Shown here: positions 1-64,000 of the stretch, piece after piece
Position numbering within the stretch: the first letter of the stretch is position 1
Layout: every line of letters begins with the position of its first letter
Assembly: GCA_950295325.1 (NCBI GenBank)
Contig: OX485807.1
Coordinates: forward strand, 13,359,001 to 13,423,000
From: Polytrichum commune
Lineage: Eukaryota > Streptophyta > Polytrichopsida > Polytrichales > Polytrichaceae
Length of the DNA stretch: 64,000 bases
Direction: 5' to 3'
Notes under the pieces: generated by a model
The model's input: only the letters and a program-made list of their open reading frames with translations
Told to the model about the DNA's origin: nothing
Database searches by the model: none
Made by a program: the position numbers and the translations under genes

Positions 1-999
1 TGGATGCCATGTGTTGATCTGCAACACCTAACACTCTTTCTTCAATGGATAAGGCAATTAGAAATGTGCCATTGGTGTTCTAGACACTTTGACTCTATTA
101 TGTTGGTGATATGAGGCACCACATTCTCATCATGTTTGAGACACTCCTGAATGTGTGCCCTAGTGGATCTTGTGTTAGGGTGGGAATGGAACAATTCACC
201 TTGTCTAGACGACGAGAGTCATACTTAGAGCATGGCGGCAATTCCAACTTTCTCTTGGTTGATCCAAACAAACCATATCCTTCCAATGCACATGTCTTTG
301 TATTGAGATCATTTGCCCATGGGTAAGATCTCATAAACTTTTGCAAGGAGCTTGGGATCACTAGTGTGCGCTGCAGCTATCAACTTCAATGACATTTGGT
401 TAGGCCCTTTCCCCGAAAAACCACCTTTTAACCATGAACATTGTTTTGTGAATCGCATGAATGTTCAAATCACATCATCAACCCTTGCCTTGTAGAGCGT
501 GTCATTTTGTTGCATGATTATTGTAGTCATTTGTTATGCATTGTTTTGGTGAGGTTGCAAGTAGGCTTCTCGGCACATGGTTCCAAAGTAATATAGACGA
601 TGTAAAATAAATCTAAAAATAGTGTAGCAAACCATAATTTGAACATAAACAATTAGGATACCAATGACACCTACGATGAGCATGTTACTTCCCCATTGTC
701 TATATCAGTAATGCCAAAATCCCAACCATGTCGACAACATGTACATGCCACCCTCTATGGTTACTCTTGATGACAACCACCAAGCTTGTATCACATGATA
801 TTTGACATCCGCCTCCTCCATACTTTTGGCATTCTTGCATTTCATGCAATGTTGCTTGTGTTGATGCTACAATAAAGGTTTGATATGTATTTTTGTTATT
901 TTATCCCATGGGTAGATCACTTAGTGCATTTTAAAAACGACGTGCGGCATAATATAGAGAGGATTAAAATCATTTGAAATAAAAATTATAAAGGAATTC
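1..999. other. Intergenic DNA, no gene seen
   Basis: Only short, unconvincing open frames on both strands. No domain, splice pattern or terminal repeat could be recognised here. Confidence 0.5.
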
Positions 1000-1440
1000 C
1001 AAATAATGAAGGGGCCATTAAATGTAGACAATCCCATTATAAGTAAGTTAGATGGACATAAAACGTGGGCCATTATTTTTTTGTAAAATTAATATAGGGG
1101 CTGAAGATAAGGATCCTAGAAGGTATGTTTAGTATGTTTGCTATGGTCTCCTATGTGTTTTCTTCATAACTTTGTTTGCAATGATATTACTGTTTGCACC
1201 CTTCTTTGTTTCCATGGTTTCCCTTAACACCCGTCAATGCGTTAGGAAGTAGATTAGTTTTTATTACTTAAAAGGAATATAGAGTGCAAAAAATTGCAGT
1301 GACTTGGACAATATAAGTAATGGAAGGGTGCAAACAAATGGGCCATTTTTGAAATTTAAGTAATTATAGGGAGGCTTTAATTCAACCCTTGAAGGTAAAT
1401 AGCCCCAAAACAAAAAACCCCCAGCCGCACGTGGTGCACA
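1000..1440 (+). repeat. Dispersed repeat, related to 52930-53170 and partly 32630-32720
   Basis: The stretch around 1330-1480 (phrases TAATTATAGGGAG, then GCACAAAAATGC and GTGACCTACCCG) recurs in the same order at about 53020-53140, and the CCGCACGTGGTG part recurs near 32655. Boundaries are approximate and no coding capacity is visible. It is probably a non-autonomous transposon or a fragment of a larger one. Confidence 0.45.
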
Positions 1441-1843
1441 AAAATGCCTTAGAGTGACCTACCCGTGTTTTATCCAAATTGGTGGACCAATAGAGAATAC
1501 ATGTAAGTTTGCGCCCCTTTAGAGGAACGGTTGGATTACCATCACCAGAGACCTTTCTCACAAAATTCTCATTTGCATGTGCACTATCCACCATGAAAGC
1601 CTTTGAAGTCCACCTTAGGGACACCATTCTCGAGCATGATTGCATTTAGATTCTCCTAGAACAAGGTCAAGGTGTGGGCATCCTCCATTTGCATATCACA
1701 ACATGCTATAGTAGTACCTTGCAATGCTTGTTGACACAAACATGGCACGCCATCACAATCCAATCTTGGAGACCCACTCAATATTGTTACGAGCTCCACC
1801 ATTATGTGACAAATACTCATAAAAATCATTGGGGGCATTGGAG

Positions 1844-2293
1844 ATGGCCAACACATGCAAGCCTCCTGAAAGACAAACCAAACTCACTTTGGATGTTTGT
1901 AGTTTTGGTTTTGCACCAAACATGTCTAGCATAAATCTTGTTCATGCCATCCATTGCACTAGCATAAGGATAAGGAACTCCTTGATATACATGTGGAAAA
2001 ACAAAAATGACATCACCGTCAAACAAAGAAGGCAAATACTTGACACCCTTGATGACAATGTTATCAAGTCTATACTACTTAAGTCAAACCTAGAGTTTTT
2101 ACGACACTTGGTGATTTTGAGTGCATCAAGTATATGGACAGTTGTTGAGGCAAAGTGGGATGAACTGGAGGTTTTTTTGAAGCGTATGTGTGATTGTCCG
2201 CAACGCTCATATACAATTGCTTATAAGGAAAAGGCTCACTGGAAGGTAGACCTCGTGCAGGAGATGCAAAAGCGAATGACAAAGGAGTTTTAA
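1844..2293 (+). CDS. Uncharacterised open reading frame (149 aa)
   Basis: This frame runs from the ATG at 1844 to a stop at 2291-2293. The predicted protein is charged and helical in its second half (IWTVVEAKWDELEVFLKRM; EKAHWKVDLVQEMQKR). It has no signal peptide, membrane segment or family motif that I recognise. No paralogue occurs elsewhere in the window and no clear promoter or splice sites flank it. It may be a remnant of a transposon protein or a chance frame, so the call is weak. Confidence 0.18.
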   Translation: MANTCKPPERQTKLTLDVCSFGFAPNMSSINLVHAIHCTSIRIRNSLIYMWKNKNDITVKQRRQILDTLDDNVIKSILLKSNLEFLRHLVILSASSIWTVVEAKWDELEVFLKRMCDCPQRSYTIAYKEKAHWKVDLVQEMQKRMTKEF

Positions 2294-3409
2294 ATGGGAA
2301 TGTGGAATGCCTTCATCATCGAAATCATTAAGGAGCATGATATCTTCCTTATTAAGGAGCATGATAATCATTAAGTTGATTCAATCTTAACTCCACACAA
2401 ACCATTGCTTTGAAGAGTTGTTGTGATGGATTCATTTACTAGCAACACATTAGACAAATCCATCTGCATCTTAGACAAACCTATGATTTTCTACGAGCCT
2501 CCACACAACACCCCAAATGAACCCACATCTTCTTGCGACTTTTAAACTCAAATGACACTACAATGTTATGGAACAAATCATTGTTCAACATACATGGTGC
2601 CTAGTTGAAAACCAAACTTTGGACTAAGCAAACTCTCATCAACCACCAAAACACCATCTAGATCAAATGGGATGGTGAAGGGGATGGAGCCTTCCACATC
2701 ACAAAGGTATGTTAACAATAGAAACAATCTTTGTTAACAATCTTAAAACAATCTTTGGTCATGTATATTTGGAATACACAATGCTAGTGACACAAAATGC
2801 CAAATTAAACATAATGACTTGTATGAATTTATTATTGACACATTTAGGAAGGAAAGTCTAGCACAAATGCCAAACTTGTGCACATGAACCGAACCATTAA
2901 TGTAGGCTTCTATGTCATTGTCACAAAATATTGTGAAGGGTACATAAGAGCTTGTTTCTAGTGAGAAGCTCATTTGGAAGTCAACCAGAGGAGGCAATGC
3001 ATTAGTGAACGATTTGGGTCATATTGTTTTAGATGCCAATGCAAGATAGTGATTATGTGACATTTGCAAAGAGGAAAAGCAAGAAATGTGGTTTGAAATT
3101 TTCAAGTACAACACAACTCCAGAGGGCTAGAATGGGGAAAAATTGTGTAGGGCTAAAGAGGGTTACAACATTGTAACCACAAAAGCTTTGGTTTCCAAGA
3201 ACAGCTAGTCACAACCGTTTATTGTTGGGGATGAAATTTTGGAGGTAGTTATTGAAATTGTGGAAAAGTCATCAACCTCCAAATACGAGGACAAAACTCA
3301 ACATTTGAAACATGTAAGTGCACAAATGCATCATAGTTTTGTTTTTAAAAATTGTATGCAAGATTGTATGTAAGATTGTATGTAACACTACAAAGCAAAT
3401 AAATGTAAC
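2294..3409. other. Intergenic DNA, no gene seen
   Basis: AT-rich and without a convincing coding frame. The short minus-strand frame at 2743-2997 has no recognisable features. Confidence 0.45.
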
Positions 3410-3600
3410 CTAGATTAAACTCATCCAACCTCCAAACACAAACTAAACTCCCTAACCAATCTCTAATTCAACCTTCTCACCTAATCTGGCCCCCTTAACC
3501 AATGTCTTGTACAAACTCCTAAACTAACCTAACTTCCTAACCTAAACTACTTCCCAACCTAACCCAACCTCCTAACCTAAACCTTAACTCTAGTGAACCA
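3410..3600. repeat. Degenerate CCTAAC-rich tract
   Basis: The plus strand repeatedly reads CCTAACC or CTAACCTAA with irregular spacing (for example 3526-3595). This resembles decayed telomere-like or low-complexity C/A-strand DNA. The unit is too irregular to be a functional telomere. Confidence 0.35.
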
Positions 3601-3811
3601 CCATGGACAACTTTAAGGAGACCAAGCCTACCCCACGGCCACAGGCAGTGACACCCATTGGAAAAGGAGCGAGGATTGGTTGGGGGGGCCTGGAGCGGTG
3701 AGGTGGGTGTAGACACAAAGGAGGGAAGAGCTTCATTGAAGACAAGTGGCCAAGCAACCATGGAGACTATCCTCATCGAGGACATTGCCTCCAAAGTACA
3801 ACACCTCCCCC

Positions 3812-4400
3812 TCACCCCCTTTTTCCCTTAGAAATTCCAACTTGGTGTGTGGTTGGGCCTTGGTAGGTGCATGGTTAGTACCCCCCCCCCCCCTCCCAAA
3901 AGGCCCTTAAGTGAACATATGGATGGATGAAGGTGGCTCAACGTGAGATCATGGGCCTTCATGCAATCCAATAGGAAGGCCTAACCATTAAGGGAGAGAG
4001 ACTAGAGGGGAATAGGCCCCCTTCCTTACCATTATAAGCTAAAAATTACAAGGGAGAAAGGGGGGAGCCCTTAGAATAAACCCTAGCCCAAACGGAAAAA
4101 GAAAAACATAAGGAGAACTCCATATTTTCTACCCTCGGATATGAAGGCACAAAGTATGGAATTCTCCATACTTTTTTTTCAACATTTTTGGTTGGGAGAT
4201 TTTTTGTGGGTTCCCCTTGGCCCTCTTTTCCTTTTGAAATTCCAACTTATTGTATGCATAGTGCTTGGTCAGGCCTTGGAAGGTGCATGGTTAAAGGAGA
4301 GAGTGGGGGATTAAACACCCCCCCCCCCCCAAGGCCCTCAAGCGAACACATATGGATGGACGGAGGTGCTTCGGGGTGAGATTCTAGCCCCTCATGCAAC
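3812..4400 (+). repeat. Diverged direct duplication with C13 runs
   Basis: About 190 bp starting near 3820 (GAAATTCCAACTTGGTG, GTGCATGGTTA, C-run, AAGGCCCTNAAGYGAACA, ATGGATGGA) recurs near 4213-4400 in the same order. Both copies contain a run of 13 C (3881-3893 and 4318-4330). Between them, 4110-4175 holds a short inverted repeat (ACTCCATA / TATGGA). Probably two solo or nested copies of one repeat. Confidence 0.5.
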
Positions 4401-4659
4401 CCCTTCTTGGCCATCATAAGTTGGTCTTTGTTAGACCTTGCTTAGTCCTTGTTTAATAGGTGGTTGATCTATGTTTGTTGTTGTTCAAAACATTGATGAG
4501 GACATTGTTTTCCCATATGGGCTTGTCATTGCCCAAGATATTGTGGTACACATGCATTCTTTAAATCTTTGATTAACGGTTTGAGAGTAAAAGTGGTGTC
4601 TAAGTCATGTTTGTTTATTCCTCTATGTCATCTCAAACCTTTGCCACAGGTAAGACTTA

Positions 4660-5757
4660 GGGCGGTTTACACTATGGACAATGGAAGATGGCCTTTGTCA
4701 ATGGTTTGAGTTCATGGTCCGACTTCCATGGTCCGACTTCATAAAAAATTAGTTGGAGAGCCTTGGGCCCCTCACTAGGTGTAAACCAAATGTGGACCAA
4801 GAAGAATGACCACGCACCAAAAAGTGAAGGTGCTGATTTTTTTAATACATGCCCAAAAAGGGCAATTTTGAAAAAAATCAAGTTTGATCATTCCTTTGTC
4901 TTCTCTTGGGATTCAACTGTCTTCACTTCTTGTTAAATGTGTCGAAGATGTGGCTTGCAAATCTTCTTACAACAATTTTTACAAAAAAATAAGCGATTCA
5001 ATTTTTACATGTTCAATGTAATTTACATGTGACATGTACCTTGTGTTGTCACTACACTAAATAGGATATTTAGTGTTTGATTATATCTAATGTTGTTACC
5101 ACCCTACCTTGCTCAACACTAATTCTCAATTCTTTGATAATTAATGTTAGAAGATTTCCTATTGCGGTTCTTTTAACCACCCTGATCTACAGTTACTGAC
5201 GACTACACTTTTTCTTTTTTCTTTTGCAACTGTATTTTTTACACATTTTTAGGCGTGTAATATACCGTTGGAAAGGTATTTTCAAGACCTTTCCAACAGT
5301 ACATTACAAGCCCCCAGATTCCAAACATTTCAGTTGGTAGACCAAAAAAACAAATCTGCACTTGAATTCTTGAGTTCTAGATGTCCCGCGTTGTTTGATG
5401 AAACACGTGTAAGCCAATTTAAGGGGTAGGGCAAGGTAGCATTGGTATGTCTCATGGGCTATGATATAATCAAGGCACATAAAAGGTAGATCCATTAAAA
5501 CATTCTTGAAATGGCATTTCTTTGACATGGGCCCTTGCCATTTCCTACCAAACCACCTCTCTTGCCTCTCTCACCGCAAAATCCGTTGGACCATGTCAGT
5601 CCCTTAAAAATTACATTTTGGGGACCTCAACCTTCATGGTCCCTCTGCCATTTTTTCCTTAGTGTAAACCGAAGTTGTCCCGGGACAACTTCAAGAACCA
5701 ATCAGCTGCCTTGCAGAGCCCTGGTCCAACTTCATGGTCCATAGTGTAAACCGGCCC
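4660..5757. mobile_element. Harbinger-type MITE, TSD TTA (1.1 kb)
   Basis: The ends GGGCGGTTTACACTATGGAC (left) and, reverse-complemented, GGGCCGGTTTACACTATGGA (right) form terminal inverted repeats. They are flanked by a perfect TTA duplication (4657-4659 and 5758-5760). A 3-bp TTA/TAA target and GGGC ends fit non-autonomous PIF/Harbinger elements. No transposase is inside; a fragment of another MITE family lies at about 5050-5150. The element at 36329-36910 has the same ends. Confidence 0.8.
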
Positions 5758-6258
5758 TTATTCTAGAGAAAGGTGTCAGGAAGTTGGAGAATGAGGGCCG
5801 CTTTACACCTAGAGGCGGGGCCAATTTGTTGTGTAAGAGGCTTGAAATCCTCACTTGTGATTGGTCAAAAGGTTGAAATCGGCCCCAACCCCTTTACACC
5901 TAGAGGCCGGGCCGATTTGGTGGTATGAATTTTCTAATCAAAAAATGGATGGTCTGACACAGCCCGAGCTCATTCAAATGGGTGCACCAAAAATGGAAGG
6001 CCAATTCATGGCCTAGGGGCCAATGTCAGATTTTAATAAAAAATATTTTTTCCAATAAAATATATATTTTTTCAGCACAACAACTCCGTTGGATTATGTG
6101 GAAATCTGAACGGCTCTTATGGTTCATCATGACTTCTCTTTCTCTCTTTCTCTCTTTCTCTCCCTTTTTTTTGTTTTTTTAATTTTTTATCCTTAGAGTT
6201 TTTCTTGCTGATTTTTTTTTACGCTTGCAAGATTGTTGCTACCGTTTCTAGGGTTAGC

Positions 6259-7526
6259 ATGGAGGGGTCTTTAGAGAGGAGTGGATGGAATTCTAGTGAA
6301 GTGTATGAGGCGATGCAAAGGTATCAAAGTGCCGAAGCTCATGTTTTCCAACCCTATCAAGCTCCTCTACAAGAACATGGAGGTAGTGTAGGGGTTCCCG
6401 AATTTTTTCAACCACTTTGTGAAAATCATATTCCTCCTCCGCCTCCGTTGATTATAGACATGTGTGCAAGTAATTTGAAGAAAAAGGCTACGGAAGAAAT
6501 TGGGGATGAGGATGTCCAGATTATAGCACCCTTAGCACCGAAGAAAAAATGAATCGCAACTTCAAAAAAGCCTCGGAAAAAGAATGTGAAGGAGGTGGAA
6601 GAAGATGAAGAACTCGGATCAAAGAACTGGAGGGATCGCGATGTGGAGATAATGATTGCAATGCGCAGTGAGATGGAACCTGAATTTTTGAAAAACGCAA
6701 AGAAACAAGGTAAGATTTTTGCAATTCTAAAATTTTAGAAAAAAAAAGTTCTGATTTTAGATTTGGCCAATTTGGCCTTTTTAAAGGCCTTGCCCTTCAC
6801 CTCTCGTCCCCGAGCCCCCCCTTACCCCCCCCCAATGCTTAATTCAAGCCTTGGGAGAGCAAGTTGTGAGTGTTAAGGTTTGATCTCTCCACGTCCCACA
6901 CGCGAGAAGATGTATCCATCGGAGTACCAACTCTACATTCATTTCCACCGTGTCCACTCTGTCTCATATGTAGTAATTAAACTAGAATCATTTTTGTAAT
7001 TTATCGTCCTTATGACGTTCTCATGTTATGTGCAGGGGTGGATACATGGTTGAAATTGTATGCTCGTTTGCTTCCAGTAATTTCTGGACTGAACCGAACT
7101 TCCGAGGGTTGCAAAAAAAAATTCAATACCTTGTACAAGTTGTACAAAGAAGACAAACTGGCAAATGGAATTTCAGGATCAGATCGTCATGCTTGTAAGT
7201 TCTATGATTCTTTTGATCAGTGGTGGCATCAAACTGGAACTGTAATGAAGCATGTGACAGCATCCGCTAGCGATTATGTTAGTGTCGAAGACAACACCAT
7301 AGGCAATGAGAATAATTTGCATTCAAAGGACACTCCAATTCCAGATATGACAGCGACTCTAAATTCAACAATCAAAGTAGACAAGAGAATTTTTCAAGAG
7401 CGATGCTATGGAGTTTTTGTACAAATGGCCGAAAATAATTTAGTCATGGTGAAGAATTTTGAGAAAACCAATGCTTTATTAGAAATGGTAGACCGACAGA
7501 TGGATAGGCTTATAGACAAACTTTAG
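6259..7526 (+). pseudogene. Harbinger Myb/SANT-like accessory protein, one nonsense codon
   Basis: Two exons, 6259-6709 and 7036-7526, joined by a GTAAG..GCAG intron with matching phase (313 codons in all). Residues from about 110 on read as a trihelix/Myb-SANT-like DNA-binding domain: NWRDRDVEIMIAMRSEME in exon 1, then VDTWLKLYARLLP and GCKKKFNTLYKLYKE in exon 2. A coiled acidic C-terminus follows. In PIF/Harbinger elements this protein binds the terminal repeats and helps the transposase enter the nucleus and cut. An in-frame TGA at 6550-6552 interrupts exon 1 before the DNA-binding domain. The frame continues intact on both sides, so the inactivation looks recent. The start ATG at 6259 was preferred because no ATG precedes it in the open frame. 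Confidence 0.85.
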
Positions 7527-7528
7527 AA

Positions 7529-9010
7529 TTAATCCTCTTCTGAATTAGATGCATCATGGTTACGAGGGAAGAGAAATTTCCCCTCCATCCTCAAATGTGC
7601 TTCCCAAAAAGATTTAGCTAGTAATTCATGTGTTTGTGTTGTTTGCACCAACAAGTTTTTAATCCTTGTTTCTTTGTCTTTTTTTGTTTCAACAATCTCC
7701 GCACTCTCATCTTCATCTTCATCTTCTTCTACATCTTCAAATGCATTTATCACAGTTTTTTCAAGGTCTTCAATTTGCATAGTTCTTGCTTCAACCTCGT
7801 CCATTTTCAAGTACCTCCTCATCTCTTTTGCAACTTGTGTAGCTGCCATAAATATATCTACATTTTCTAGCTGTCCAAGTTGACTTGTACTCTTTCTATG
7901 CATGATTATTTCTCCCTCTTTTGCCCATTCATCATCAAATTTGTCTCGGTATATTATGCACAAGTTGTGAAGACAAATGCAAGTAGTAACCAAATTGGAT
8001 ATATGTCGGAGAAGCATGTCAATTCTTTTCAATAGTATCCTCCACATTCCTTTCAATATGCCAAAATTTCTTTCTACTGCCATTCTTGTTGATGATTGGA
8101 TGAAATTCCAATGTGCCTTTGTTCTAGGTAATTCATTTTTTTCACCTTTGAAAGGAGAGTAGAACCATGGTTTCATTGGATAAGCAACATCACCCATAAG
8201 TTTGTAAGGTAATAACTCACATTTCATCATTTTTTTTCCCAATATCTGAATTTTAGAACAAAGTCCAATCATGGCAGCGCCCAGCCCATCTAAAATCGTA
8301 ATCCCAAAACCTACATTTGCTATCCACTACACCTTAAAGTAGAGCTGAATAGAAACCTTTTCTACAATAATATGAAGTAGGATCTATAGGAGGAGCAATG
8401 ATAGGTATATGACTACCATCAACCGCTCCAATTACATAAGATAATCCCTTAAGCTCCTCAAACTCGGCTGCAATTCTATTCAATGTAGCTTTAGATTGTT
8501 TCTCAATTACTAGTGGTTTTAAATGTTTCTCAATTATTGCACAAAACTCCCTTACAATGATAGATGCAGTGCTTTCATGAATTCCATAAGTTTCAGCACA
8601 ACCGCATAATGAATTACCACTACTAAGTCTATTAAAAGAAAGAACAATCCGGTTTCTAAGAGGAATGGATGCTCTGAAATTTGTATCCTTACGACTTAAT
8701 GATGGAGATAAGACACCGCACAAATAATCAAAAGTTTCGGGAAGTAACCTTGTATGTTGTTTGAATAACTTAACCGAGTAACATCCAAATAACAATATGT
8801 CCGCAAAAATAGTACTCCGGTCATACATCCAAATATTCCGTGTCCTCCTAGACAACTACTCTCCACAACCATCGTAGCAAAAACAATTGTCATGGCGGCA
8901 TAATGTTCATGCAAAGCAATTTTTTGCAAAATTGCAACAACCGCCATAACATGTCGCACGGCCATGAAGAACACAAGAGCAACTAAAATCTTCCGTCTAC
9001 GTTCATCCAT
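7529..9010 (-). pseudogene. PIF/Harbinger DDE transposase, frameshifted
   Basis: Read from an ATG at 9010 on the minus strand, three segments align to one transposase. The first (9010 to about 8850) is the N-terminus. The second (about 8855-8334) holds helix-turn-helix-like sequence and the first catalytic Asp in VIGAVDGSHIPI. The third (about 8272-7529) holds the second Asp in GDVAYP (usually GDSGYP) and the catalytic Glu in VERNFGILKGMWRIL. Breaks: a frameshift near 8850, a TAA at 8334-8336 (the frame continues after it as GVVDSKCRFWDYDF), and a frameshift near 8260. The enzyme family excises and reinserts the element at 3-bp targets. The C-terminal tail is acidic and then Lys-rich. All three acidic residues survive, so the gene was lost by breaks rather than active-site decay. 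Confidence 0.9.
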
Positions 9011-9241
9011 CTTGTACAAATGACAATGAAAAGAAAGAAAGAGGGGCTGAAATTTTCCTAAATTTATTGAATCGGCTTGGCTTCTTGGCCCGAGGGCCTT
9101 TACATATGGGAAAATTGGCCCCCGTTATAATCTTATTATAATGTGTAGTAGAGGCCGGCCTCCAATCCATAAAAGGCTCAAATTTTGTGCAATCGGCCTC
9201 AAGGGAAATTGGCCCGGCCTCTAGGTGTAAAGCGGCCCTGA

Positions 9242-9757
9242 GTTCGTGAAAGGGTACCGTGAGGGAAATAGGGTATTATATGTTTACAAAATTTATGTAT
9301 AAGGTGAATCCAATCCATTGTCTTAATTGTCGTGTCATTAATCATGAATTTGTATATAATTACTTGCACAATTGAATGGTTGTGATGTAATGTAAAATAG
9401 TTGTTGCCATTGACGACGTCGTGCGTAAATATAATGATAAACATCCCTTGGAAACGAGAACTAGAAAGGGTGTTCGGAAGGTGCTACAACTAAGGCAATT
9501 GGGTCTATCAAAGGTGTGGAGCTAGAGAAATTGCTTGCGGTGAAAAATCCCGCAAACAAAGAGGACCTTTTTTTGCAAAGGTATTGTTCTTGCATCATTG
9601 CTTATGTATTCAACACTCTATCATTCATATCATCATTAATGCTTGAACAGCTGATGACTATGGTGTAGATTAATAAACACTTTAGTGTTACAACTAAGCT
9701 TGATATGATACTAGAGAAGTTGCAAATTATTGCAACTACTTTAGTGGAGGCCAAGTA
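9242..9757. other. Spacer between two transposons, no gene seen
   Basis: No coding frame or terminal repeat beyond those of the neighbouring elements. Confidence 0.5.
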
Positions 9758-10392
9758 CAGTCTAACCTTGATAATGTCACCCTTGTTAATGGGACACCTT
9801 GATATTGTCACCTAAAAGTTTGAAACCGATTTTCTTAGTGTAAAACTCCCTCGTTATTATCCCTATCACCCTTGTTAATGTCACTATTTTTTTCCAAAAT
9901 CCGTAGTGTAAATGTGATAATATCAAATATGGATGGATTGTATGTGATGGTTGGATGGACATATTGTAGTAGCCAAAAGGGTCATGAGCCACCCCTGTGA
10001 TAAATGCAATGTTATTCAAAGGGTCATGAGCCGCCTCTGTGCACCAACCATGAACGGTGTTGTCTATACACGGCACTCAAAGGTGTTGTCTTTGACGGCG
10101 CTGCCAAGACTTCTTGGCCTCTATGCACCCCACCTTCCGTCACATGTGTTCACCTATGTGTCTTTGAGGGTTTCAGCTTGTGTGAAGTAATTTAGGATGT
10201 TAAGTTCTACGGTTTAGCTGAGCTGGTACAGAGTAGTGTCGACTTAAGCTAAATTAGTTCAATTGGTTTGCAATGTAGAAATCTCAAGATATGTGGCACG
10301 GTCTTCACTGTTTCTATAGTCAATAGTCGCATAGGAGAATCTAGTAAGATCATAAGTGTTAGCCGCTCATCCTAAGTGGGCATTCAATTAGG

Positions 10393-10545
10393 AACAATCT
10401 TCTAGATTAGTTAGTCAAGCTCATAAGTAGAAACAATCTTCTAGGTAGGTTAGTCAAGCTCATAAGTAGAAACAGTCTTCTAGGTAGGTTAGTCAAGCTC
10501 ATAAGTAGAAACAGTCTCCTAGGTAGGTTAGTCAAGCTCATGGTC
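10393..10545. repeat. 39-bp tandem repeat, four units
   Basis: Units start at 10393, 10432, 10471 and 10510 with an exact 39-bp period. Each contains TCTTCTAGGTAGGTTAGTCA followed by AGCTCATAAGTAG; the last unit is cut short. The array lies inside the pogo-like element. It is directly repeated without spacers, hence a minisatellite. Confidence 0.9.
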
Positions 10546-10778
10546 GAGCTCACTTGTATATAATGAACCATTGTTCATTTGGAATTTAAATGCACACTTT
10601 CTATCATAGGCTTGTGTTTCTTCATGCAGTGCAGGTGTCCTTCGTTGTGTTGTTGTTTTTGTTGTTGTTGCTACATTGGAAGCTAGTGATTGGCTGGTTT
10701 TTTGCTCTTGTAAGCCTTCGTTGGCATTGTTGCATAGCTTTGTGAATTCGGTAGCGTATGAATTATTAAGGACAAGAT

Positions 10779-11414
10779 TTGGGGAAATTGAATGTTGATC
10801 TATTTCAAGCAATGCTATGGTGTGTGGCGGCATGGCATGAATTAGATGATCAAACCATTAGAAATTGTTGGAGAAAGTCTGCCATATTGCCTGCAGCGTG
10901 GAATGCAGATATCAACAATTCTGATGAACGTATGAAGTCCAAAATGGAGGAAGCAGCTTTGGAATTGGGCAATCTCATCGCCGCATTGAATTTGGGTTTG
11001 GATGTTGAAGGCAAGCCTATAGAAAAGCTTAGTCCTTTAGAGTACATAAACATGGAAGGTGAAGATGATTTTGAGGTGGAATATTCTACTGAGGAGCTTG
11101 TGCAATTAGTGCAAGATGGCGAACATGTACTTGATTCCATGGAAGAAGACCCATTGATTGTTGATAGCAATGATGATGAGTCTAAAGTAGTGAAGCTAAG
11201 CGATGCACAAAAATATGCTAAAGATGTTTTGAATTTTATGGCTAGCCAAGGTTCTCAGATTTTCAACACTCATGAGTTGTTAGGAATGGAAAACATCCAT
11301 GACAAACTCATTAGAATTGGTGTTGGACATTTAACATCACTAAAACAATGTGACATTAGAAGCTTCTTTGTCTCTAGTGAGAGGTCTTTACCTGATCTCA
11401 ATGACACATTGTGA
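10779..11414 (+). pseudogene. C-terminal part of pogo/Tigger DDE transposase
   Basis: The open frame (about 211 codons) begins without a proper ATG. It reads LFQAMLWCVAAWHELDDQTI then RNCWRKSAIL, the conserved C-terminal signature of DDE_1 (pogo/Tigger, CENP-B-related) transposases. An acidic C-terminal tail follows (EEDPLIVDSNDDESK). The CENP-B-like helix-turn-helix and the DDD catalytic core that should precede it are not present. The 1 kb upstream inside the element is non-coding and includes a minisatellite. The remaining frame has no stops over 636 bp, suggesting the deletion is fairly recent or that this part is tolerated in expressed form. Confidence 0.8.
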
Positions 11415-11484
11415 TGTGCTCATGTTGTTATTCACAATTTTGAATTATATTTTACATTCAAAAACATTGAAGTCTTGTGTTTGT

Positions 11485-11509
11485 TTTTTTTTTTTTTTTT
11501 TTTTTTTAC
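11485..11509. repeat. Poly-T tract
   Basis: About 22 consecutive T, near the right end of the pogo-like element. Confidence 0.9.
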
Positions 11510-11664
11510 ATTGTAGTTTCATTTTGATTTTCTACCTTTTTTTTTTGATAATATCACATTATGCACAAATCTTCAAAATGTGACATTATCAAATATGTCA
11601 CACCTTGTTTATATCACACTTTATGGTGAAACGGATGGTGTGATATTATCAAGGTTAGACTGTA

Positions 11665-14600
11665 CAAGACTCAATGGTTGCATTGGTGAACTCAAGCTCA
11701 ATGACAAAGGAGTCAATGCGATTTCCATTTAGCAATGTAAAATAGTATGACCTTGAGTAGTGGGTTATTCACTGGGAGGTCACTTGCAAAAATCTTAGAA
11801 ACAACGTGTGATAAAAAAATAGGGTCTAATATATTCATTGTGGGTAAATTTTGAAAAAAAAACATACATATAATATAGGGGGTTTTAAAATAATGATTTT
11901 TTTACAAGTAAAATACCATCACATATAATGGCCTCTTTTATCTAGTCAATACATGTAAAATAACGTGGGATAGCAGGTCTAGAGTAGGGTCTGTGCTTGT
12001 GGATGAAAAAGAAGGTAATTTTCTATTGAAAATGCTTGAATGGATGACTTCGCACGCCAACTTTAACCAACGATGCCAATGTGAAGTTAATGGTCTCTAC
12101 CCACGTGCTAGGAGGGAAAATTTTAGTGCTTTGTTTGACTTTATTTCATAGTCACAAACCTTAGGTTTATTATTTTGATTTCGTTCATGTGAGTTTTAGC
12201 ATTGTGGTTGAACTTCACAATTCATGATTGTAAGAAGTGAAATGTCCTTCATGAAAAAAAATGTCACTTACAAAATCAAAGAAAAATGGAGTGTATGAAA
12301 TAAAATGCGGTTTAAGAAAAAAAATGGACAACAATTGGGCTTTGAGAAAAAAATTTAAGGTAAAGTCAAAAAAATTGGTTACTTGGGGTATAAGAAAAAA
12401 ATGCAATATAAATAAAATAGGGTAATTTTTATATGATTCCCCCAAAAAATTATAATGACTGATAGGGTGTATTAAAATACAAGCATTTACCTTTATATTG
12501 AAAAATACCATACCTTATAATCTTTTCAGCAAGGTAAATAGCCCCCTCCCCCCCCCCCCGATAAATAGGTCATGAGCGCACGTGTATGCATTAATTAAAG
12601 AGGGAGTAACCTCCCCACGGGGTTATTTGAGCTTCATTTTGGGCACAGAATCAACTCTTTATGCTACAATTTATTGATTAATGTTTCTAATAAATGTATA
12701 ATTTTTTGAACATTTTCCATTTGATTGGAGGTTGCCATGGTGAATGAGTACAAGAGCATGAAGGGTGAATGAGGTGGAGTGGAATGACAATATTCCACTT
12801 TGTATGTCTTACGTGGAAAAATGGAGAATCCTACTATGGACTAAGACATTGTAACCGTTGTTTTAGGGGAACCCACATATTCATTACGTCTACTACCCTT
12901 GTTCATTACCAAGAGGGTATAACCATCATTAAAAGTGTGGTATACATGTATTTTTAGCACAATATTGTCATGTTCTATTGTCATGGTCTGTGACAATATT
13001 GTATTTACCAAATTCTATTGAAATCTATGTTTTTGTTTTTTTGGTCTGTATGGGAATCTCATGAGAGAGCTAGTACCATTGGGGGTTGTGGCGTCGACAT
13101 CCTTGCCAACATTCTTGTCAACTTGGCCACATGAGGGTAATCTTTGCATGTTTACTAGATCTCAGTTGAAAACAAGGGACAATGACGCTTTATTGCAATG
13201 TCCTTGGATCTTGGATTGTCCTCTCTTTCTACCTACCAAAGGAAGTTGGAGAGGTCTAGAGCAAGGCTTTCACAAACACAAGATGATACATATGTCTTCG
13301 ATGGTGATACTCAAGTAATATTTGCGCCATCCTAGGTAGTTGGTAAGCGTAAACGTGAGCGAAAACAAGTTTGGTCTCCTACTTAGGAGGCTAACTCATC
13401 AATGTCATTGGAGATTGTAAAACAAACTCCAATTTCTTCAACTCAAGCAACTCTTGTCCCGAACATCCTTACACCATCATTTACTACTTTTAGCAAGTTG
13501 CACAACAAACAAAATGTTGTTGGAAAGTGAATTGGTTCTTCCTATGCTATCATTTTTGCCACATGTAGCATAGGGAAAAATATCAATATTGTTGATCATG
13601 GAGAATGGCGTTGATACAAATCCAGTCTTGCTTGAGACTTTGTATTTCATAAAAGGACAAGCTTCTTGTGTTTAATATTCATTCCTTCATTTAATCGTTA
13701 TATATATTTTTTTATTTACCGGTACATTATTTTCTTGTTTGAAGGAGTCTACAAGTGGCTCTAAGTTTTATATCATTGTTTTCAACCTTCTAAAAGGCCT
13801 CCTAATACCCAATGTTTCCTCCCCACTAGATTTCATTCATGATTCAATCAAATACGACTCGACCAACATTGAAAGCTTTGTTTGAGTACACGTCAGCCTA
13901 CCTCGTTGATAATGCATGCATGCTTATTATGATCCTTGAACTTAAGGTTGTTTGAGGAGATGTAATGACTTACACTGCTACTTATGAATTCACAATTGCA
14001 AAGGACTAGGGGGGCATCAATGACCCGCCCTTGTATTCAAACATGGATGGATCTCACATGATAAGTTTTTGAATTTTTATATATATATATGCATTTCAAC
14101 ATTAGTTTGGTTTGTGTTGTTATTTGTGTCCTTTCATTGACAGTGATATTGTCCTCCAGACTTGTTGTTTTTGCATCATTATGTTTGTGCATAATAAGAC
14201 ATCTTCAGTGCAATTCAACTTTCAAAAATCTAGTGGTGCATTGACCTTGAATATCGAGGGCATTGGAATATTTTATAGCCTAACTAAAGCATGTACTCAA
14301 CTTATGAATGGAGCAGTCCCTTGGAGAAGTGGTAGGGAGAAAGACTCATTGTCAATGCAAGTGCCTATTGAGCATTAACTAAACCCCGGAGGAGTGGTTC
14401 TAGATGCTTATGCATCCACGGGTGCTGGATTTTCCCATTCACATATCAATCCTTAGAATGCAATTTGTCTGTTTTTATATTCAACTATTTATAATTGTTA
14501 TTAAAAATTCCAAGTGCATCCACTTATGCTTACAAATGAAATGGTCATCACCTTGTAGCCTACAAGGAGTTTCTGCAATTTATGATACTATTCTTACTCC

Positions 14601-15750
14601 ATGATTGTGTGATGCACCTCTTGCTCGTCTTCCTTCTACCAATGGGGCCCATTTACACTCCCTTGTTGATGATGATGCACTAGCTTGGAAGGTGGTTAAG
14701 CGCTCTTGCATTAGTAAGTAAGTTTGTCATGTGGTGTAAGGCTACCATATATTATTTATTGCATATGCATCATTTTTTTGTTTGCTATGGCACCTAACTA
14801 TTAGATTTTGTGTGTGCAGAATGTTGATGTCCATCAAAACTCCTCCTAGGATGGTGGGGGGGTCCTACATATGCTGAAAGTGTAGCCAAGATTATGGGAA
14901 TGGCATCTACACCTAAACCTAGACAAGTATGGATATTTGACTAGCCATCCATTTGTAGATGATATAGCAATTGAGTGTAATGATATGGAGAGAGGCTTAT
15001 GAGGAGGTTGAGGGAATGGAAGAGGATATGGATAGTCATGATGCTTCAATGCATGAGTCTACTTAGAGTGACTTTAGAGCAACAACTATTTTGATTTATG
15101 TGTGGTGTTTAGGTTTTTTATTTAAAAAATAACCATGATTGGTGGACATAATTTGAAATGCGTTATTTCATCATTTGTCTCATCCCTTGAATACAACACA
15201 ATTTGTTCCCTATTGCATTGTGTGCAATCCATTTGTTGGTTTGAATTCCTTTATATAAGGGAAATTTGGGCTCATTAATTTCTATGTGCATTTCCAAAAG
15301 GTCTTGGTCATCCTTGGTTATAGGATATAAGTGCTCATACATCCATGTTGTTTTTTCCCTCTCACTACTCATATGTCACCGCTCACTACTCACTGCTCAT
15401 CGCTTACATGATAGCATTCCCCACCTAATCATATACCACGTAAATATAAGTGACAATGTTGGATTTAGGCACATATTCTGTGAACTATTGAAGAATAATA
15501 TTCAAAAAGAAAAGAAAAGAAACATCAATGTTAATTTACATTGATGCGCGATGTTTGTTCATCACTTCCTATCCATAACTGCGTGGTTTGGGTGGGGGGG
15601 GGGGGGTGGAACTTAACTCCTATTTTCATAAGTGGACCGTATGTTAGTGTTAGGGTTTTGTTACATGTGTTTAGGATGGCATTCATGTATTGAGCATATA
15701 CAATAGTCCAAATTCATAAGGTGTTGTTTTTGTCATGAGCCTATTTCGAG
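11665..15750. other. Long stretch without a recognisable gene
   Basis: AT-rich sequence with many short frames, none with family motifs. Around 13061-13318, 14112-14604 and 14870-15060 there are frames of 65-90 codons that could be decayed transposon coding sequence, but I could not assign a family. Homopolymer runs of 12 C (12548-12559) and 13 G (15594-15606) are present. Confidence 0.4.
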
Positions 15751-15758
15751 CCTTGGCT

Positions 15759-15965
15759 CCAATGAACGGGGAGAAACGATTGCCAGTTACAAAAGAACCA
15801 ATTGAGTTTGAAAAATAATTGATTAAATTTCAAGACTTCAAGAAAACTACCCATCATTGTAAAAGAAATTTATAAAGGAAACCAAAAGATCCCAACATGT
15901 AACTGGTTGGACTTAAAAAAAACACTAGGCTTTTGGGACCCCCCCCCCCCCCCGAAACTGCTTGG
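15759..15965 (+). repeat. Dispersed ~215-bp family (GGGGAGA...TCTCCCC), copy 1
   Basis: Starts CAATGAACGGGGAGAAACG and continues through the family phrases GAGTTTGA, TTCAAGACTTCAAGAAAA, CCCATCATT, AACTGGTTGGACTT. It ends in a run of 15 C (15939-15953) instead of the usual TCTCCCCGG. Six other copies occur in the window. Confidence 0.8.
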
Positions 15966-16367
15966 CTCCACTTTGGATTTTATGAATGCACTTTGATTGT
16001 TGTCCTCGAAAAGAATAGTAAGAAATTATATGTATTAAAACACCAAAATAACTTAGTGGCAAGTGGATTGTAACTTTGTTTGTTAGAGTAATGTATCATA
16101 CTTGCTACTTCTAAATAGAGCACGGTAACAATAATATGCCTTGGCATTCAAATTCAATTTCCAAGACAGTTTGGATTTTGCAATCAACGCAGGCCCGACT
16201 CTTGCCAAGAATCAAAGTTAAAAAATAGTTTTGGGAGGAGGCATATATATTATGCCTCAACAATCTTCTTCTAGCTGAAGTGTTGGGAAGGGAGATGCCA
16301 TTCATGGCAAATTTGGCTAAGTGCCATTCCACTTTAGTACAGAACTCAGGGCTTGACCACACTTGCA

Positions 16368-16570
16368 TGTTAGCTACACTAAATAGTGTGTTGTATTTAG
16401 TGTCACTCACTATTTGTAATTACGCAATCTTGTATTCTGTTTATTGTATATCTCATTTTTTGCCAACAAAGATCAAATTGCTTGTTTGGACATTATAGAA
16501 CATTGACATTTTTCACCTGGTAAGAATGTGTATGTGTTTTATTATAGCTTACTGAATTTATGTCTCGTGT
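16368..16570 (+). mobile_element. MITE family B (TTTAGTGTCAC ends), copy 1, right end degraded
   Basis: The left part (CTACACTAAATAGTG, GTATTTAGTGTCACTCACTA, then TTACGCAATCT) matches the ends of 21579-21800 and 59518-59716. The internal phrase GCTTGTTTGGACATTATAGA also matches 33100 and 53729. The right terminus is eroded next to the LINE insertion. Confidence 0.6.
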
Positions 16571-16585
16571 AGAATTGATGGGACC

Positions 16586-17592
16586 TTGGACCAGTGGCGG
16601 TGGATTGATGGAGGTCGTTTCCTTGATTACACCACTAAAGATGGTAGAGATTTTATCATTAATAGGAACCTGGGAACCACTTGTGCGGTGGACAAATGAC
16701 AGGGCTACCTCCCAGGTAATTAGAAGTTCTGTTGCTCGGAGGTCTGGGATCCGCTTCGTTCCGGAAATGAAGCCATGTTCATGTGGTCAATATGGCACAA
16801 AGTTGTTGTTGTTAATGAATGGATGGTCTTCATTGCGCCAACTTCAATCTCCAAGCAATGTGGTTTTTGCCTCCCTAACACGAGCGAGTTGGTCAAGTAT
16901 AAATTATGGGACTGCGTTCAAGCTAGGAGGGCGTGGAGATGGGCCACGTTTATTATGCATGAAGTATGTGGGGTTAGAATGGGCAATTATGATAGCTTCA
17001 ATTGGAAACAAGCATTGTTTGGGGAAAGGATTCCCATAAAATACAGCAAGAAAATTAAAATTTGGCACCTCCTTGGGGGTATTACGCTTTGGACCATTTG
17101 AATCGATGCAATGACAAAGTGTTCAATCATGAACAATGCTACGAGTCCAAGGTCAAGCATCGGATTTGGAATGAACTCATTGTTTATGCTAAAGCGGCTT
17201 GGAATCGGGTGATTAAACAAATTAAGATAAGCAACTTCTATGCGGCGGCCATGCTCCAAGGTTCTGAACAAAACTTGGGGCGCTAGGAATGTTCTTTGTA
17301 GGAGGCATAATTTACATATTGAGTGGACTTGGAAAAAGGCTACATAGTTAGGTAGTCAAGCCCTTTGTTGGGGGTTGTCTTGGTGGCTTGGGGTTGTCCT
17401 TGGCCGGTGGGGTGGGGGTGGTCCTTGGCTCGGTGGATTCACTGGGTTGTCCTTGGTGGGGGTCGGTTGTTGTTACTCTTTACGTGGCTGTGTTTCGCCT
17501 CCCCTCAGAGTGGGAGCGTTTTCTTGGTTTTTATTTCATGTTTGGCATTGGTTGTGTTGGCCTTCTATCTAAAAAAATAAAAAAAATAAAAA
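16586..17592 (+). mobile_element. 5'-truncated LINE (non-LTR) copy, with poly-A tail and TSD
   Basis: The copy begins inside the last coding region of a LINE and ends in an A-rich tail (17569-17592). A direct repeat TGATGGGACC flanks it (16576-16585 and 17593-17602). Part of this repeat, TGGGACC, is also element sequence in the sister copy, so microhomology may have helped the insertion. Its 3' untranslated part, which ends in GTTGTGTTGGCCTTCTATCT, matches the ends of the copies at 26455 and 34925 in reverse orientation. Confidence 0.85.
16590..17335 (+). pseudogene. LINE reverse-transcriptase zinc-binding (zf-RVT) region, frameshifted
   Basis: The reading shifts frame at least twice but follows the intact-looking homologue at 26775-27437: WRWIDGGRFLDYTTK, then FMWSIWHKVVVVNEW, CGFCLPNTSELVKYKLWDC with the Cys-Cys..His-Cys-type pattern, then GERIPIKYSKKIKIWHLL. 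This C-terminal zf-RVT domain of plant LINE-1 ORF2 proteins is thought to bind the element RNA. The best continuous frame is 16775-17101. It is a dead, 5'-truncated copy. Confidence 0.8.
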
Positions 17593-17602
17593 TGATGGGA
17601 CC

Positions 17603-18811
17603 CTCTTCAAAACACCTTATGATGCCAATGCTCAACAAACAACGCCAAAACCCCATCCCCCTCCCCAACTACCACAAACCTAAATGATACAAGAGCCCAA
17701 AGTTGATTGCACTTACAAGGTGATAGCACTAAGTTCCTTACTCGGCTCATGTGAAGGGGTGACCTGTTCCCTTCATTTTCTTTAATTCTTGAGATATCAG
17801 TTGTCCATGAGTATCGAACCCTGGAGCCTGTGGAGATAATAGATCACCTTACACACATTTTCACTCAACTCCCACATACATGTGTTGACAACAAGAAAAC
17901 GGTAGAACCGTGAGGCTCTGTCCTTTGCTATGAAAGACTACAATTGTAGCTAATTATTTTGTTCATGCCAATCCATGGCTATATATTCACTATACCAAAC
18001 CTTTCTTGGATTTGGTGTACCTTCTTTTCAAATACGGGTCAAGGATTGAAGCTACTCACTTATCACCCGAAAATTTTAAAATAAATAATTAAGAATTGCC
18101 GAAATAACTATAGTTAACTAGATTTCTTTCAATGCATTTTAGGGAGCACTTTTATATATATATAAAAACTATAGTTAACATCCACATTATATAAAGTGGA
18201 CCAAAAATAATAAGAACAATTTAACATCCAAGTGTGAACACAAAGTGGTTGGGAAATTTGCTCTTGAAACGAAGAAGTTGATGCATAGTCTCTGTCCTAC
18301 AGACAGAGCCAACAAATATCAAAAACCTCACACGACCATTGGTTATCAAAGGGTCCACACCCTTTTTCCAAAAGAGTCCACCTCTGACAAAATGCAACAA
18401 TGCTTGTCTCATAGCCATGCTCTGTAAACCTGCCTCAACATACGCAGTAGCGGAAGTACATTTGTTTCAATGGACAATGACCGGGATCTTGAGTTTTTGT
18501 AGACAATATTGGGTTCTTGTGATGTGTAACAATTGTACATGGCTTAAAACTCCATACATGTGGTTTTTTGTTGATCAGTATGTTGACTATGATGTTGACC
18601 AATTTTTGAGCAAGCTTGCATACCTAGTGGCACTTTGAAAATGCAATAATTTTGTTACATGAACAAGGCATATTTTAACAAAATTATTTTCATTTAATAA
18701 GGTATTTAACAAGCTTATGAAAGAAAATGCCATGTTTGACACTTAATTTAGAAATTGACATACACTGAAGCTTAACAAATACAACGCAATCCTTAACATA
18801 ACACACACTTA
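17603..18811. other. Intergenic DNA with a weak tRNA-like B box
   Basis: No coding frame is supported. At 17811-17820 the minus strand reads GGTTCGATAC, a good RNA polymerase III B-box match, but no convincing A box accompanies it. It may be a decayed SINE. Confidence 0.35.
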
Positions 18812-19806
18812 GGGCCACTTTACACTAGAGCTTGAGGACCCTTGACTAATGATATATGAATTTCGTGATTGGTTGAGAAGCCGGAGATGGTCCAATTTTA
18901 CTTTACACTAGACCATGAGGGCCTAGGGGACCAAAGAAATTTGAGTCAATAAAGATTTACATGCATCCTACATGGCACCAAGTTGATAGTGTTTCATGGT
19001 CTATTGGATATTGCGGAAAATTGAAAAAGAGAATGATGGGTCTGACACAAAATTGGGAACCATGGCAAGCCATTGAATTGCAATTGTGGGCGCAAGCACG
19101 GTCAAGTACACAACTCCATTACCCTACATAGGTGTAAGTGAAAGTGATTCAAAACTATATACTAAATTTGAAGGAAAAAATCATAAACATTTAAGAATCT
19201 CATTGATTTGCAAAGCCATGCAAATTATGTTGATGGAATGTTTTTTGAAAGAAAAGCCTTTATATTATAGAAGATGGTGCAAGTAGATATATTGAACACG
19301 TAATTGTTTTAAATTAGTTTAGAACATGATGAAAGTACATTAAATTGATGTTTTTCTACAAATTTTTATAATGCTACCCTCAAGTTTATAATGAATTTGA
19401 GGAATATGAAGAAAAATCCAACTTCAAAATATTTAACGTCATGATATTTACGTCCAAAACCATATTTAGCCTTTACCTATTGAGTAGTACTTTTAATTAT
19501 AAGTTTTGATGATCTCATCTTGATCGTTCAAAGCCGCGTATTTAGTCCGAGACCTCAGATGAATACGAAATAGTCTCAGGTTGATCCCCTTAATAGCTAT
19601 TTTATACTTGAGTACCTAACACAACAATAGAGGGCACTAAGGAAAAAAATCAATTTTAAACAACACTTTGCTACTACATTTTGATGTTTGACCAACAATT
19701 TGATGGTTTTAGTATACTTGAACATTTTTTTCATGTGTACTTGACCGTGCTTGCTCCCTTGACACCTAGAAAAGGTCACGGCCCATGGTCCATTGTAAAG
19801 CGGCCC
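18812..19806. mobile_element. Harbinger-type MITE, TSD TTA (1 kb)
   Basis: The left end GGGCCACTTTACACTAGAGC and the reverse-complemented right end GGGCCGCTTTACAATGGACC are flanked by a perfect TTA (18809-18811 and 19807-19809). Its terminal GGGCCGCTTTACA is nearly that of the coding Harbinger element at 5795-9238, so the same transposase could have moved it. No coding capacity. Confidence 0.8.
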
Positions 19807-20227
19807 TTATCACCCCCAAAGTCTCTCCCTTAATTAAGAAAACCATGAGGATTTGAGACCATCAAATCTTACATGTGGTCATTGTCTTCCTACGGACTTG
19901 GATGGTGTGATTCTTTATCACACTAAGACGATACATTCACCTTGAAACAAAAACCAACAACATGTACCACAATCATACATTCGGGGGCATCAAATCATAT
20001 AACCATGGTACATGCCTAATGTTGGGTTTTCATTCCGTGTTGGTTTTGAGTATTCAAGTGCCTATAATCTCACTATAATATTAAAAATGGCTGTAGCAAT
20101 GACTACCGTATATAACACTCAAAGTCGATCGGCCTCCAGTTCATGCACTGAATCCCCCACCAAATGCACAATCAATTTTGGACAACAAAATTGGAATCTC
20201 TAATTTGCCTTCATAATTTTCCGTTGC

Positions 20228-20229
20228 AT

Positions 20230-20266
<37 letters not shown>

Positions 20267-20274
20267 CCCCTCCC
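20228..20274. repeat. Long poly-T tract
   Basis: More than 40 consecutive T followed by a C-rich run. It could be the tail of an insertion on the minus strand (a poly-A tail), but no element body was identified beside it. Confidence 0.85.
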
Positions 20275-20689
20275 CCCTATCTAAGACTCATGAGGATACA
20301 ATGATAAAATGTGTCTACATGCAGAGTCGCTGAAGCTGGGACCCTCCCAAGCATTCAAAGGGTGCCGCTCTCCGCCTCTAACTCATAAGTTAACTTTAAT
20401 GTGAAGTCAATTCACTGCTTCAATAGTGTAATTAACAAAAATGGCAAATGACCGTTACTGGTGCACTAGATTAAGGGTTGAATGATTATCATGTGGACCC
20501 AAAATGGCTAATTGTATTAGTGATGGCCCGGCAAAGATGCGGGGATTGGCCGGACAGGTGTTGCCATCGAGTTAACTGTTTGGTGTGCATTTGTGTGTAG
20601 AGTAGGATATTTTGATGCTCAAATTAGGGAGACTCTACTATACAAGTACGGGGGAGGGGGGGGGGTGACTTGACTTGCCTCTTTGGGAA

Positions 20690-20900
20690 GATGTAACTGA
20701 TTATTTACGTGTAATAACATTATGAAACAACTTGCATTCCTCATCGCTTCCTCTACTCCATCTCTCGAAAAATATTGCACCAAATTTCGAGCCACTGTTT
20801 CTGGCTGAATCAACCTAACTTCATCGTCTTTCCGTGTATCTACCTTAGGTATTTGTGCCCAATCCAAACACACCAATAATTTGGACACTTGTACAATGAG
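20690..20900 (-). pseudogene. Possible isolated exon or gene fragment, unknown family
   Basis: On the minus strand a well-composed protein-like stretch of about 60 residues runs from 20888 to about 20700 (LVCLDWAQIPKVDTRKDDE; AETVARNL-type helix; YFSRDGVEEAMRNASCF). It is followed by a possible donor CAC|GTAAAT near 20709. Its amino-acid make-up looks more like real coding sequence than its neighbours. I do not recognise the family and no companion exons were found, so it may be a captured or decayed fragment. Confidence 0.25.
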
Positions 20901-20998
20901 TGAGGAGAATGGATTGCTAGTTGCAAATGAACGGGTTGAAGTTCAAGACTTCAAGAAAAAAAAACGGATCCTTGTAAAGGAAACTATGGAATATACTA
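20900..20998 (+). repeat. Dispersed ~215-bp family, copy 2 (truncated)
   Basis: Carries the 5' half only: GGAGAATGGATTGCTAGTTGC, then GGTTGAAGTTCAAGACTTCA. The 3' half is missing. Confidence 0.7.
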
Positions 20999-21578
20999 AA
21001 AATAAAAGAACATATATGCTATAATAAAATTGATTGCATGTTCACTTTTAGTAAGATCTATGAGGTCCAACTCAAAGGGCAAGGCATCTAATTATAGTTT
21101 GATTTCCTAACACCTAGCACAGGGGTAGTAGTAAAAAGAAGCCCCTTATAAAGTTAATTGTTGATTTATCCCAAATTAGGCTCCCTTGAATAATTGAAAG
21201 TCTTTGACCCCAATTTAGTGGTAAAATTTGGTTTTAAGTCAAGGTTTTTAACTCTTGACCAATGGATCACTCAATTTTGAAGTTTCTTTGATTTTTGGAT
21301 CCCAATGTAAACCCACCTAAGGTAGGCATGCCTAATTTGGACACTTTTCTCTTTGCATTCACTTCTCATAGGTTATGAAACACGCAATTGTTGTGAGACC
21401 CTTAGCAAATATGAAACGTGCCCGTGTGATCTTAGAAGAAGTGGAGTAATGGGGGGGGGAAAAAACTACCATTTAAGACCCAACTTCCTTACCCAAACGA
21501 ATATGTTAGACTCATCGTGTGCAACTTGAAAGAAATCTTCCAATTTGGCTCAGAAAGAGAGGATGATCCCCACATCTT

Positions 21579-21800
21579 TACAATAAATAGTGTATTTAGT
21601 GTCACTTACTATTTGGAGTCACACATTGCTATATCTTTGTCCTCTTAAAGTAATTTCTACCAAGTAAACATGTTGATGGTTTATAATGCCGAAACAACCA
21701 ATTTGACCTTTGTTGGCCAAAAACATCAAAAAAACATCAAATAGTTATATAGCATCGCGTAATTCCAAGTAGCAAGTGACACTGAATACATTTAGTGTAG
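21579..21800. mobile_element. MITE family B, copy 2 (complete, ~222 bp)
   Basis: Left end AAATAGTGTATTTAGTGTCA then CTTACTATTTGGAGTCACAC. The right end is the inverted, diverged counterpart (GTAATTCCAAGTAGCAAGTG, ACTGAATACATTTAGTGTAG). The inverted repeats are about 60 bp on each side, with a short unique centre. Confidence 0.75.
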
Positions 21801-22161
21801 ATTTCGGTGTTCAACACTTAATGGGAGAGAAGGAATGGAGGTGCCAAAACATGCCCTCTATAGGTTGTGGATGATTCAATCCAATTTAGATTCTCTTTAC
21901 TAATTCAAAGACAAAGCTATGTGAGTGAATTTCCACAACACATACTAAGGAGGAAGGCAAATTGGGGGAGGGGCAAAACTTTGATAGTTATAGTATATTA
22001 AAGTATCAAGCAATACAAATAGAAGAATCGGTGGCCCTAAATGCAAGGTTTAGTGTAGTATGTACTTCGGATACTTAAAAGGCTGAAGTAAAGTCTCTCT
22101 CTCCTACAATGAATGGCCGGATCATCACGAGGTATTTAAAAAGTGGTTGCCAGGGAAATTA

Positions 22162-22376
22162 AAGGAGAGAACGGACTCCTAGTTACACATGAACCGGTAG
22201 AGTTTGAGAAGCAACCAGTTGAAAAATTACCCATCACTTTAGACGAATCTACAGAACACACTTCAAATTGATAAAGAAAAACCGAAAGATTGCAACATGG
22301 AACTAACCGGTTGGACTTGGAAACACTTGGATTGTGACCGATTTATGCCCCCAAAAATCTCCCCCGATATATATTG
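22162..22376 (+). repeat. Dispersed ~215-bp family, copy 3 (full length)
   Basis: Runs from AGGAGAGAACGGACTCCTAG to AAATCTCCCCCG and includes CCGGTAGAGTTTGAGAAGC, ATCACTTTAGACGAATC and ACCGGTTGGACTTGGAAACA. Confidence 0.8.
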
Positions 22377-22625
22377 GTGGTTAGCACACCCCTTCCGTGT
22401 AGCTAACAACAACATTGAAACTCGAAAGGGATGTGACACTAACTAATAATACGGAACATGCGGATCTCGCACTTGGCCCATACCATTATGTGTCTAAGTA
22501 CCTAATATCTACCCCCCCCCCCCTCTCCACACTAATACCATGATGGGTCCACATCCAACATTGATGTTGATGTTGCAACCGTCCACCAACATACGTTACA
22601 TACATTAGACAAAACCATGGGTTTG

Positions 22626-23175
22626 GTGGTCCTTCTTTGAGAAAAAACTTTCTATAAAGAGAGAGAGAGAGAGAGCGAGTTCGTTCGTTGTGTGTTGGAG
22701 CCTATGTTGAAAGTTGGGTGAAACTGACAATTTGGGTGGAGAGGAATGACATGACTATTGATAACACCAGGTGGGATGTGAGAAAGGCACAAAACAACTT
22801 ATCAGGCAGAGCTTACTTGAATACGTTGGAATCGCGTGGGAGACAACACGGAACGATGCAGAGAAAGTTGTCATTTGTGACAGCGTTATTGGCAAGTATG
22901 ATGGGATATGGGAGGAAGCAAACTCCTTTGCCATAGAGATAATACTAGAGCTATGGTTTTAGGAAATACTTTGGGTCTTAGCTAAAGTCAGGTGGGAAGG
23001 GGGCATAAGCAAGGCTAGCTTAGCCCACTCAACCTAGTAGGACAAGCTAGAGAACCAATTTTTAGACACCGCTCTTTGTGTTTGGTAACATAAGCATTAA
23101 CAAAACTTGGATGACTCTATGTTAATTCTCATAAACTCAGGGTTTGGAACTAAACCCGCGGCTTCCTTTGTTTTA
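22626..23175 (+). repeat. Dispersed family H, copy 1, with an internal LINE-like fragment
   Basis: The flanks (CTTCTTTGAGAAAAAACTTT, GTTGAAAGTTGGGTGAAACT, then GGACAAGCTAGAGA and CTCATAAACTCAGGGTTTGG) match 33760-34080. Between them, 22725-22936 encodes a LINE C-terminus-like segment. A (GA)n run lies at 22661-22676. Confidence 0.6.
22725..22936 (+). pseudogene. LINE ORF2 C-terminal fragment, second lineage
   Basis: The frame reads TIWVERNDMTIDNTRWDVRK, which parallels WTIWIERNDKMFNHEHWHES in the LINE at 26429-29190 (the region just after zf-RVT). It then diverges. Only this scrap remains, and it lies within a copy of dispersed family H. Confidence 0.5.
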
Positions 23176-23312
23176 CTTTACAAATAACCCTATTGTTTAA
23201 AGGGCTAATTTTACATGACAAACCCCTTTGTGAGGTATCAAAAGCATAAGACTTATGAATGGGTCATGCCAACCCCCTTTCACTCTGAATTTGACATTGG
23301 TTACCTTAATGA

Positions 23313-23539
23313 GGAAGAGAGAGGGAATTATCGTATATGAGCATACCTCTCATCCATCCAACATCAATACTTGACCTCGGAAGTTGTCGATTAATCTCAA
23401 ATGATCTCAAGTAAACGCATTATGGGTCTTTAAATCTATTTTGGTGTCAAATCAACCTCTAGACTACATACTATTTCAGGGCTTTCTATGTTGGATGAAT
23501 GAGAGGTACGCTCGTATACAATAACTTCCTCTCTCCCCG
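23313..23539. mobile_element. MITE family D, copy 1 (~227 bp)
   Basis: The left end AGAGAGAGGGAATTATCGTA then GAGCATACCTCTCATCCATC is mirrored at the right end by TTGGATGAATGAGAGGTACG, CTCGTATACAATAACTTCCT. The inverted repeats are about 55 bp with several mismatches. A second copy is at 61051-61304. Confidence 0.75.
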
Positions 23540-24475
23540 AAAGATGAAACCCGGGACTTCAAGCCAATTGAAGGTTCAAACTTGATGTTCCAACAACATT
23601 ACTTGAGCTTCCAAGCAACATTACTTGGGCATGAATATGTCCTCCTAATATTATGGTCTTGAGAAATGTTATGAGCAACACGACAGTAAGATTTGTTAAA
23701 GGAGCTTACATGACGGAGGATCCCTTTATGAAGTATCAAAAGTAGCAAACCAATAAAAATTATTCCACCATTCTACCCTCGAGTCTAAATTTGACATTGG
23801 TAACCTATGTTTCATGGTCTATCATGTTTTGTGTCAAGCCCACCTCGAAGAAATGAATCTAAAGGGCATCTCTAATACCACTATCACATCTCCAGCAATT
23901 CTCATTCCAAAATAGCAGTGAAGGAGTTTGTGAAGTACTACATGGACAAGCCTCCAAAACTATGGTGTACCAACCAAATACCAATTGTTGCTCTATATGT
24001 AATATTGTAATCCCAAAATGTGTAAGACAATATTGCATAAATGTTATTATGAAAATTAATCACCAAGAAGAGTTTAATATTAAGCATGGCGCGTATTGAC
24101 GATATCACTTTCCAACATTGAAAGAGGTTTGACCATGGTAGAGGAACCACTATGTGGTTACAACAAAATAGGATCCCCTCTTCTTTTTGGTGCCTCTAAA
24201 TTTGAACTAATGTGGTGGTGGCTATTATGCCTTTGCTCTCTCCAAAGTAGTGTTGGAGGGAGACATGATCACAACAATTGAGATGATCTTACACAAAATC
24301 GAAAACCATAACATATTAAAATCCCACAACCCTTTATTTATCGTGAATCCTTATGTGGAAGGGCCCACACAAAAAACCATTGATTATGAAGTAGCATTCA
24401 ACAAACACTACTAGGACTGTGGGGATTATGAAAATCATAGATTGGACTAACACTTGTAAATGGGGTTGTGTCTTA

Positions 24476-24813
24476 GGGCCACTTCACACATGAGCCAAGG
24501 GCCGTGACTATGTAGTTGTGAGGGCCCTTAATTTTCATCCACATGCCATACCATTGACATGGTCTACCAAAGTTGCATCATGCCCACCTCCAAGAGGTAG
24601 GCTTGACGCATATTCCAACAGAACATGAAACATTATTCATAATATGCCATGTAGAAATCCATGTAGACTTTTCATCCATGATAATTTCTTTGGACCCTTA
24701 GGCCTTCGCCTTCTAGTGTGAAGTGAAACTTGGATGGTCTCAACCTTCTTGACCAATGAGAGATTTTAGAATGCAATGGTCACATGCCTTCAATCTCGTG
24801 TGTGAACTGGCCC
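24476..24813. mobile_element. Small Harbinger-type MITE (338 bp)
   Basis: Ends GGGCCACTTCACACATGAGC and, reversed, GGGCCAGTTCACACACGAGA. The left side has TTA (24473-24475) and the right side TTG, so the duplication has drifted. Confidence 0.65.
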
Positions 24814-24909
24814 TTGATGATTGCCCATGTCAAATGGGAAGTGTGTTCTAGGCCCATGTTTCCTAGGAGTTAGAGAGCATGGTTGCTTATGTCCTCTACA
24901 CTACACTTA

Positions 24910-25335
24910 GGGCTGGTTCACATGGGGTACCAAGTCCCACTCATGTTAGCAAGTCCCAACATAGAGGCATAGTCCCAACTTTTGAGCCTCAAGAAACCAT
25001 CAAAATATGTTTAATTTTCAATTTAAATCGGACCTTGAATGTTTTATGCAAATTGTTTGCATGACTTCTGTTGAAAGTTGGGTCTACCTTTTTGCTCGAC
25101 CCAACCCTCGACACAATTCCCAAACCTCACCTCTAGAAAGTGTTGCCATGTAGGCATCCATGTCACACATGGGACTCGAGACTTGGGAACCCTGTGTGAA
25201 GTGATAAGTCTCAACTTCCATGGTCCCAACAACTGAGATTGCACAAATTGACCTCAAGTGACTTGGGACGTAGGACTTGGGACCAGTGTGGCAGTGACTT
25301 GTGACTTGTGACTCGGGACCCGTGTGAACCGACCT
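24910..25335. mobile_element. Small Harbinger-type MITE (426 bp), TSD TTA
   Basis: Ends GGGCTGGTTCACATGGGGTA and, reversed, AGGTCGGTTCACACGGGTCC, with TTA on both sides (24907-24909, 25336-25338). The inside repeats words such as CAAGTCCCA and CTTGGGAC in both orientations. Confidence 0.65.
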
Positions 25336-25339
25336 TTAA

Positions 25340-26427
25340 AGCCCGTGACTATACAAAATCAGTTTCAATTGTCCAGGGTACAGCCATGGGATGAGTTCCA
25401 ACTTCCATGGGCTCTCGAACAACTTCATGATTGCACCACTTTCCACTTCAAAAAATCCAAATGACAAAGCCGGGATCCTTCCAAGACTTCCCACACTTCA
25501 CAAAAAGTTTGTGAACATGAGCCTATAAGTGGTCCTATATATACATACGTTACAAACTTCCAAATGACAAAGCCAGCCGGGATCCTTCCAAGACGGACTT
25601 CCGACGACACTTCATAGAAAGTTTGTGAACCTTATTGACTCGTCTCTCATCAGTTGTTGTTGTTAATGTTGACATCCCCCTACGATTTGCTATTAAAGCC
25701 AAATACCTACAGATAGCCCAACAAATTTTAGATACATATCTTGGGGGGCAGATATGCAAGGTATCTAAAAACTACCAAGCAGCTGACTCACTTATGATCT
25801 TTCCCCTGCATCCTAGCCTTGCTTTCTTGGCTTGAAACACTATAAACTGGCTTCCAGTTCCATTCACTCACCCTTTCTCCTCATTTATTTATCCAAGTTT
25901 CTATTTCTCTCACCTCCTTTCAGGTGCCTGGAAGACCCACCCCTCCCTTGCCTCAATGATGGAGGGTTTAAGAGATAATTCCAAATTAGTGATAGCCCTA
26001 TTTTGCCTTCTAATTATGGGACCCTCTTACCTGTTATTTGCTCACTTATGAGTGTCCTCTCCCACCACTCCTTTCTTAATAAGTCCTGTCTTTGTGTATT
26101 CGCCTTAATTTGCCCTTGTTCTCAGACTCATTTAGCTTCTCACTTACAATGGGAGTTCTGTATATACTTCTACACTTCAATGTATCCATCCATTGATCTC
26201 TAGGCCACCATGCATGTTGTCGTCCACCCATTATTATTTTGTGGGCTACCCTCTCTACACATGACCTGGAGCTCTAACAAATGTGATAGAGGGTGCACTG
26301 TATTTTTGGGCCTTGTTTCCATTTTGTTTGAAGGTTTTAGGGAGGTGACAAAAGGGGGTCTGAAAGGCCAAGGCCAAGAGTGGATTATGAGTCAATGGGA
26401 TGATACCCAATCCACATGCCATGCCTT
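25340..26427. other. Intergenic DNA, no gene seen
   Basis: Contains a short direct duplication, CAAATGACAAAGCCGGGATC near 25449 and again near 25560 with AGCC inserted, indicating a local tandem duplication of about 110 bp. No coding gene is supported. Confidence 0.4.
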
Positions 26428-26428
26428 T

Positions 26429-29190
26429 TATTTATTTATTTATTTATTTTGAGACAGAAGGCCAACGCAACCAACGCCAAATGAATTAACCAAGAACCAA
26501 GAAGATGCGAAATACCGCCACATAAAAGTAACAACGACCAACCACCAAGGACTACCCCCAACCCACCAACCAAGGACAACCCCCAGACCATCAAGAGGCC
26601 TCACCCAATTGCCACTCATCCTACCTACGTTGTCTCTTCCAGTTCCACTCAATATGTAACATGTAACATGTTTCATGTTACTTTTGCAAACAATTTCTTT
26701 TGCAAAGAACATGTCTAGCGCCTCACGTTTTGTCAAACCCTTGGAGCATGGCCATAGCAGAGAAGCTGCTAATTTTAATTTGTGCAAGAATCCGTTCCCA
26801 CACCGCCTTGGCGTAGAATAACGAGTTCATCCCAAATGCGTTGTTTGACCTTCGACTCATGCCAATGTTCATGGTTGAACATTTTGTCATTCCGCTCAAT
26901 CCAAATGGTCCACATAGTGATGCCCCTAAGAAGGTGCCAGATTTTGCTCTTTTTACTATACCTCTTAGGAATCCTTTCCCCAAATATTGCTTGCTTCCAG
27001 TTAAAACAATCATAGTTGCCAGACCTAACCCCACAGAGTTCGTGCATAATGTAAGTGGCCCATCTCCATGCCCTCCTAGCTTGGATACAGTCCCAAAATT
27101 TGTGTTCAATAGGCTTGCTCGTATTAGGGAGACAAAAGGGGCATTGTTTGGAAATGGACACTGGCGCAATGCGAGCCCTCCATTTGTTGACTGCCACCTC
27201 TTTGTGCCAAATTGACCACATGAAAGCAACTTCTTTCCCTGACCAAAGCGGGACCCAAAGTTGGGACCAGTAGAACTTGTAATTAGCAGGGAGATCACCT
27301 TGCCACTTTTCAACCGCACGTGTGGTTCCCGAAAACATGTTGATAACCGAGTCCCTTTCTAGCTTTGTGGTGTAGTCAAGGAAATGAGAGCCATCGATCC
27401 ATCTCCACCTATCTGGGTCCCACTCAAGTGTGGCCATTTTTCCATAGAAAAAGATAATTTGTTCCCTTACTCTTTCCTTTTTCGGGCCTCTAGTGGTATG
27501 AATGATTTTGACCTCATGGAAGAAACCCTCCCACTCTCTAAGGCATTAGGAGAGGCATGGAAAGGTTGTGCAGTTGCATACATAATTGTGGTGAAAAGTT
27601 GGTAATGCACTGCATGACAAAAGTAGGGTCCTCTCCCCATTAACATAAAATCCAAGCCATTGTCCCGGGTGGGTGGTGTCTAAATCATCTTCAATTTTGT
27701 GTCTCCATTGTTCCGCAATTTTACCCATAAGTTCTGTCCAATCTTTTAATTCCGTAGCAGTGAGGTTAAATTTCTCTCTAGCTCTATCCCAAATCAAAAA
27801 ATTCCCCTGATCACTGTCCCAAATATTGTCCATGCACTGGATTCCTTTGCGGTAAAGAGTTCAACTTTGATCATAGGTAAACCCTTTATTAATGAGTTCC
27901 ACAATATCCAACCACCAAATGCTCAAATGAAGTAATTTCATTCTCGTGCGAGGGGGAAGTTGATATGTGCCTTTTACCATCACTTTCCACGCTTTACTTA
28001 TGTGACTCCATATCCTTGACCATGTGGTACCTTGGTGTTGTTTGTTGGCGAACCAGTCAAGTCTAACTCCCCAACTTCTACCCCAATATGTACCTAAGGA
28101 TCAATTGAAGGTTGGATTCATTGGGTTTGATTGCTTTGACAATCCATTTGCACAAGAAACTAGTTTTGGCAATTTTTGGATCAACAAGTCCCAAGCCTCC
28201 GTATTTCTTTTTCATACAACATTCCTTTCACCCTAACTCTCGTCCATGTTAGTTGCTTCTTTCCTAACCAAAGATAGTTGCGGATGACAACTCTTATTTT
28301 CCTAGTATCTTATTAGATCCCCCCACACCGTGATTAAAAACCATAATGTGGATAGGAGTACCTGGTTGCATTAACCACTCACCATGTTAAATAAAGTTTC
28401 ATTGAGCTCCAGTAGTCAAGTTATTTGGAGATTTTGCTATATATGAACTAGTCTACATCAAGAGTACGAAGGTTGAGCCCAAATGGGGTACCCAAGAGCT
28501 TAGATAAGTCTCCTTCCTCTATCCATTGCATGTTGTATCCAGCAAGCCACTATGGCTTGTGCGTATACTTATCAAACCAATATGCGCAAGATTTCTCTCA
28601 GTTGATCTCCAGTCCAGATGTTGCGCTAAAGACATTAAGTAAGTGTACCAACTCATCAATGTACTTTTTCTCCCCTCTAACCATAAACGATGAGTCATCT
28701 ATGTATTGGGCAATGCTCTGTTGTTTTTTCCCCTTGGGAAAGTAATCCCTTTTAGTCTCCCTTCAATCACTGCTTTCTTAATGATATATGTGAGCACCTC
28801 CCCAACTATGAGGAAGAGGTATGGAGAAATTGAGCAACCTTTTCTTACCCCTCTCTCAATTTTGAAGTTGTTGCCCACCCTATTGTCGTATAGTGCCCCA
28901 TGCATTGTAACTAGCCTTGCATATTTGTGGGATAGTAAGATCCCTATTCCCCCTTTACATGTGGCATTAAAGTTGAGCCAACTTCTTTCTCCTGGAGTTG
29001 CTTCTAGGACCCAACTTGCACACCCCGGCATGAGTCTATGCCCCAAGTTATCTAAAGCCTTACCCCTTAATTTATGTTCTTGTATCATAATAATGTATGC
29101 CATTCGTGACAAGGAGTTGATAAAACCTCGTTCTTTTGAAATGCTTTCCGGGTCGTTGAGCCCCCATATATTATGTGTAAAAGGACCATA
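26429..29190 (-). mobile_element. LINE (L1-like non-LTR retrotransposon), internally deleted
   Basis: The minus strand carries, in order, an apurinic-type endonuclease start, reverse-transcriptase pieces, a connection region, zf-RVT, a 3' untranslated region (GGCCTTCTGTCTC) and a TTTA-unit tail (26428-26449 on plus). About half of a full ORF2 is missing, because the endonuclease passes directly into late RT motifs near 28870. It shares its 3' end with the copies at 17540 and 34925. The 5' end abuts a SINE. Confidence 0.88.
26775..29170 (-). pseudogene. LINE ORF2 remnants: endonuclease, RT, zf-RVT
   Basis: Endonuclease domain from about 29170: NIWGLNDPES then MAYIIMIQEHKL, the NIRGLN..QETK-type active-site start (Asn and Glu). 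At about 28870 it joins RT sequence RGVRKGCSISPYLFLIVGEV, and then QYIDDS at about 28692-28710, the catalytic YADD box with Ile for Ala. Near 28110-28210 the frame KKYGGLGLVDPKIAKTSFLC is the usual post-RT region. The longest clean frame (27437-26775, about 220 codons) is zf-RVT with CPFCLPNT and EHKFWDC. In life ORF2p nicks target DNA and reverse-transcribes the element RNA. Stops, frameshifts and the EN-RT deletion make this copy dead. Confidence 0.85.
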
Positions 29191-29192
29191 AA

Positions 29193-29405
29193 ATAGTCCT
29201 TTATTTATTGAACAATGTAAACTGCAATAGCTCAGGAAAATGGGTAGGAGCCGGCTGGTTGGTACAATTTTCCTGCCTTTAAATCACTAGCAACACCAAG
29301 TCATGTATAACACACTAAACATTCAGACGTAATCAACGGGAGTCGAACCCGGAACGTCTACATGCAGCTAAACATCCTCCCTCAACTAGCCAAGGAAACA
29401 TGACT
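29193..29405 (-). mobile_element. tRNA-derived SINE
   Basis: On the minus strand an A-box-like TGGCTAGTTGAGG (29392 to 29380) and a perfect B box GGTTCGACTCC (29349 to 29339) are spaced 30 bp apart, as in a tRNA gene. A non-tRNA body follows and ends in an AATAAATAAAGG tail near 29195. No folded acceptor stem is visible, so it is a SINE and not a tRNA gene. Its tail abuts the LINE start, which could mean insertion into the LINE or shared 3' machinery. Confidence 0.7.
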
Positions 29406-29639
29406 TGGCGTTCACCAAACACAACAAATTACATCTTATACTATAACACTGACACAACTGCGCACTAATCAACTAAGGAGGGTTACCTTTATTTTGTTCT
29501 CCGGTTACTATAGTGTCCATCCCCGGAAGGGGAGAGTAGTATTGTCCAAATTTCCCCTTGTCCGGTGGGCATCGGGTTATTTGACAATACGAACGGACAC
29601 TTCATTCACGCCGGCCCCTTTAAATAGGGACCGGAGTTT

Positions 29640-29661
29640 CTATCTATCTATCTATCTAACT
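29640..29661. repeat. (TCTA)n microsatellite
   Basis: About five tandem TATC units. Confidence 0.9.
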
Positions 29662-31529
29662 GTAAAAATATTCCACTTCATAGTAAAGATATCACAAGGT
29701 TTGTCCACTCATTATTTTACTACCTTTCTAGAGGCGACTTGATTCGATATTCCCAAATTCTACCTTGTTTGGTGTTAACACATGCTTGCCTAACGCCATT
29801 AGGCTAGCCCTACAAACTTGGCTATCAGGATTTGATCTTTCAGTAGAGCAATGCGTGCTGATAACTTTGGTGTATCAACTCTAAGAGTTAAGGCATCTTT
29901 CCTAACAAGAAACCCACTGAAACTCCTCTCTAGGTTAGATGGGAGGATCTCACCACTCTGTATTTTGAATGGATTAAGATTTTCTTTCGAGATCTATTTA
30001 CTGGCCTCCTCCATCACTTCCAATACTGCCTTGGCCATTTCCACATCTTGCTGTGGTGCCTCTCCGGAGATCCATCCTCCTTTCTCCTCCATGAGTGGAT
30101 TGAATTTTGTTTCGAATTAAGGTATGTCTCCTTAATTCAAAACCACCCCTAACTATTCAGATCTCAATCTAAAGCGTAATTTCTGTATGACATGTTCTAC
30201 TGTCAATAACGCCCACACTCTTGCCTTCATGTCTCTATGATCTGCATACTAAATCTACACTTTCAAGGCACAAATCTCAATGCATCAGAGGCTCCGCTTC
30301 TTTTTCTTCCTTTAGCGTTCCATTGCACCACAATCTTGGTTTTTCCCAATAGTAAGTGACACTAGATACATTATTTGGTGTAGTGCTCCCCCACGCCGAA
30401 CACTGGGTTGGTGACTATGTCATTCCACATGCCACGCCTATTGAAGAAGCATGCTTATGAGTGGGGGAGTGAACTAAGGGTGGAAAAAACCCAATTTTTT
30501 TTCTAGCCGATGCATTGGATTTTTGGTTTTAATACGAAAAAACCGAGTTCTGTGAATAAAACCATGATTTTATTTTAGTTGCCGCCCTATGTATTCGCCC
30601 TCTGCCCTACAATCTCAATTGATTTGTAGTAAATTCGAATAAAATTGGATTTTGTTGGACCTTAGATGATTGGGTTTTTTTGGAAAAGGCTATGAAAAAC
30701 CCAACTGTAAAAAACTTCGTGGTGTTAGCCTTGGAGCAAACACCCTAAGGAGGGCCCCGGGCTAGATCATATCTTCATTTGGTTGGGCCCTGCCCCTCCC
30801 ACGCTTCTTTCACTGCCCGGTCTTCCTCCCCGCACCTGCATAGGAACTCTTCCCTGATGGGAACCAATGTGACAATTGTTATTGAACTATGTTCTTGGTG
30901 CTTCTTACATGACTCCAATCGTGTTTAACTCAACATTCACACACATAACTCAGTTGACAATGTTGATCAACACAAACATATGTTTTCAAATCAATGGACA
31001 TGTTTCCTTTTTTATAATAAGGTAATACATTCATACTTCAAACAATACTTCGGTAAAAGTTTAAGTCTAGGAATCACTCCTAAGAGTTGTTCTCTCGGCT
31101 TCACACCCTTTGAGAAGAACTATGTTTCTTTCTCGACGCTTCAAAGAATCTAAGAAAAACATGCCTTCTTGGCTCGCCATGCCTCCTTATGGTGGCTTGA
31201 GAGAGGTGATAGTGCTCACAAAATCTAACTAAGAGCACATGAAGCCACTTGACCATATTTTTAGCTTACTCAAAACCGCCAATTGTTCATTAATTTCATC
31301 TAAGTAAGGTCATTTTCCATCCATTCAACTTAAAATGACTATAGTGAAACTAATTGACCAAAAAGTTGGCTCACACTTACCTAAACCAAACTCCATTTGA
31401 GCATCTTATTGAGTTCTTCTAGTTTTCATTCCCGGATGGTTTTAACTAGAGTGCCACTAATCCTACCAAGACTATTGTATTTGATGATTAATGTAATTGG
31501 AAACATAGGTTCAAACAATACGGTTCTAA
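29662..31529. other. Intergenic DNA with a MITE B end fragment
   Basis: At 30345-30388 the sequence AATAGTAAGTGACACTAGAT then TTTGGTGTAGTGC is a right-end fragment of MITE family B. No supported gene is present, although 29851-30120 holds an 89-codon frame without recognisable motifs. Confidence 0.4.
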
Positions 31530-31799
31530 ACAATATTTAATTTTTTTTTTGATATGGCTATGGTTCAAAACAACACATCCATGTATTGTGTTGAACCGAA
31601 TTGTCAAGGCCCATGTCTCCTATCACAAAAATATCCGATTCGGTTTGGCATTAAAAATAATATTCATTAACAATAATGATCAAAGTGATCTTCAAGATTT
31701 GTCGTATAGCAACATGTATCATATGACACCTACTCTAGTTGCCACCCATGGTTGCAAGACAATTCGTGTGGGTGAATGATGAATAGGTAGTGTCGCCAC

Positions 31800-32720
31800 A
31801 CAAGTGCACACTTGAAAGGGATACTAGTGTTATCCTGACACGCTACACTTGTGCATATGATTTACTATCGCGGGCCACCCCAACCCCCGAAGCCAATGGA
31901 ACTGTATGCCTCCCATGCCCATGCATACATGTCATATGCATGTACGCCCATGCCCATAAGCCCCCCCTCCCCACCCCCCGATTAACCAACCCCCATGCCC
32001 TTCATGGCCACCACCTCTCCTAGGTTTCTCCCATCATACCCACCTTTTACACTTTCCGTCTTTCTTTTTAACACATGTTTTTTTGGGAGGGAAAGCTTTG
32101 ACTTGTGCTTGCCCTTTTCCTTTGAATTTATTTCTTTCTTTCTTAGGCAAGAACGTTGGGGAACGTGGAACCACCACCACCACCACAGGTTTCATTATAT
32201 ATAGATGTAGACCATCATTTTACAATGTCTCTATCAATTTTCATTAACCAAGTCGCCAGCGAGTTGCAACGTCGCAAAAGTGGCACGGGGAGATCACTCC
32301 ATTGTCAAGTTGAACACCACGTGCGACCAAAAAAAAAATCTTCTTTTGGTAAGTTGCACCACCAAAATGGGTCAAAATTTTATCAAATTTTTTTCATTAG
32401 TAGATATACATAGTGCCTATGACATAGGTAAAAGTGGTAACTAAATTTGATGATTTGTTTTTTTCATAAAACATACCGTTTCTAACTAGAATGACACAAA
32501 ATTGAACTAAAAAAATTACTAAAAAAAACAAAGATGACTAAAAATTTCAAAAAAATATACAAAAGATACTATCAATGGTTATGTATATGTAGAAAAAATA
32601 TCATAAATTTTAAAATTATATATGGCATGTAATATAGGGGTAGCAAACTTTGTCCGCACGTGGTGTCAACTTGACAATGAAGTGACCTCCCCGTGAAAAG
32701 TGGTATATTTGACTTGTCAC
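31800..32720 (+). repeat. Dispersed repeat related to 51690-52170
   Basis: The phrases CATACATGTCATATGCATGT, CGCCCATGCCCAT, CCCACCTTTTRCAC and AACACATGTTT recur in the same order near 51700-52030. The end carries CCGCACGTGGTG, shared with about 1422. The internal runs CCCCCCTCCCC and ACCACCACCACCACC are low complexity. Confidence 0.5.
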
Positions 32721-32998
32721 ATATCATCAAGTATCATATGACACCCACTCTACTTACAACCCAAGGTTGCAAGACAATCAATGTGGGCCACACTAATTCA
32801 CATGTTTAGTGTAGTGAATGAGAGACCGTCATTTTACGATGTGCTTATCAATTTTTTTTAAGCGGGGCACAACTTGCAATGTCTACATTTTAAATTGTGA
32901 TTAACTTCTAATTAAGACTCTACCATCCAAGTTGTTGTAAGTTAAACTCTCGAGAATATGCTGCCATGTTGGCATTTGGGGATGCTTGGGTCTCATTC

Positions 32999-33220
32999 TA
33001 CATTGTTTATGGTATTTAGCATCACTTACTATTTGGTTATGTTGTGTTATAGATTGTTACTATGGGTCTCATTTTTGTTTTACCAAAAATGGTCAAATTG
33101 ATTATTTGGATACTATATAACATAAATATCTTTATTTGGTATACATTTACATTTAAAAAAATATTACAGCAATGCATAACCCTGAATAGTAAGTGACTTA
33201 AATACCATAAATCAATGTAC
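32999..33220. mobile_element. MITE family B, copy 3
   Basis: The left end ACATTGTTTATGGTATTTAG is mirrored by TAAATACCATAAATCAATGT at the right end. Internal ATCACTTACTATTTGG and GAATAGTAAGTGACTT are also mirrored. Confidence 0.75.
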
Positions 33221-33625
33221 TACACTAACTATTGTATTTAGTGTCACATGGCATTTTATGTCACCATGGTAACTTTACAAGTGATACTTCTTATGATAAG
33301 TTTACAAAGACTATCATCTATACTTACTTTAAGTTCATCCAAATGTTTCGATTTTAAGTATCAAAACAGACTTAGGTAGGTATACTATGCATCCTTAGAT
33401 TATTGTAAGGAAATATAGTCATGGATGATTGAAATTTGAATGAAAAACCACATAGTAAGTGACAATTTTTACAACATTGTAAATCTATAATGCCCAAATA
33501 GTTTTACAAGGACTGACAAGTATTGTTTGGTTTACATTTAGTGTCGGTGATACTACACATGCGGTTTACCATTAGTATTGAGCAAGACAAATAGAAACGA
33601 CAACACTAAATACAACATTTTGTGC
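33220..33625 (-). mobile_element. MITE family C, copy 2
   Basis: It has CTACACTAACTATTGTATTT at the left and GACAACACTAAATACAAC near the right end. The interior (GATGATTGAAATTTGAATGA) matches 51460-51490 in reverse orientation. It directly abuts a family B MITE with related ends. Confidence 0.6.
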
Positions 33626-33699
33626 ACTATTGAATGTAGCAATCATCCAATCAAAGCATTTTACTTCATTTTTGGCATTGGATGATTGGAATGTGGCTG

Positions 33700-34090
33700 G
33701 AGCCTTCTTCTAGAATAGAGTTATCCGTAAAGTCTCTCAAAGAGGGACGGAATCGTGGGTTTGATCCTTCTTTGAGAAAACTTTCTACTAAGAGCTCACT
33801 AGCTCATCGTGTTTCAGAGCCTATTTTGAAAGTTGGGTGCAAACTTTGGGACCTCCTCTTTTCACCTCTCAAGCTTTGAGAGAATTTTAGGATTTAAAAA
33901 AAAAGTATGCACATGGGACGTGTTGTCCTAAATCCACCCATCCCAGTAGGACAAGTTAGAGAGTTAGTAATCCAACAATACTCTTTGTAGATGAAAATTT
34001 AAGCATTAAGAAAACTTGGGTGAATTTGTGTTGATTCTCATAAACTCATGGTTTGGGACAAAACCAGTGGTTGCATCCACTTTACTTTAC
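33700..34090 (+). repeat. Dispersed family H, copy 2
   Basis: Same order of phrases as 22626-23175 but without the LINE-like fragment: TTTGAGAAAACTTTCTA, TTGAAAGTTGGGTGCAAACT, GGACAAGTTAGAGA, CTCATAAACTCATGGTTTGG. Confidence 0.6.
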
Positions 34091-34102
34091 GAATGACTCG
34101 AA

Positions 34103-34603
34103 GGGCCACTTCACACACGAGACTGAGAGCCCGTGATCATTACACTTCAAGAACTCTCATTCGTGGAAAAGGTAGAACCACTCCAAGTTCGCTTCACACT
34201 ACGCTTGAGGGACCGACAAAGTATGTGAATGCAAGATGGATGTAAAGTCTACATGGATTCCTACATGGCATTGAATAGATCATGTTTCATGGTGATTTGG
34301 ATTATTTTCAATAACCACTTCTTGAAAGGTAGACCTAACGCAAAACCAGGAGACCATGGCACTCCGAACGCTCACCACTGTCGATGTGATCTATTTTATC
34401 ATGCGTGAGAACCTGCATGAATAAAAATTCATTGAAATAGCATTTGGTTGAGGGCCCGCTCACATATGACTTCACACTACACTTGAGGGTCCGTGACCAC
34501 ACCACATGATTTTGGAGGTGTCTTGGGACAACCTTTAGTCACTTTCTTTTCGGCTCTCACAATTTCATGGTCGTGGGCTCTTGGCTCACGTGTGGAGTGC
34601 CCC
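34103..34603. mobile_element. Harbinger-like MITE (about 500 bp)
   Basis: Left end GGGCCACTTCACACACGAGA and reversed right end GGGGCACTCCACACGTGAGC. The target duplication is not clean. A second internal pair (GGGCCCGCTCACATATGACT near 34451) suggests a nested or rearranged copy. Confidence 0.55.
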
Positions 34604-34865
34604 TAAAGCCCTCTACCCACCTGACATTATCAAATTGGGTTTTATGTACTAAAAACATTATTAGTTATCCCAGGTTCTAACCTCGGCATTGTATTAGTGC
34701 CGAGCCGAGCCGAGCTGATCTGGCAGCCCAGGTGGCAGCTGAGGTGGCGCAAATATAATCTGGCACAATATCCTAATATTCCTGAGCCTGACATGCAGAC
34801 TTTAAAATAATGGCGGCTTTTACGTAGGTTTAGGGTCGTTTGCTAACAACCCTGCATAAAAGGAA

Positions 34866-34945
34866 TTTTTATTTATTTATTTATTTTTATTTTTTAAAAT
34901 TTGTTTTTGAGACAGAAGGCCAACAAAGCCAGCGCCAGAAACATT
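34866..34945 (-). mobile_element. LINE 3'-end fragment
   Basis: The minus strand ends GGCTTTGTTGGCCTTCTGTC followed by an A-rich TTTA-unit tail. This is the same 3' terminus as 26455-26475, extremely 5'-truncated. Confidence 0.75.
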
Positions 34946-34989
34946 GAGAAAAACGAGCATGTTGTTGCAGTGCCGTCGCTTTGATTCTT

Positions 34990-35420
34990 GCGGCAACTGC
35001 TCTATCCACCATCACACTTCTCCAGGGAACCACCCGCTCCGAAGCATCTCAAATCTAGTATACATCCAACTGCTCATCGCCATGGTTTCTCCAGGCGCAT
35101 GTTGGAGCTTCGGTGGTGCTCCTCCGCCTGCAAGTAGCATCGATCGGTGAGTACTCCTCGCATACCACCGCTCAGAACAATAACAAAATTCATGGGGACC
35201 CGTGGCTGATGAGTGGTGGTAATCCGAAAGACCTGTTACCCCGAAATTCATGTTTCAGGGTCTGTCCAGCCCAATGCTCAAGCCCTTGGGTTCATGAATC
35301 TCATCTCAAATGGTAACTGCAAAGTCATTTCCGGAAGGGTGTGTGTGAAAGGGCGGCACTTGCAGGATTACTGACTTCGGTGAGGTTGATTTGGTGAAGG
35401 ATGTGGACAGTGGTACTCTG
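34990..35420 (+). pseudogene. GC-richer island with exon-like pieces, unknown family
   Basis: A protein-like stretch ending VVLLRLQVASI at 35142 meets a strong donor G|GTGAGT. After a TTTCAG acceptor near 35257 the phase-matched continuation reads GSVQPNAQALGFMNLISNGN then CKVISGRVCVKGRHLQ. Stops follow immediately (35370 on). Composition and splice signals look like real exons, but there is no recognised family and the frame dies, so it may be a decayed or captured gene fragment. Confidence 0.25.
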
Positions 35421-35660
35421 ATATAGCAGATCACAGCCAAGAAATGAAAACGTCTCTCGGGGGGGGGGTGGTGGTGGTGGGGTAAGCCTGGAATTTGTCT
35501 TGGACTTTTGAGCCTTGAGGCAGGCACTATTTGAAGATGTTGAAGTATACGACATGATAAATAAACACATTACTAATTCTTTGGGTGGACCTGCTCAGGT
35601 ACCCTGGGTCGCCGCCGTAATTACTCTTGTATCAACAAACTTCAGATTGAGGCAAGGCTC

Positions 35661-35876
35661 AGGGAGATCCGGCTATTAATTACAGATGAGCTGGTTGAGT
35701 TTGAGGAATACCCAGTTGAAGTCCAAGATTTCAGGAAAACGACCCATCATTTTGGAGGAATTCAGCGAGTATAGCCCAATTGAATAATGTACAAACCGAA
35801 AGATGTAAACATGTAGCCGGTTGGACTTGGAAACACTTGGATCTGGACCGATTGTCTACACCCTGAATCTCCCCGG
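35661..35876 (+). repeat. Dispersed ~215-bp family, copy 4 (full length)
   Basis: From AGGGAGATCCGGCTATTA to GAATCTCCCCGG. The inverted CGGGGAGAT-type termini are visible at both ends. Confidence 0.8.
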
Positions 35877-35879
35877 ACA

Positions 35880-36325
35880 GTGGATTGAACTCCCTACAAG
35901 TACGTAGTTTTCACCTCCGCAATCGAATGCCTCGTTCTTTGAGAACCCCTTGACGCGCCTCACTGTGTAGATGAAGAAGTTTGATCCTGTCTCAGTCGAT
36001 CGAATTGCTTAAAACCTTAAAGCTCTCTCCCCACCAAGCGCTATGCTACCGAAGTCCTGTCCAAAATGTGGTTTCGGAGGAGGCCATCTTCATAACGGCG
36101 AGTGATATTTGGTAATACTGCAGTGTGAGGACATGCAATATTACGTGAACTTCGGTGGCAGTTGTCTGTAGTATTTGGTAATATTACACTCAAGTATGAA
36201 CACCCCTTAAAGTTCACACCAAGAACATAACCCCAACCTTCATGTTTATTTGTGACATCTGTTGCTGTGTGAAAGGAAACATAGGTAAGCGGTTCAGATT
36301 TTTTAGCTAATTATGTCGATGTTAG
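35880..36325. other. Possible zinc-ribbon-like scrap, otherwise no gene
   Basis: Near 36044-36170 the plus strand reads MLPKSCPKCGFGGGHLHNGE, a stop, then QCEDMQYYVNFGGSC in the same frame. A CxxC pair is visible, but in-frame stops and the absence of neighbouring exons make this a weak observation. Confidence 0.2.
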
Positions 36326-36328
36326 TTA

Positions 36329-36910
36329 GGGGTTGTTTACACCATGGATCATGAAGTTGTTCCAAGGTCTTGTAAAATTTGTGATTGGCTGTTGAACTCG
36401 TCACGGGACCGTTTGGGTTTACACCAAGGGAAAAAAAATGTCAGAGTGACCATGGAGTTCAAGATACCCAAAAGACATAGTTCAAGGCCCACATTATCCA
36501 CTAAACATGGTCCAACGGGTTTTGTGATGGGAGAGGCAAAAGAGGTGTTATGATAGAAAAAGGCAGGGGACTCATGGCAGAGAAATGTTGTTATAGTAAA
36601 ATTCTAATGAAACTTTTTTGGAGGAAGAGAAGACGAAGACAAGAGAAGACAAGAGAATGGTCAAACTTGATTTGTTTTTTTTTCCTCTTCAAAACAACCT
36701 CTTTTGGGCATATATTGAAAAAAATGAACACATTTTGATGCTTTTTGATGCACGGTCATTCCTCTCAGTTCACATTCGGTTTACACCTAGTGAGGGGTCC
36801 AAAGACTTAGTAAATTGATTTAAAGAAACCGGACCACGAAAGTTTGGACTATGGAAAAAGGCCATCTTCCGTGGTCCAACTTCACGATGGTCCATGGTGT
36901 AAACCGGCTG
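36329..36910. mobile_element. Harbinger-type MITE (582 bp), TSD TTA
   Basis: Left end GGGGTTGTTTACACCATGGA and reversed right end CAGCCGGTTTACACCATGGA, flanked by TTA on both sides (36326-36328, 36911-36913). A shorter relative of 4660-5757. Confidence 0.75.
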
Positions 36911-37441
36911 TTAGCGCTTGGTGGGGGGAGAGCATAATCTATCTCAAAATTTAATTTAAAATCACAAATGAAAGTACCTACTAAGTACATGGCTATGGCT
37001 AGGCTAATTGGGTTTTATAGCTAGTTAAGAAGGGAAGTAGGCTGGCAAGCCCACTAACTTAAGTTTGTTTGCCTGTTGGGGACCGCCACAACGACAAGCA
37101 GGGGCCCATTTTTATCATTAGTCACGATGGATGAGAAGCATCCACCCTGTCTCCGCCACAACCAATGGCATCCGCCGCTGGTGGCCATAACGTGCGCGCG
37201 CGCCAGACCTGGAGATACAGAATTCATCCACACGTCATCCACACTCCATCCACATCGACGGATGTCGTCCGTCTCCTGGATCCTTACTGGTCAGGGCGCC
37301 TCTGGGGTTGGAAGATCTCTGGGCTTTCCCAGCTGGTCGGCCACCGACTGCTGGGTAGGTAGCCCACCATCCCCCCCCCCACCCGGGCCCTATATTTAAG
37401 AACCTATTGATCTCTTTCATTAAACAAGCGGCTAGCCAATG

Positions 37442-38769
37442 GGGGGACGTTAAATACCCCCCCACGAACTTTTCGGACTGTCAGATCCGGGCTGGGGCAG
37501 CCGCCCGTCCAGAAAATCTGGATTTTCTGGACCCGCCCGAAAACTGCTGCCCGCCCGCCCGATTTCGAAAAAAACCATTGTCCTTGCATTCTTGAAGGCC
37601 ACTTACTCACAAATCCCATATTGAGTGCACTTCACCTTCAAGGGCCAAAATCCAATATATATGTTCACTTCCAATTGAGTAAATAAGCAATTGACTGGGG
37701 TTTCATTATCAAAGTGAAACCGTCAATAAAACATGTAATTAACTTAGAAATAAAAAATATTACAAAACCCTCACTAGCACTGAGGTCATAATTTTTGTGA
37801 CTCGCAATTTGAAATTGTCTTTGTCATTCTAAAATGACACTTAAATTTAGTGTGCTGATTTAGTATGTGTATTTTATAATATTTTAGGTAATGCCGTCTA
37901 CTTTCACAAGTATTCATACGCATTCATTAATCCCAAATAAATCAGAAATTATGCTTACAAAATTAAGTAAAGCTAATTGATTATAAAATGTACTTACTGT
38001 AATTAATTAATTATTGGAATTAATTCCAGTGAGTTAATTCTAATAATTAATTTCTGGAATGAATTCCAGTGATTTAATTATAATAATTAATATCTGGAAT
38101 TTAATTCCAGTGAATTAATTCTAATAATTAATATCTGGAATTTAATTCTAGTGAATTAATTATAATAATTAATTTCTGGAATCAATTCCAGTGAATTAAT
38201 TAGAATAACTAATTTCTGGAATTTAATTCCAGTGAATTAGTTCTAATAATCAAGTCCAATGAATTAATTCTAATAATTGATTAATGAATGCGTATGAATA
38301 CTTGTGAAAGTAGACGGCATTACCTAAAATATTATAAAATACACATACTAAATCAACACACTAAATTTAAGTGTCATTTTAGAATGACAAAGACAATTTC
38401 AAATTGCGAGTCACAAAAATTATAACCTCAGTGCTAGTGAGGGTTTTGTAATATTTTTTATTTCTAAGTTAATTACATGTTTTATTGACGGTTTCACTTT
38501 GATAATGAAACCCCAGTCAATTGCTTATTTACTCAATTGGAAGTGAACATATATATTGGATTTTGGCCCTTGAAGGTGAAGTGCACTCAATATGGGATTT
38601 GTGAGTAAGTGACCTTCAAGAATGCAAGGACAATGGTTTTTTTCGAAATCGGGCGGGCGGGCAGCAATTTTCGGGCGGGTCCAGAAAATCCAGATTTTCT
38701 GGACGGGCGGCTGCCCCAGCCCGGATCTGACAATCCGAAAAGTTCGTGGGGGGGTATTTAACGTCCCCC
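37442..38769. mobile_element. Fold-back transposon with two 491-bp arms
   Basis: Left arm 37442-37932 and right arm 38279-38769 are reverse complements over their full, equal length of 491 bp with only a few mismatches. The outer 130 bp of each arm is GC-rich (GGGCGGGCGGGC, GCTGCCCCAGCCC); the rest is AT-rich. Each arm also holds the near-perfect palindrome GTCCAGAAAATC..GATTTTCTGGAC (37507-37532 and its mirror). The central 346 bp is a tandem array. No transposase is encoded and no clear target duplication was found. The high arm identity implies recent insertion or arm homogenisation. Confidence 0.9.
38001..38278. repeat. ~40-bp tandem repeat forming the fold-back loop
   Basis: About six to seven units of 40-41 bp with core ATTCCAGTGAATTAATTCTA and ATAATTAATWTCTGGAAT. 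Each junction itself forms a small palindrome (CTGGAATTTAATTCCAG). The array is almost pure A/T and fills the space between the two arms. Confidence 0.9.
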
Positions 38770-41700
38770 GTCACAAGAGTGCTCTGCCCTATTATTATCC
38801 TCCATACTTGGCATAACATCATTCAGCAGAGCCATTAAGGGCCTTCTTACACCATCATGTTCACGCGGGGAGGGCGAACCAACCCATACATTGGTTCCTT
38901 GTCGGATGACTGCGGCCCTGCCTCCAAGGTAACCAACGGACGAGTTGTTTCGCCCCAGCCTTGCTCACACTGTAGGCTACAGTATGAAAATTTGCAAGAT
39001 GTGGTGATTGTGCTCCTGGGATTCAGTGGCCTCTACCCAATTGAGGGTATGTGCTAACTCATGCTAAGGTATGTGGGTGTTCTTTGGTTCGTTTCTCATG
39101 TTCTCCAACCTCTACTGATTAGACTTACCACAACAAAACCCGTGTTGCATCAATAAATCTATGATGGAACATCTGGCAAAAAGAAACGGAGTGAAAATCG
39201 AGCCTCCCTTTATTTTATCTATGGCTATCGGAAGTGCATGTTGGTTGGTTTGTTCATTGGATGCATAGGTTCTCCCTGTTGTGTTCACTATTGGAGTGTA
39301 GAGTAGTTAGTACTAGTTGGAGATGTAGTCCGATCTCTTTTAAACTTGTGTCTTTGTGATGTTTGCTCTTTGATCCTCATCAAACCACACACCAATCAAA
39401 TACATGGGTTTGATTAAGAAAATGGGGCACTTAAGACCTATCTACCTTATGGGTTGACTCACATGCACTTGTGAGTTCCCCATGTACCTAGTACATGTAA
39501 TGCTGAAGGTAATAAGGTAGGTTTTATTTATTTTTTCTTCCTAAGAGCAAGAATATGGTTGTTACTTGAGTGAACTATACTCAACTCCTTGAGGATAGAG
39601 GTCAAATTGTTGACTCATTTCGAATACCATCACCAAGTTTCTTCCCCACATGGGTAGAGCCACACAAAAGGCCTCCCCTATGTAAGGTAGGTGGGTAAGT
39701 CCTATTATGGGTAGTGGACTTCCAATTCCACAACTATGTATTTTATTTAATCCATGTTCATTGTTTCCATTGCCAAAGTCGTAAAACCACGTCAACAACT
39801 TAACAAATGTAAGCATCTTCTCTTATTCCATCATGTCGAGCGGTTGTCCTGGCCCCACAAGTGAATACGATTGTTGATATTTGCGCCTCCATTGAAATAT
39901 GCACATGAGAGCATTGAAAATGTAAGCATCCCCAACATAAGGGGGGGGGGGGGGGTGTAGTGCCAATCAAGCATCAAGGGTCAAAGGTCAAGAACGTTCT
40001 AGCGAAAAATGGTTGCGACATACCATGTAAGATTTTCAATGCTCAAATGTTGTCTGAAAGAAAGTTGTTATCTTAAAGAATACGATCATACATTTGAAAG
40101 TGGAGTTTAACATCTCGACATGTCAAAAATGTGTGTATGAAATTTTGATTGCAAATATTTGAAAGCAATTCATAGCAAAGTACAATATAATGGAATCGTG
40201 TGTCAAGGCTCATAACTAACTCACGTACCAAACATATACAAAAATTACAATTATATGTAGAGACGATGGTACAAAAAAACTGGATTTTGCATAGATTTGT
40301 ACTTTTGTTTTTTTTTTCCGCGTCTTTCTATTTGACCGTACGTGTACCTAACCGCCACTTAAGTCTTCAATATGAGAATCTTATTACAATAATAAAATTA
40401 TTTAATGATAAAATATAAAGAATTCATGCGTACTCAAGCATGAAGTTATCACCTAGGAGTTCATTACCTATAGGTAAGTATCTAAGTTAAAGAGGTCATT
40501 GATGGAGGATATATATAAGCAAATTAAGGGGGGGGGGGGGAGGCGCTATAGTATGATGGCACATATAGATGAATATTTCTGAAAGTATACTTATTATTTA
40601 TGAATGTTAATAAATGTCAAAATCTAAGTAAGATGCTAAAATCATAGGAGGTCAAGGTGGAAATTCTTTGTATCTTTTGGTGATCATATAGGTCTTCCCA
40701 TTTGTGTTAACAATTGAACGGTGTCTATATTGTGAGCACATAGCCCAATTCACCTTCTACTTTGTTGCTTGGAAATCCGATGGAGGTGCCATGTAAATTC
40801 ACCTTCATTAGTGGTAACTACAACTCAAGAATGAAACTACGTGGGGGAAAAAGATAGTGAAATAAAACACAAAATCACCATTACATTACACAACTCCTTG
40901 GCTGCGTTTTGTGGGACCACGTATCACATGAACATAATTCTTCTTTAATTACGGGATTCCTTGTTTATGAGGAGCAGTCACGAGATGTACATTGTGAACT
41001 TTTCGACAAGCAACTATAATGTATCGGAGTTTTTATTATCACAACCTCGTTCTTGGATAGAGATCATCATGTAGCTCTTTAATGATGTTATAGCTGAGTA
41101 CTTGGCCTGAGAAGTAAAGCATGTCCTAAGATGTATTATAAAAATACATTTTGAAGCAATTTGTTTCTAGGATTATCATTAAAGAGAATTTGTGAAATAC
41201 CAATAAAGGATCTGAACATCCATATGGAGTTAAAAAGACACAAATAATTCTGGTCCTCAAATAAGAAATTTAGAAATAACAACTTAGGCAATGTAGATGT
41301 CATTTTTAGATCATGCATTGACACAATTGGCTATAATTACAAATCATATAGAATGGTGAAAAGTTGCAAGTATAGATACTATGATCTTCAAGTGACCAAA
41401 TTGTCAAAATGTCTCTTGAAATGTGAGCACTTCATGAAGTATTGAGGATAACTACTTGTGATATAGTATGGTCAAGGGTTTGGAGATGACATAAAATATG
41501 AGTATTCTTTTTTCTTTTTTCTTTTTTCTAGTTGGAGATAAAATTGTTGTTGTTTGAAAAATAAAAATTTAATAGGAAGATCCGGTCATTTGGAATTGCG
41601 AGTTTCCATTTTGGAACGTTTGGGCTAGTATGAGACAATAAGTTGTATCTCATAATAAGTTGGTTGCAATGAAAATTCATAATGTTTGAAGTACATGCAA

Positions 41701-42000
41701 CACACCAACAACATTGTTCATCTGAAGTTCAACATTAACATAGTAACAATCCAATAAATTTATTTGTAAAGTCTTGGCATCAAATTTCCGGCGAGTAGGC
41801 TATTTAAATGTGAGTTTGAGAGCTTATGTTTAAAGCTACCCAAGTTTGTTGAGGCTAAAATCATCATGCTCAAAGAGTGGTGTTCGGGTATTAAAAAGAC
41901 CAACTTTCTAGCTTTGTCATACTAGAATGGATGGGGCCTTGCATAGGCCGATGTGGGACTTATGAGGTGGATCCCACAAAAATTCTTTTTTAGATCCTGG
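38770..42000. other. Intergenic DNA, no gene seen
   Basis: No supported coding sequence. Homopolymer runs of 15 G (39941-39955) and 13 G (40528-40540) stand out. This is the downstream flank of the minus-strand WD40 gene, whose terminator is not identifiable by eye. Confidence 0.45.
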
Positions 42001-42115
42001 TGTTTTCTTAAATTTATGGGGGATGACAAGAGGAGGGCCAGGAAGTTTCACCCAACTTTTAAAACATGCTCCAACTTACAATGAGCTAACAAGCTTGTAA
42101 CACAAAATTGTTTCA
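42000..42115 (-). repeat. Dispersed family H, copy 3 (fragment, minus strand)
   Basis: Reverse-complemented, it reads AAAAGTTGGGTGAAACTTCC and CCCTCCTCTTGTCATC, matching the centre of copies 1 and 2. Confidence 0.5.
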
Positions 42116-42366
42116 AAGATACATTTGAATCCACAATTTCACCCCTCATTGAGCGACTTTACCAATCACTCTAATGTCTAAGTTAGGTTATGCACACAAA
42201 AGTTACATGCAAACTCGAACACACACACACTTCCATCTTGCAAGAAACATAGGCCAAATCCATTACATGTTTTTAAGTGGTTGACATGTACAAAATGAGA
42301 AGATTGAAGTACTTCACATACTTGTTGGATAGATACACGTATACAATAACACAAATTTACAACATG

Positions 42367-45300
42367 TCAATCGCTATTTGTTTGGGTGTCTCTTGTGGCC
42401 AACCGTGCAAGGGAGTAAGCTCCTACGCCTGCAATACCAAACAAAAGCAATCCCCGATTCAACATTTTTGTGTTTTTCAAAGCATGCGTGTGTTGGAGAC
42501 GTCCTAGTACTTCATGGGCAACTATGTTATTAAAGAACTTGGGTGAGTTTGAATGTATGAGCTCGTTGGGCTCCATCATACCTTCATGCGGCACGTCAAT
42601 TACCGAATATGATGATGATTGGCCTCTACTCGCTGCCAACTTTAGTTTTTTCAGTTCCGAGTGGACGGAGCGAAGGGTTTCCTTATCTTCAAGTGCTTGC
42701 TCTCTCAATCTTGCAAGTTCCTCGTCAATTATATTTTGTAAGTCATTTACATCTCTTGATGCTTTCAGTTTCAAGCGTTCGATCTCATCCTGAGTAAATC
42801 TCTTGTAAGCGTTCGCTGCATTGACTGCTTTTCTTAATTGTTCTTTTAGTTTAACGATTTCTCTCATTTGACTACTACTTTCGATTTTCGAAACTCTCTT
42901 CATATGATCAAGCTCACATTCCACCGAACCACCCATTTCTTGGGCCTTCGCCACCTCTATTTCTGCAAATTTCATGTTGTTTTGCATGCACTCATTGAGC
43001 TGTCGAATCTCGGACAACATTGTCGTTCTCTCGCACTCAGCGATGTCTTTTGTTTTCTCATATTGATACATCAAGCATTCGATCTTGTCTTGGGACTTTT
43101 GCAACTGCACTTGTGCCTCTCTCGCCAATCGATTGATTTGATCTTGCAGACACACAATTTGCTTCTGGAGCACTTTCTTCTCGTCCATCGCGACCTTCTT
43201 CGTAATCTCCACCATGGATATGGCCATCATATTCTTGCCTTCTTGTTTCTTCAGCTCGATTTGCGCGTCCAGTAACATTTTCTCCATGCATGATTTGGAT
43301 CCGTTGAATTTGTTTTGGAGAGTCGATAGTTTGAATTCGAGAGCATTTTTCCCTTCCTGAAGCTCCAGAACCGTTGTTTCGTAATTGTTTCTCTCGCAAT
43401 CCACTTGCATTCGCATACATTTGAGAGTGCTTTGCAGATCTTCAATTCTCTTCTCCTGCAAAAAAAAAGCAACTCAAAGATTTTCTAATTACCGTACTTT
43501 GATGTGTTAGATTGTTTGTGCATGTCCAATGAAACATGTATCATCAATTTGTTTCAATATTTTTGAGGAATTAGGCAATGTGTTATTTTGTTTTGACTCA
43601 TAACGTTCATGTTGACTTGACATATTTTATGTTGGTTTTTGAGAGTGAATACACTTTACAAAACCAATCCCAAAAATATTTCTCAATGATATTATAACGA
43701 TGCTTTTTTTTTCAAGCTTTATTCAATGATTGACCTAAGAAAACGCAACTCAATCCCTGGGTTATCAAAAAAATTACACCTTTTCATCCAACAAATTCTT
43801 GTGAAGAACATCTCTTGATTCCTTGTCTTGCTTCATTATTTGTAACACGCCTCTTAGGCAATCAATTTCTTCATGAAGCCTCTTCTTCTCTTTCTCCTCA
43901 ATTTTTTTGAAATTCTCAAGCATTTCGATCATTTCTTTCAAATCATCCCGTTCTTTTTTCAAGTTGATGGAGTTACTCCGGTTTACATCAGATTCTTCTT
44001 TTAATTTATGAGCTAGCATATCCTTCTCTTGCATTGTGCTCTGGAGGTTCTCCTTCAAACGTGCCACCTCAGCTGCATGCTTTCTTTTCTCTTCTATGTT
44101 TTCGTTTTGCAACGCCTCATACTTTCTGATGAGTTCGTCTCGTTCCTTTTTGAACTCGTCTCTTTCTTTTCCAAACGAATCTCTTTCTTTTTCCAAATCG
44201 GACCTCATTTCTTCGTATTGTTTCATTTGTTCCTTTAGTTTCTGAGCCATTTCATCTCTTTCTTGCTCCAACATGTGTAATTTTTCTTGAAGGGATTCCA
44301 ATTCTACAACATTTCTTTCTAGCAAACGAAGTTTCTCTTCAAGTTCGCCCCTCTCTTTCTCCAAATCCAATCTCCTCTTCTCACTCGCTTCTAGTTCACT
44401 TTGGAGTGTCACAAGCGCCCCTTCACTATTTTGCAACTTTGAAAGTTTTTCTTGGAGAGCGGCAAGTTCATCCGTGAGCCTATTCTTTCCCTCTTCTTCG
44501 ATCTTTCGTAGATTCCTAAGCTCATCCAATTCTTTTTGCATGTTGTCGTCTATTTGTTTGTCGGCGATTTCACTTGTATCTTTTGTCTCATCGCAAACCA
44601 AGTGTTGTGATTCATTATGTTTCTTCCAAAGACTTCCTACTGCCCAAATTTTGACATTCTTTTCATATCCAAATGACCATAACATCCAATCCACCTTCAA
44701 CATTGTCATCACCATCCTAAACCTCAAATCAACCCAAGGATAAAATGTTGAGACCTAGATTGCATGGTCCTTATTAAACCTCGCTATTTTTTCATCACTT
44801 GTTGTAAAAAACGGATGAGAAGTACCGTACTATGACCTTGACTTTAATAATTTATGAAATGAATGGATTTCGACCTTTAGAAGGCTCAAGGATCTTCACA
44901 TATTACTTCATGTAACTTACAGTGAGGATGACTAGGAGCACATTATGAAAGAGAAACTCGTTAAGTGCCAATCATAATTCGCATTCATGCGGTTGGCAAT
45001 TACTTCAAGCCCAATGACCTCCATGTGAAAATTTTGAGGTTTATACGACTTGCTAAACTCCTAAGTTTCTAAGAGCGCACAATCTACATGTACGGAATTA
45101 CTTAGCATGGTAAGGGTCGTGTTTTGTTGAAAAGGATTGATCTCATTAACTAGACGTTGGAAGAAAATGATACATAATTAAAGCAAAAAATCATAATCAA
45201 TCCAAAAATAACTAATGTGATATACATAGTCATAATTATGTTACATATATCATGTTCAACAAAACCAGTAATGTGAAAAGTCTCATCAACTATGTTTCTG

Positions 45301-48300
45301 ACGGTATTTTATAAATTTTATAGATATTATGATATATCAATTGCATGATTTATGAAAGATAGGGGCATACTTAAACATTTTGTTCTTTGGACAATGAAAA
45401 TCGGATTATGAACAAGAATGGGCAATGTAGTCATTGAGGACTATTACCATATGACAACAATGAATGAATTGGATGAAACTAACATCTATTGTCAATTTCT
45501 CCTCTAAAACCTTAGGGCCCCCTTTTGTACACTTATATTTTACTTCAAAATTCTTAATAACCTTTCAAAATGTACAACTAGAGAGAAATAATACCTCTCC
45601 CTTATTTATATTATGTACGCTAATGCCTCACACAGAACCCCTTCTTGCACTCATGTTACTTTGTAAATTGTATGAAGAGTTTGCCCCTGGGGATGGACCA
45701 AAACATCCACTTGGGCCTTTACCTAGACTACGATGGGTTTTTCCACTTGTAAGGTTTGATAGATAGATTGAAATGTATTAGTAGTGCGAGATTTGGCATT
45801 TTTACCCTCCTTGGTGACCGAGGTTGTAGAGCCGTGCATATGAGATGGCGTCCCAAACCATGATGGTTGAATCCGTTGCACTACTCCACACATGCACACC
45901 CGCCTCCATAATGCCCACGACATGCCCCTTGTGGCCTTTGATCACTTGCTTCAACGATGAGTCCGCCATAGCCCACACACGGATTGTTTTATCTTCACCG
46001 CCACTCCACATTGTATCGCTTCCAACTTGACAAAGCACCAAAACCGGAAGCGTGTGACCTGTTTTCTTAACATATACATTGTTAAGTGGGAATAATTTAT
46101 AAACAAGATTTCCAATCATTTTGAGAGGAATATATGGAATATTTCTCAAATTAGTGAAGAAAAGCCGAAAGATCACAACATGTAACTAGTTGCACTTGGT
46201 AATACAACAAGGGTTTTGACCAGTTATGTTCAATTATCTCTCCGGATACTTCAGTGGGAATACCTTTGTTTTCTTTCCTTGGGAATAGTGATTGATCTTA
46301 GTTGGATGCACTTTGATTGTAGACTAAAAGTGCAAGACACATAATCTTGACTCACTTTGAGCCTAAATTTGAAGAGAATGAGTAGGTTTTGCTAGGTTTA
46401 GAAAGAGAATAAGTTTTTATAAGCTAAATAATATCATGAATGCAAGTTGTTGGAACACTCACTGAAAGCTACATGGTCATAGTATGCCTATAAATACCAC
46501 TGGCATTAAACTATAATTATAAAAAAATCTAGAATATGCACCTAGGATACCTTAAATTTGTTAAACTCATTATATCTAGTTACACCTTTGATTGTGTTGT
46601 AATGAAGTCCCCAATGTCATCATTTAATGTGTGCTCTACACATGAATGGGAAATGACCAACATTGTGAGCGTATTTAGGTTCATCTTGGGTATCACTAAA
46701 GGTATGTTTATGGGTATAGAATTCGAGACCCGGGTAGTATCACATTCTTCAACACAAATTTTATTATCCACTTAATACTTGCATAATTCTAAAGTATCCC
46801 CAAAATCCTCTCGAATCCTCAAGATGAGGGGTAATGTAAAGGTGCTTTCATATTGGGGTATGAGGTGAAAGAAATTCTATCATCAAGTCACCTTTATAGG
46901 CTAAGAGCAAAATTTTGGACACAAGGAGTTGCTAATGGGGTCCAAGTTTGAAAGCATGAGAAAGATTTTTTGCTGAAAGAATTTTTGAAGTCTCTCAAAA
47001 ACTCATGACTTGGTTGGGATGTTTGGTGCACTCTTGGCAATTCATAATGTTTAAGGATTGTTAAAGTGGTGTCGTTAACCCCAATTTTAGTTCATGGGAG
47101 GGGAGGCATTAAGACGGATGGCAAAAAATGAACTCCTTATCAAACTTTTGAGAGCACTAAACTTTTAGGTGTCTTCAAAAGTTGGCCATAAAATTCATCT
47201 TCTGGCCAAATTCAAGCACATACCCTTCATTCCAATAACATTAGGGGTTATGAAACCACTTTGACACTCCTTTAACATTATTAAATGTCAAAATTGTGCC
47301 AAAACTTCCTACCAAAATCATGAGTTTTTGAGACACTTTAGAAATAACTCTAATACGACATCAATCTCTGAATCATATTATTGGCCTTGAATCAAGAAAA
47401 TGCTTCTCCTAAATTGAGAAACCAATCTTCAAGCTTGGATCTAGTGTTGAGTCCAAAATAAATGTTTTGGACAACACATTTCTAAATTGGACTTGAATCT
47501 TAAGCTAAATTCACCCTAGATGATCCATATGAACCTTGTGCAACATGCAATTTAATAATTTGTTACCATCACCCAATCTCCATACCCTTTGGATAAAAAG
47601 TGTCCCAAGGAAAGTCCAAAGAAAGCAAAGCTAACCGGAACATATCTTCACTTCACCCAAAGGCTCATGTTCTTCAACATTGTCAACATAAGTGCAATGT
47701 GCCACTAAGGATTCGTTGGAGGAACTCCATACTTCTATCTCTTTTGATCCCATGTCTTCTTTCACAATCCGGAGACACCTCACGGCACTATGATGATGAG
47801 AATATCCAAACAAAAGATCTCCTTGTAGACTCCATTTTCGTATCTCAAAGTCCATTCCTCCTACCATACAACAAGTAGATTAGTGCATTTCAATGGTTTC
47901 ACAATGCGTTCACCATGGGATGAGGAAAAAGGCATGTCGGTCACACCCTAATGAATAGGGTAGCTTACCTCTTCCATAGCATGATAAATATAGGGTGAAA
48001 GATTATGTCACATAAAGTCCTTTAATGTTGGTTCTAGGGAATTGCTAAATCGACCATGTAGTTTGTTGAATCGACCACACAGATGCGTTGCCCGGTCACA
48101 TGACCTATCACAATTTGATTTTCCATTGCACACATGAAGAGGAGCAAGGCATTAGCTTTGTGTTAGATTTGATGAACTTGGCCAACTTGGGTGTTAATTC
48201 ACAGCCTAGTCGACATCTTACATATTGACTGTGGTCGTTTTAACCAATGTGTGGTCGATTTAACAATCCCCTAGTTATATACATCATTTTATTAGTAGAT

Positions 48301-50307
48301 ATCAGTCATCTTGAGTAATAAGGTTTGGAGAAGAGCAAATCTTTCACCCATTCCATAGCACTAAGGGTCCACTAAGGGCAACACCCTTTGGCTGCCATGT
48401 GGCATGCCCCGCTTAATGGGCACCATTACGCAAGGTTCAAGAATCCTCATCACGTTTTCAACTAGAAAGTGTTGTTGTTTGTCATAGGAACCCTTACCGT
48501 GCACTTAATATGTTGATCCATATTACTACAAGAGTGGTTACAAGTTAGTTTGTGAATGATTTATGATTAGTGTATAAGTTCCAAAATATTTCATGAAGGA
48601 TAATGGTCCAATACATAATGTTCACCAGACCATATGGTATTGGTCCCCATTACTATGCTTAAAACTCCTCCCGGATGCGCCCTCCACCGTTTTGGAACGG
48701 TTTTGTTTTCAAGCTTCAAGATGGTAATATCACCGTTCGCAAACCCAAGCCATAGCTCGGTGTTCTCAATGGTTTCATGGAGTACGTTGATCGGCTCCTT
48801 CATGTCATGAAACACCTCATTCGTTGCACTCTGCAATCCCAACACTTGACCTTGTTTACTTTTCCCCTTTTGTGCACCTTGAGATGAATCTCATTAGTTG
48901 CGCAAGTGACAAGTGTGGTGTTTATAAGTGATTCAAAAGTTAAAAAGTGAAATCATTGTGAGGAAATGGGTTTGTTTCAAGCATGGGAATAAATAGATTC
49001 CCACTACGATTTGTAGGCTTGAGATAGAATTCTTGCTAGACTTGTGCAAAACTCCTTATCACATGTGGATTTATGATGTGGCCTTTATAGTTCGTTGTAA
49101 TGCAACAAGCATATGTAAGAGACATAACTTTAGCATTAATAGAATCAAAGAAATGTTCATGTATTTTCGCTACCTTGATGTCCCATTGTGTGACGATTCC
49201 TTTCCGATTGGCTGAGAATAAAGTCTTGCCGGTGTACGTTGCACTCCTCACTCCTTTTGGTATTGTTGCTAAGCATGTCACTGCACCCACCAACAAGTCA
49301 ACATCCTAACCACTGGATAATTGTAGAATACATTAATTTATGAATGACTCCAAATGTGATTTTTATGGCGTAGTGTAACATGGTATTCATGAAAATGTCA
49401 TACATGTCATTTTCTTGAATGCAAGGAAGGCCAGATTGAATAGTCTTTGAAGGTAACTTTTGCCGACTACAACTTTTGCCAATTGCAATTTTTTCCAAAG
49501 TTCAAGTGCATTCCACAAGACTAGAAACTAAGTAGGCCTTGAAAGAAATCGTCAGATGTGGATGCGACGTTTTCATGAACACTATGTTGTTTAAAGAAAC
49601 TTGATATCAATTTGAAACCAATTCAAAAAGTCATGTGCTTGAATAATAATGTATCATTTTATGGCCATTGAGTGGACCGAGCCAAGCAGTAGGGGCAAAC
49701 CTTGTCTAACATATTTTTCATCAAGAAAAATATATAAACATCAAGTAAAATTTTGTAGACAATTTGGTTTATAGGAGATTTTATGAGTGAATTATACGTG
49801 CTTGGTTGTATGCTTTGCCACAAGAAAACTCTGCATGGAGGGCATAACCTCTTTATTGGACATAATCTCTTCCCGATGGAAATTATGAATAAGATTATAT
49901 GAATGTCAAGACATACCTTCTAGATTTAGTTTTGTTGGTGTTTTCCCTCGATATGATTTCTGGCTTGTAATTAGTATCGTATCACTTTGCCTTCGTAGTC
50001 TTGTTGTTGGTGAAGCACTAATGCTTTCCCTTGTTGTGGGCGAAGTAATACTTTGTCTTGCTGTGGATGAAATGAAGCTTTGTCTTGTTGTGGGTGAAGA
50101 AATCTTTTGACTTGTTGTGGGCGAAGAAACACTTTGTCTTGTTGTGGGCGTAGAAGCACTTTGTCTTGCTGTGGGCGTAGAAACACTTTGTCTTGCTGTG
50201 GGCGAAGAAATGGATTCACTTGCTGTGGGTGAAGAAATACTTTGTCTTCTTGTGGGTGAAGTGATACTTTCTCGTGGCGAAACCGTGATGCTTTGTCTCG
50301 TTGCCAT
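42367..50307 (-). CDS. Tail-anchored WD40/coiled-coil protein with SP-repeat N-terminus
   Basis: Seven exons, transcribed right to left: 50307-49917, 49280-49174, 48830-48626, 47860-47657, 46058-45806, 44716-43780, 43455-42367. All junctions are GT..AG and the phases close to 1062 codons, a strong internal check. Residues 1-110 are about 11 nonapeptides (RQSISSPTT type). Residues 131 to about 410 are WD40 blades (VTQWDIK; LWLGFANGDITILKLE; MWSGGEDKTIRVWAM; HVWSSATDSTIMVWDA; MLWSFGYEKNVKIW). Residues about 410-1000 are heptad-rich coiled coil (DLEKERGELEEKLRLLE). Residues about 1034-1052 (GLLLFGIAGVGAYSLARLA) form one membrane segment before a nine-residue tail. This predicts a cytosolic scaffold or tether anchored by its C-terminus. 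The start is the ATG at 50307; an in-frame stop lies 13 codons upstream. The propeller style resembles that of plant type II inositol 5-phosphatases, but no phosphatase domain is present. Function is unknown. Confidence 0.88.
46110..46246 (+). repeat. Dispersed ~215-bp family, copy 5, inside a WD40-gene intron
   Basis: This is the 3' part of the family (CATTTTGAGAGGAATATATG, GAAGAAAAGCCGAAAGATCA, then ACATGTAACTAGTTGCACTT, ending ATCTCTCCGG). It lies just upstream of exon 5, antisense to the gene, about 50 bp from the splice acceptor. Confidence 0.75.
49990..50300 (-). repeat. Coding 27-bp minisatellite (Ser/Pro nonapeptides)
   Basis: About eleven 27-bp units in exon 1 of the WD40 gene. Each encodes a variant of RQS-I/V-S-S/T-P-T-T/A. 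Every unit offers an Arg-Gln-Ser and a Ser/Thr-Pro site. The frame is kept throughout, so unit number can change without breaking the protein. Confidence 0.9.
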
Positions 50308-50343
50308 TGGCACTAACTTATGTTTCGAATCACATGTTATCAA

Positions 50344-51280
50344 TTAGGTTTTTGTCGCATACTTGACTCTTCATGCTTTCATCATAATATAATCCAACAA
50401 CACTTAGCATGGGTTTGAAACCAACACAAATTAAGTATGATGCTTGAATAAAGGTGTTGTGATGTTAAGAATTTCATGATGTTCAGCCCGATTATGAAAG
50501 GATGGTCGTGGTTTTGACCTTAATAAAATAAACCATCAAGACATCATCACGATTGACATCTATGTAGTAACTTGAAATGGAAGAGGGAATACTCGACCCA
50601 TGTTGCGTAGTGATATATGGTGATATACCAAAATTAAAGAACAAATCATTTGAGCATTGATACAAGTTCGTACTTGAAAGAGTTGTGCGATCTCCAATCA
50701 GTTTTCTAACTTTTGCGTGTCAACTTGGAGTAAACACAAAAAGGAGAATCATGAATTTCTCCATTTTCCTATGTAGATTTTCCGGTTTTTTGGCTGTGAT
50801 TAATTCATTCTTTAAAAGCTCTAAGAAGTTGAAAGTGTTTGCTTGGACATTGTAAGGAGGTGACATGACTATCTCCTCATGGAGATGATCCATATCTAGG
50901 GCAATCCATATTCATTGGGTTTTCTTGTTGGAGGCATTGAAATTCTTGAGAGTTAGTTGAGTGGTTTCATCGCCATTGCTAAATGAAATATTGTGTCGGG
51001 TTTAATTAGTGCACGGAAGCTAGTAATTCTTCCGGGGTTTAGAAACAACGTGGAGTTAAGAAATTACGGCATTCACTTATTTGCAAACCTAGTTTCAAAA
51101 TGTAGAAATTCTATCACCACCAAGGGACAAATTCCTAGGGTTAGGGTTTAGTCTTTGAGAGAGTGTGACTGTGAGGAAGCCCACTCAAACAACTCTTGGA
51201 CACCAATTGAAGAAAGTAACCAATCAAAGGTCTATAAATTTCGCTCTAACCCTTAAAGATCTAAGAGGCTCAATGTACAA
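50344..51280. other. Upstream flank of the WD40 gene
   Basis: Expected to hold its promoter and 5' leader. No convincing TATA box or coding frame could be assigned by eye. Confidence 0.4.
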
Positions 51281-51284
51281 CTTA

Positions 51285-51655
51285 CTACACTAAATATGGT
51301 ATTTAGTGTCACCATTTTGTGATTGTCTTGCTCAATACTAATTGTAAACCGCAGTGTAGTGTCACCAACACTAAATGTTAACCGAACATTATTTGTCATT
51401 CCTTGTAATTTTTTAAGGGATTATGGATTTACAGTGTTGCAAAAACTGTCATTCACCCAGTGATTTTTCATTCAAATTTCAATCATCCATGACAATATTT
51501 CATCATAAGTTGCTGACAAGAGAAGGTAGGGTTTTGCCCAATGGATGAACTCATCCATCATCCATGACAATATTTGTTCACTTATTCATAAGTGTCGTCC
51601 AAAGAGTTAACATATTGACATTAAGTACCATATGACATTAAATATCATATTTAGT
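51285..51655 (+). mobile_element. MITE family C, copy 3
   Basis: Left end CTACACTAAATATGGTATTT then AGTGTCACCATTTTGTG. The right end CATTAAATATCATATTTAGT then GTAAC is the inverse. The interior matches 33410-33600 in reverse orientation. Confidence 0.7.
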
Positions 51656-51689
51656 GTAACTTGGACCCATGTTGTCCCGGTCCATTGCA

Positions 51690-53170
51690 CCCGTGGAATA
51701 TGAATAAATATCCATCCCATATGCCCATGCAATCATATGCCCATGCCCGTGTGTACCTGTCATATGCATGTATGCCCATGCTCATGTTCATTTTCATAAC
51801 CCTCCCATGACCCATCATCATGTCTCCATGGATTGCTTTAAGGGAAAAAACAAATTTTCATTTTATTTTTTTTAACTTATCCTACTTTATCCTAATTTCC
51901 ATGCCATGTCGCCACCTTAGCTCCATAACCCCCCCCCCCTCCCAGTTTCCGCCACCACACCCACCTTTTGCACATGTAACTCCCCACCTTTCCACATTTG
52001 TTTCCTCTTTCTTTTATCACATGTTTGTTTTGTGGAAGAATTTCAGGCATGTGGCCCTTTAACTATGGAAAGCTAGTTGGACATGTGTCCACCTTTCATA
52101 GACTCCCACCACCACAAGCCCTAGGTAGGTCACTCATGTATTTTAAAAATGCCTTAAGGGAGGGTTAAATTCATTTGACATAAAATTTATAAATGACTTC
52201 CACATAATTTAAGGACCGTAAAAAGTGTATGTTCCCATTGCAAATGAGGTAGATTGACTGTAAATGTGGTCCATTAAAAAGTATTGAATAATATAGGGAT
52301 TCAAGATATTGATTTTGGGATTCATGTTGAGTAGGCTTAGTTTCGCACACATGCTTCATGATATTTGGATGAAAATCGCAACATCGTATGCCCAAAAAGG
52401 ATGGAAATTCCCAACATTTGTTACTGATCATCTTCCTTATCCTAAACCCCCACACTCGTATTTGCCAACACCTAGGGTTTCAGTTTCACTTTGTCGTGAC
52501 TGGTGATGTTTGTTTTTTATTTAGGGTTTGTGAAACAAGGGAAGCACAAAGTAGTATGTAGGTTGACAACGCATTGTAACTTGGGGCTAGACTGCCTATG
52601 GAGTGGGTGTTGTGTTTATGAACACGCGTTCACTATTGTTGTGTTTCTACCCAAAGCCTTCTTTTGTAATGCATGATCACACTGTAATATGAAACCCTAA
52701 ATTTGTAGGCTTGTAAGTAGTTTAAAGTTGTACTTAGGTTTCTTGTTGCATTTTCCATTCATGTTATACTCTTGAAATGATTTGGTTCATGTTGTTGTAG
52801 TTGTACGTTGTGTCTTTATGAAGTGTTGAACTTGTATAGTTTTGCAATGCTATGTATAAATCATGCCTTTTTGTAGCCATGCTTTTGTGCACCTCTTTTT
52901 CAATCTGTATACTTTTGAATCATTATTTTTTTGATTATAAGGAACATAGACTACCAAAAAATGCAATAACATTGGCAACATAACTAATGATAGGATGGAA
53001 TAAAATAGGTCATTTAAAAAAATTAGTAATTATAGGGAGCTTTTAAATCATGATGTGGAGATAAATAACCTTCACACAAATACCCATTAGTTGCATGTAT
53101 TGCACAAAAATACTGTACGGTGACCTACCCGAGCCATGAACTCCATTGAATATAAATATGCACAATCCTT
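51690..53170 (+). repeat. Dispersed repeat material related to 31800-32720 and 1000-1440
   Basis: The first part repeats the CCCATGC/CATATGCATGT and CCCACCTTTTGCAC phrases of 31880-32070. The last part (TAATTATAGGGAGCTTTTAA, GTGACCTACCCGAG) repeats 1360-1470. The two parts may belong to one long element of which the other loci keep pieces. Confidence 0.45.
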
Positions 53171-53642
53171 ATAAAGTCCTTGTCAAGTCTAAAACATATG
53201 TTATAAGTTTGAAACTTTATTGAATACATTATCTCATGTCAAGGTTGGAATAAAAATATAAGCATATGATAATACTAGGCTATATAAATTTTAAATATAG
53301 GGGCATTCAAGAAGTATGAACAAAACCAAAATTTTCACTACCTTAGGGCATTTGATTGATTATAAAAGTACAATCGATGAATGAGTTGTTGTCAGATAGG
53401 GCTAATTTTGACATAACATACTTAAAATGGAATTATGTAGCTTAAATAAACATTTATGCATAGAGAAGCCTAAATAAGGCCTCTTGAGAATCGCTTGGGG
53501 TTAAATTTTGTGTTAAGTAATATAGGCCGCATTAGTATCATCATCCTTGCTTCCACCATTCCATTGGGGTTGTCACGTTCTTGTTCATCACATCACGTTG
53601 TCAACATGACAATGTTCTCCAAAATATACAAATTTATCCCAA

Positions 53643-53830
53643 TTATTGTGTGTTATTATTTGGAGTTACACAATGCAATAATGTCTTACTTAAGAATTCA
53701 ATTTTAACTAACAAAAGTTCAATAGGTTGTTTGGACATTGTAGAACATAAATGACTTTGTTTGGTAGAATTTTATATTCTCATCAAATAGTTATAGCACT
53801 ATGTAACTCTGAATGGTAGCACGCACTAAT
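53643..53830. mobile_element. MITE family B, copy 4
   Basis: Left TGTGTTATTATTTGGAGTTA then CACAATGCAATA, mirrored by TATAGCACTATGTAACTCTG then AATGGTAGCACGCACTAA. Confidence 0.7.
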
Positions 53831-54107
53831 TGGGATAATCAGTGTAGTCCTTTAAATCTAGTCAACTGCAAGGATAATTAAAAGTTAAAATGCAGTGGAG
53901 TTTGACCCCGTATGAACTGAATGTTCTTTGTTCAAACCTCCATACCGACCCCAAGACAAGTCCAAGCATGCATAAAAACTTACCAAACATGGAAAGTTTT
54001 GTGTTCAAAACAACCAACTCCTGACTCCAGTTTAATCAAAAGGATAACTATGATATCATAAGTTATATGTGGCTCTCACTAAATACATATTTTGTGTAGC
54101 AGTTGGA

Positions 54108-54132
54108 CTCTCTCTCTCTCTCTCTCTCTCTA
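54108..54132. repeat. (CT)n microsatellite
   Basis: About twelve CT dinucleotides in a row. Confidence 0.95.
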
Positions 54133-54384
54133 GAATAATTTGGCTTTAAAATATATGGGTCTTACATGGTAACCTTTTTCAGTCACACCACTTGTCTCAA
54201 GATACAAAACACACAATTAGTACAAAGTGGTTAGCAAATCCAAACCAAGGCCTTAGCCACTTTCCCCATCTTTTGGGGAGCTCATGTGAATATCTTATTT
54301 CATTATCGAAGTGAAGATTCTCGTCTTCATCAAATAGTCATGTAGGCCCCAAACTATGTTTGATTATTGAACACATAATGCTTA

Positions 54385-55233
54385 GGGTGAATTTCCATGT
54401 AGGCCGCTTGTGCACCATATTCTAGTGGGAATAAGGACAAACATAGATGGAATATGGTGTGGTGGTGTTCGTATGTGCCAACCAACTATTGTTGTTTCAA
54501 TTGTTTAGTGGCTCAAGGCCACAACCCTCCACATTCTAGAGTAGAGTCACCCATAACCGATCACTTAAGAGATTATGCGCCACATCTGGAGAAGTAAAAG
54601 GCAATGCAAATTTTTTCCCGTGTAGGAAGATAGAAATTAGGAGGACTGCAAATTTTTCAGTAATTATATTCCTTAAATTAAAATTACTAAATTTTTTATG
54701 AAGCCAAAAGTTAGCCCAAACACTACTAAGGTCTAGAGTCTATCAAAACTGCTCTTTTTGAGGCAAATTCCTCCTCACTTTAGCACTCAAAATAATCGAC
54801 ATGTGTCATGGCACTATCAATTCCATGGTGATACCATAACCAAAGTTGGAGACTTAGGGTTAGTTTCCATGTAGGCCACTTCGCCCACCATATTCTAGTG
54901 GAAATGTAGATTCCACCCTATGGAATCTACATTTCCACGAGAATATGGTGGACGAAGCGGCCTACATGAAAACTAACCCTTAGAAACCGTGAAACCTGGA
55001 GCCTTATTTTAATCACCCACCAAAAGAAACTATTGAAATCAGTCCCGACGTAATCAAAATTATGGCACCCTATAGAATCCCAACAGGGTCTTGATTGGGA
55101 ATGGGCGCCTCTACTCTAGTAGACCACCCAAATATGGTTGGTTGGTTCCTCTTGTTTATCTTCAATGAGAACACTTCCAAACCATTTAGTATCTAGAATC
55201 TAGTGGGCAAGAGGCCTACATGAAAACTCACCC
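54385..55233. mobile_element. MITE family E, larger copy with a nested hairpin copy
   Basis: Left end GGGTGAATTTCCATGTAGGC and reversed right end GGGTGAGTTTTCATGTAGGC. Both continue with a CTAGTGG motif. Two ends of the same family bound the inner hairpin at 54857-54979, so a smaller relative seems to have inserted into a larger one. Confidence 0.65.
54857..54979. mobile_element. 123-bp hairpin MITE, TSD TTA
   Basis: Nearly the whole element is an inverted repeat: GGGTTAGTTTCCATGTAGGC, ACTTCGCCCACCATATTCTA, then AAATGTAGATTCCA is mirrored back to the end. Perfect TTA flanks (54854-54856, 54980-54982). The structure would transcribe into a long hairpin. Confidence 0.85.
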
Positions 55234-55829
55234 TAAGCAATCTTGAACAACCAGTCCAGTCTCTTTTAAACACGCATCTTTTGGGTATCCATTCTTGTAG
55301 CTACACCTAACCACATATCACTCAATTACAGGGTGTTCGGTTACACTAAGTAACTGAATTAGGCACATCTTCCTTATAATCAAAACGTGGACATGAGTTG
55401 TACGAATGCGATGGGCTTGAACAATCTGATAGAGTACGACACCCAATTGGATGGATGTTGGCGAGTAGTTTCAACTCATGCACTTTGACAACCTTCAATG
55501 GTAGTTTTTGTATTCGAGAATCGCTAGAAAAACCTGTGAACAAGAAGCTTGCACAGCTACAGACTTACCACACTTGTTCGACTCCGTTTCTCCCGTGATG
55601 GTATGCATAATGCTTGGGCTCAAACTTGTCTCCAATTTTTTTTGGGGTTTAACGTGTAAAGTAGATGCATAATAATTGTTCTGCATTAATAAACTGAAGT
55701 GGAATAAAGCATGAATCGAATTGCGTGGGGTGGAAAAGATGATGACATTCGCAATTTTTCTGCACAAATTGGAATTACCCTACCTTCTCAACAGTTTGTA
55801 ACTTGGACAATGTCCAGGAAGGTTTCTGG

Positions 55830-56040
55830 ATGCTATCAGTCGAGATCCGAGTGTTTCCAAGTCCAACCGGTTACATGTTGTGCGATCTTTTGGTTTTCCT
55901 TCAGTAATTTGAGGTATATTCCACAGATTCCTCCAAAACGATGGGTAATTTTTTTTCCTGCGGTCTTGAACCTTCAACCGGTTATTTCTCAAACTCAAGC
56001 GGTGCATCTGTAAGTAGCGGCTGGTTCTCCCCGTTCATTG
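55830..56040 (-). repeat. Dispersed ~215-bp family, copy 6 (minus strand)
   Basis: Reverse-complemented, it starts CAATGAACGGGGAGAACCAG and runs through GGTTGAAGGTTCAAGACCGC and AACCGGTTGGACTTGGAAAC. Confidence 0.8.
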
Positions 56041-56303
56041 AACTTGGAAGAAGGGATTTATTTTCATGGTGGAATCTTGTGTGACAAGTTATGCCATTCC
56101 AAAGCACAGAAAGGCAGGACGTTAAAGAAAAAAATTGGGCATCATGCTATTTCATGCTGTCATTACCGTGTGCTGGCAAGAGATTCTGGCAAACCAGAAA
56201 ACTGGGGCAGAATATGTTCGACAACACCATTGATTTAATAATGATCATCCATGTGCAAAGATGTGTGGCAGTCCAAACAAGAGCCCACATGTGGTGCTTG
56301 TGC

Positions 56304-56311
56304 TATAAATA
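56304..56311 (+). promoter_or_regulatory. Candidate TATA box of the Elongin-B-like gene
   Basis: TATAAATA in the context GCTATAAATAGG, about 460 bp upstream of the conserved coding sequence. If used, transcription would begin near 56335-56345, leaving room for a leader exon that supplies the missing start codon. Confidence 0.4.
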
Positions 56312-56759
56312 GGATCCACAGCGCTTGGTGATCTCACACATAATGAATGTGCCAGATTGAAGAGTGCAAACACGGTCAAGCAATAGAACAAAATTAAAAG
56401 CTGGGAATGCAGTAAATGTAGTGTGGAATGCGAAGAATGAAAGCTAGCTAGCTATTGCGTTAACTTAAACCGTTGGCAGGATGGGTGGAATCAATCAGGA
56501 GACAAGAATCACACAGTCGCTATAATTGTCTCTGTGGACTCCGGGTGGCGACATAATGCATGTCAGAAATCCTGCGTATATGGACAACAACCCCCGAAAA
56601 CATTAACCTGTCGCGTTTTTATGCGAGTGCTCGTTTTAAGTCACAGCATTGAAGCGGCGCTTCCATACTCCTCGAATTCGTGGTGTAGCTTTGCTTTACC
56701 CTAGCCTGCATCGATTGACTCGCCTCACCTCGCAATCTCAAGCACTCGTGAAATTTCAT

Positions 56760-58593
56760 GTGCAGACGATTTTCATCAGAGTGAAACGTAAAAAGACTAC
56801 ATACTTCTTGGAGTTGGAGCCCACAGACACGATTTTGGAAGCGAAGCAGAAGCTCCAGGCACTGAGTGACGTGCCTGTGGATAAGCAACGGCTCGTTCTC
56901 ATGAAAGATGGACCAACTGTATTGCAGGAAGCCAAAAGCCTTGCTGAACAGCGGGTGCGTTTTCCTCTCCCCTTCATGTATCACAATTTTTTTTTTTTAA
57001 AAACAGAGGAAAAAGAAAAGAAAAGAAAAGAAAAAGTTGGTAAGCAATTCTTGTACGAATGCAATGCCATAAGAATGAGAACACTGAAGAGACATGTGTT
57101 ACGATGACTCTCTGTGAAAATTTGAAGAGGAGGAGATGAATCTTCACTTTGATCTCTTGAAACATGTGCATCTCAACTTCAATATGCAAACTTGAGATGT
57201 CAATTGATCTTCATGATTTGCAATTGTGAATAGAATGAGGCATATTTCGGTTCAACCCAAATGTCAAGAGTTGTATGTGGTGTTGGAAGTGACCACGATA
57301 GGACCACAAAAATTTCTCATGATTTTCATATATGAAGTCTACGGAACATTGAGTTGTTTGTCGGACCTAGTTTCACAATATGCATGTCCTGTTTTTCTCT
57401 TCAATTGTTTGATATCACTAAGTTTTTAATATGTTAGTGACATTGTCTGTTATGACTGACTTCAACCACTTCCCGTAGATTGATATGCTAGTCATGTCAA
57501 TGTGACAAAATGTCAATTTGTGGTGAATGTCCTAGGAGCCACTACAAAGCATGTGAGTCCTAGGCAACTGGCGTATATCACTAGAACTTGTCCTATGTAA
57601 TTGAAAAAAATTACTTATCTAGCATAGTGGTAGATTTGCATTGTTCTTCCATTGACATGGGTTGATCACATAGGACTCATATGCTAGTAGTGAACGGTTA
57701 TGAAGTGGTTACATACATGTGCACAAAGTGGATATTGTTGAACAATTGTTTAGCATTGACCTTTTGTCTATCTCAACCAATGAGCAGCCGTACCAATCCT
57801 TAAAATAAAATCAGTAGTGTTTGTATTATGAGTTTATCAAACCAAATTACACCCAAAAGTAGGTATTTGAATAAGGTTGATGTTTGCATAATGCATGTCC
57901 ATAGAAAATACTTTACATGGTACGTGTTTCTTCAACATTCCTACCAAAGTTTTTTGTTGAGATATATACCTTGGTAGGTCATGGGTCATTGAGGACCTCG
58001 ATCGATGTGTCCTTCCAAAATTAACTATCAACACAATGTAGCCACTGTAGATGACACATTTTTGGATATCCATGTTTCTTTTATTATAGAAATTGGATAA
58101 ATTAAAGGGTCATTCTAGAATCCAAGAACCTGAAACACACCTCAGTCCTCTACAGTGAAAACAAAGTATAGGACAAAGGCTTTGAAACAACAACTTTAAA
58201 ACCCTGTACAGTACAACTTGTATATATACATTGGTCTAGTTTTTGTTCACCAAGTAATAGATTAACCACAATGATATGAGCAATTAGGTTGCCATTACAG
58301 ATAATAATGAATAATGAATAGTGTGGAACCTCGATAAATTGGCATGGACCAACGGAATTGTAATTAGTTTAATAATGTGATTACTGATTATTGATTAATT
58401 AACGTAATCAGTATAGCAGTACAGTAGTTTGAGAATTATTTACTGCTACACTGATTACATTGTTTAATTAATCACTTTAATTTCAGTGTAGCAGTAAATA
58501 ATGTGACTTAATGAGGGAATTCATGTGCAGGTTGAGAATGATGCAGTGGTGGCTTTGACACTCAAACAGAAAGGTACAGGATGCTCTTTATAA
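56760..58593 (+). CDS. Elongin-B-like ubiquitin-fold protein, start not visible
   Basis: Exon 56760-56954 reads QTIFIRVKRKKTTYFLELEP then TDTILEAKQKLQALSDVPVD and KQRLVL, ending CGG|GTGCGT. After a 1576-bp intron, exon 58531 onward reads VENDAVVALTLKQK. This is the ubiquitin-like fold of Elongin B, partner of Elongin C in cullin ubiquitin ligases and of transcription-elongation factor Elongin; the KRKKTTYF and VENDAVVALTL blocks are typical of plant members. Two oddities. Where family members begin Met-Gln-Thr, the frame reads Val-Gln-Thr (GTG), with an out-of-frame ATG overlapping; no in-frame ATG exists back to the stop at 56637. CATGTGCAG could be a splice acceptor of an unseen first exon. 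The end KGTGCSL (stop 58591-58593) is shorter than usual, so a further exon after AAAG|GTACAG is possible. Confidence 0.8.
58376..58490. repeat. Imperfect palindrome (CAGTRTAGCAGTA), intronic
   Basis: AATCAGTATAGCAGTA is mirrored by TACTGCTACACTGATTAC, and ATTGATTAATTAACGT by TGTTTAATTAATCAC. A further GTGTAGCAGTAAATAATGTG follows at 58483. It lies 40-150 bp before the second Elongin-B-like exon and is probably a small MITE. Confidence 0.55.
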
Positions 58594-58686
58594 CTCCTGC
58601 CAAGAAATTAAACCTGGTCTCCGAATCCTGCACTGAATTGTAATGTAATGTTGAGCCTTCTACATACTTGGTTGTATACAACAAAC

Positions 58687-58906
58687 AGGGAGAACTGACA
58701 ACTAGTTACAGATGAGCCGGTCGAGTTTGAGAAATAACTGGTTGAAGTTGTAGTTGAAGACTTCGTGAAAATTACCGATCATTTTAGAGGAATTTAAAAA
58801 AGAATATACCCAAATTAGTAAAGAAAAACCCAAAAGATGTCAACATTTAACCGGTTGGACTTGGCAACACTAGCATCTCGACCGATTATTGTCCCAAAAC
58901 TCCATG
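58687..58906 (+). repeat. Dispersed ~215-bp family, copy 7
   Basis: AGGGAGAACTGACAACTAGT, GAGCCGGTCGAGTTTGAGAA, ACCGGTTGGACTTGGCAACA, ending AAAACTCCATGG. Full length with a diverged 3' end. Confidence 0.8.
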
Positions 58907-59517
58907 GATGTTGGTTTTATGACAATGTATTCAAGGGCATCACCAACCTTGATTTTCAAGGTAGGCCTACTCGGGAAATCAAATTTTATATAGTGCATAT
59001 TTTTTCAGGAGAAATGTAACTTTCCATATATGACCTAGGCTTTTAGGTGGACCTTCGGGCCTAGGGTAGGCTTGGCCTACCCATGCCTAGGCCTGGCGAC
59101 GCCCCTGAACATATTCGACTAAGATAATTCAATTGAAAGATACTCATGCCAATACTATGGAGCATTGGTTCCTTACCACTGGTTCTTTTCCACTATATGG
59201 GTTTTAGGGTTTGCTAATATAATAGATTTTCAAGTCATATTCAAAGATTTCAAAATCGTCTAGTGGAAGAGAAGCAATGGTAATGGACCGCAATTCCCGT
59301 GGTGTGGATTCATCTGCACAAGATTAATGATGGTATGGCCAAGGATAGAGATTCGAGAGTTAGGGACAACAATAGAGATTTTAGGCCCGTGACCATTGAA
59401 ATGGAATGAAATGGATTTGAAGTCCATGAACCCCCAAAGGTTTATTAAGAGATTAGAAATACATCAAGATGGTGTCAAAAAGGCCAATTCACTAGAGAAA
59501 TGGATTGTACACATTTT

Positions 59518-59716
59518 GTCTAATTAGTGTGGGTTACCATTTGGAGTTACACATTGCTATAGCACTTTACCAAGAGTGTCATTTTTTACCGAAACAACAT
59601 AAGTAGTTAGTGTGCACACCGAAGAATATTGTATAACTCGACTGTTAAAAAGCAATAATGTTAGTAGAAAGTTATAACAATGCGTAACTCCAAATGTTAA
59701 CCCACACTCATTAGAC
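59518..59716. mobile_element. MITE family B, copy 5 (cleanest, 199 bp)
   Basis: Left GTCTAATTAGTGTGGGTTAC then CATTTGGAGTTACACATTGC is mirrored base for base with few changes by GCGTAACTCCAAATGTTAAC then CCACACTCATTAGAC. The inverted repeats are about 50 bp each. Confidence 0.8.
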
Positions 59717-60668
59717 CAAAAAAATATAGTGGTCTTAGTAAAGATATAGGCTAATATCAACTTCATGGTCCAATTGGAAGATAAACTTTGGACTACCTAG
59801 TACTACATTCTGCAATTGGGAAGGGAACCTATTCCTAATGAACCTATCTCCATTGAAATCTAAAATCTCTCATTGGTGGACATGTTCCCCCTTCCCTGCA
59901 CATTGTAGCTTGAGGGCCTACGAGACCAAGAAAGTTTGAATGAATAATCACCTACATGAAGTCCTACATAACTCGTAATGGAGAATGGTTCATGGTCTAC
60001 TAGATTTTACATAATGCCTCACCTCAAAGAGGCAGGTCTAACACAAACGCAAGAGATCATGACACTTCAAAATTACACAACCCTTGCTTTATTATAACCC
60101 CAAGGTGTGCACTATTCATTAAAACCAAGCATCACGTGCGTGCATGCCCCTTATTAAAATACCCCTGTATACATTTTATTTTTGCTAAAATCAAGCAATA
60201 TACTTACAAATCTCATTGCTTCAAAATACATTTCCATACATACACAAGGGTCCAAAAACAAATACAAAAATTGTATATAACATGTGTACAAATGTTTGGA
60301 AATGCAAAAATATGGCCCTATTATATGTATAATATCAAATCATGGATTTTTAGTTATAAAGTCGTTACTTAGTGGATGAAAAAACACATGATTCTTGGTC
60401 CAGGTCTAACTTGAACGCGTAAACGTGTAAATGCGTACTTTACATATATTTTTCTATAGCCTCATGTATATCTACTTCTTGCTTAATAGAAATATGTCTC
60501 TTGTACGTACATTTTGTACATGCTTGTTTTAAATAATACCCCTTTTGTGCACCCACGTGTATAAATACAGTACTTGAACAGTGCACTCCCTGGGATTATA
60601 ACCTATTGTGTGAAAGGCCACACGTAATAAGATGATAGTGAAATAGGATTCGGTTGAGATCCCAACCG
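59717..60668. other. Intergenic DNA, no gene seen
   Basis: No supported coding sequence or complete element. A few GAGGGCCTACGAGACC-like words near 59912 resemble MITE interiors. Confidence 0.4.
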
Positions 60669-60669
60669 C

Positions 60670-60803
60670 ATATGCCTTTTCACTACACTTGAAGGCCCAT
60701 GACCACACAAGATTACAATCCAATTTATCACGCAATTATGAGTTTCAAGGGCCCTCACAATTTCCCGGTTATGACCCTTGGCCATAGTGTAAAAGAGGCC
60801 CTT
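60670..60803. mobile_element. Small Harbinger-like MITE (about 130 bp)
   Basis: Left GCCTTTTCACTACACTTGAA then GGCCCATGACC, mirrored by GGTTATGACCCTTGGCCATA then GTGTAAAAGAGGCCC. The ends follow the GGGCC..TTACACTA pattern of the larger elements. Confidence 0.6.
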
Positions 60804-61050
60804 AAACTATTGCTTTTGCAGGCCCACGTAATGAAGAAACAGGAATCGAACCTGAATTCTGGGAGGAGGTCAACATCCATGAACCCGAAGACCCAACTTC
60901 GGTGTTCTTTAAACAACTATGAAGATTGTATGGAATCGAGTTATTTGCTTGTGAATTTTTACCATGAACAAATGTACTTTCATTCCACAAGCTTGTAATG
61001 AATCACACAACCTGTTGAGTAACAATTCTTGGGTGATCTATGTGCACAAC

Positions 61051-61304
61051 ATAAGAGGGAGAGAGGGAATTATTGTATATGAGCGTACTCTCATCCTTCC
61101 AACATGAAAACTTGACCCCTTATAGATTTGTTGTCGATTCATCTCCAATGACTTTGGGTAGACTACTTCAAGGTCTTCAAAGCTAACTCTGGTGTCAAAT
61201 CAATCAAAAAACATAATTTCCAAGCTCCATATTATTTCAAAGATTTTATGTTGGATGAAAAGAAAGATATGCTTGTATGCAGAAAATTCTTCTCTCCACA
61301 TAAG
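61051..61304. mobile_element. MITE family D, copy 2
   Basis: GGAGAGAGGGAATTATTGTA then GAGCGTACTCTCATCCTTCC parallels copy 1 at 23313. The right end is more diverged (TGGATGAAAAGAAAGATATG, TTCTTCTCTCCACAT). Confidence 0.7.
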
Positions 61305-61392
61305 AGTGATCAAGGTTGTGTTAAATTACAAGAAACTTGCACACATTAGAGCATCCCACACCCTTTGCCCCACATTGAAAGTGTTGTAACAA

Positions 61393-62440
61393 TGTATCTA
61401 CCATATTAAGGTAAGTGTGCCTAATTTGGTTACTTATCTTGATCAAACACCTACATTTGAGTGGTGGGTGCTTCTAGGTGCAAATCTAAGAACGGACACT
61501 AAACATACAGGTGTCTAAAAGAGATTGAACTACGTGCTCAATTTTTTTTTCACCATTCTATGAGCTCAATAGGCAACATAATCGAGGGAACTTGTATGGC
61601 CTTCTTATGGCTCACTGTATGTGGACTTTGATGATTCACATCAATTTGAGATTAGCTCCAAAACTTTCCAGAGCTAGTCTTGGCTTCTTCATATACATTT
61701 GCAAATGCACAAAAATTCCAACATTGCGATTCCGAGTAGTATATATAATAATAAGGTAGCAAACAACAACTAGTAACCAAATAAAGGCCACCTACCTTGG
61801 GATATATTCACTTTCCCCGTAAAGGAAACAAAAGAAAACAATCTAGAAACGATATAACAAGGTATGATCTGGGTAGTTATAAAATTTTACCAGTCTAAGC
61901 TTACAAAATGGCTACTCTTTGTGGGTCCGTCATATATGATCATCTACACATATAGCCTAACTAAACTATCGCAAACAACTCCCAACAGCTCTTCATTTTT
62001 GTAAAGACAGGTCTTCCGTTTACCTGAAATTGCAGAAGCCAAAAGAACGCCGCTGAATCTTCGAATCACAAGCTTAAACCCATCTAAGGTAAGCAGGCCT
62101 AATCTGGTTCCTCGTCTTAAACGGACACCTACATTTGAGTGGTCACTATGGTTGGGTCTGGACATAAGACATGTGTTGAGAAGAGATCGGACTACATGCT
62201 CATAGTTTGTTAAGCATTCTAGACACTGTTATTGCGGGGACTATTATACAATCATTCAATAACTCAGAGACTCCTCACTTTGACAATTCATATGGGCTCC
62301 AAAACTCATGAGGGAAATGTGGCTGCAGTCACGATTTGGACTCACTAATCATCTTGCACTAATCGTGCATTTCATATCCTACAAGATAGACAGTGGGTCC
62401 AGCGAGGAAAAGTGTCCGTTTAAGGACCCAACCCCACCCC
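61393..62440. repeat. Repeat family F: two tandem-like diverged copies
   Basis: AAGGTAAGTGTGCCTAATTT, ACACCTACATTTGAGTGG, then AGAGATTGAACTACGTGCTC (61409-61540) recurs at 62090-62210 as AAGGTAAGCAGGCCTAATCT, ACACCTACATTTGAGTGG, AGAGATCGGACTACATGCTC. A fragment is also at 21318. In the second copy TTAAACGGACACC (about 62120) faces GTGTCCGTTTAAGG (about 62412), suggesting a terminal-inverted-repeat element. Confidence 0.55.
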
Positions 62441-62460
62441 CCCCCACTTACGTTACTCCT

Positions 62461-63971
62461 CTATTTACGTTTGCCCTTCTTGTTCTTGTTCTTCTTGTCC
62501 TTCTTGCCTTTCTTGACTTTATGACAGCCTCCTTGACGCAGCTCATACATTCCACGTGAACTTCCCTGGGTTCCATACACGGCCGGGTACCCGGCGGGTG
62601 TGTAATTCGGGGGTGCCGGTTGGTTATACCCCCGTGCCCCGGGTATAGCCTCATACCCGGGAGCTAGGGCCGGGTATCCGACCGAGGGTTGGCCTTGGGA
62701 CCCATACCCACCACCATAGCCGGACTGACCTCCCATCGCCCTTTCCGGCTTCCCAATTTTATTGTGCTCAGCCACTCCGTAAGCCGCGGCACCCGCTAAC
62801 CCTAACGCGGCCATTCCCGTGGCCACGGCCTCCACATTATAACCCGGAGCCCCATGGGGTGCTTGGTTCCCGTACGGGTCGTTGGGATTGGCCGGTGGGA
62901 TATAAGCACCACCGGATCGTGCTCCACAACCGTCGATTTTAGGGTATCCGGCCGGTGGCGGTCCATTTGTCTTCAATCCAAGTGGCATTTGCATGGAATA
63001 CCCCGTTGCAAGGGGTGTTGCGGCCGGGGGGGTCCGAGGCCCTCCATAGCCACCCATAGGAGGTTGTGGTGATGGATTACCATATGGGTCATATTGGTGA
63101 CCGACTAGAGGGTAACTTCCCGGAGGACCAACTCCACCATATCCCGGTCCCGGGGGGGCAGCACCTGTGTAATAAGCAAGGGACATTGGCATGATAAGAC
63201 TCGTAGTAAAGCATGAGGTTGTTTTAACAAGGACGTCAAATGCAAATATATAGTAGAGTAAGGTAGAATACGGCATATCGATCTTATTTAATGAGGTCTA
63301 TAAAGTGCTTCACATATCCTACTCAACCCTTGCGTAATAAAGTTCCTTGTGACTTCTTCATCATCCATTGCCCGCGGTGAGTGTGGACGTCAACCATGTC
63401 CAAAAAGATAGAATTGGATTCATCTACTTGAGCTCTTCCCAACAAAACCAAATTCAATGGGAGAATGGTAGGTCTACGAAAGAGAAACAACCATAATGGA
63501 ATACAATAAAAATGCTTGTTATAGACACCGAGCCCCCCGGAATCCCGGTTGATTACCATATGGGCCATGGGAGGAACCCAAGTCCTCTTTCTTCGACCCG
63601 TCATAACCGGGTTGCATGACGTATGGTCCGCTTGTGGTTGTGGCGTATGTATTGGCACCATACGGATCCAATTGTGGGGGCCTTCCATAGGGGTCCGGAG
63701 GCGGAGGTGGGGGGTAAGGAACGGGATTCATACCACCGTAACCGGGTCGGGAACCGAACGGGGGTCCTCCAAACGGGAAACCGAACGGAGGAGGGGGGGG
63801 AGGGGGTGGGGGTGGGTAATTACTTCCAAGGTTAGGGTTAGGGTTAGGGTTAGGGTTAAGGTACTGCATGTTGCTAGGGAATGAGTATGCCGTTGGGGTG
63901 CCTGGGCCATATAAATTTGGTCGAATCGGTGCACCAGTGCCGTGCCCCGGCCCTCCCATACCCTGCAACAT
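62461..63971 (-). CDS. Pro/Gly/Tyr-rich protein with Lys-rich tail, possibly 5'-partial
   Basis: Two exons: 63971-63527 and 63164-62461. The 362-bp GT..AG intron has matching phase, giving 382 residues if the ATG at 63971 is the start. The first exon is low complexity: NPNPNPNP, a run of 10 Pro, then PFGGPPFG and YPPPPPPDPYG. The second exon has GYGG, PPG and DPYGN motifs, an Ala/Gly helix (ATGMAALGLAGAAAYGVAEH) and ends KKGKKDKKNKNKKGKRK, a strongly basic tail that could bind nucleic acid or membranes or act as a nuclear signal. It resembles XYPPX/glycine-rich (GRP-A3, SRC2-like) plant proteins in composition only. TTGCAG|GG just after the ATG could be a splice acceptor, in which case an N-terminal domain lies beyond the window. 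GC content is far above that of its surroundings. Confidence 0.72.
63830..63861. repeat. In-frame (TTAGGG)n-like hexamer run
   Basis: About four to five GGTTAG units on plus. On the coding minus strand the hexamer CCCTAA keeps frame and yields the Asn-Pro repeats of the Pro/Gly-rich protein. It lies in an exon and is not a chromosome end. Confidence 0.9.
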
Positions 63972-64000
63972 AGCACCAAGTTTCAGAAGACTAAATATGT

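Follow-up and report, generated by a model that had tools for sequence, protein, structure and literature searches.

A candidate family of WD40 propeller–coiled-coil proteins, with two members found, in the moss Polytrichum commune

Does a 64,000-nt stretch of Polytrichum commune DNA (contig OX485807.1, positions 13,359,001 to 13,423,000; hereafter the window) carry a single gene for a WD40 propeller with a long coiled coil attached, and what kind of protein would such a gene encode? A first-pass annotation had proposed this combination, together with a head of SP-nonapeptide repeats and a single C-terminal membrane segment, and could match the arrangement to no named plant family. Here, we examine the gene model, its paralog nearby and the families to which the protein might belong.

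Gene model and paralog

The gene lies on the minus strand, from 50307 down to 42367 in window coordinates, and consists of seven GT–AG exons whose phases close and whose joined frame contains no internal stop (Table 1). The seven phase-closed exons proposed earlier were thereby recovered, whereas the proposed length of 1061 residues became 1,063 in our paralog-guided model. An earlier version of this model, with the exon-3 acceptor at 48866, encoded 1,075 residues, and some coil positions below use its numbering; that acceptor also kept the frame, but 48830 agrees with the paralog exon and was preferred for this reason. Similarly, an exon-2 acceptor at 49305 was dropped, since the end of exon 1 offers no phase-0 donor in 49895-50000. 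Scanning the window for Rfam families and tRNA genes returned no matches.

Table 1. Features of the proposed gene (window coordinates)
Feature	Position	Strand	Remarks
Exon 1 (proposed)	49917..50307	-	ATG at 50307; donor GAAG/GTATGT, phase 1; open frame of 145 codons stop to stop
Exon 1 content			Ser/Pro/Thr/Arg nonapeptides, nine to ten copies in aa 1-130; least supported part of the gene model
27-bp tandem repeat array coding for nonapeptides	49998..50270	-	Tandem Repeats Finder
Exon 2	49174..49280	-	first WD40 blade segment, from aa 131; 107 nt and entry phase 1, as in paralog
Exon 3	48626..48830	-	WD40 blades 2-3 (LWLGFANG...WRAH); acceptor TTGCAG/AGTGC picked via paralog alignment
Exon 4	47657..47860	-	WD40 blades 3-4; 204 nt and phase as in paralog
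Exon 5	45806..46058	-	WD40 blades 5-6; 253 nt and phase as in paralog
Exon 6	43780..44722	-	last WD40 blade directly into coiled coil, one open exon
Exon 7	42367..43455	-	remaining coiled coil, then linker, hydrophobic segment near the C-terminus (aa 1036-1054), stop

Two members of the gene family were found in the genome; the second, a diverged paralog on the same strand, lies some 37–42 kb upstream. The propellers of the two genes are identical at 148 of 287 aligned residues (52%). Their exon lengths (107, 208, 204 and 253 in the paralog; 107, 205, 204 and 253 in the window gene) and entry phases agree, an agreement that is not fully independent because each gene guided the other's junction choice: the paralog junctions were picked by eye in view of the window gene, and the paralog in turn served to choose the exon-3 acceptor of the window gene. 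Exon 5 was the best-matching exon, being 58% identical to its paralog counterpart across aa 315-400 in first-model numbering (tblastn E 6.5e-29). By codon position, 183, 223 and 144 of 287 sites were identical between the genes. Amino-acid change between the copies is constrained (dN 0.36, dS 1.42), the resulting dN/dS of about 0.25 being an average over both copies and approximate because dS is near saturation. As in the window gene, the last blade of the paralog runs into a charged helical stretch or coiled coil within one exon. Given a paralog with the same arrangement, propeller and coiled coil very probably form one conserved gene, which favours the single gene that the first-pass annotation had read from the window.

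Propeller, coiled coil and family placement

As read from the predicted protein, seven WD40-like blades (aa 131–419, counted by eye) are followed, within one phase-closed model, by about 530 proline-free residues with heptad-like periodicity. The propeller called earlier is backed by strong matches across the region in both Pfam and PDB: 249 distinct PDB sequences were found at E<=0.01 (best E 2.5e-21, an entry named Tako8), and all 14 Pfam families matched by the whole protein at E<=1 were WD40 or beta-propeller models. The single-repeat model PF00400 scored 22-25 bits in the window protein and 26.6 bits in the paralog, under its cut-off of 27, and the repeats are therefore diverged. The top-scoring Pfam model, the first propeller of WDR3 (WDR3/UTP12), likewise missed its cut-off (63.5-68.9 versus 154 bits). 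A WD40 census of the genome, in which 150 of 573 candidates were scored, was uninformative about where the gene belongs.

A long coil had also been predicted correctly, although its length is about 530 rather than 600 residues. The call rests on hydrophobic periodicity, on the absence of proline and on the helices modelled for exon 7. Periodicity peaked at 3.5 over aa 460-990, and proline was absent from aa 450-1000 (551 residues; both in the 1,075-aa numbering). Among nine 60-residue blocks of the coil, the period was 3.5 in four, 3.6 in four and 3.3 in one, and the coil contains 11 glycines; an uneven or interrupted coil therefore fits too. An AlphaFold single-sequence model of exon 7 showed helices up to exon residue 276, with pLDDT <50 from residue 275 on. 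Exon 7 had no match in PDB at E<=0.01 and none in NCBIfam. Six ATPase models of NCBIfam, mostly SMC- or Rad50-like, matched exon 6 weakly and far under their cut-offs. We dropped weak Pfam matches that lay far under cut-off: YABBY (12.4 bits) for exon 7, and the HIP1 clathrin-binding domain (14.9) and DUF1664 (11.6) for the paralog coil.

None of the family tests assigns the protein. No family in Pfam matched over the full length, PDB matches were confined to the propeller, and no WD40–coiled-coil tail-anchored plant protein was named among the literature matches listed. The earlier statement that the protein matches no named plant family holds within Pfam, PDB, NCBIfam (exons 6 and 7) and those literature matches. 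Known proteins share parts of the arrangement. The decapping scaffold VARICOSE/EDC4, in which a WD40 domain precedes a long helical region, has a domain order like that of the protein here, and no VARICOSE/EDC4 model was among the Pfam matches of the latter. Mdv1 and Caf4, mitochondrial fission adaptors that combine a coiled coil and a WD40 propeller in one protein, are fungal and, unlike the protein here, place the coiled coil before the propeller.

The two ends of the protein and its proposed role

The claim of SP-nonapeptide repeats at the N-terminus stood in part. The tandem array is real (10 copies of 27 bp, 78% matches, score 260), but its exon was not confirmed as part of the protein: no relative of exon 1 was found in the 10,243 bases upstream of paralog exon 2, and the repeat units showed no third-position excess, their substitutions following no coding pattern. 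An idealised nonapeptide query returned two matches in the genome, both being the array itself.

We consider it fairly probable that the locus is a protein-coding gene of a family with two members found in the genome, whose propeller and coil would pair chains as a scaffold or spacer with a tail that may attach to a membrane. Judged from sequence, the product is most likely a dimeric scaffold and possibly a membrane-tethered one. Two chains would pair through the coiled coil to form a rod roughly 80 nm long, and the propellers at one end of it could dock a protein partner. The basic, S/T-P-rich head, if part of the protein, might serve as a phosphorylatable regulatory or cytoskeleton-binding extension, while the short hydrophobic tail may tie the opposite end to a membrane, perhaps only in the window copy. 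In other eukaryotes, scaffolds built from a propeller and a coiled coil organise organelles, cilia and signalling. Such a conserved gene pair, unmatched in the databases used, would readily lend itself to knock-out in a moss. Should the tail anchor, the protein would be a membrane tether of plants that hooks its partner by a WD40 propeller; if it is soluble, it is an ordinary scaffold.

The anchored form of this scaffold, in which the tail sits in an organelle membrane, the coil acts as spacer and the propeller as distal hook, much as in a tail-anchored golgin or PICC/PICL, is a special case that we regard as possible but doubtful. The most hydrophobic stretch of the protein does lie very near the C-terminus, 12 residues from the end and with arginines on both flanks. 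However, its 19-residue Kyte–Doolittle mean of 1.55, the maximum of the protein, falls below the usual threshold of 1.6 for a membrane segment of this length, the 21-residue mean is 1.16, and model confidence at the tail is under 50 (pLDDT); the single C-terminal membrane segment of the first-pass annotation was thus not confirmed. Nor was such a tail seen in the paralog frames inspected, the paralog gene model being incomplete. Because the tail segment is borderline and nothing independent supports the head exon, we keep the membrane-tether role as an inference.

Tail-anchored long coiled-coil proteins are already known, as sections of two sources describe. Golgins with a transmembrane tail, namely giantin, golgin-84 and CASP, resemble the protein here in general outline, with a coiled-coil rod and a C-terminal anchor (a candidate anchor in our case), but the sections concerned mention no WD40 propeller (PMC4707255). 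No golgin model was among the Pfam matches of the whole protein or of exon 7. The plant tail-anchored proteins PICC and PICL similarly have a long coiled coil and, at the C-terminus, a hydrophobic segment; they are described there as predominantly coiled coil, with no propeller mentioned in those sections, which report orthologs from vascular plants only (PMC3581476). It seems unlikely that the genes represent a bryophyte-lineage family of tethers, built from a WD40 propeller and a golgin-like rod and with no named plant counterpart, in which one local duplicate gained a C-terminal anchor and a phosphorylatable S/T-P nonapeptide head and the other kept a soluble Ser/Arg-rich tail.

Other possible origins of the protein

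The propeller could instead derive from FRA3/IP5PC-F, the phosphatase having been lost, and the protein would then be a non-catalytic partner in phosphoinositide signalling. Plant type II inositol polyphosphate 5-phosphatases (FRA3, At5PTase12-14) also begin with a WD40 propeller, whereas the protein here has a coiled coil in place of their phosphatase domain. Both propellers passed the cut-off of 27 bits for the IP5PC-F propeller model PF23754, the only Pfam cut-off they passed in that comparison, but only weakly (34.0 bits for the window gene, 36.9 for the paralog), compared to 119 and 102 bits for exons of true members. Searching the genome with PF23754 (E<=0.01) gave five matches, four at a FRA3-like locus and one in the paralog, but returned no exon of the window gene. 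Of seven in-genome comparators, the FRA3-like gene scored best in hhalign (48.8; next 45.6), matching propeller columns 25-129 (blades 1-3), where both share an LWxGFANG...WRAH stretch. In contrast, blastp of the window propeller slightly preferred the WD40 protein L008 (42.7 bits) and a WDR5-like protein (36.6) over the FRA3-like one (36.2), and neither propeller, used as a genome query, recovered the FRA3-like locus at E<=0.01. The phosphatase domain PF22669, present at the genome's own FRA3-like locus, was not among the 14 Pfam families of the whole protein.

The controls were eight WD40 loci, L005-L012, with L010 left out of the Pfam control; for the comparator test, L005 and L010 were left out, and of L006 and L009 the WD40 parts were used. 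At least four of seven control genes passed the 27-28-bit cut-offs of IFT140, IFT122 or WDR19, and Pfam cut-offs of this size are therefore loose. PF23754 itself occurred in none of the seven control proteins, among the best 25 families listed per protein. With such cut-offs loose and blastp not favouring FRA3, we rejected the passed cut-off as proof of a FRA3/IP5PC-F assignment and consider this origin improbable.

We give equally little credence to a protein of the sperm flagellum or basal body. The chloroplast psaA and psaB genes (contig C8) are closest in the PDB to Physcomitrium photosystem I entries, 8htu first and 6l35 second, with 7ksq third for psaB, which agrees with a moss genome. 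Moss sperm swim, ciliary proteins commonly combine a propeller with a coiled coil, and the second propeller model of WDR90/POC16 gave a weak match (22.2-30.2 bits in the window protein). That score is well under the cut-off of 60, no ciliary family in Pfam reached its cut-off, and axonemal WD40 proteins often carry two propellers.

A decaying duplicate with frames open by chance, or two neighbouring genes misjoined, is the least probable reading: the duplication is local, repeat DNA upstream of the window gene is common to the surroundings of the paralog and the first exon is unsupported, but two exons of over 310 codons are fully open, junctions match in the paralog, dN/dS is well below 1 and both copies hold the last blade and the start of the coil in one exon. 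Stop to stop, the frames of exons 6 and 7 span 326 and 368 codons, both longer than the longest frame (208 codons) obtained when the region was simulated 300 times with a first-order Markov model.

Architecture of the window gene

The window gene is genuine, and so is its core architecture, a WD40 propeller followed by a coiled coil, which recurs in a diverged paralog outside the window; its ends are uncertain, and its role we infer. Seven exons, all with GT–AG borders, join into 3,192 nt with a 1,063-residue frame free of internal stops. The first-pass annotation had given seven phase-closed exons and 1061 residues, of which all but the length holds; a preliminary version, in which exon 3 was longer, had 1,075 residues. 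The open frames exceed chance expectation: measured from stop to stop, exons 6 and 7 lie in frames of 326 and 368 codons, and none of 300 first-order Markov simulations of 42001–50400 gave a frame longer than 208 codons.

Features of the window gene and its paralog (window nucleotides, or residues of the window protein, unless contig C5 of the same genome is named)
Feature	Position	Strand	Remark
Exon 1	50307-49917	minus	
Exon 2	49280-49174	minus	
Exon 3	48830-48626	minus	
Exon 4	47860-47657	minus	
Exon 5	46058-45806	minus	
Exon 6	44722-43780	minus	
Exon 7	43455-42367	minus	
WD40-like blades, seven	aa 131-419		counted by eye
Coiled coil	aa ~448 to 975		
Linker			between coiled coil and hydrophobic stretch
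Hydrophobic stretch	aa 1036-1054		near C-terminus
Paralog propeller matches, four	C5:13452608-13454019	same as window gene	

The predicted propeller was borne out: it matched 249 distinct PDB sequences at E ≤ 0.01 (best 60 listed), a strong WD40 similarity, and all 14 Pfam families matched by the whole protein at E ≤ 1 were propeller or WD40 models. A two-sequence propeller profile matched 274 distinct PDB sequences at E ≤ 0.001 (best 60 listed). The repeats are diverged, since the single-repeat model PF00400 scored 22.9 bits, below its cut-off of 27.

Searches of the assembly that holds the window (407.8 Mb in 64 contigs) matched exon by exon, and counts are lower bounds. The PDB matches of its plastid psaA and psaB indicate a moss. 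The window propeller gave at least 13 matches at E ≤ 0.01 (five to itself, four to the paralog, four to other WD40 genes) and the paralog propeller at least 14 (five to itself, four to the window gene, five elsewhere); no third family member was seen in these searches with either propeller. The paralog lies ∼37 to 42 kb away, depending on where it ends. Its propeller exons measure 107, 208, 204 and 253 nt versus 107, 205, 204 and 253 nt in the window gene, and both genes have exon entry phases 1, 0, 1, 1 and 2. This agreement is supportive rather than blind because each gene guided junction choice in the other: the window gene served as guide when the paralog junctions were picked visually, and the paralog when the window exon-3 acceptor was set (48830, not 48866). 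Across 287 aligned residues, 148 are identical, with 183, 223 and 144 identities at codon positions 1, 2 and 3; Nei–Gojobori estimates were dN 0.36 and dS 1.42, the latter so near saturation that dN/dS (∼0.25) is only rough.

In both genes, the last-blade exon continues into the charged helical sequence that starts the coiled coil, which argues against two separate genes having been fused in the model; propeller and coil are very probably parts of one. In its partial model, the paralog coil extends through further exons toward a Ser/Arg-rich stretch. On the paralog's C-terminal side, a Ser/Arg/Pro-rich stretch lies within 477 open codons (C5:13446651–13448081 of assembly G000, minus strand; 149–1582 of the surrounding region L001); the low-complexity regions of the two genes sit at opposite termini.

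Relatives of the propeller and of the whole protein

The propeller is possibly distant kin of FRA3/IP5PC-F. PF23754 (IP5PC-F) was the sole Pfam model to reach its cut-off (27), with 27.0 bits for the whole 1,075-residue version, 35.2 for its residues 1–430, and 34.0 and 36.9 for the window and paralog propellers. Among seven same-genome comparators, FRA3-like also had the best hhalign score (48.8; next 45.6). However, genuine IP5PC-F exons reach 119 and 102 bits with PF23754, and in blastp the window propeller scored higher with two other WD40 proteins (42.7 and 36.6 bits) than with FRA3-like (36.2). The FRA3-like locus was absent from the genome search results of either propeller; PF23754 itself returned five genome matches, four at that locus and one in the paralog, and none in the window gene exons. 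Moreover, similarly low cut-offs (IFT140, WDR19 or IFT122) were passed by at least four of seven other WD40 genes (L007, L008, L011 and L012; best 25 families each), which in our reading are not IFT proteins, the Pfam CDC20 model backing this for L012. Membership is not supported, and the phosphatase domain PF22669, present in the FRA3-like locus, was not found in the whole window protein by Pfam. The FRA3-like gene (L004, G000 C5:50799800–50808799) combines an IP5PC-F propeller with Exo_endo_phos2 exons.

In plants, the coiled-coil proteins PICC/PICL carry a C-terminal transmembrane domain and have orthologs reported exclusively in vascular plants (PMC3581476), and golgins attach C-terminally, some through a transmembrane domain (PMC4707255); the available text of each describes no propeller. 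The terms WD40, WD-40 and WD repeat were absent from the main text of a coiled-coil survey of 22 proteomes (PMC1322226), and a 5-phosphatase survey reports N-terminal WD40 domains in four Arabidopsis members (PMC6562803). Among the literature matches listed, none named a plant WD40–coiled-coil tail-anchored protein, a weak negative.

The two ends of the protein

The fuller arrangement first proposed, with an SP-nonapeptide head and an anchored tail, survives in its core, while both ends are uncertain. Exon 1 has an ATG, a 145-codon open frame, a good donor and a fitting phase, and carries a 27-bp array (10 copies, 78% matches), the only sequence an idealised nonapeptide query found in the genome (as two overlapping matches). 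Yet nine aligned repeat units differ pairwise at 113, 39 and 68 sites in codon positions 1, 2 and 3; with no third-position excess among them, the array bears no sign of selection on the proposed frame, and its other frames are likewise open. When exon 1 was compared with the 24 kb surrounding the paralog, its matches were confined to low-complexity sequence downstream (the strongest, E 3.6e-5 with composition correction off, falls in the Ser/Arg-rich part), with none in the 10,243 bases that precede paralog exon 2. That stretch was matched by 15 of 180 open frames upstream of window exon 2, none beginning in 49281–50400. The phase-1 entry of exon 2 is kept in the paralog, which makes it likely that both genes have a coding exon further upstream, or else that the paralog has a split ATG. 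The head is basic, with a net charge of +13 and eleven S/T-P sites, and is no more than a candidate for a regulatory region. Thirteen DNA matches between window 54236–62339 and the paralog upstream region (66–90% identity, 35 to 290 bp) are probably dispersed repeats.

The proposed C-terminal membrane segment is the protein's hydropathy maximum (next 19-residue stretch, 0.87), but its Kyte–Doolittle mean is borderline (1.55 over 19 residues, 1.16 over 21) and no anchor was seen in three frames of the paralog C-terminal side. Modeled by AlphaFold from its single sequence (mean pLDDT 65.6), exon 7 has helices up to residue 276, with pLDDT <50 from residue 275 onward and a low-confidence helix across the hydrophobic segment.

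Proposed working and neighboring features

The simplest reading of the protein is a scaffold or spacer. Its propeller would provide a surface for docking, and dimerization through the heptad-patterned coil would give a two-chain rod; coiled coils rise 0.15 nm per residue, and 530 residues would span ∼80 nm. Membrane attachment would be an optional, unproven step. Hydrophobic periodicity of the coil peaks at 3.5 overall and, among nine 60-residue blocks, at 3.5 in four, 3.6 in four and 3.3 in one. The interest lies in a scaffold family without assigned identity rather than a proven new kind of tether.

Elsewhere in the window, a minus-strand open frame (28702–29283) resembles, in our reading, a LINE endonuclease, with no Pfam match at E ≤ 0.001. 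A DDE_Tnp_4 (PF13359) transposase fragment, presumably Harbinger-type, lies at 7532–8326 (minus strand, 50.6 bits), and upstream of the gene an open frame at 56640–57104 (plus strand) encodes a ubiquitin-family domain (PF00240, 33.3 bits, cut-off 25.4).
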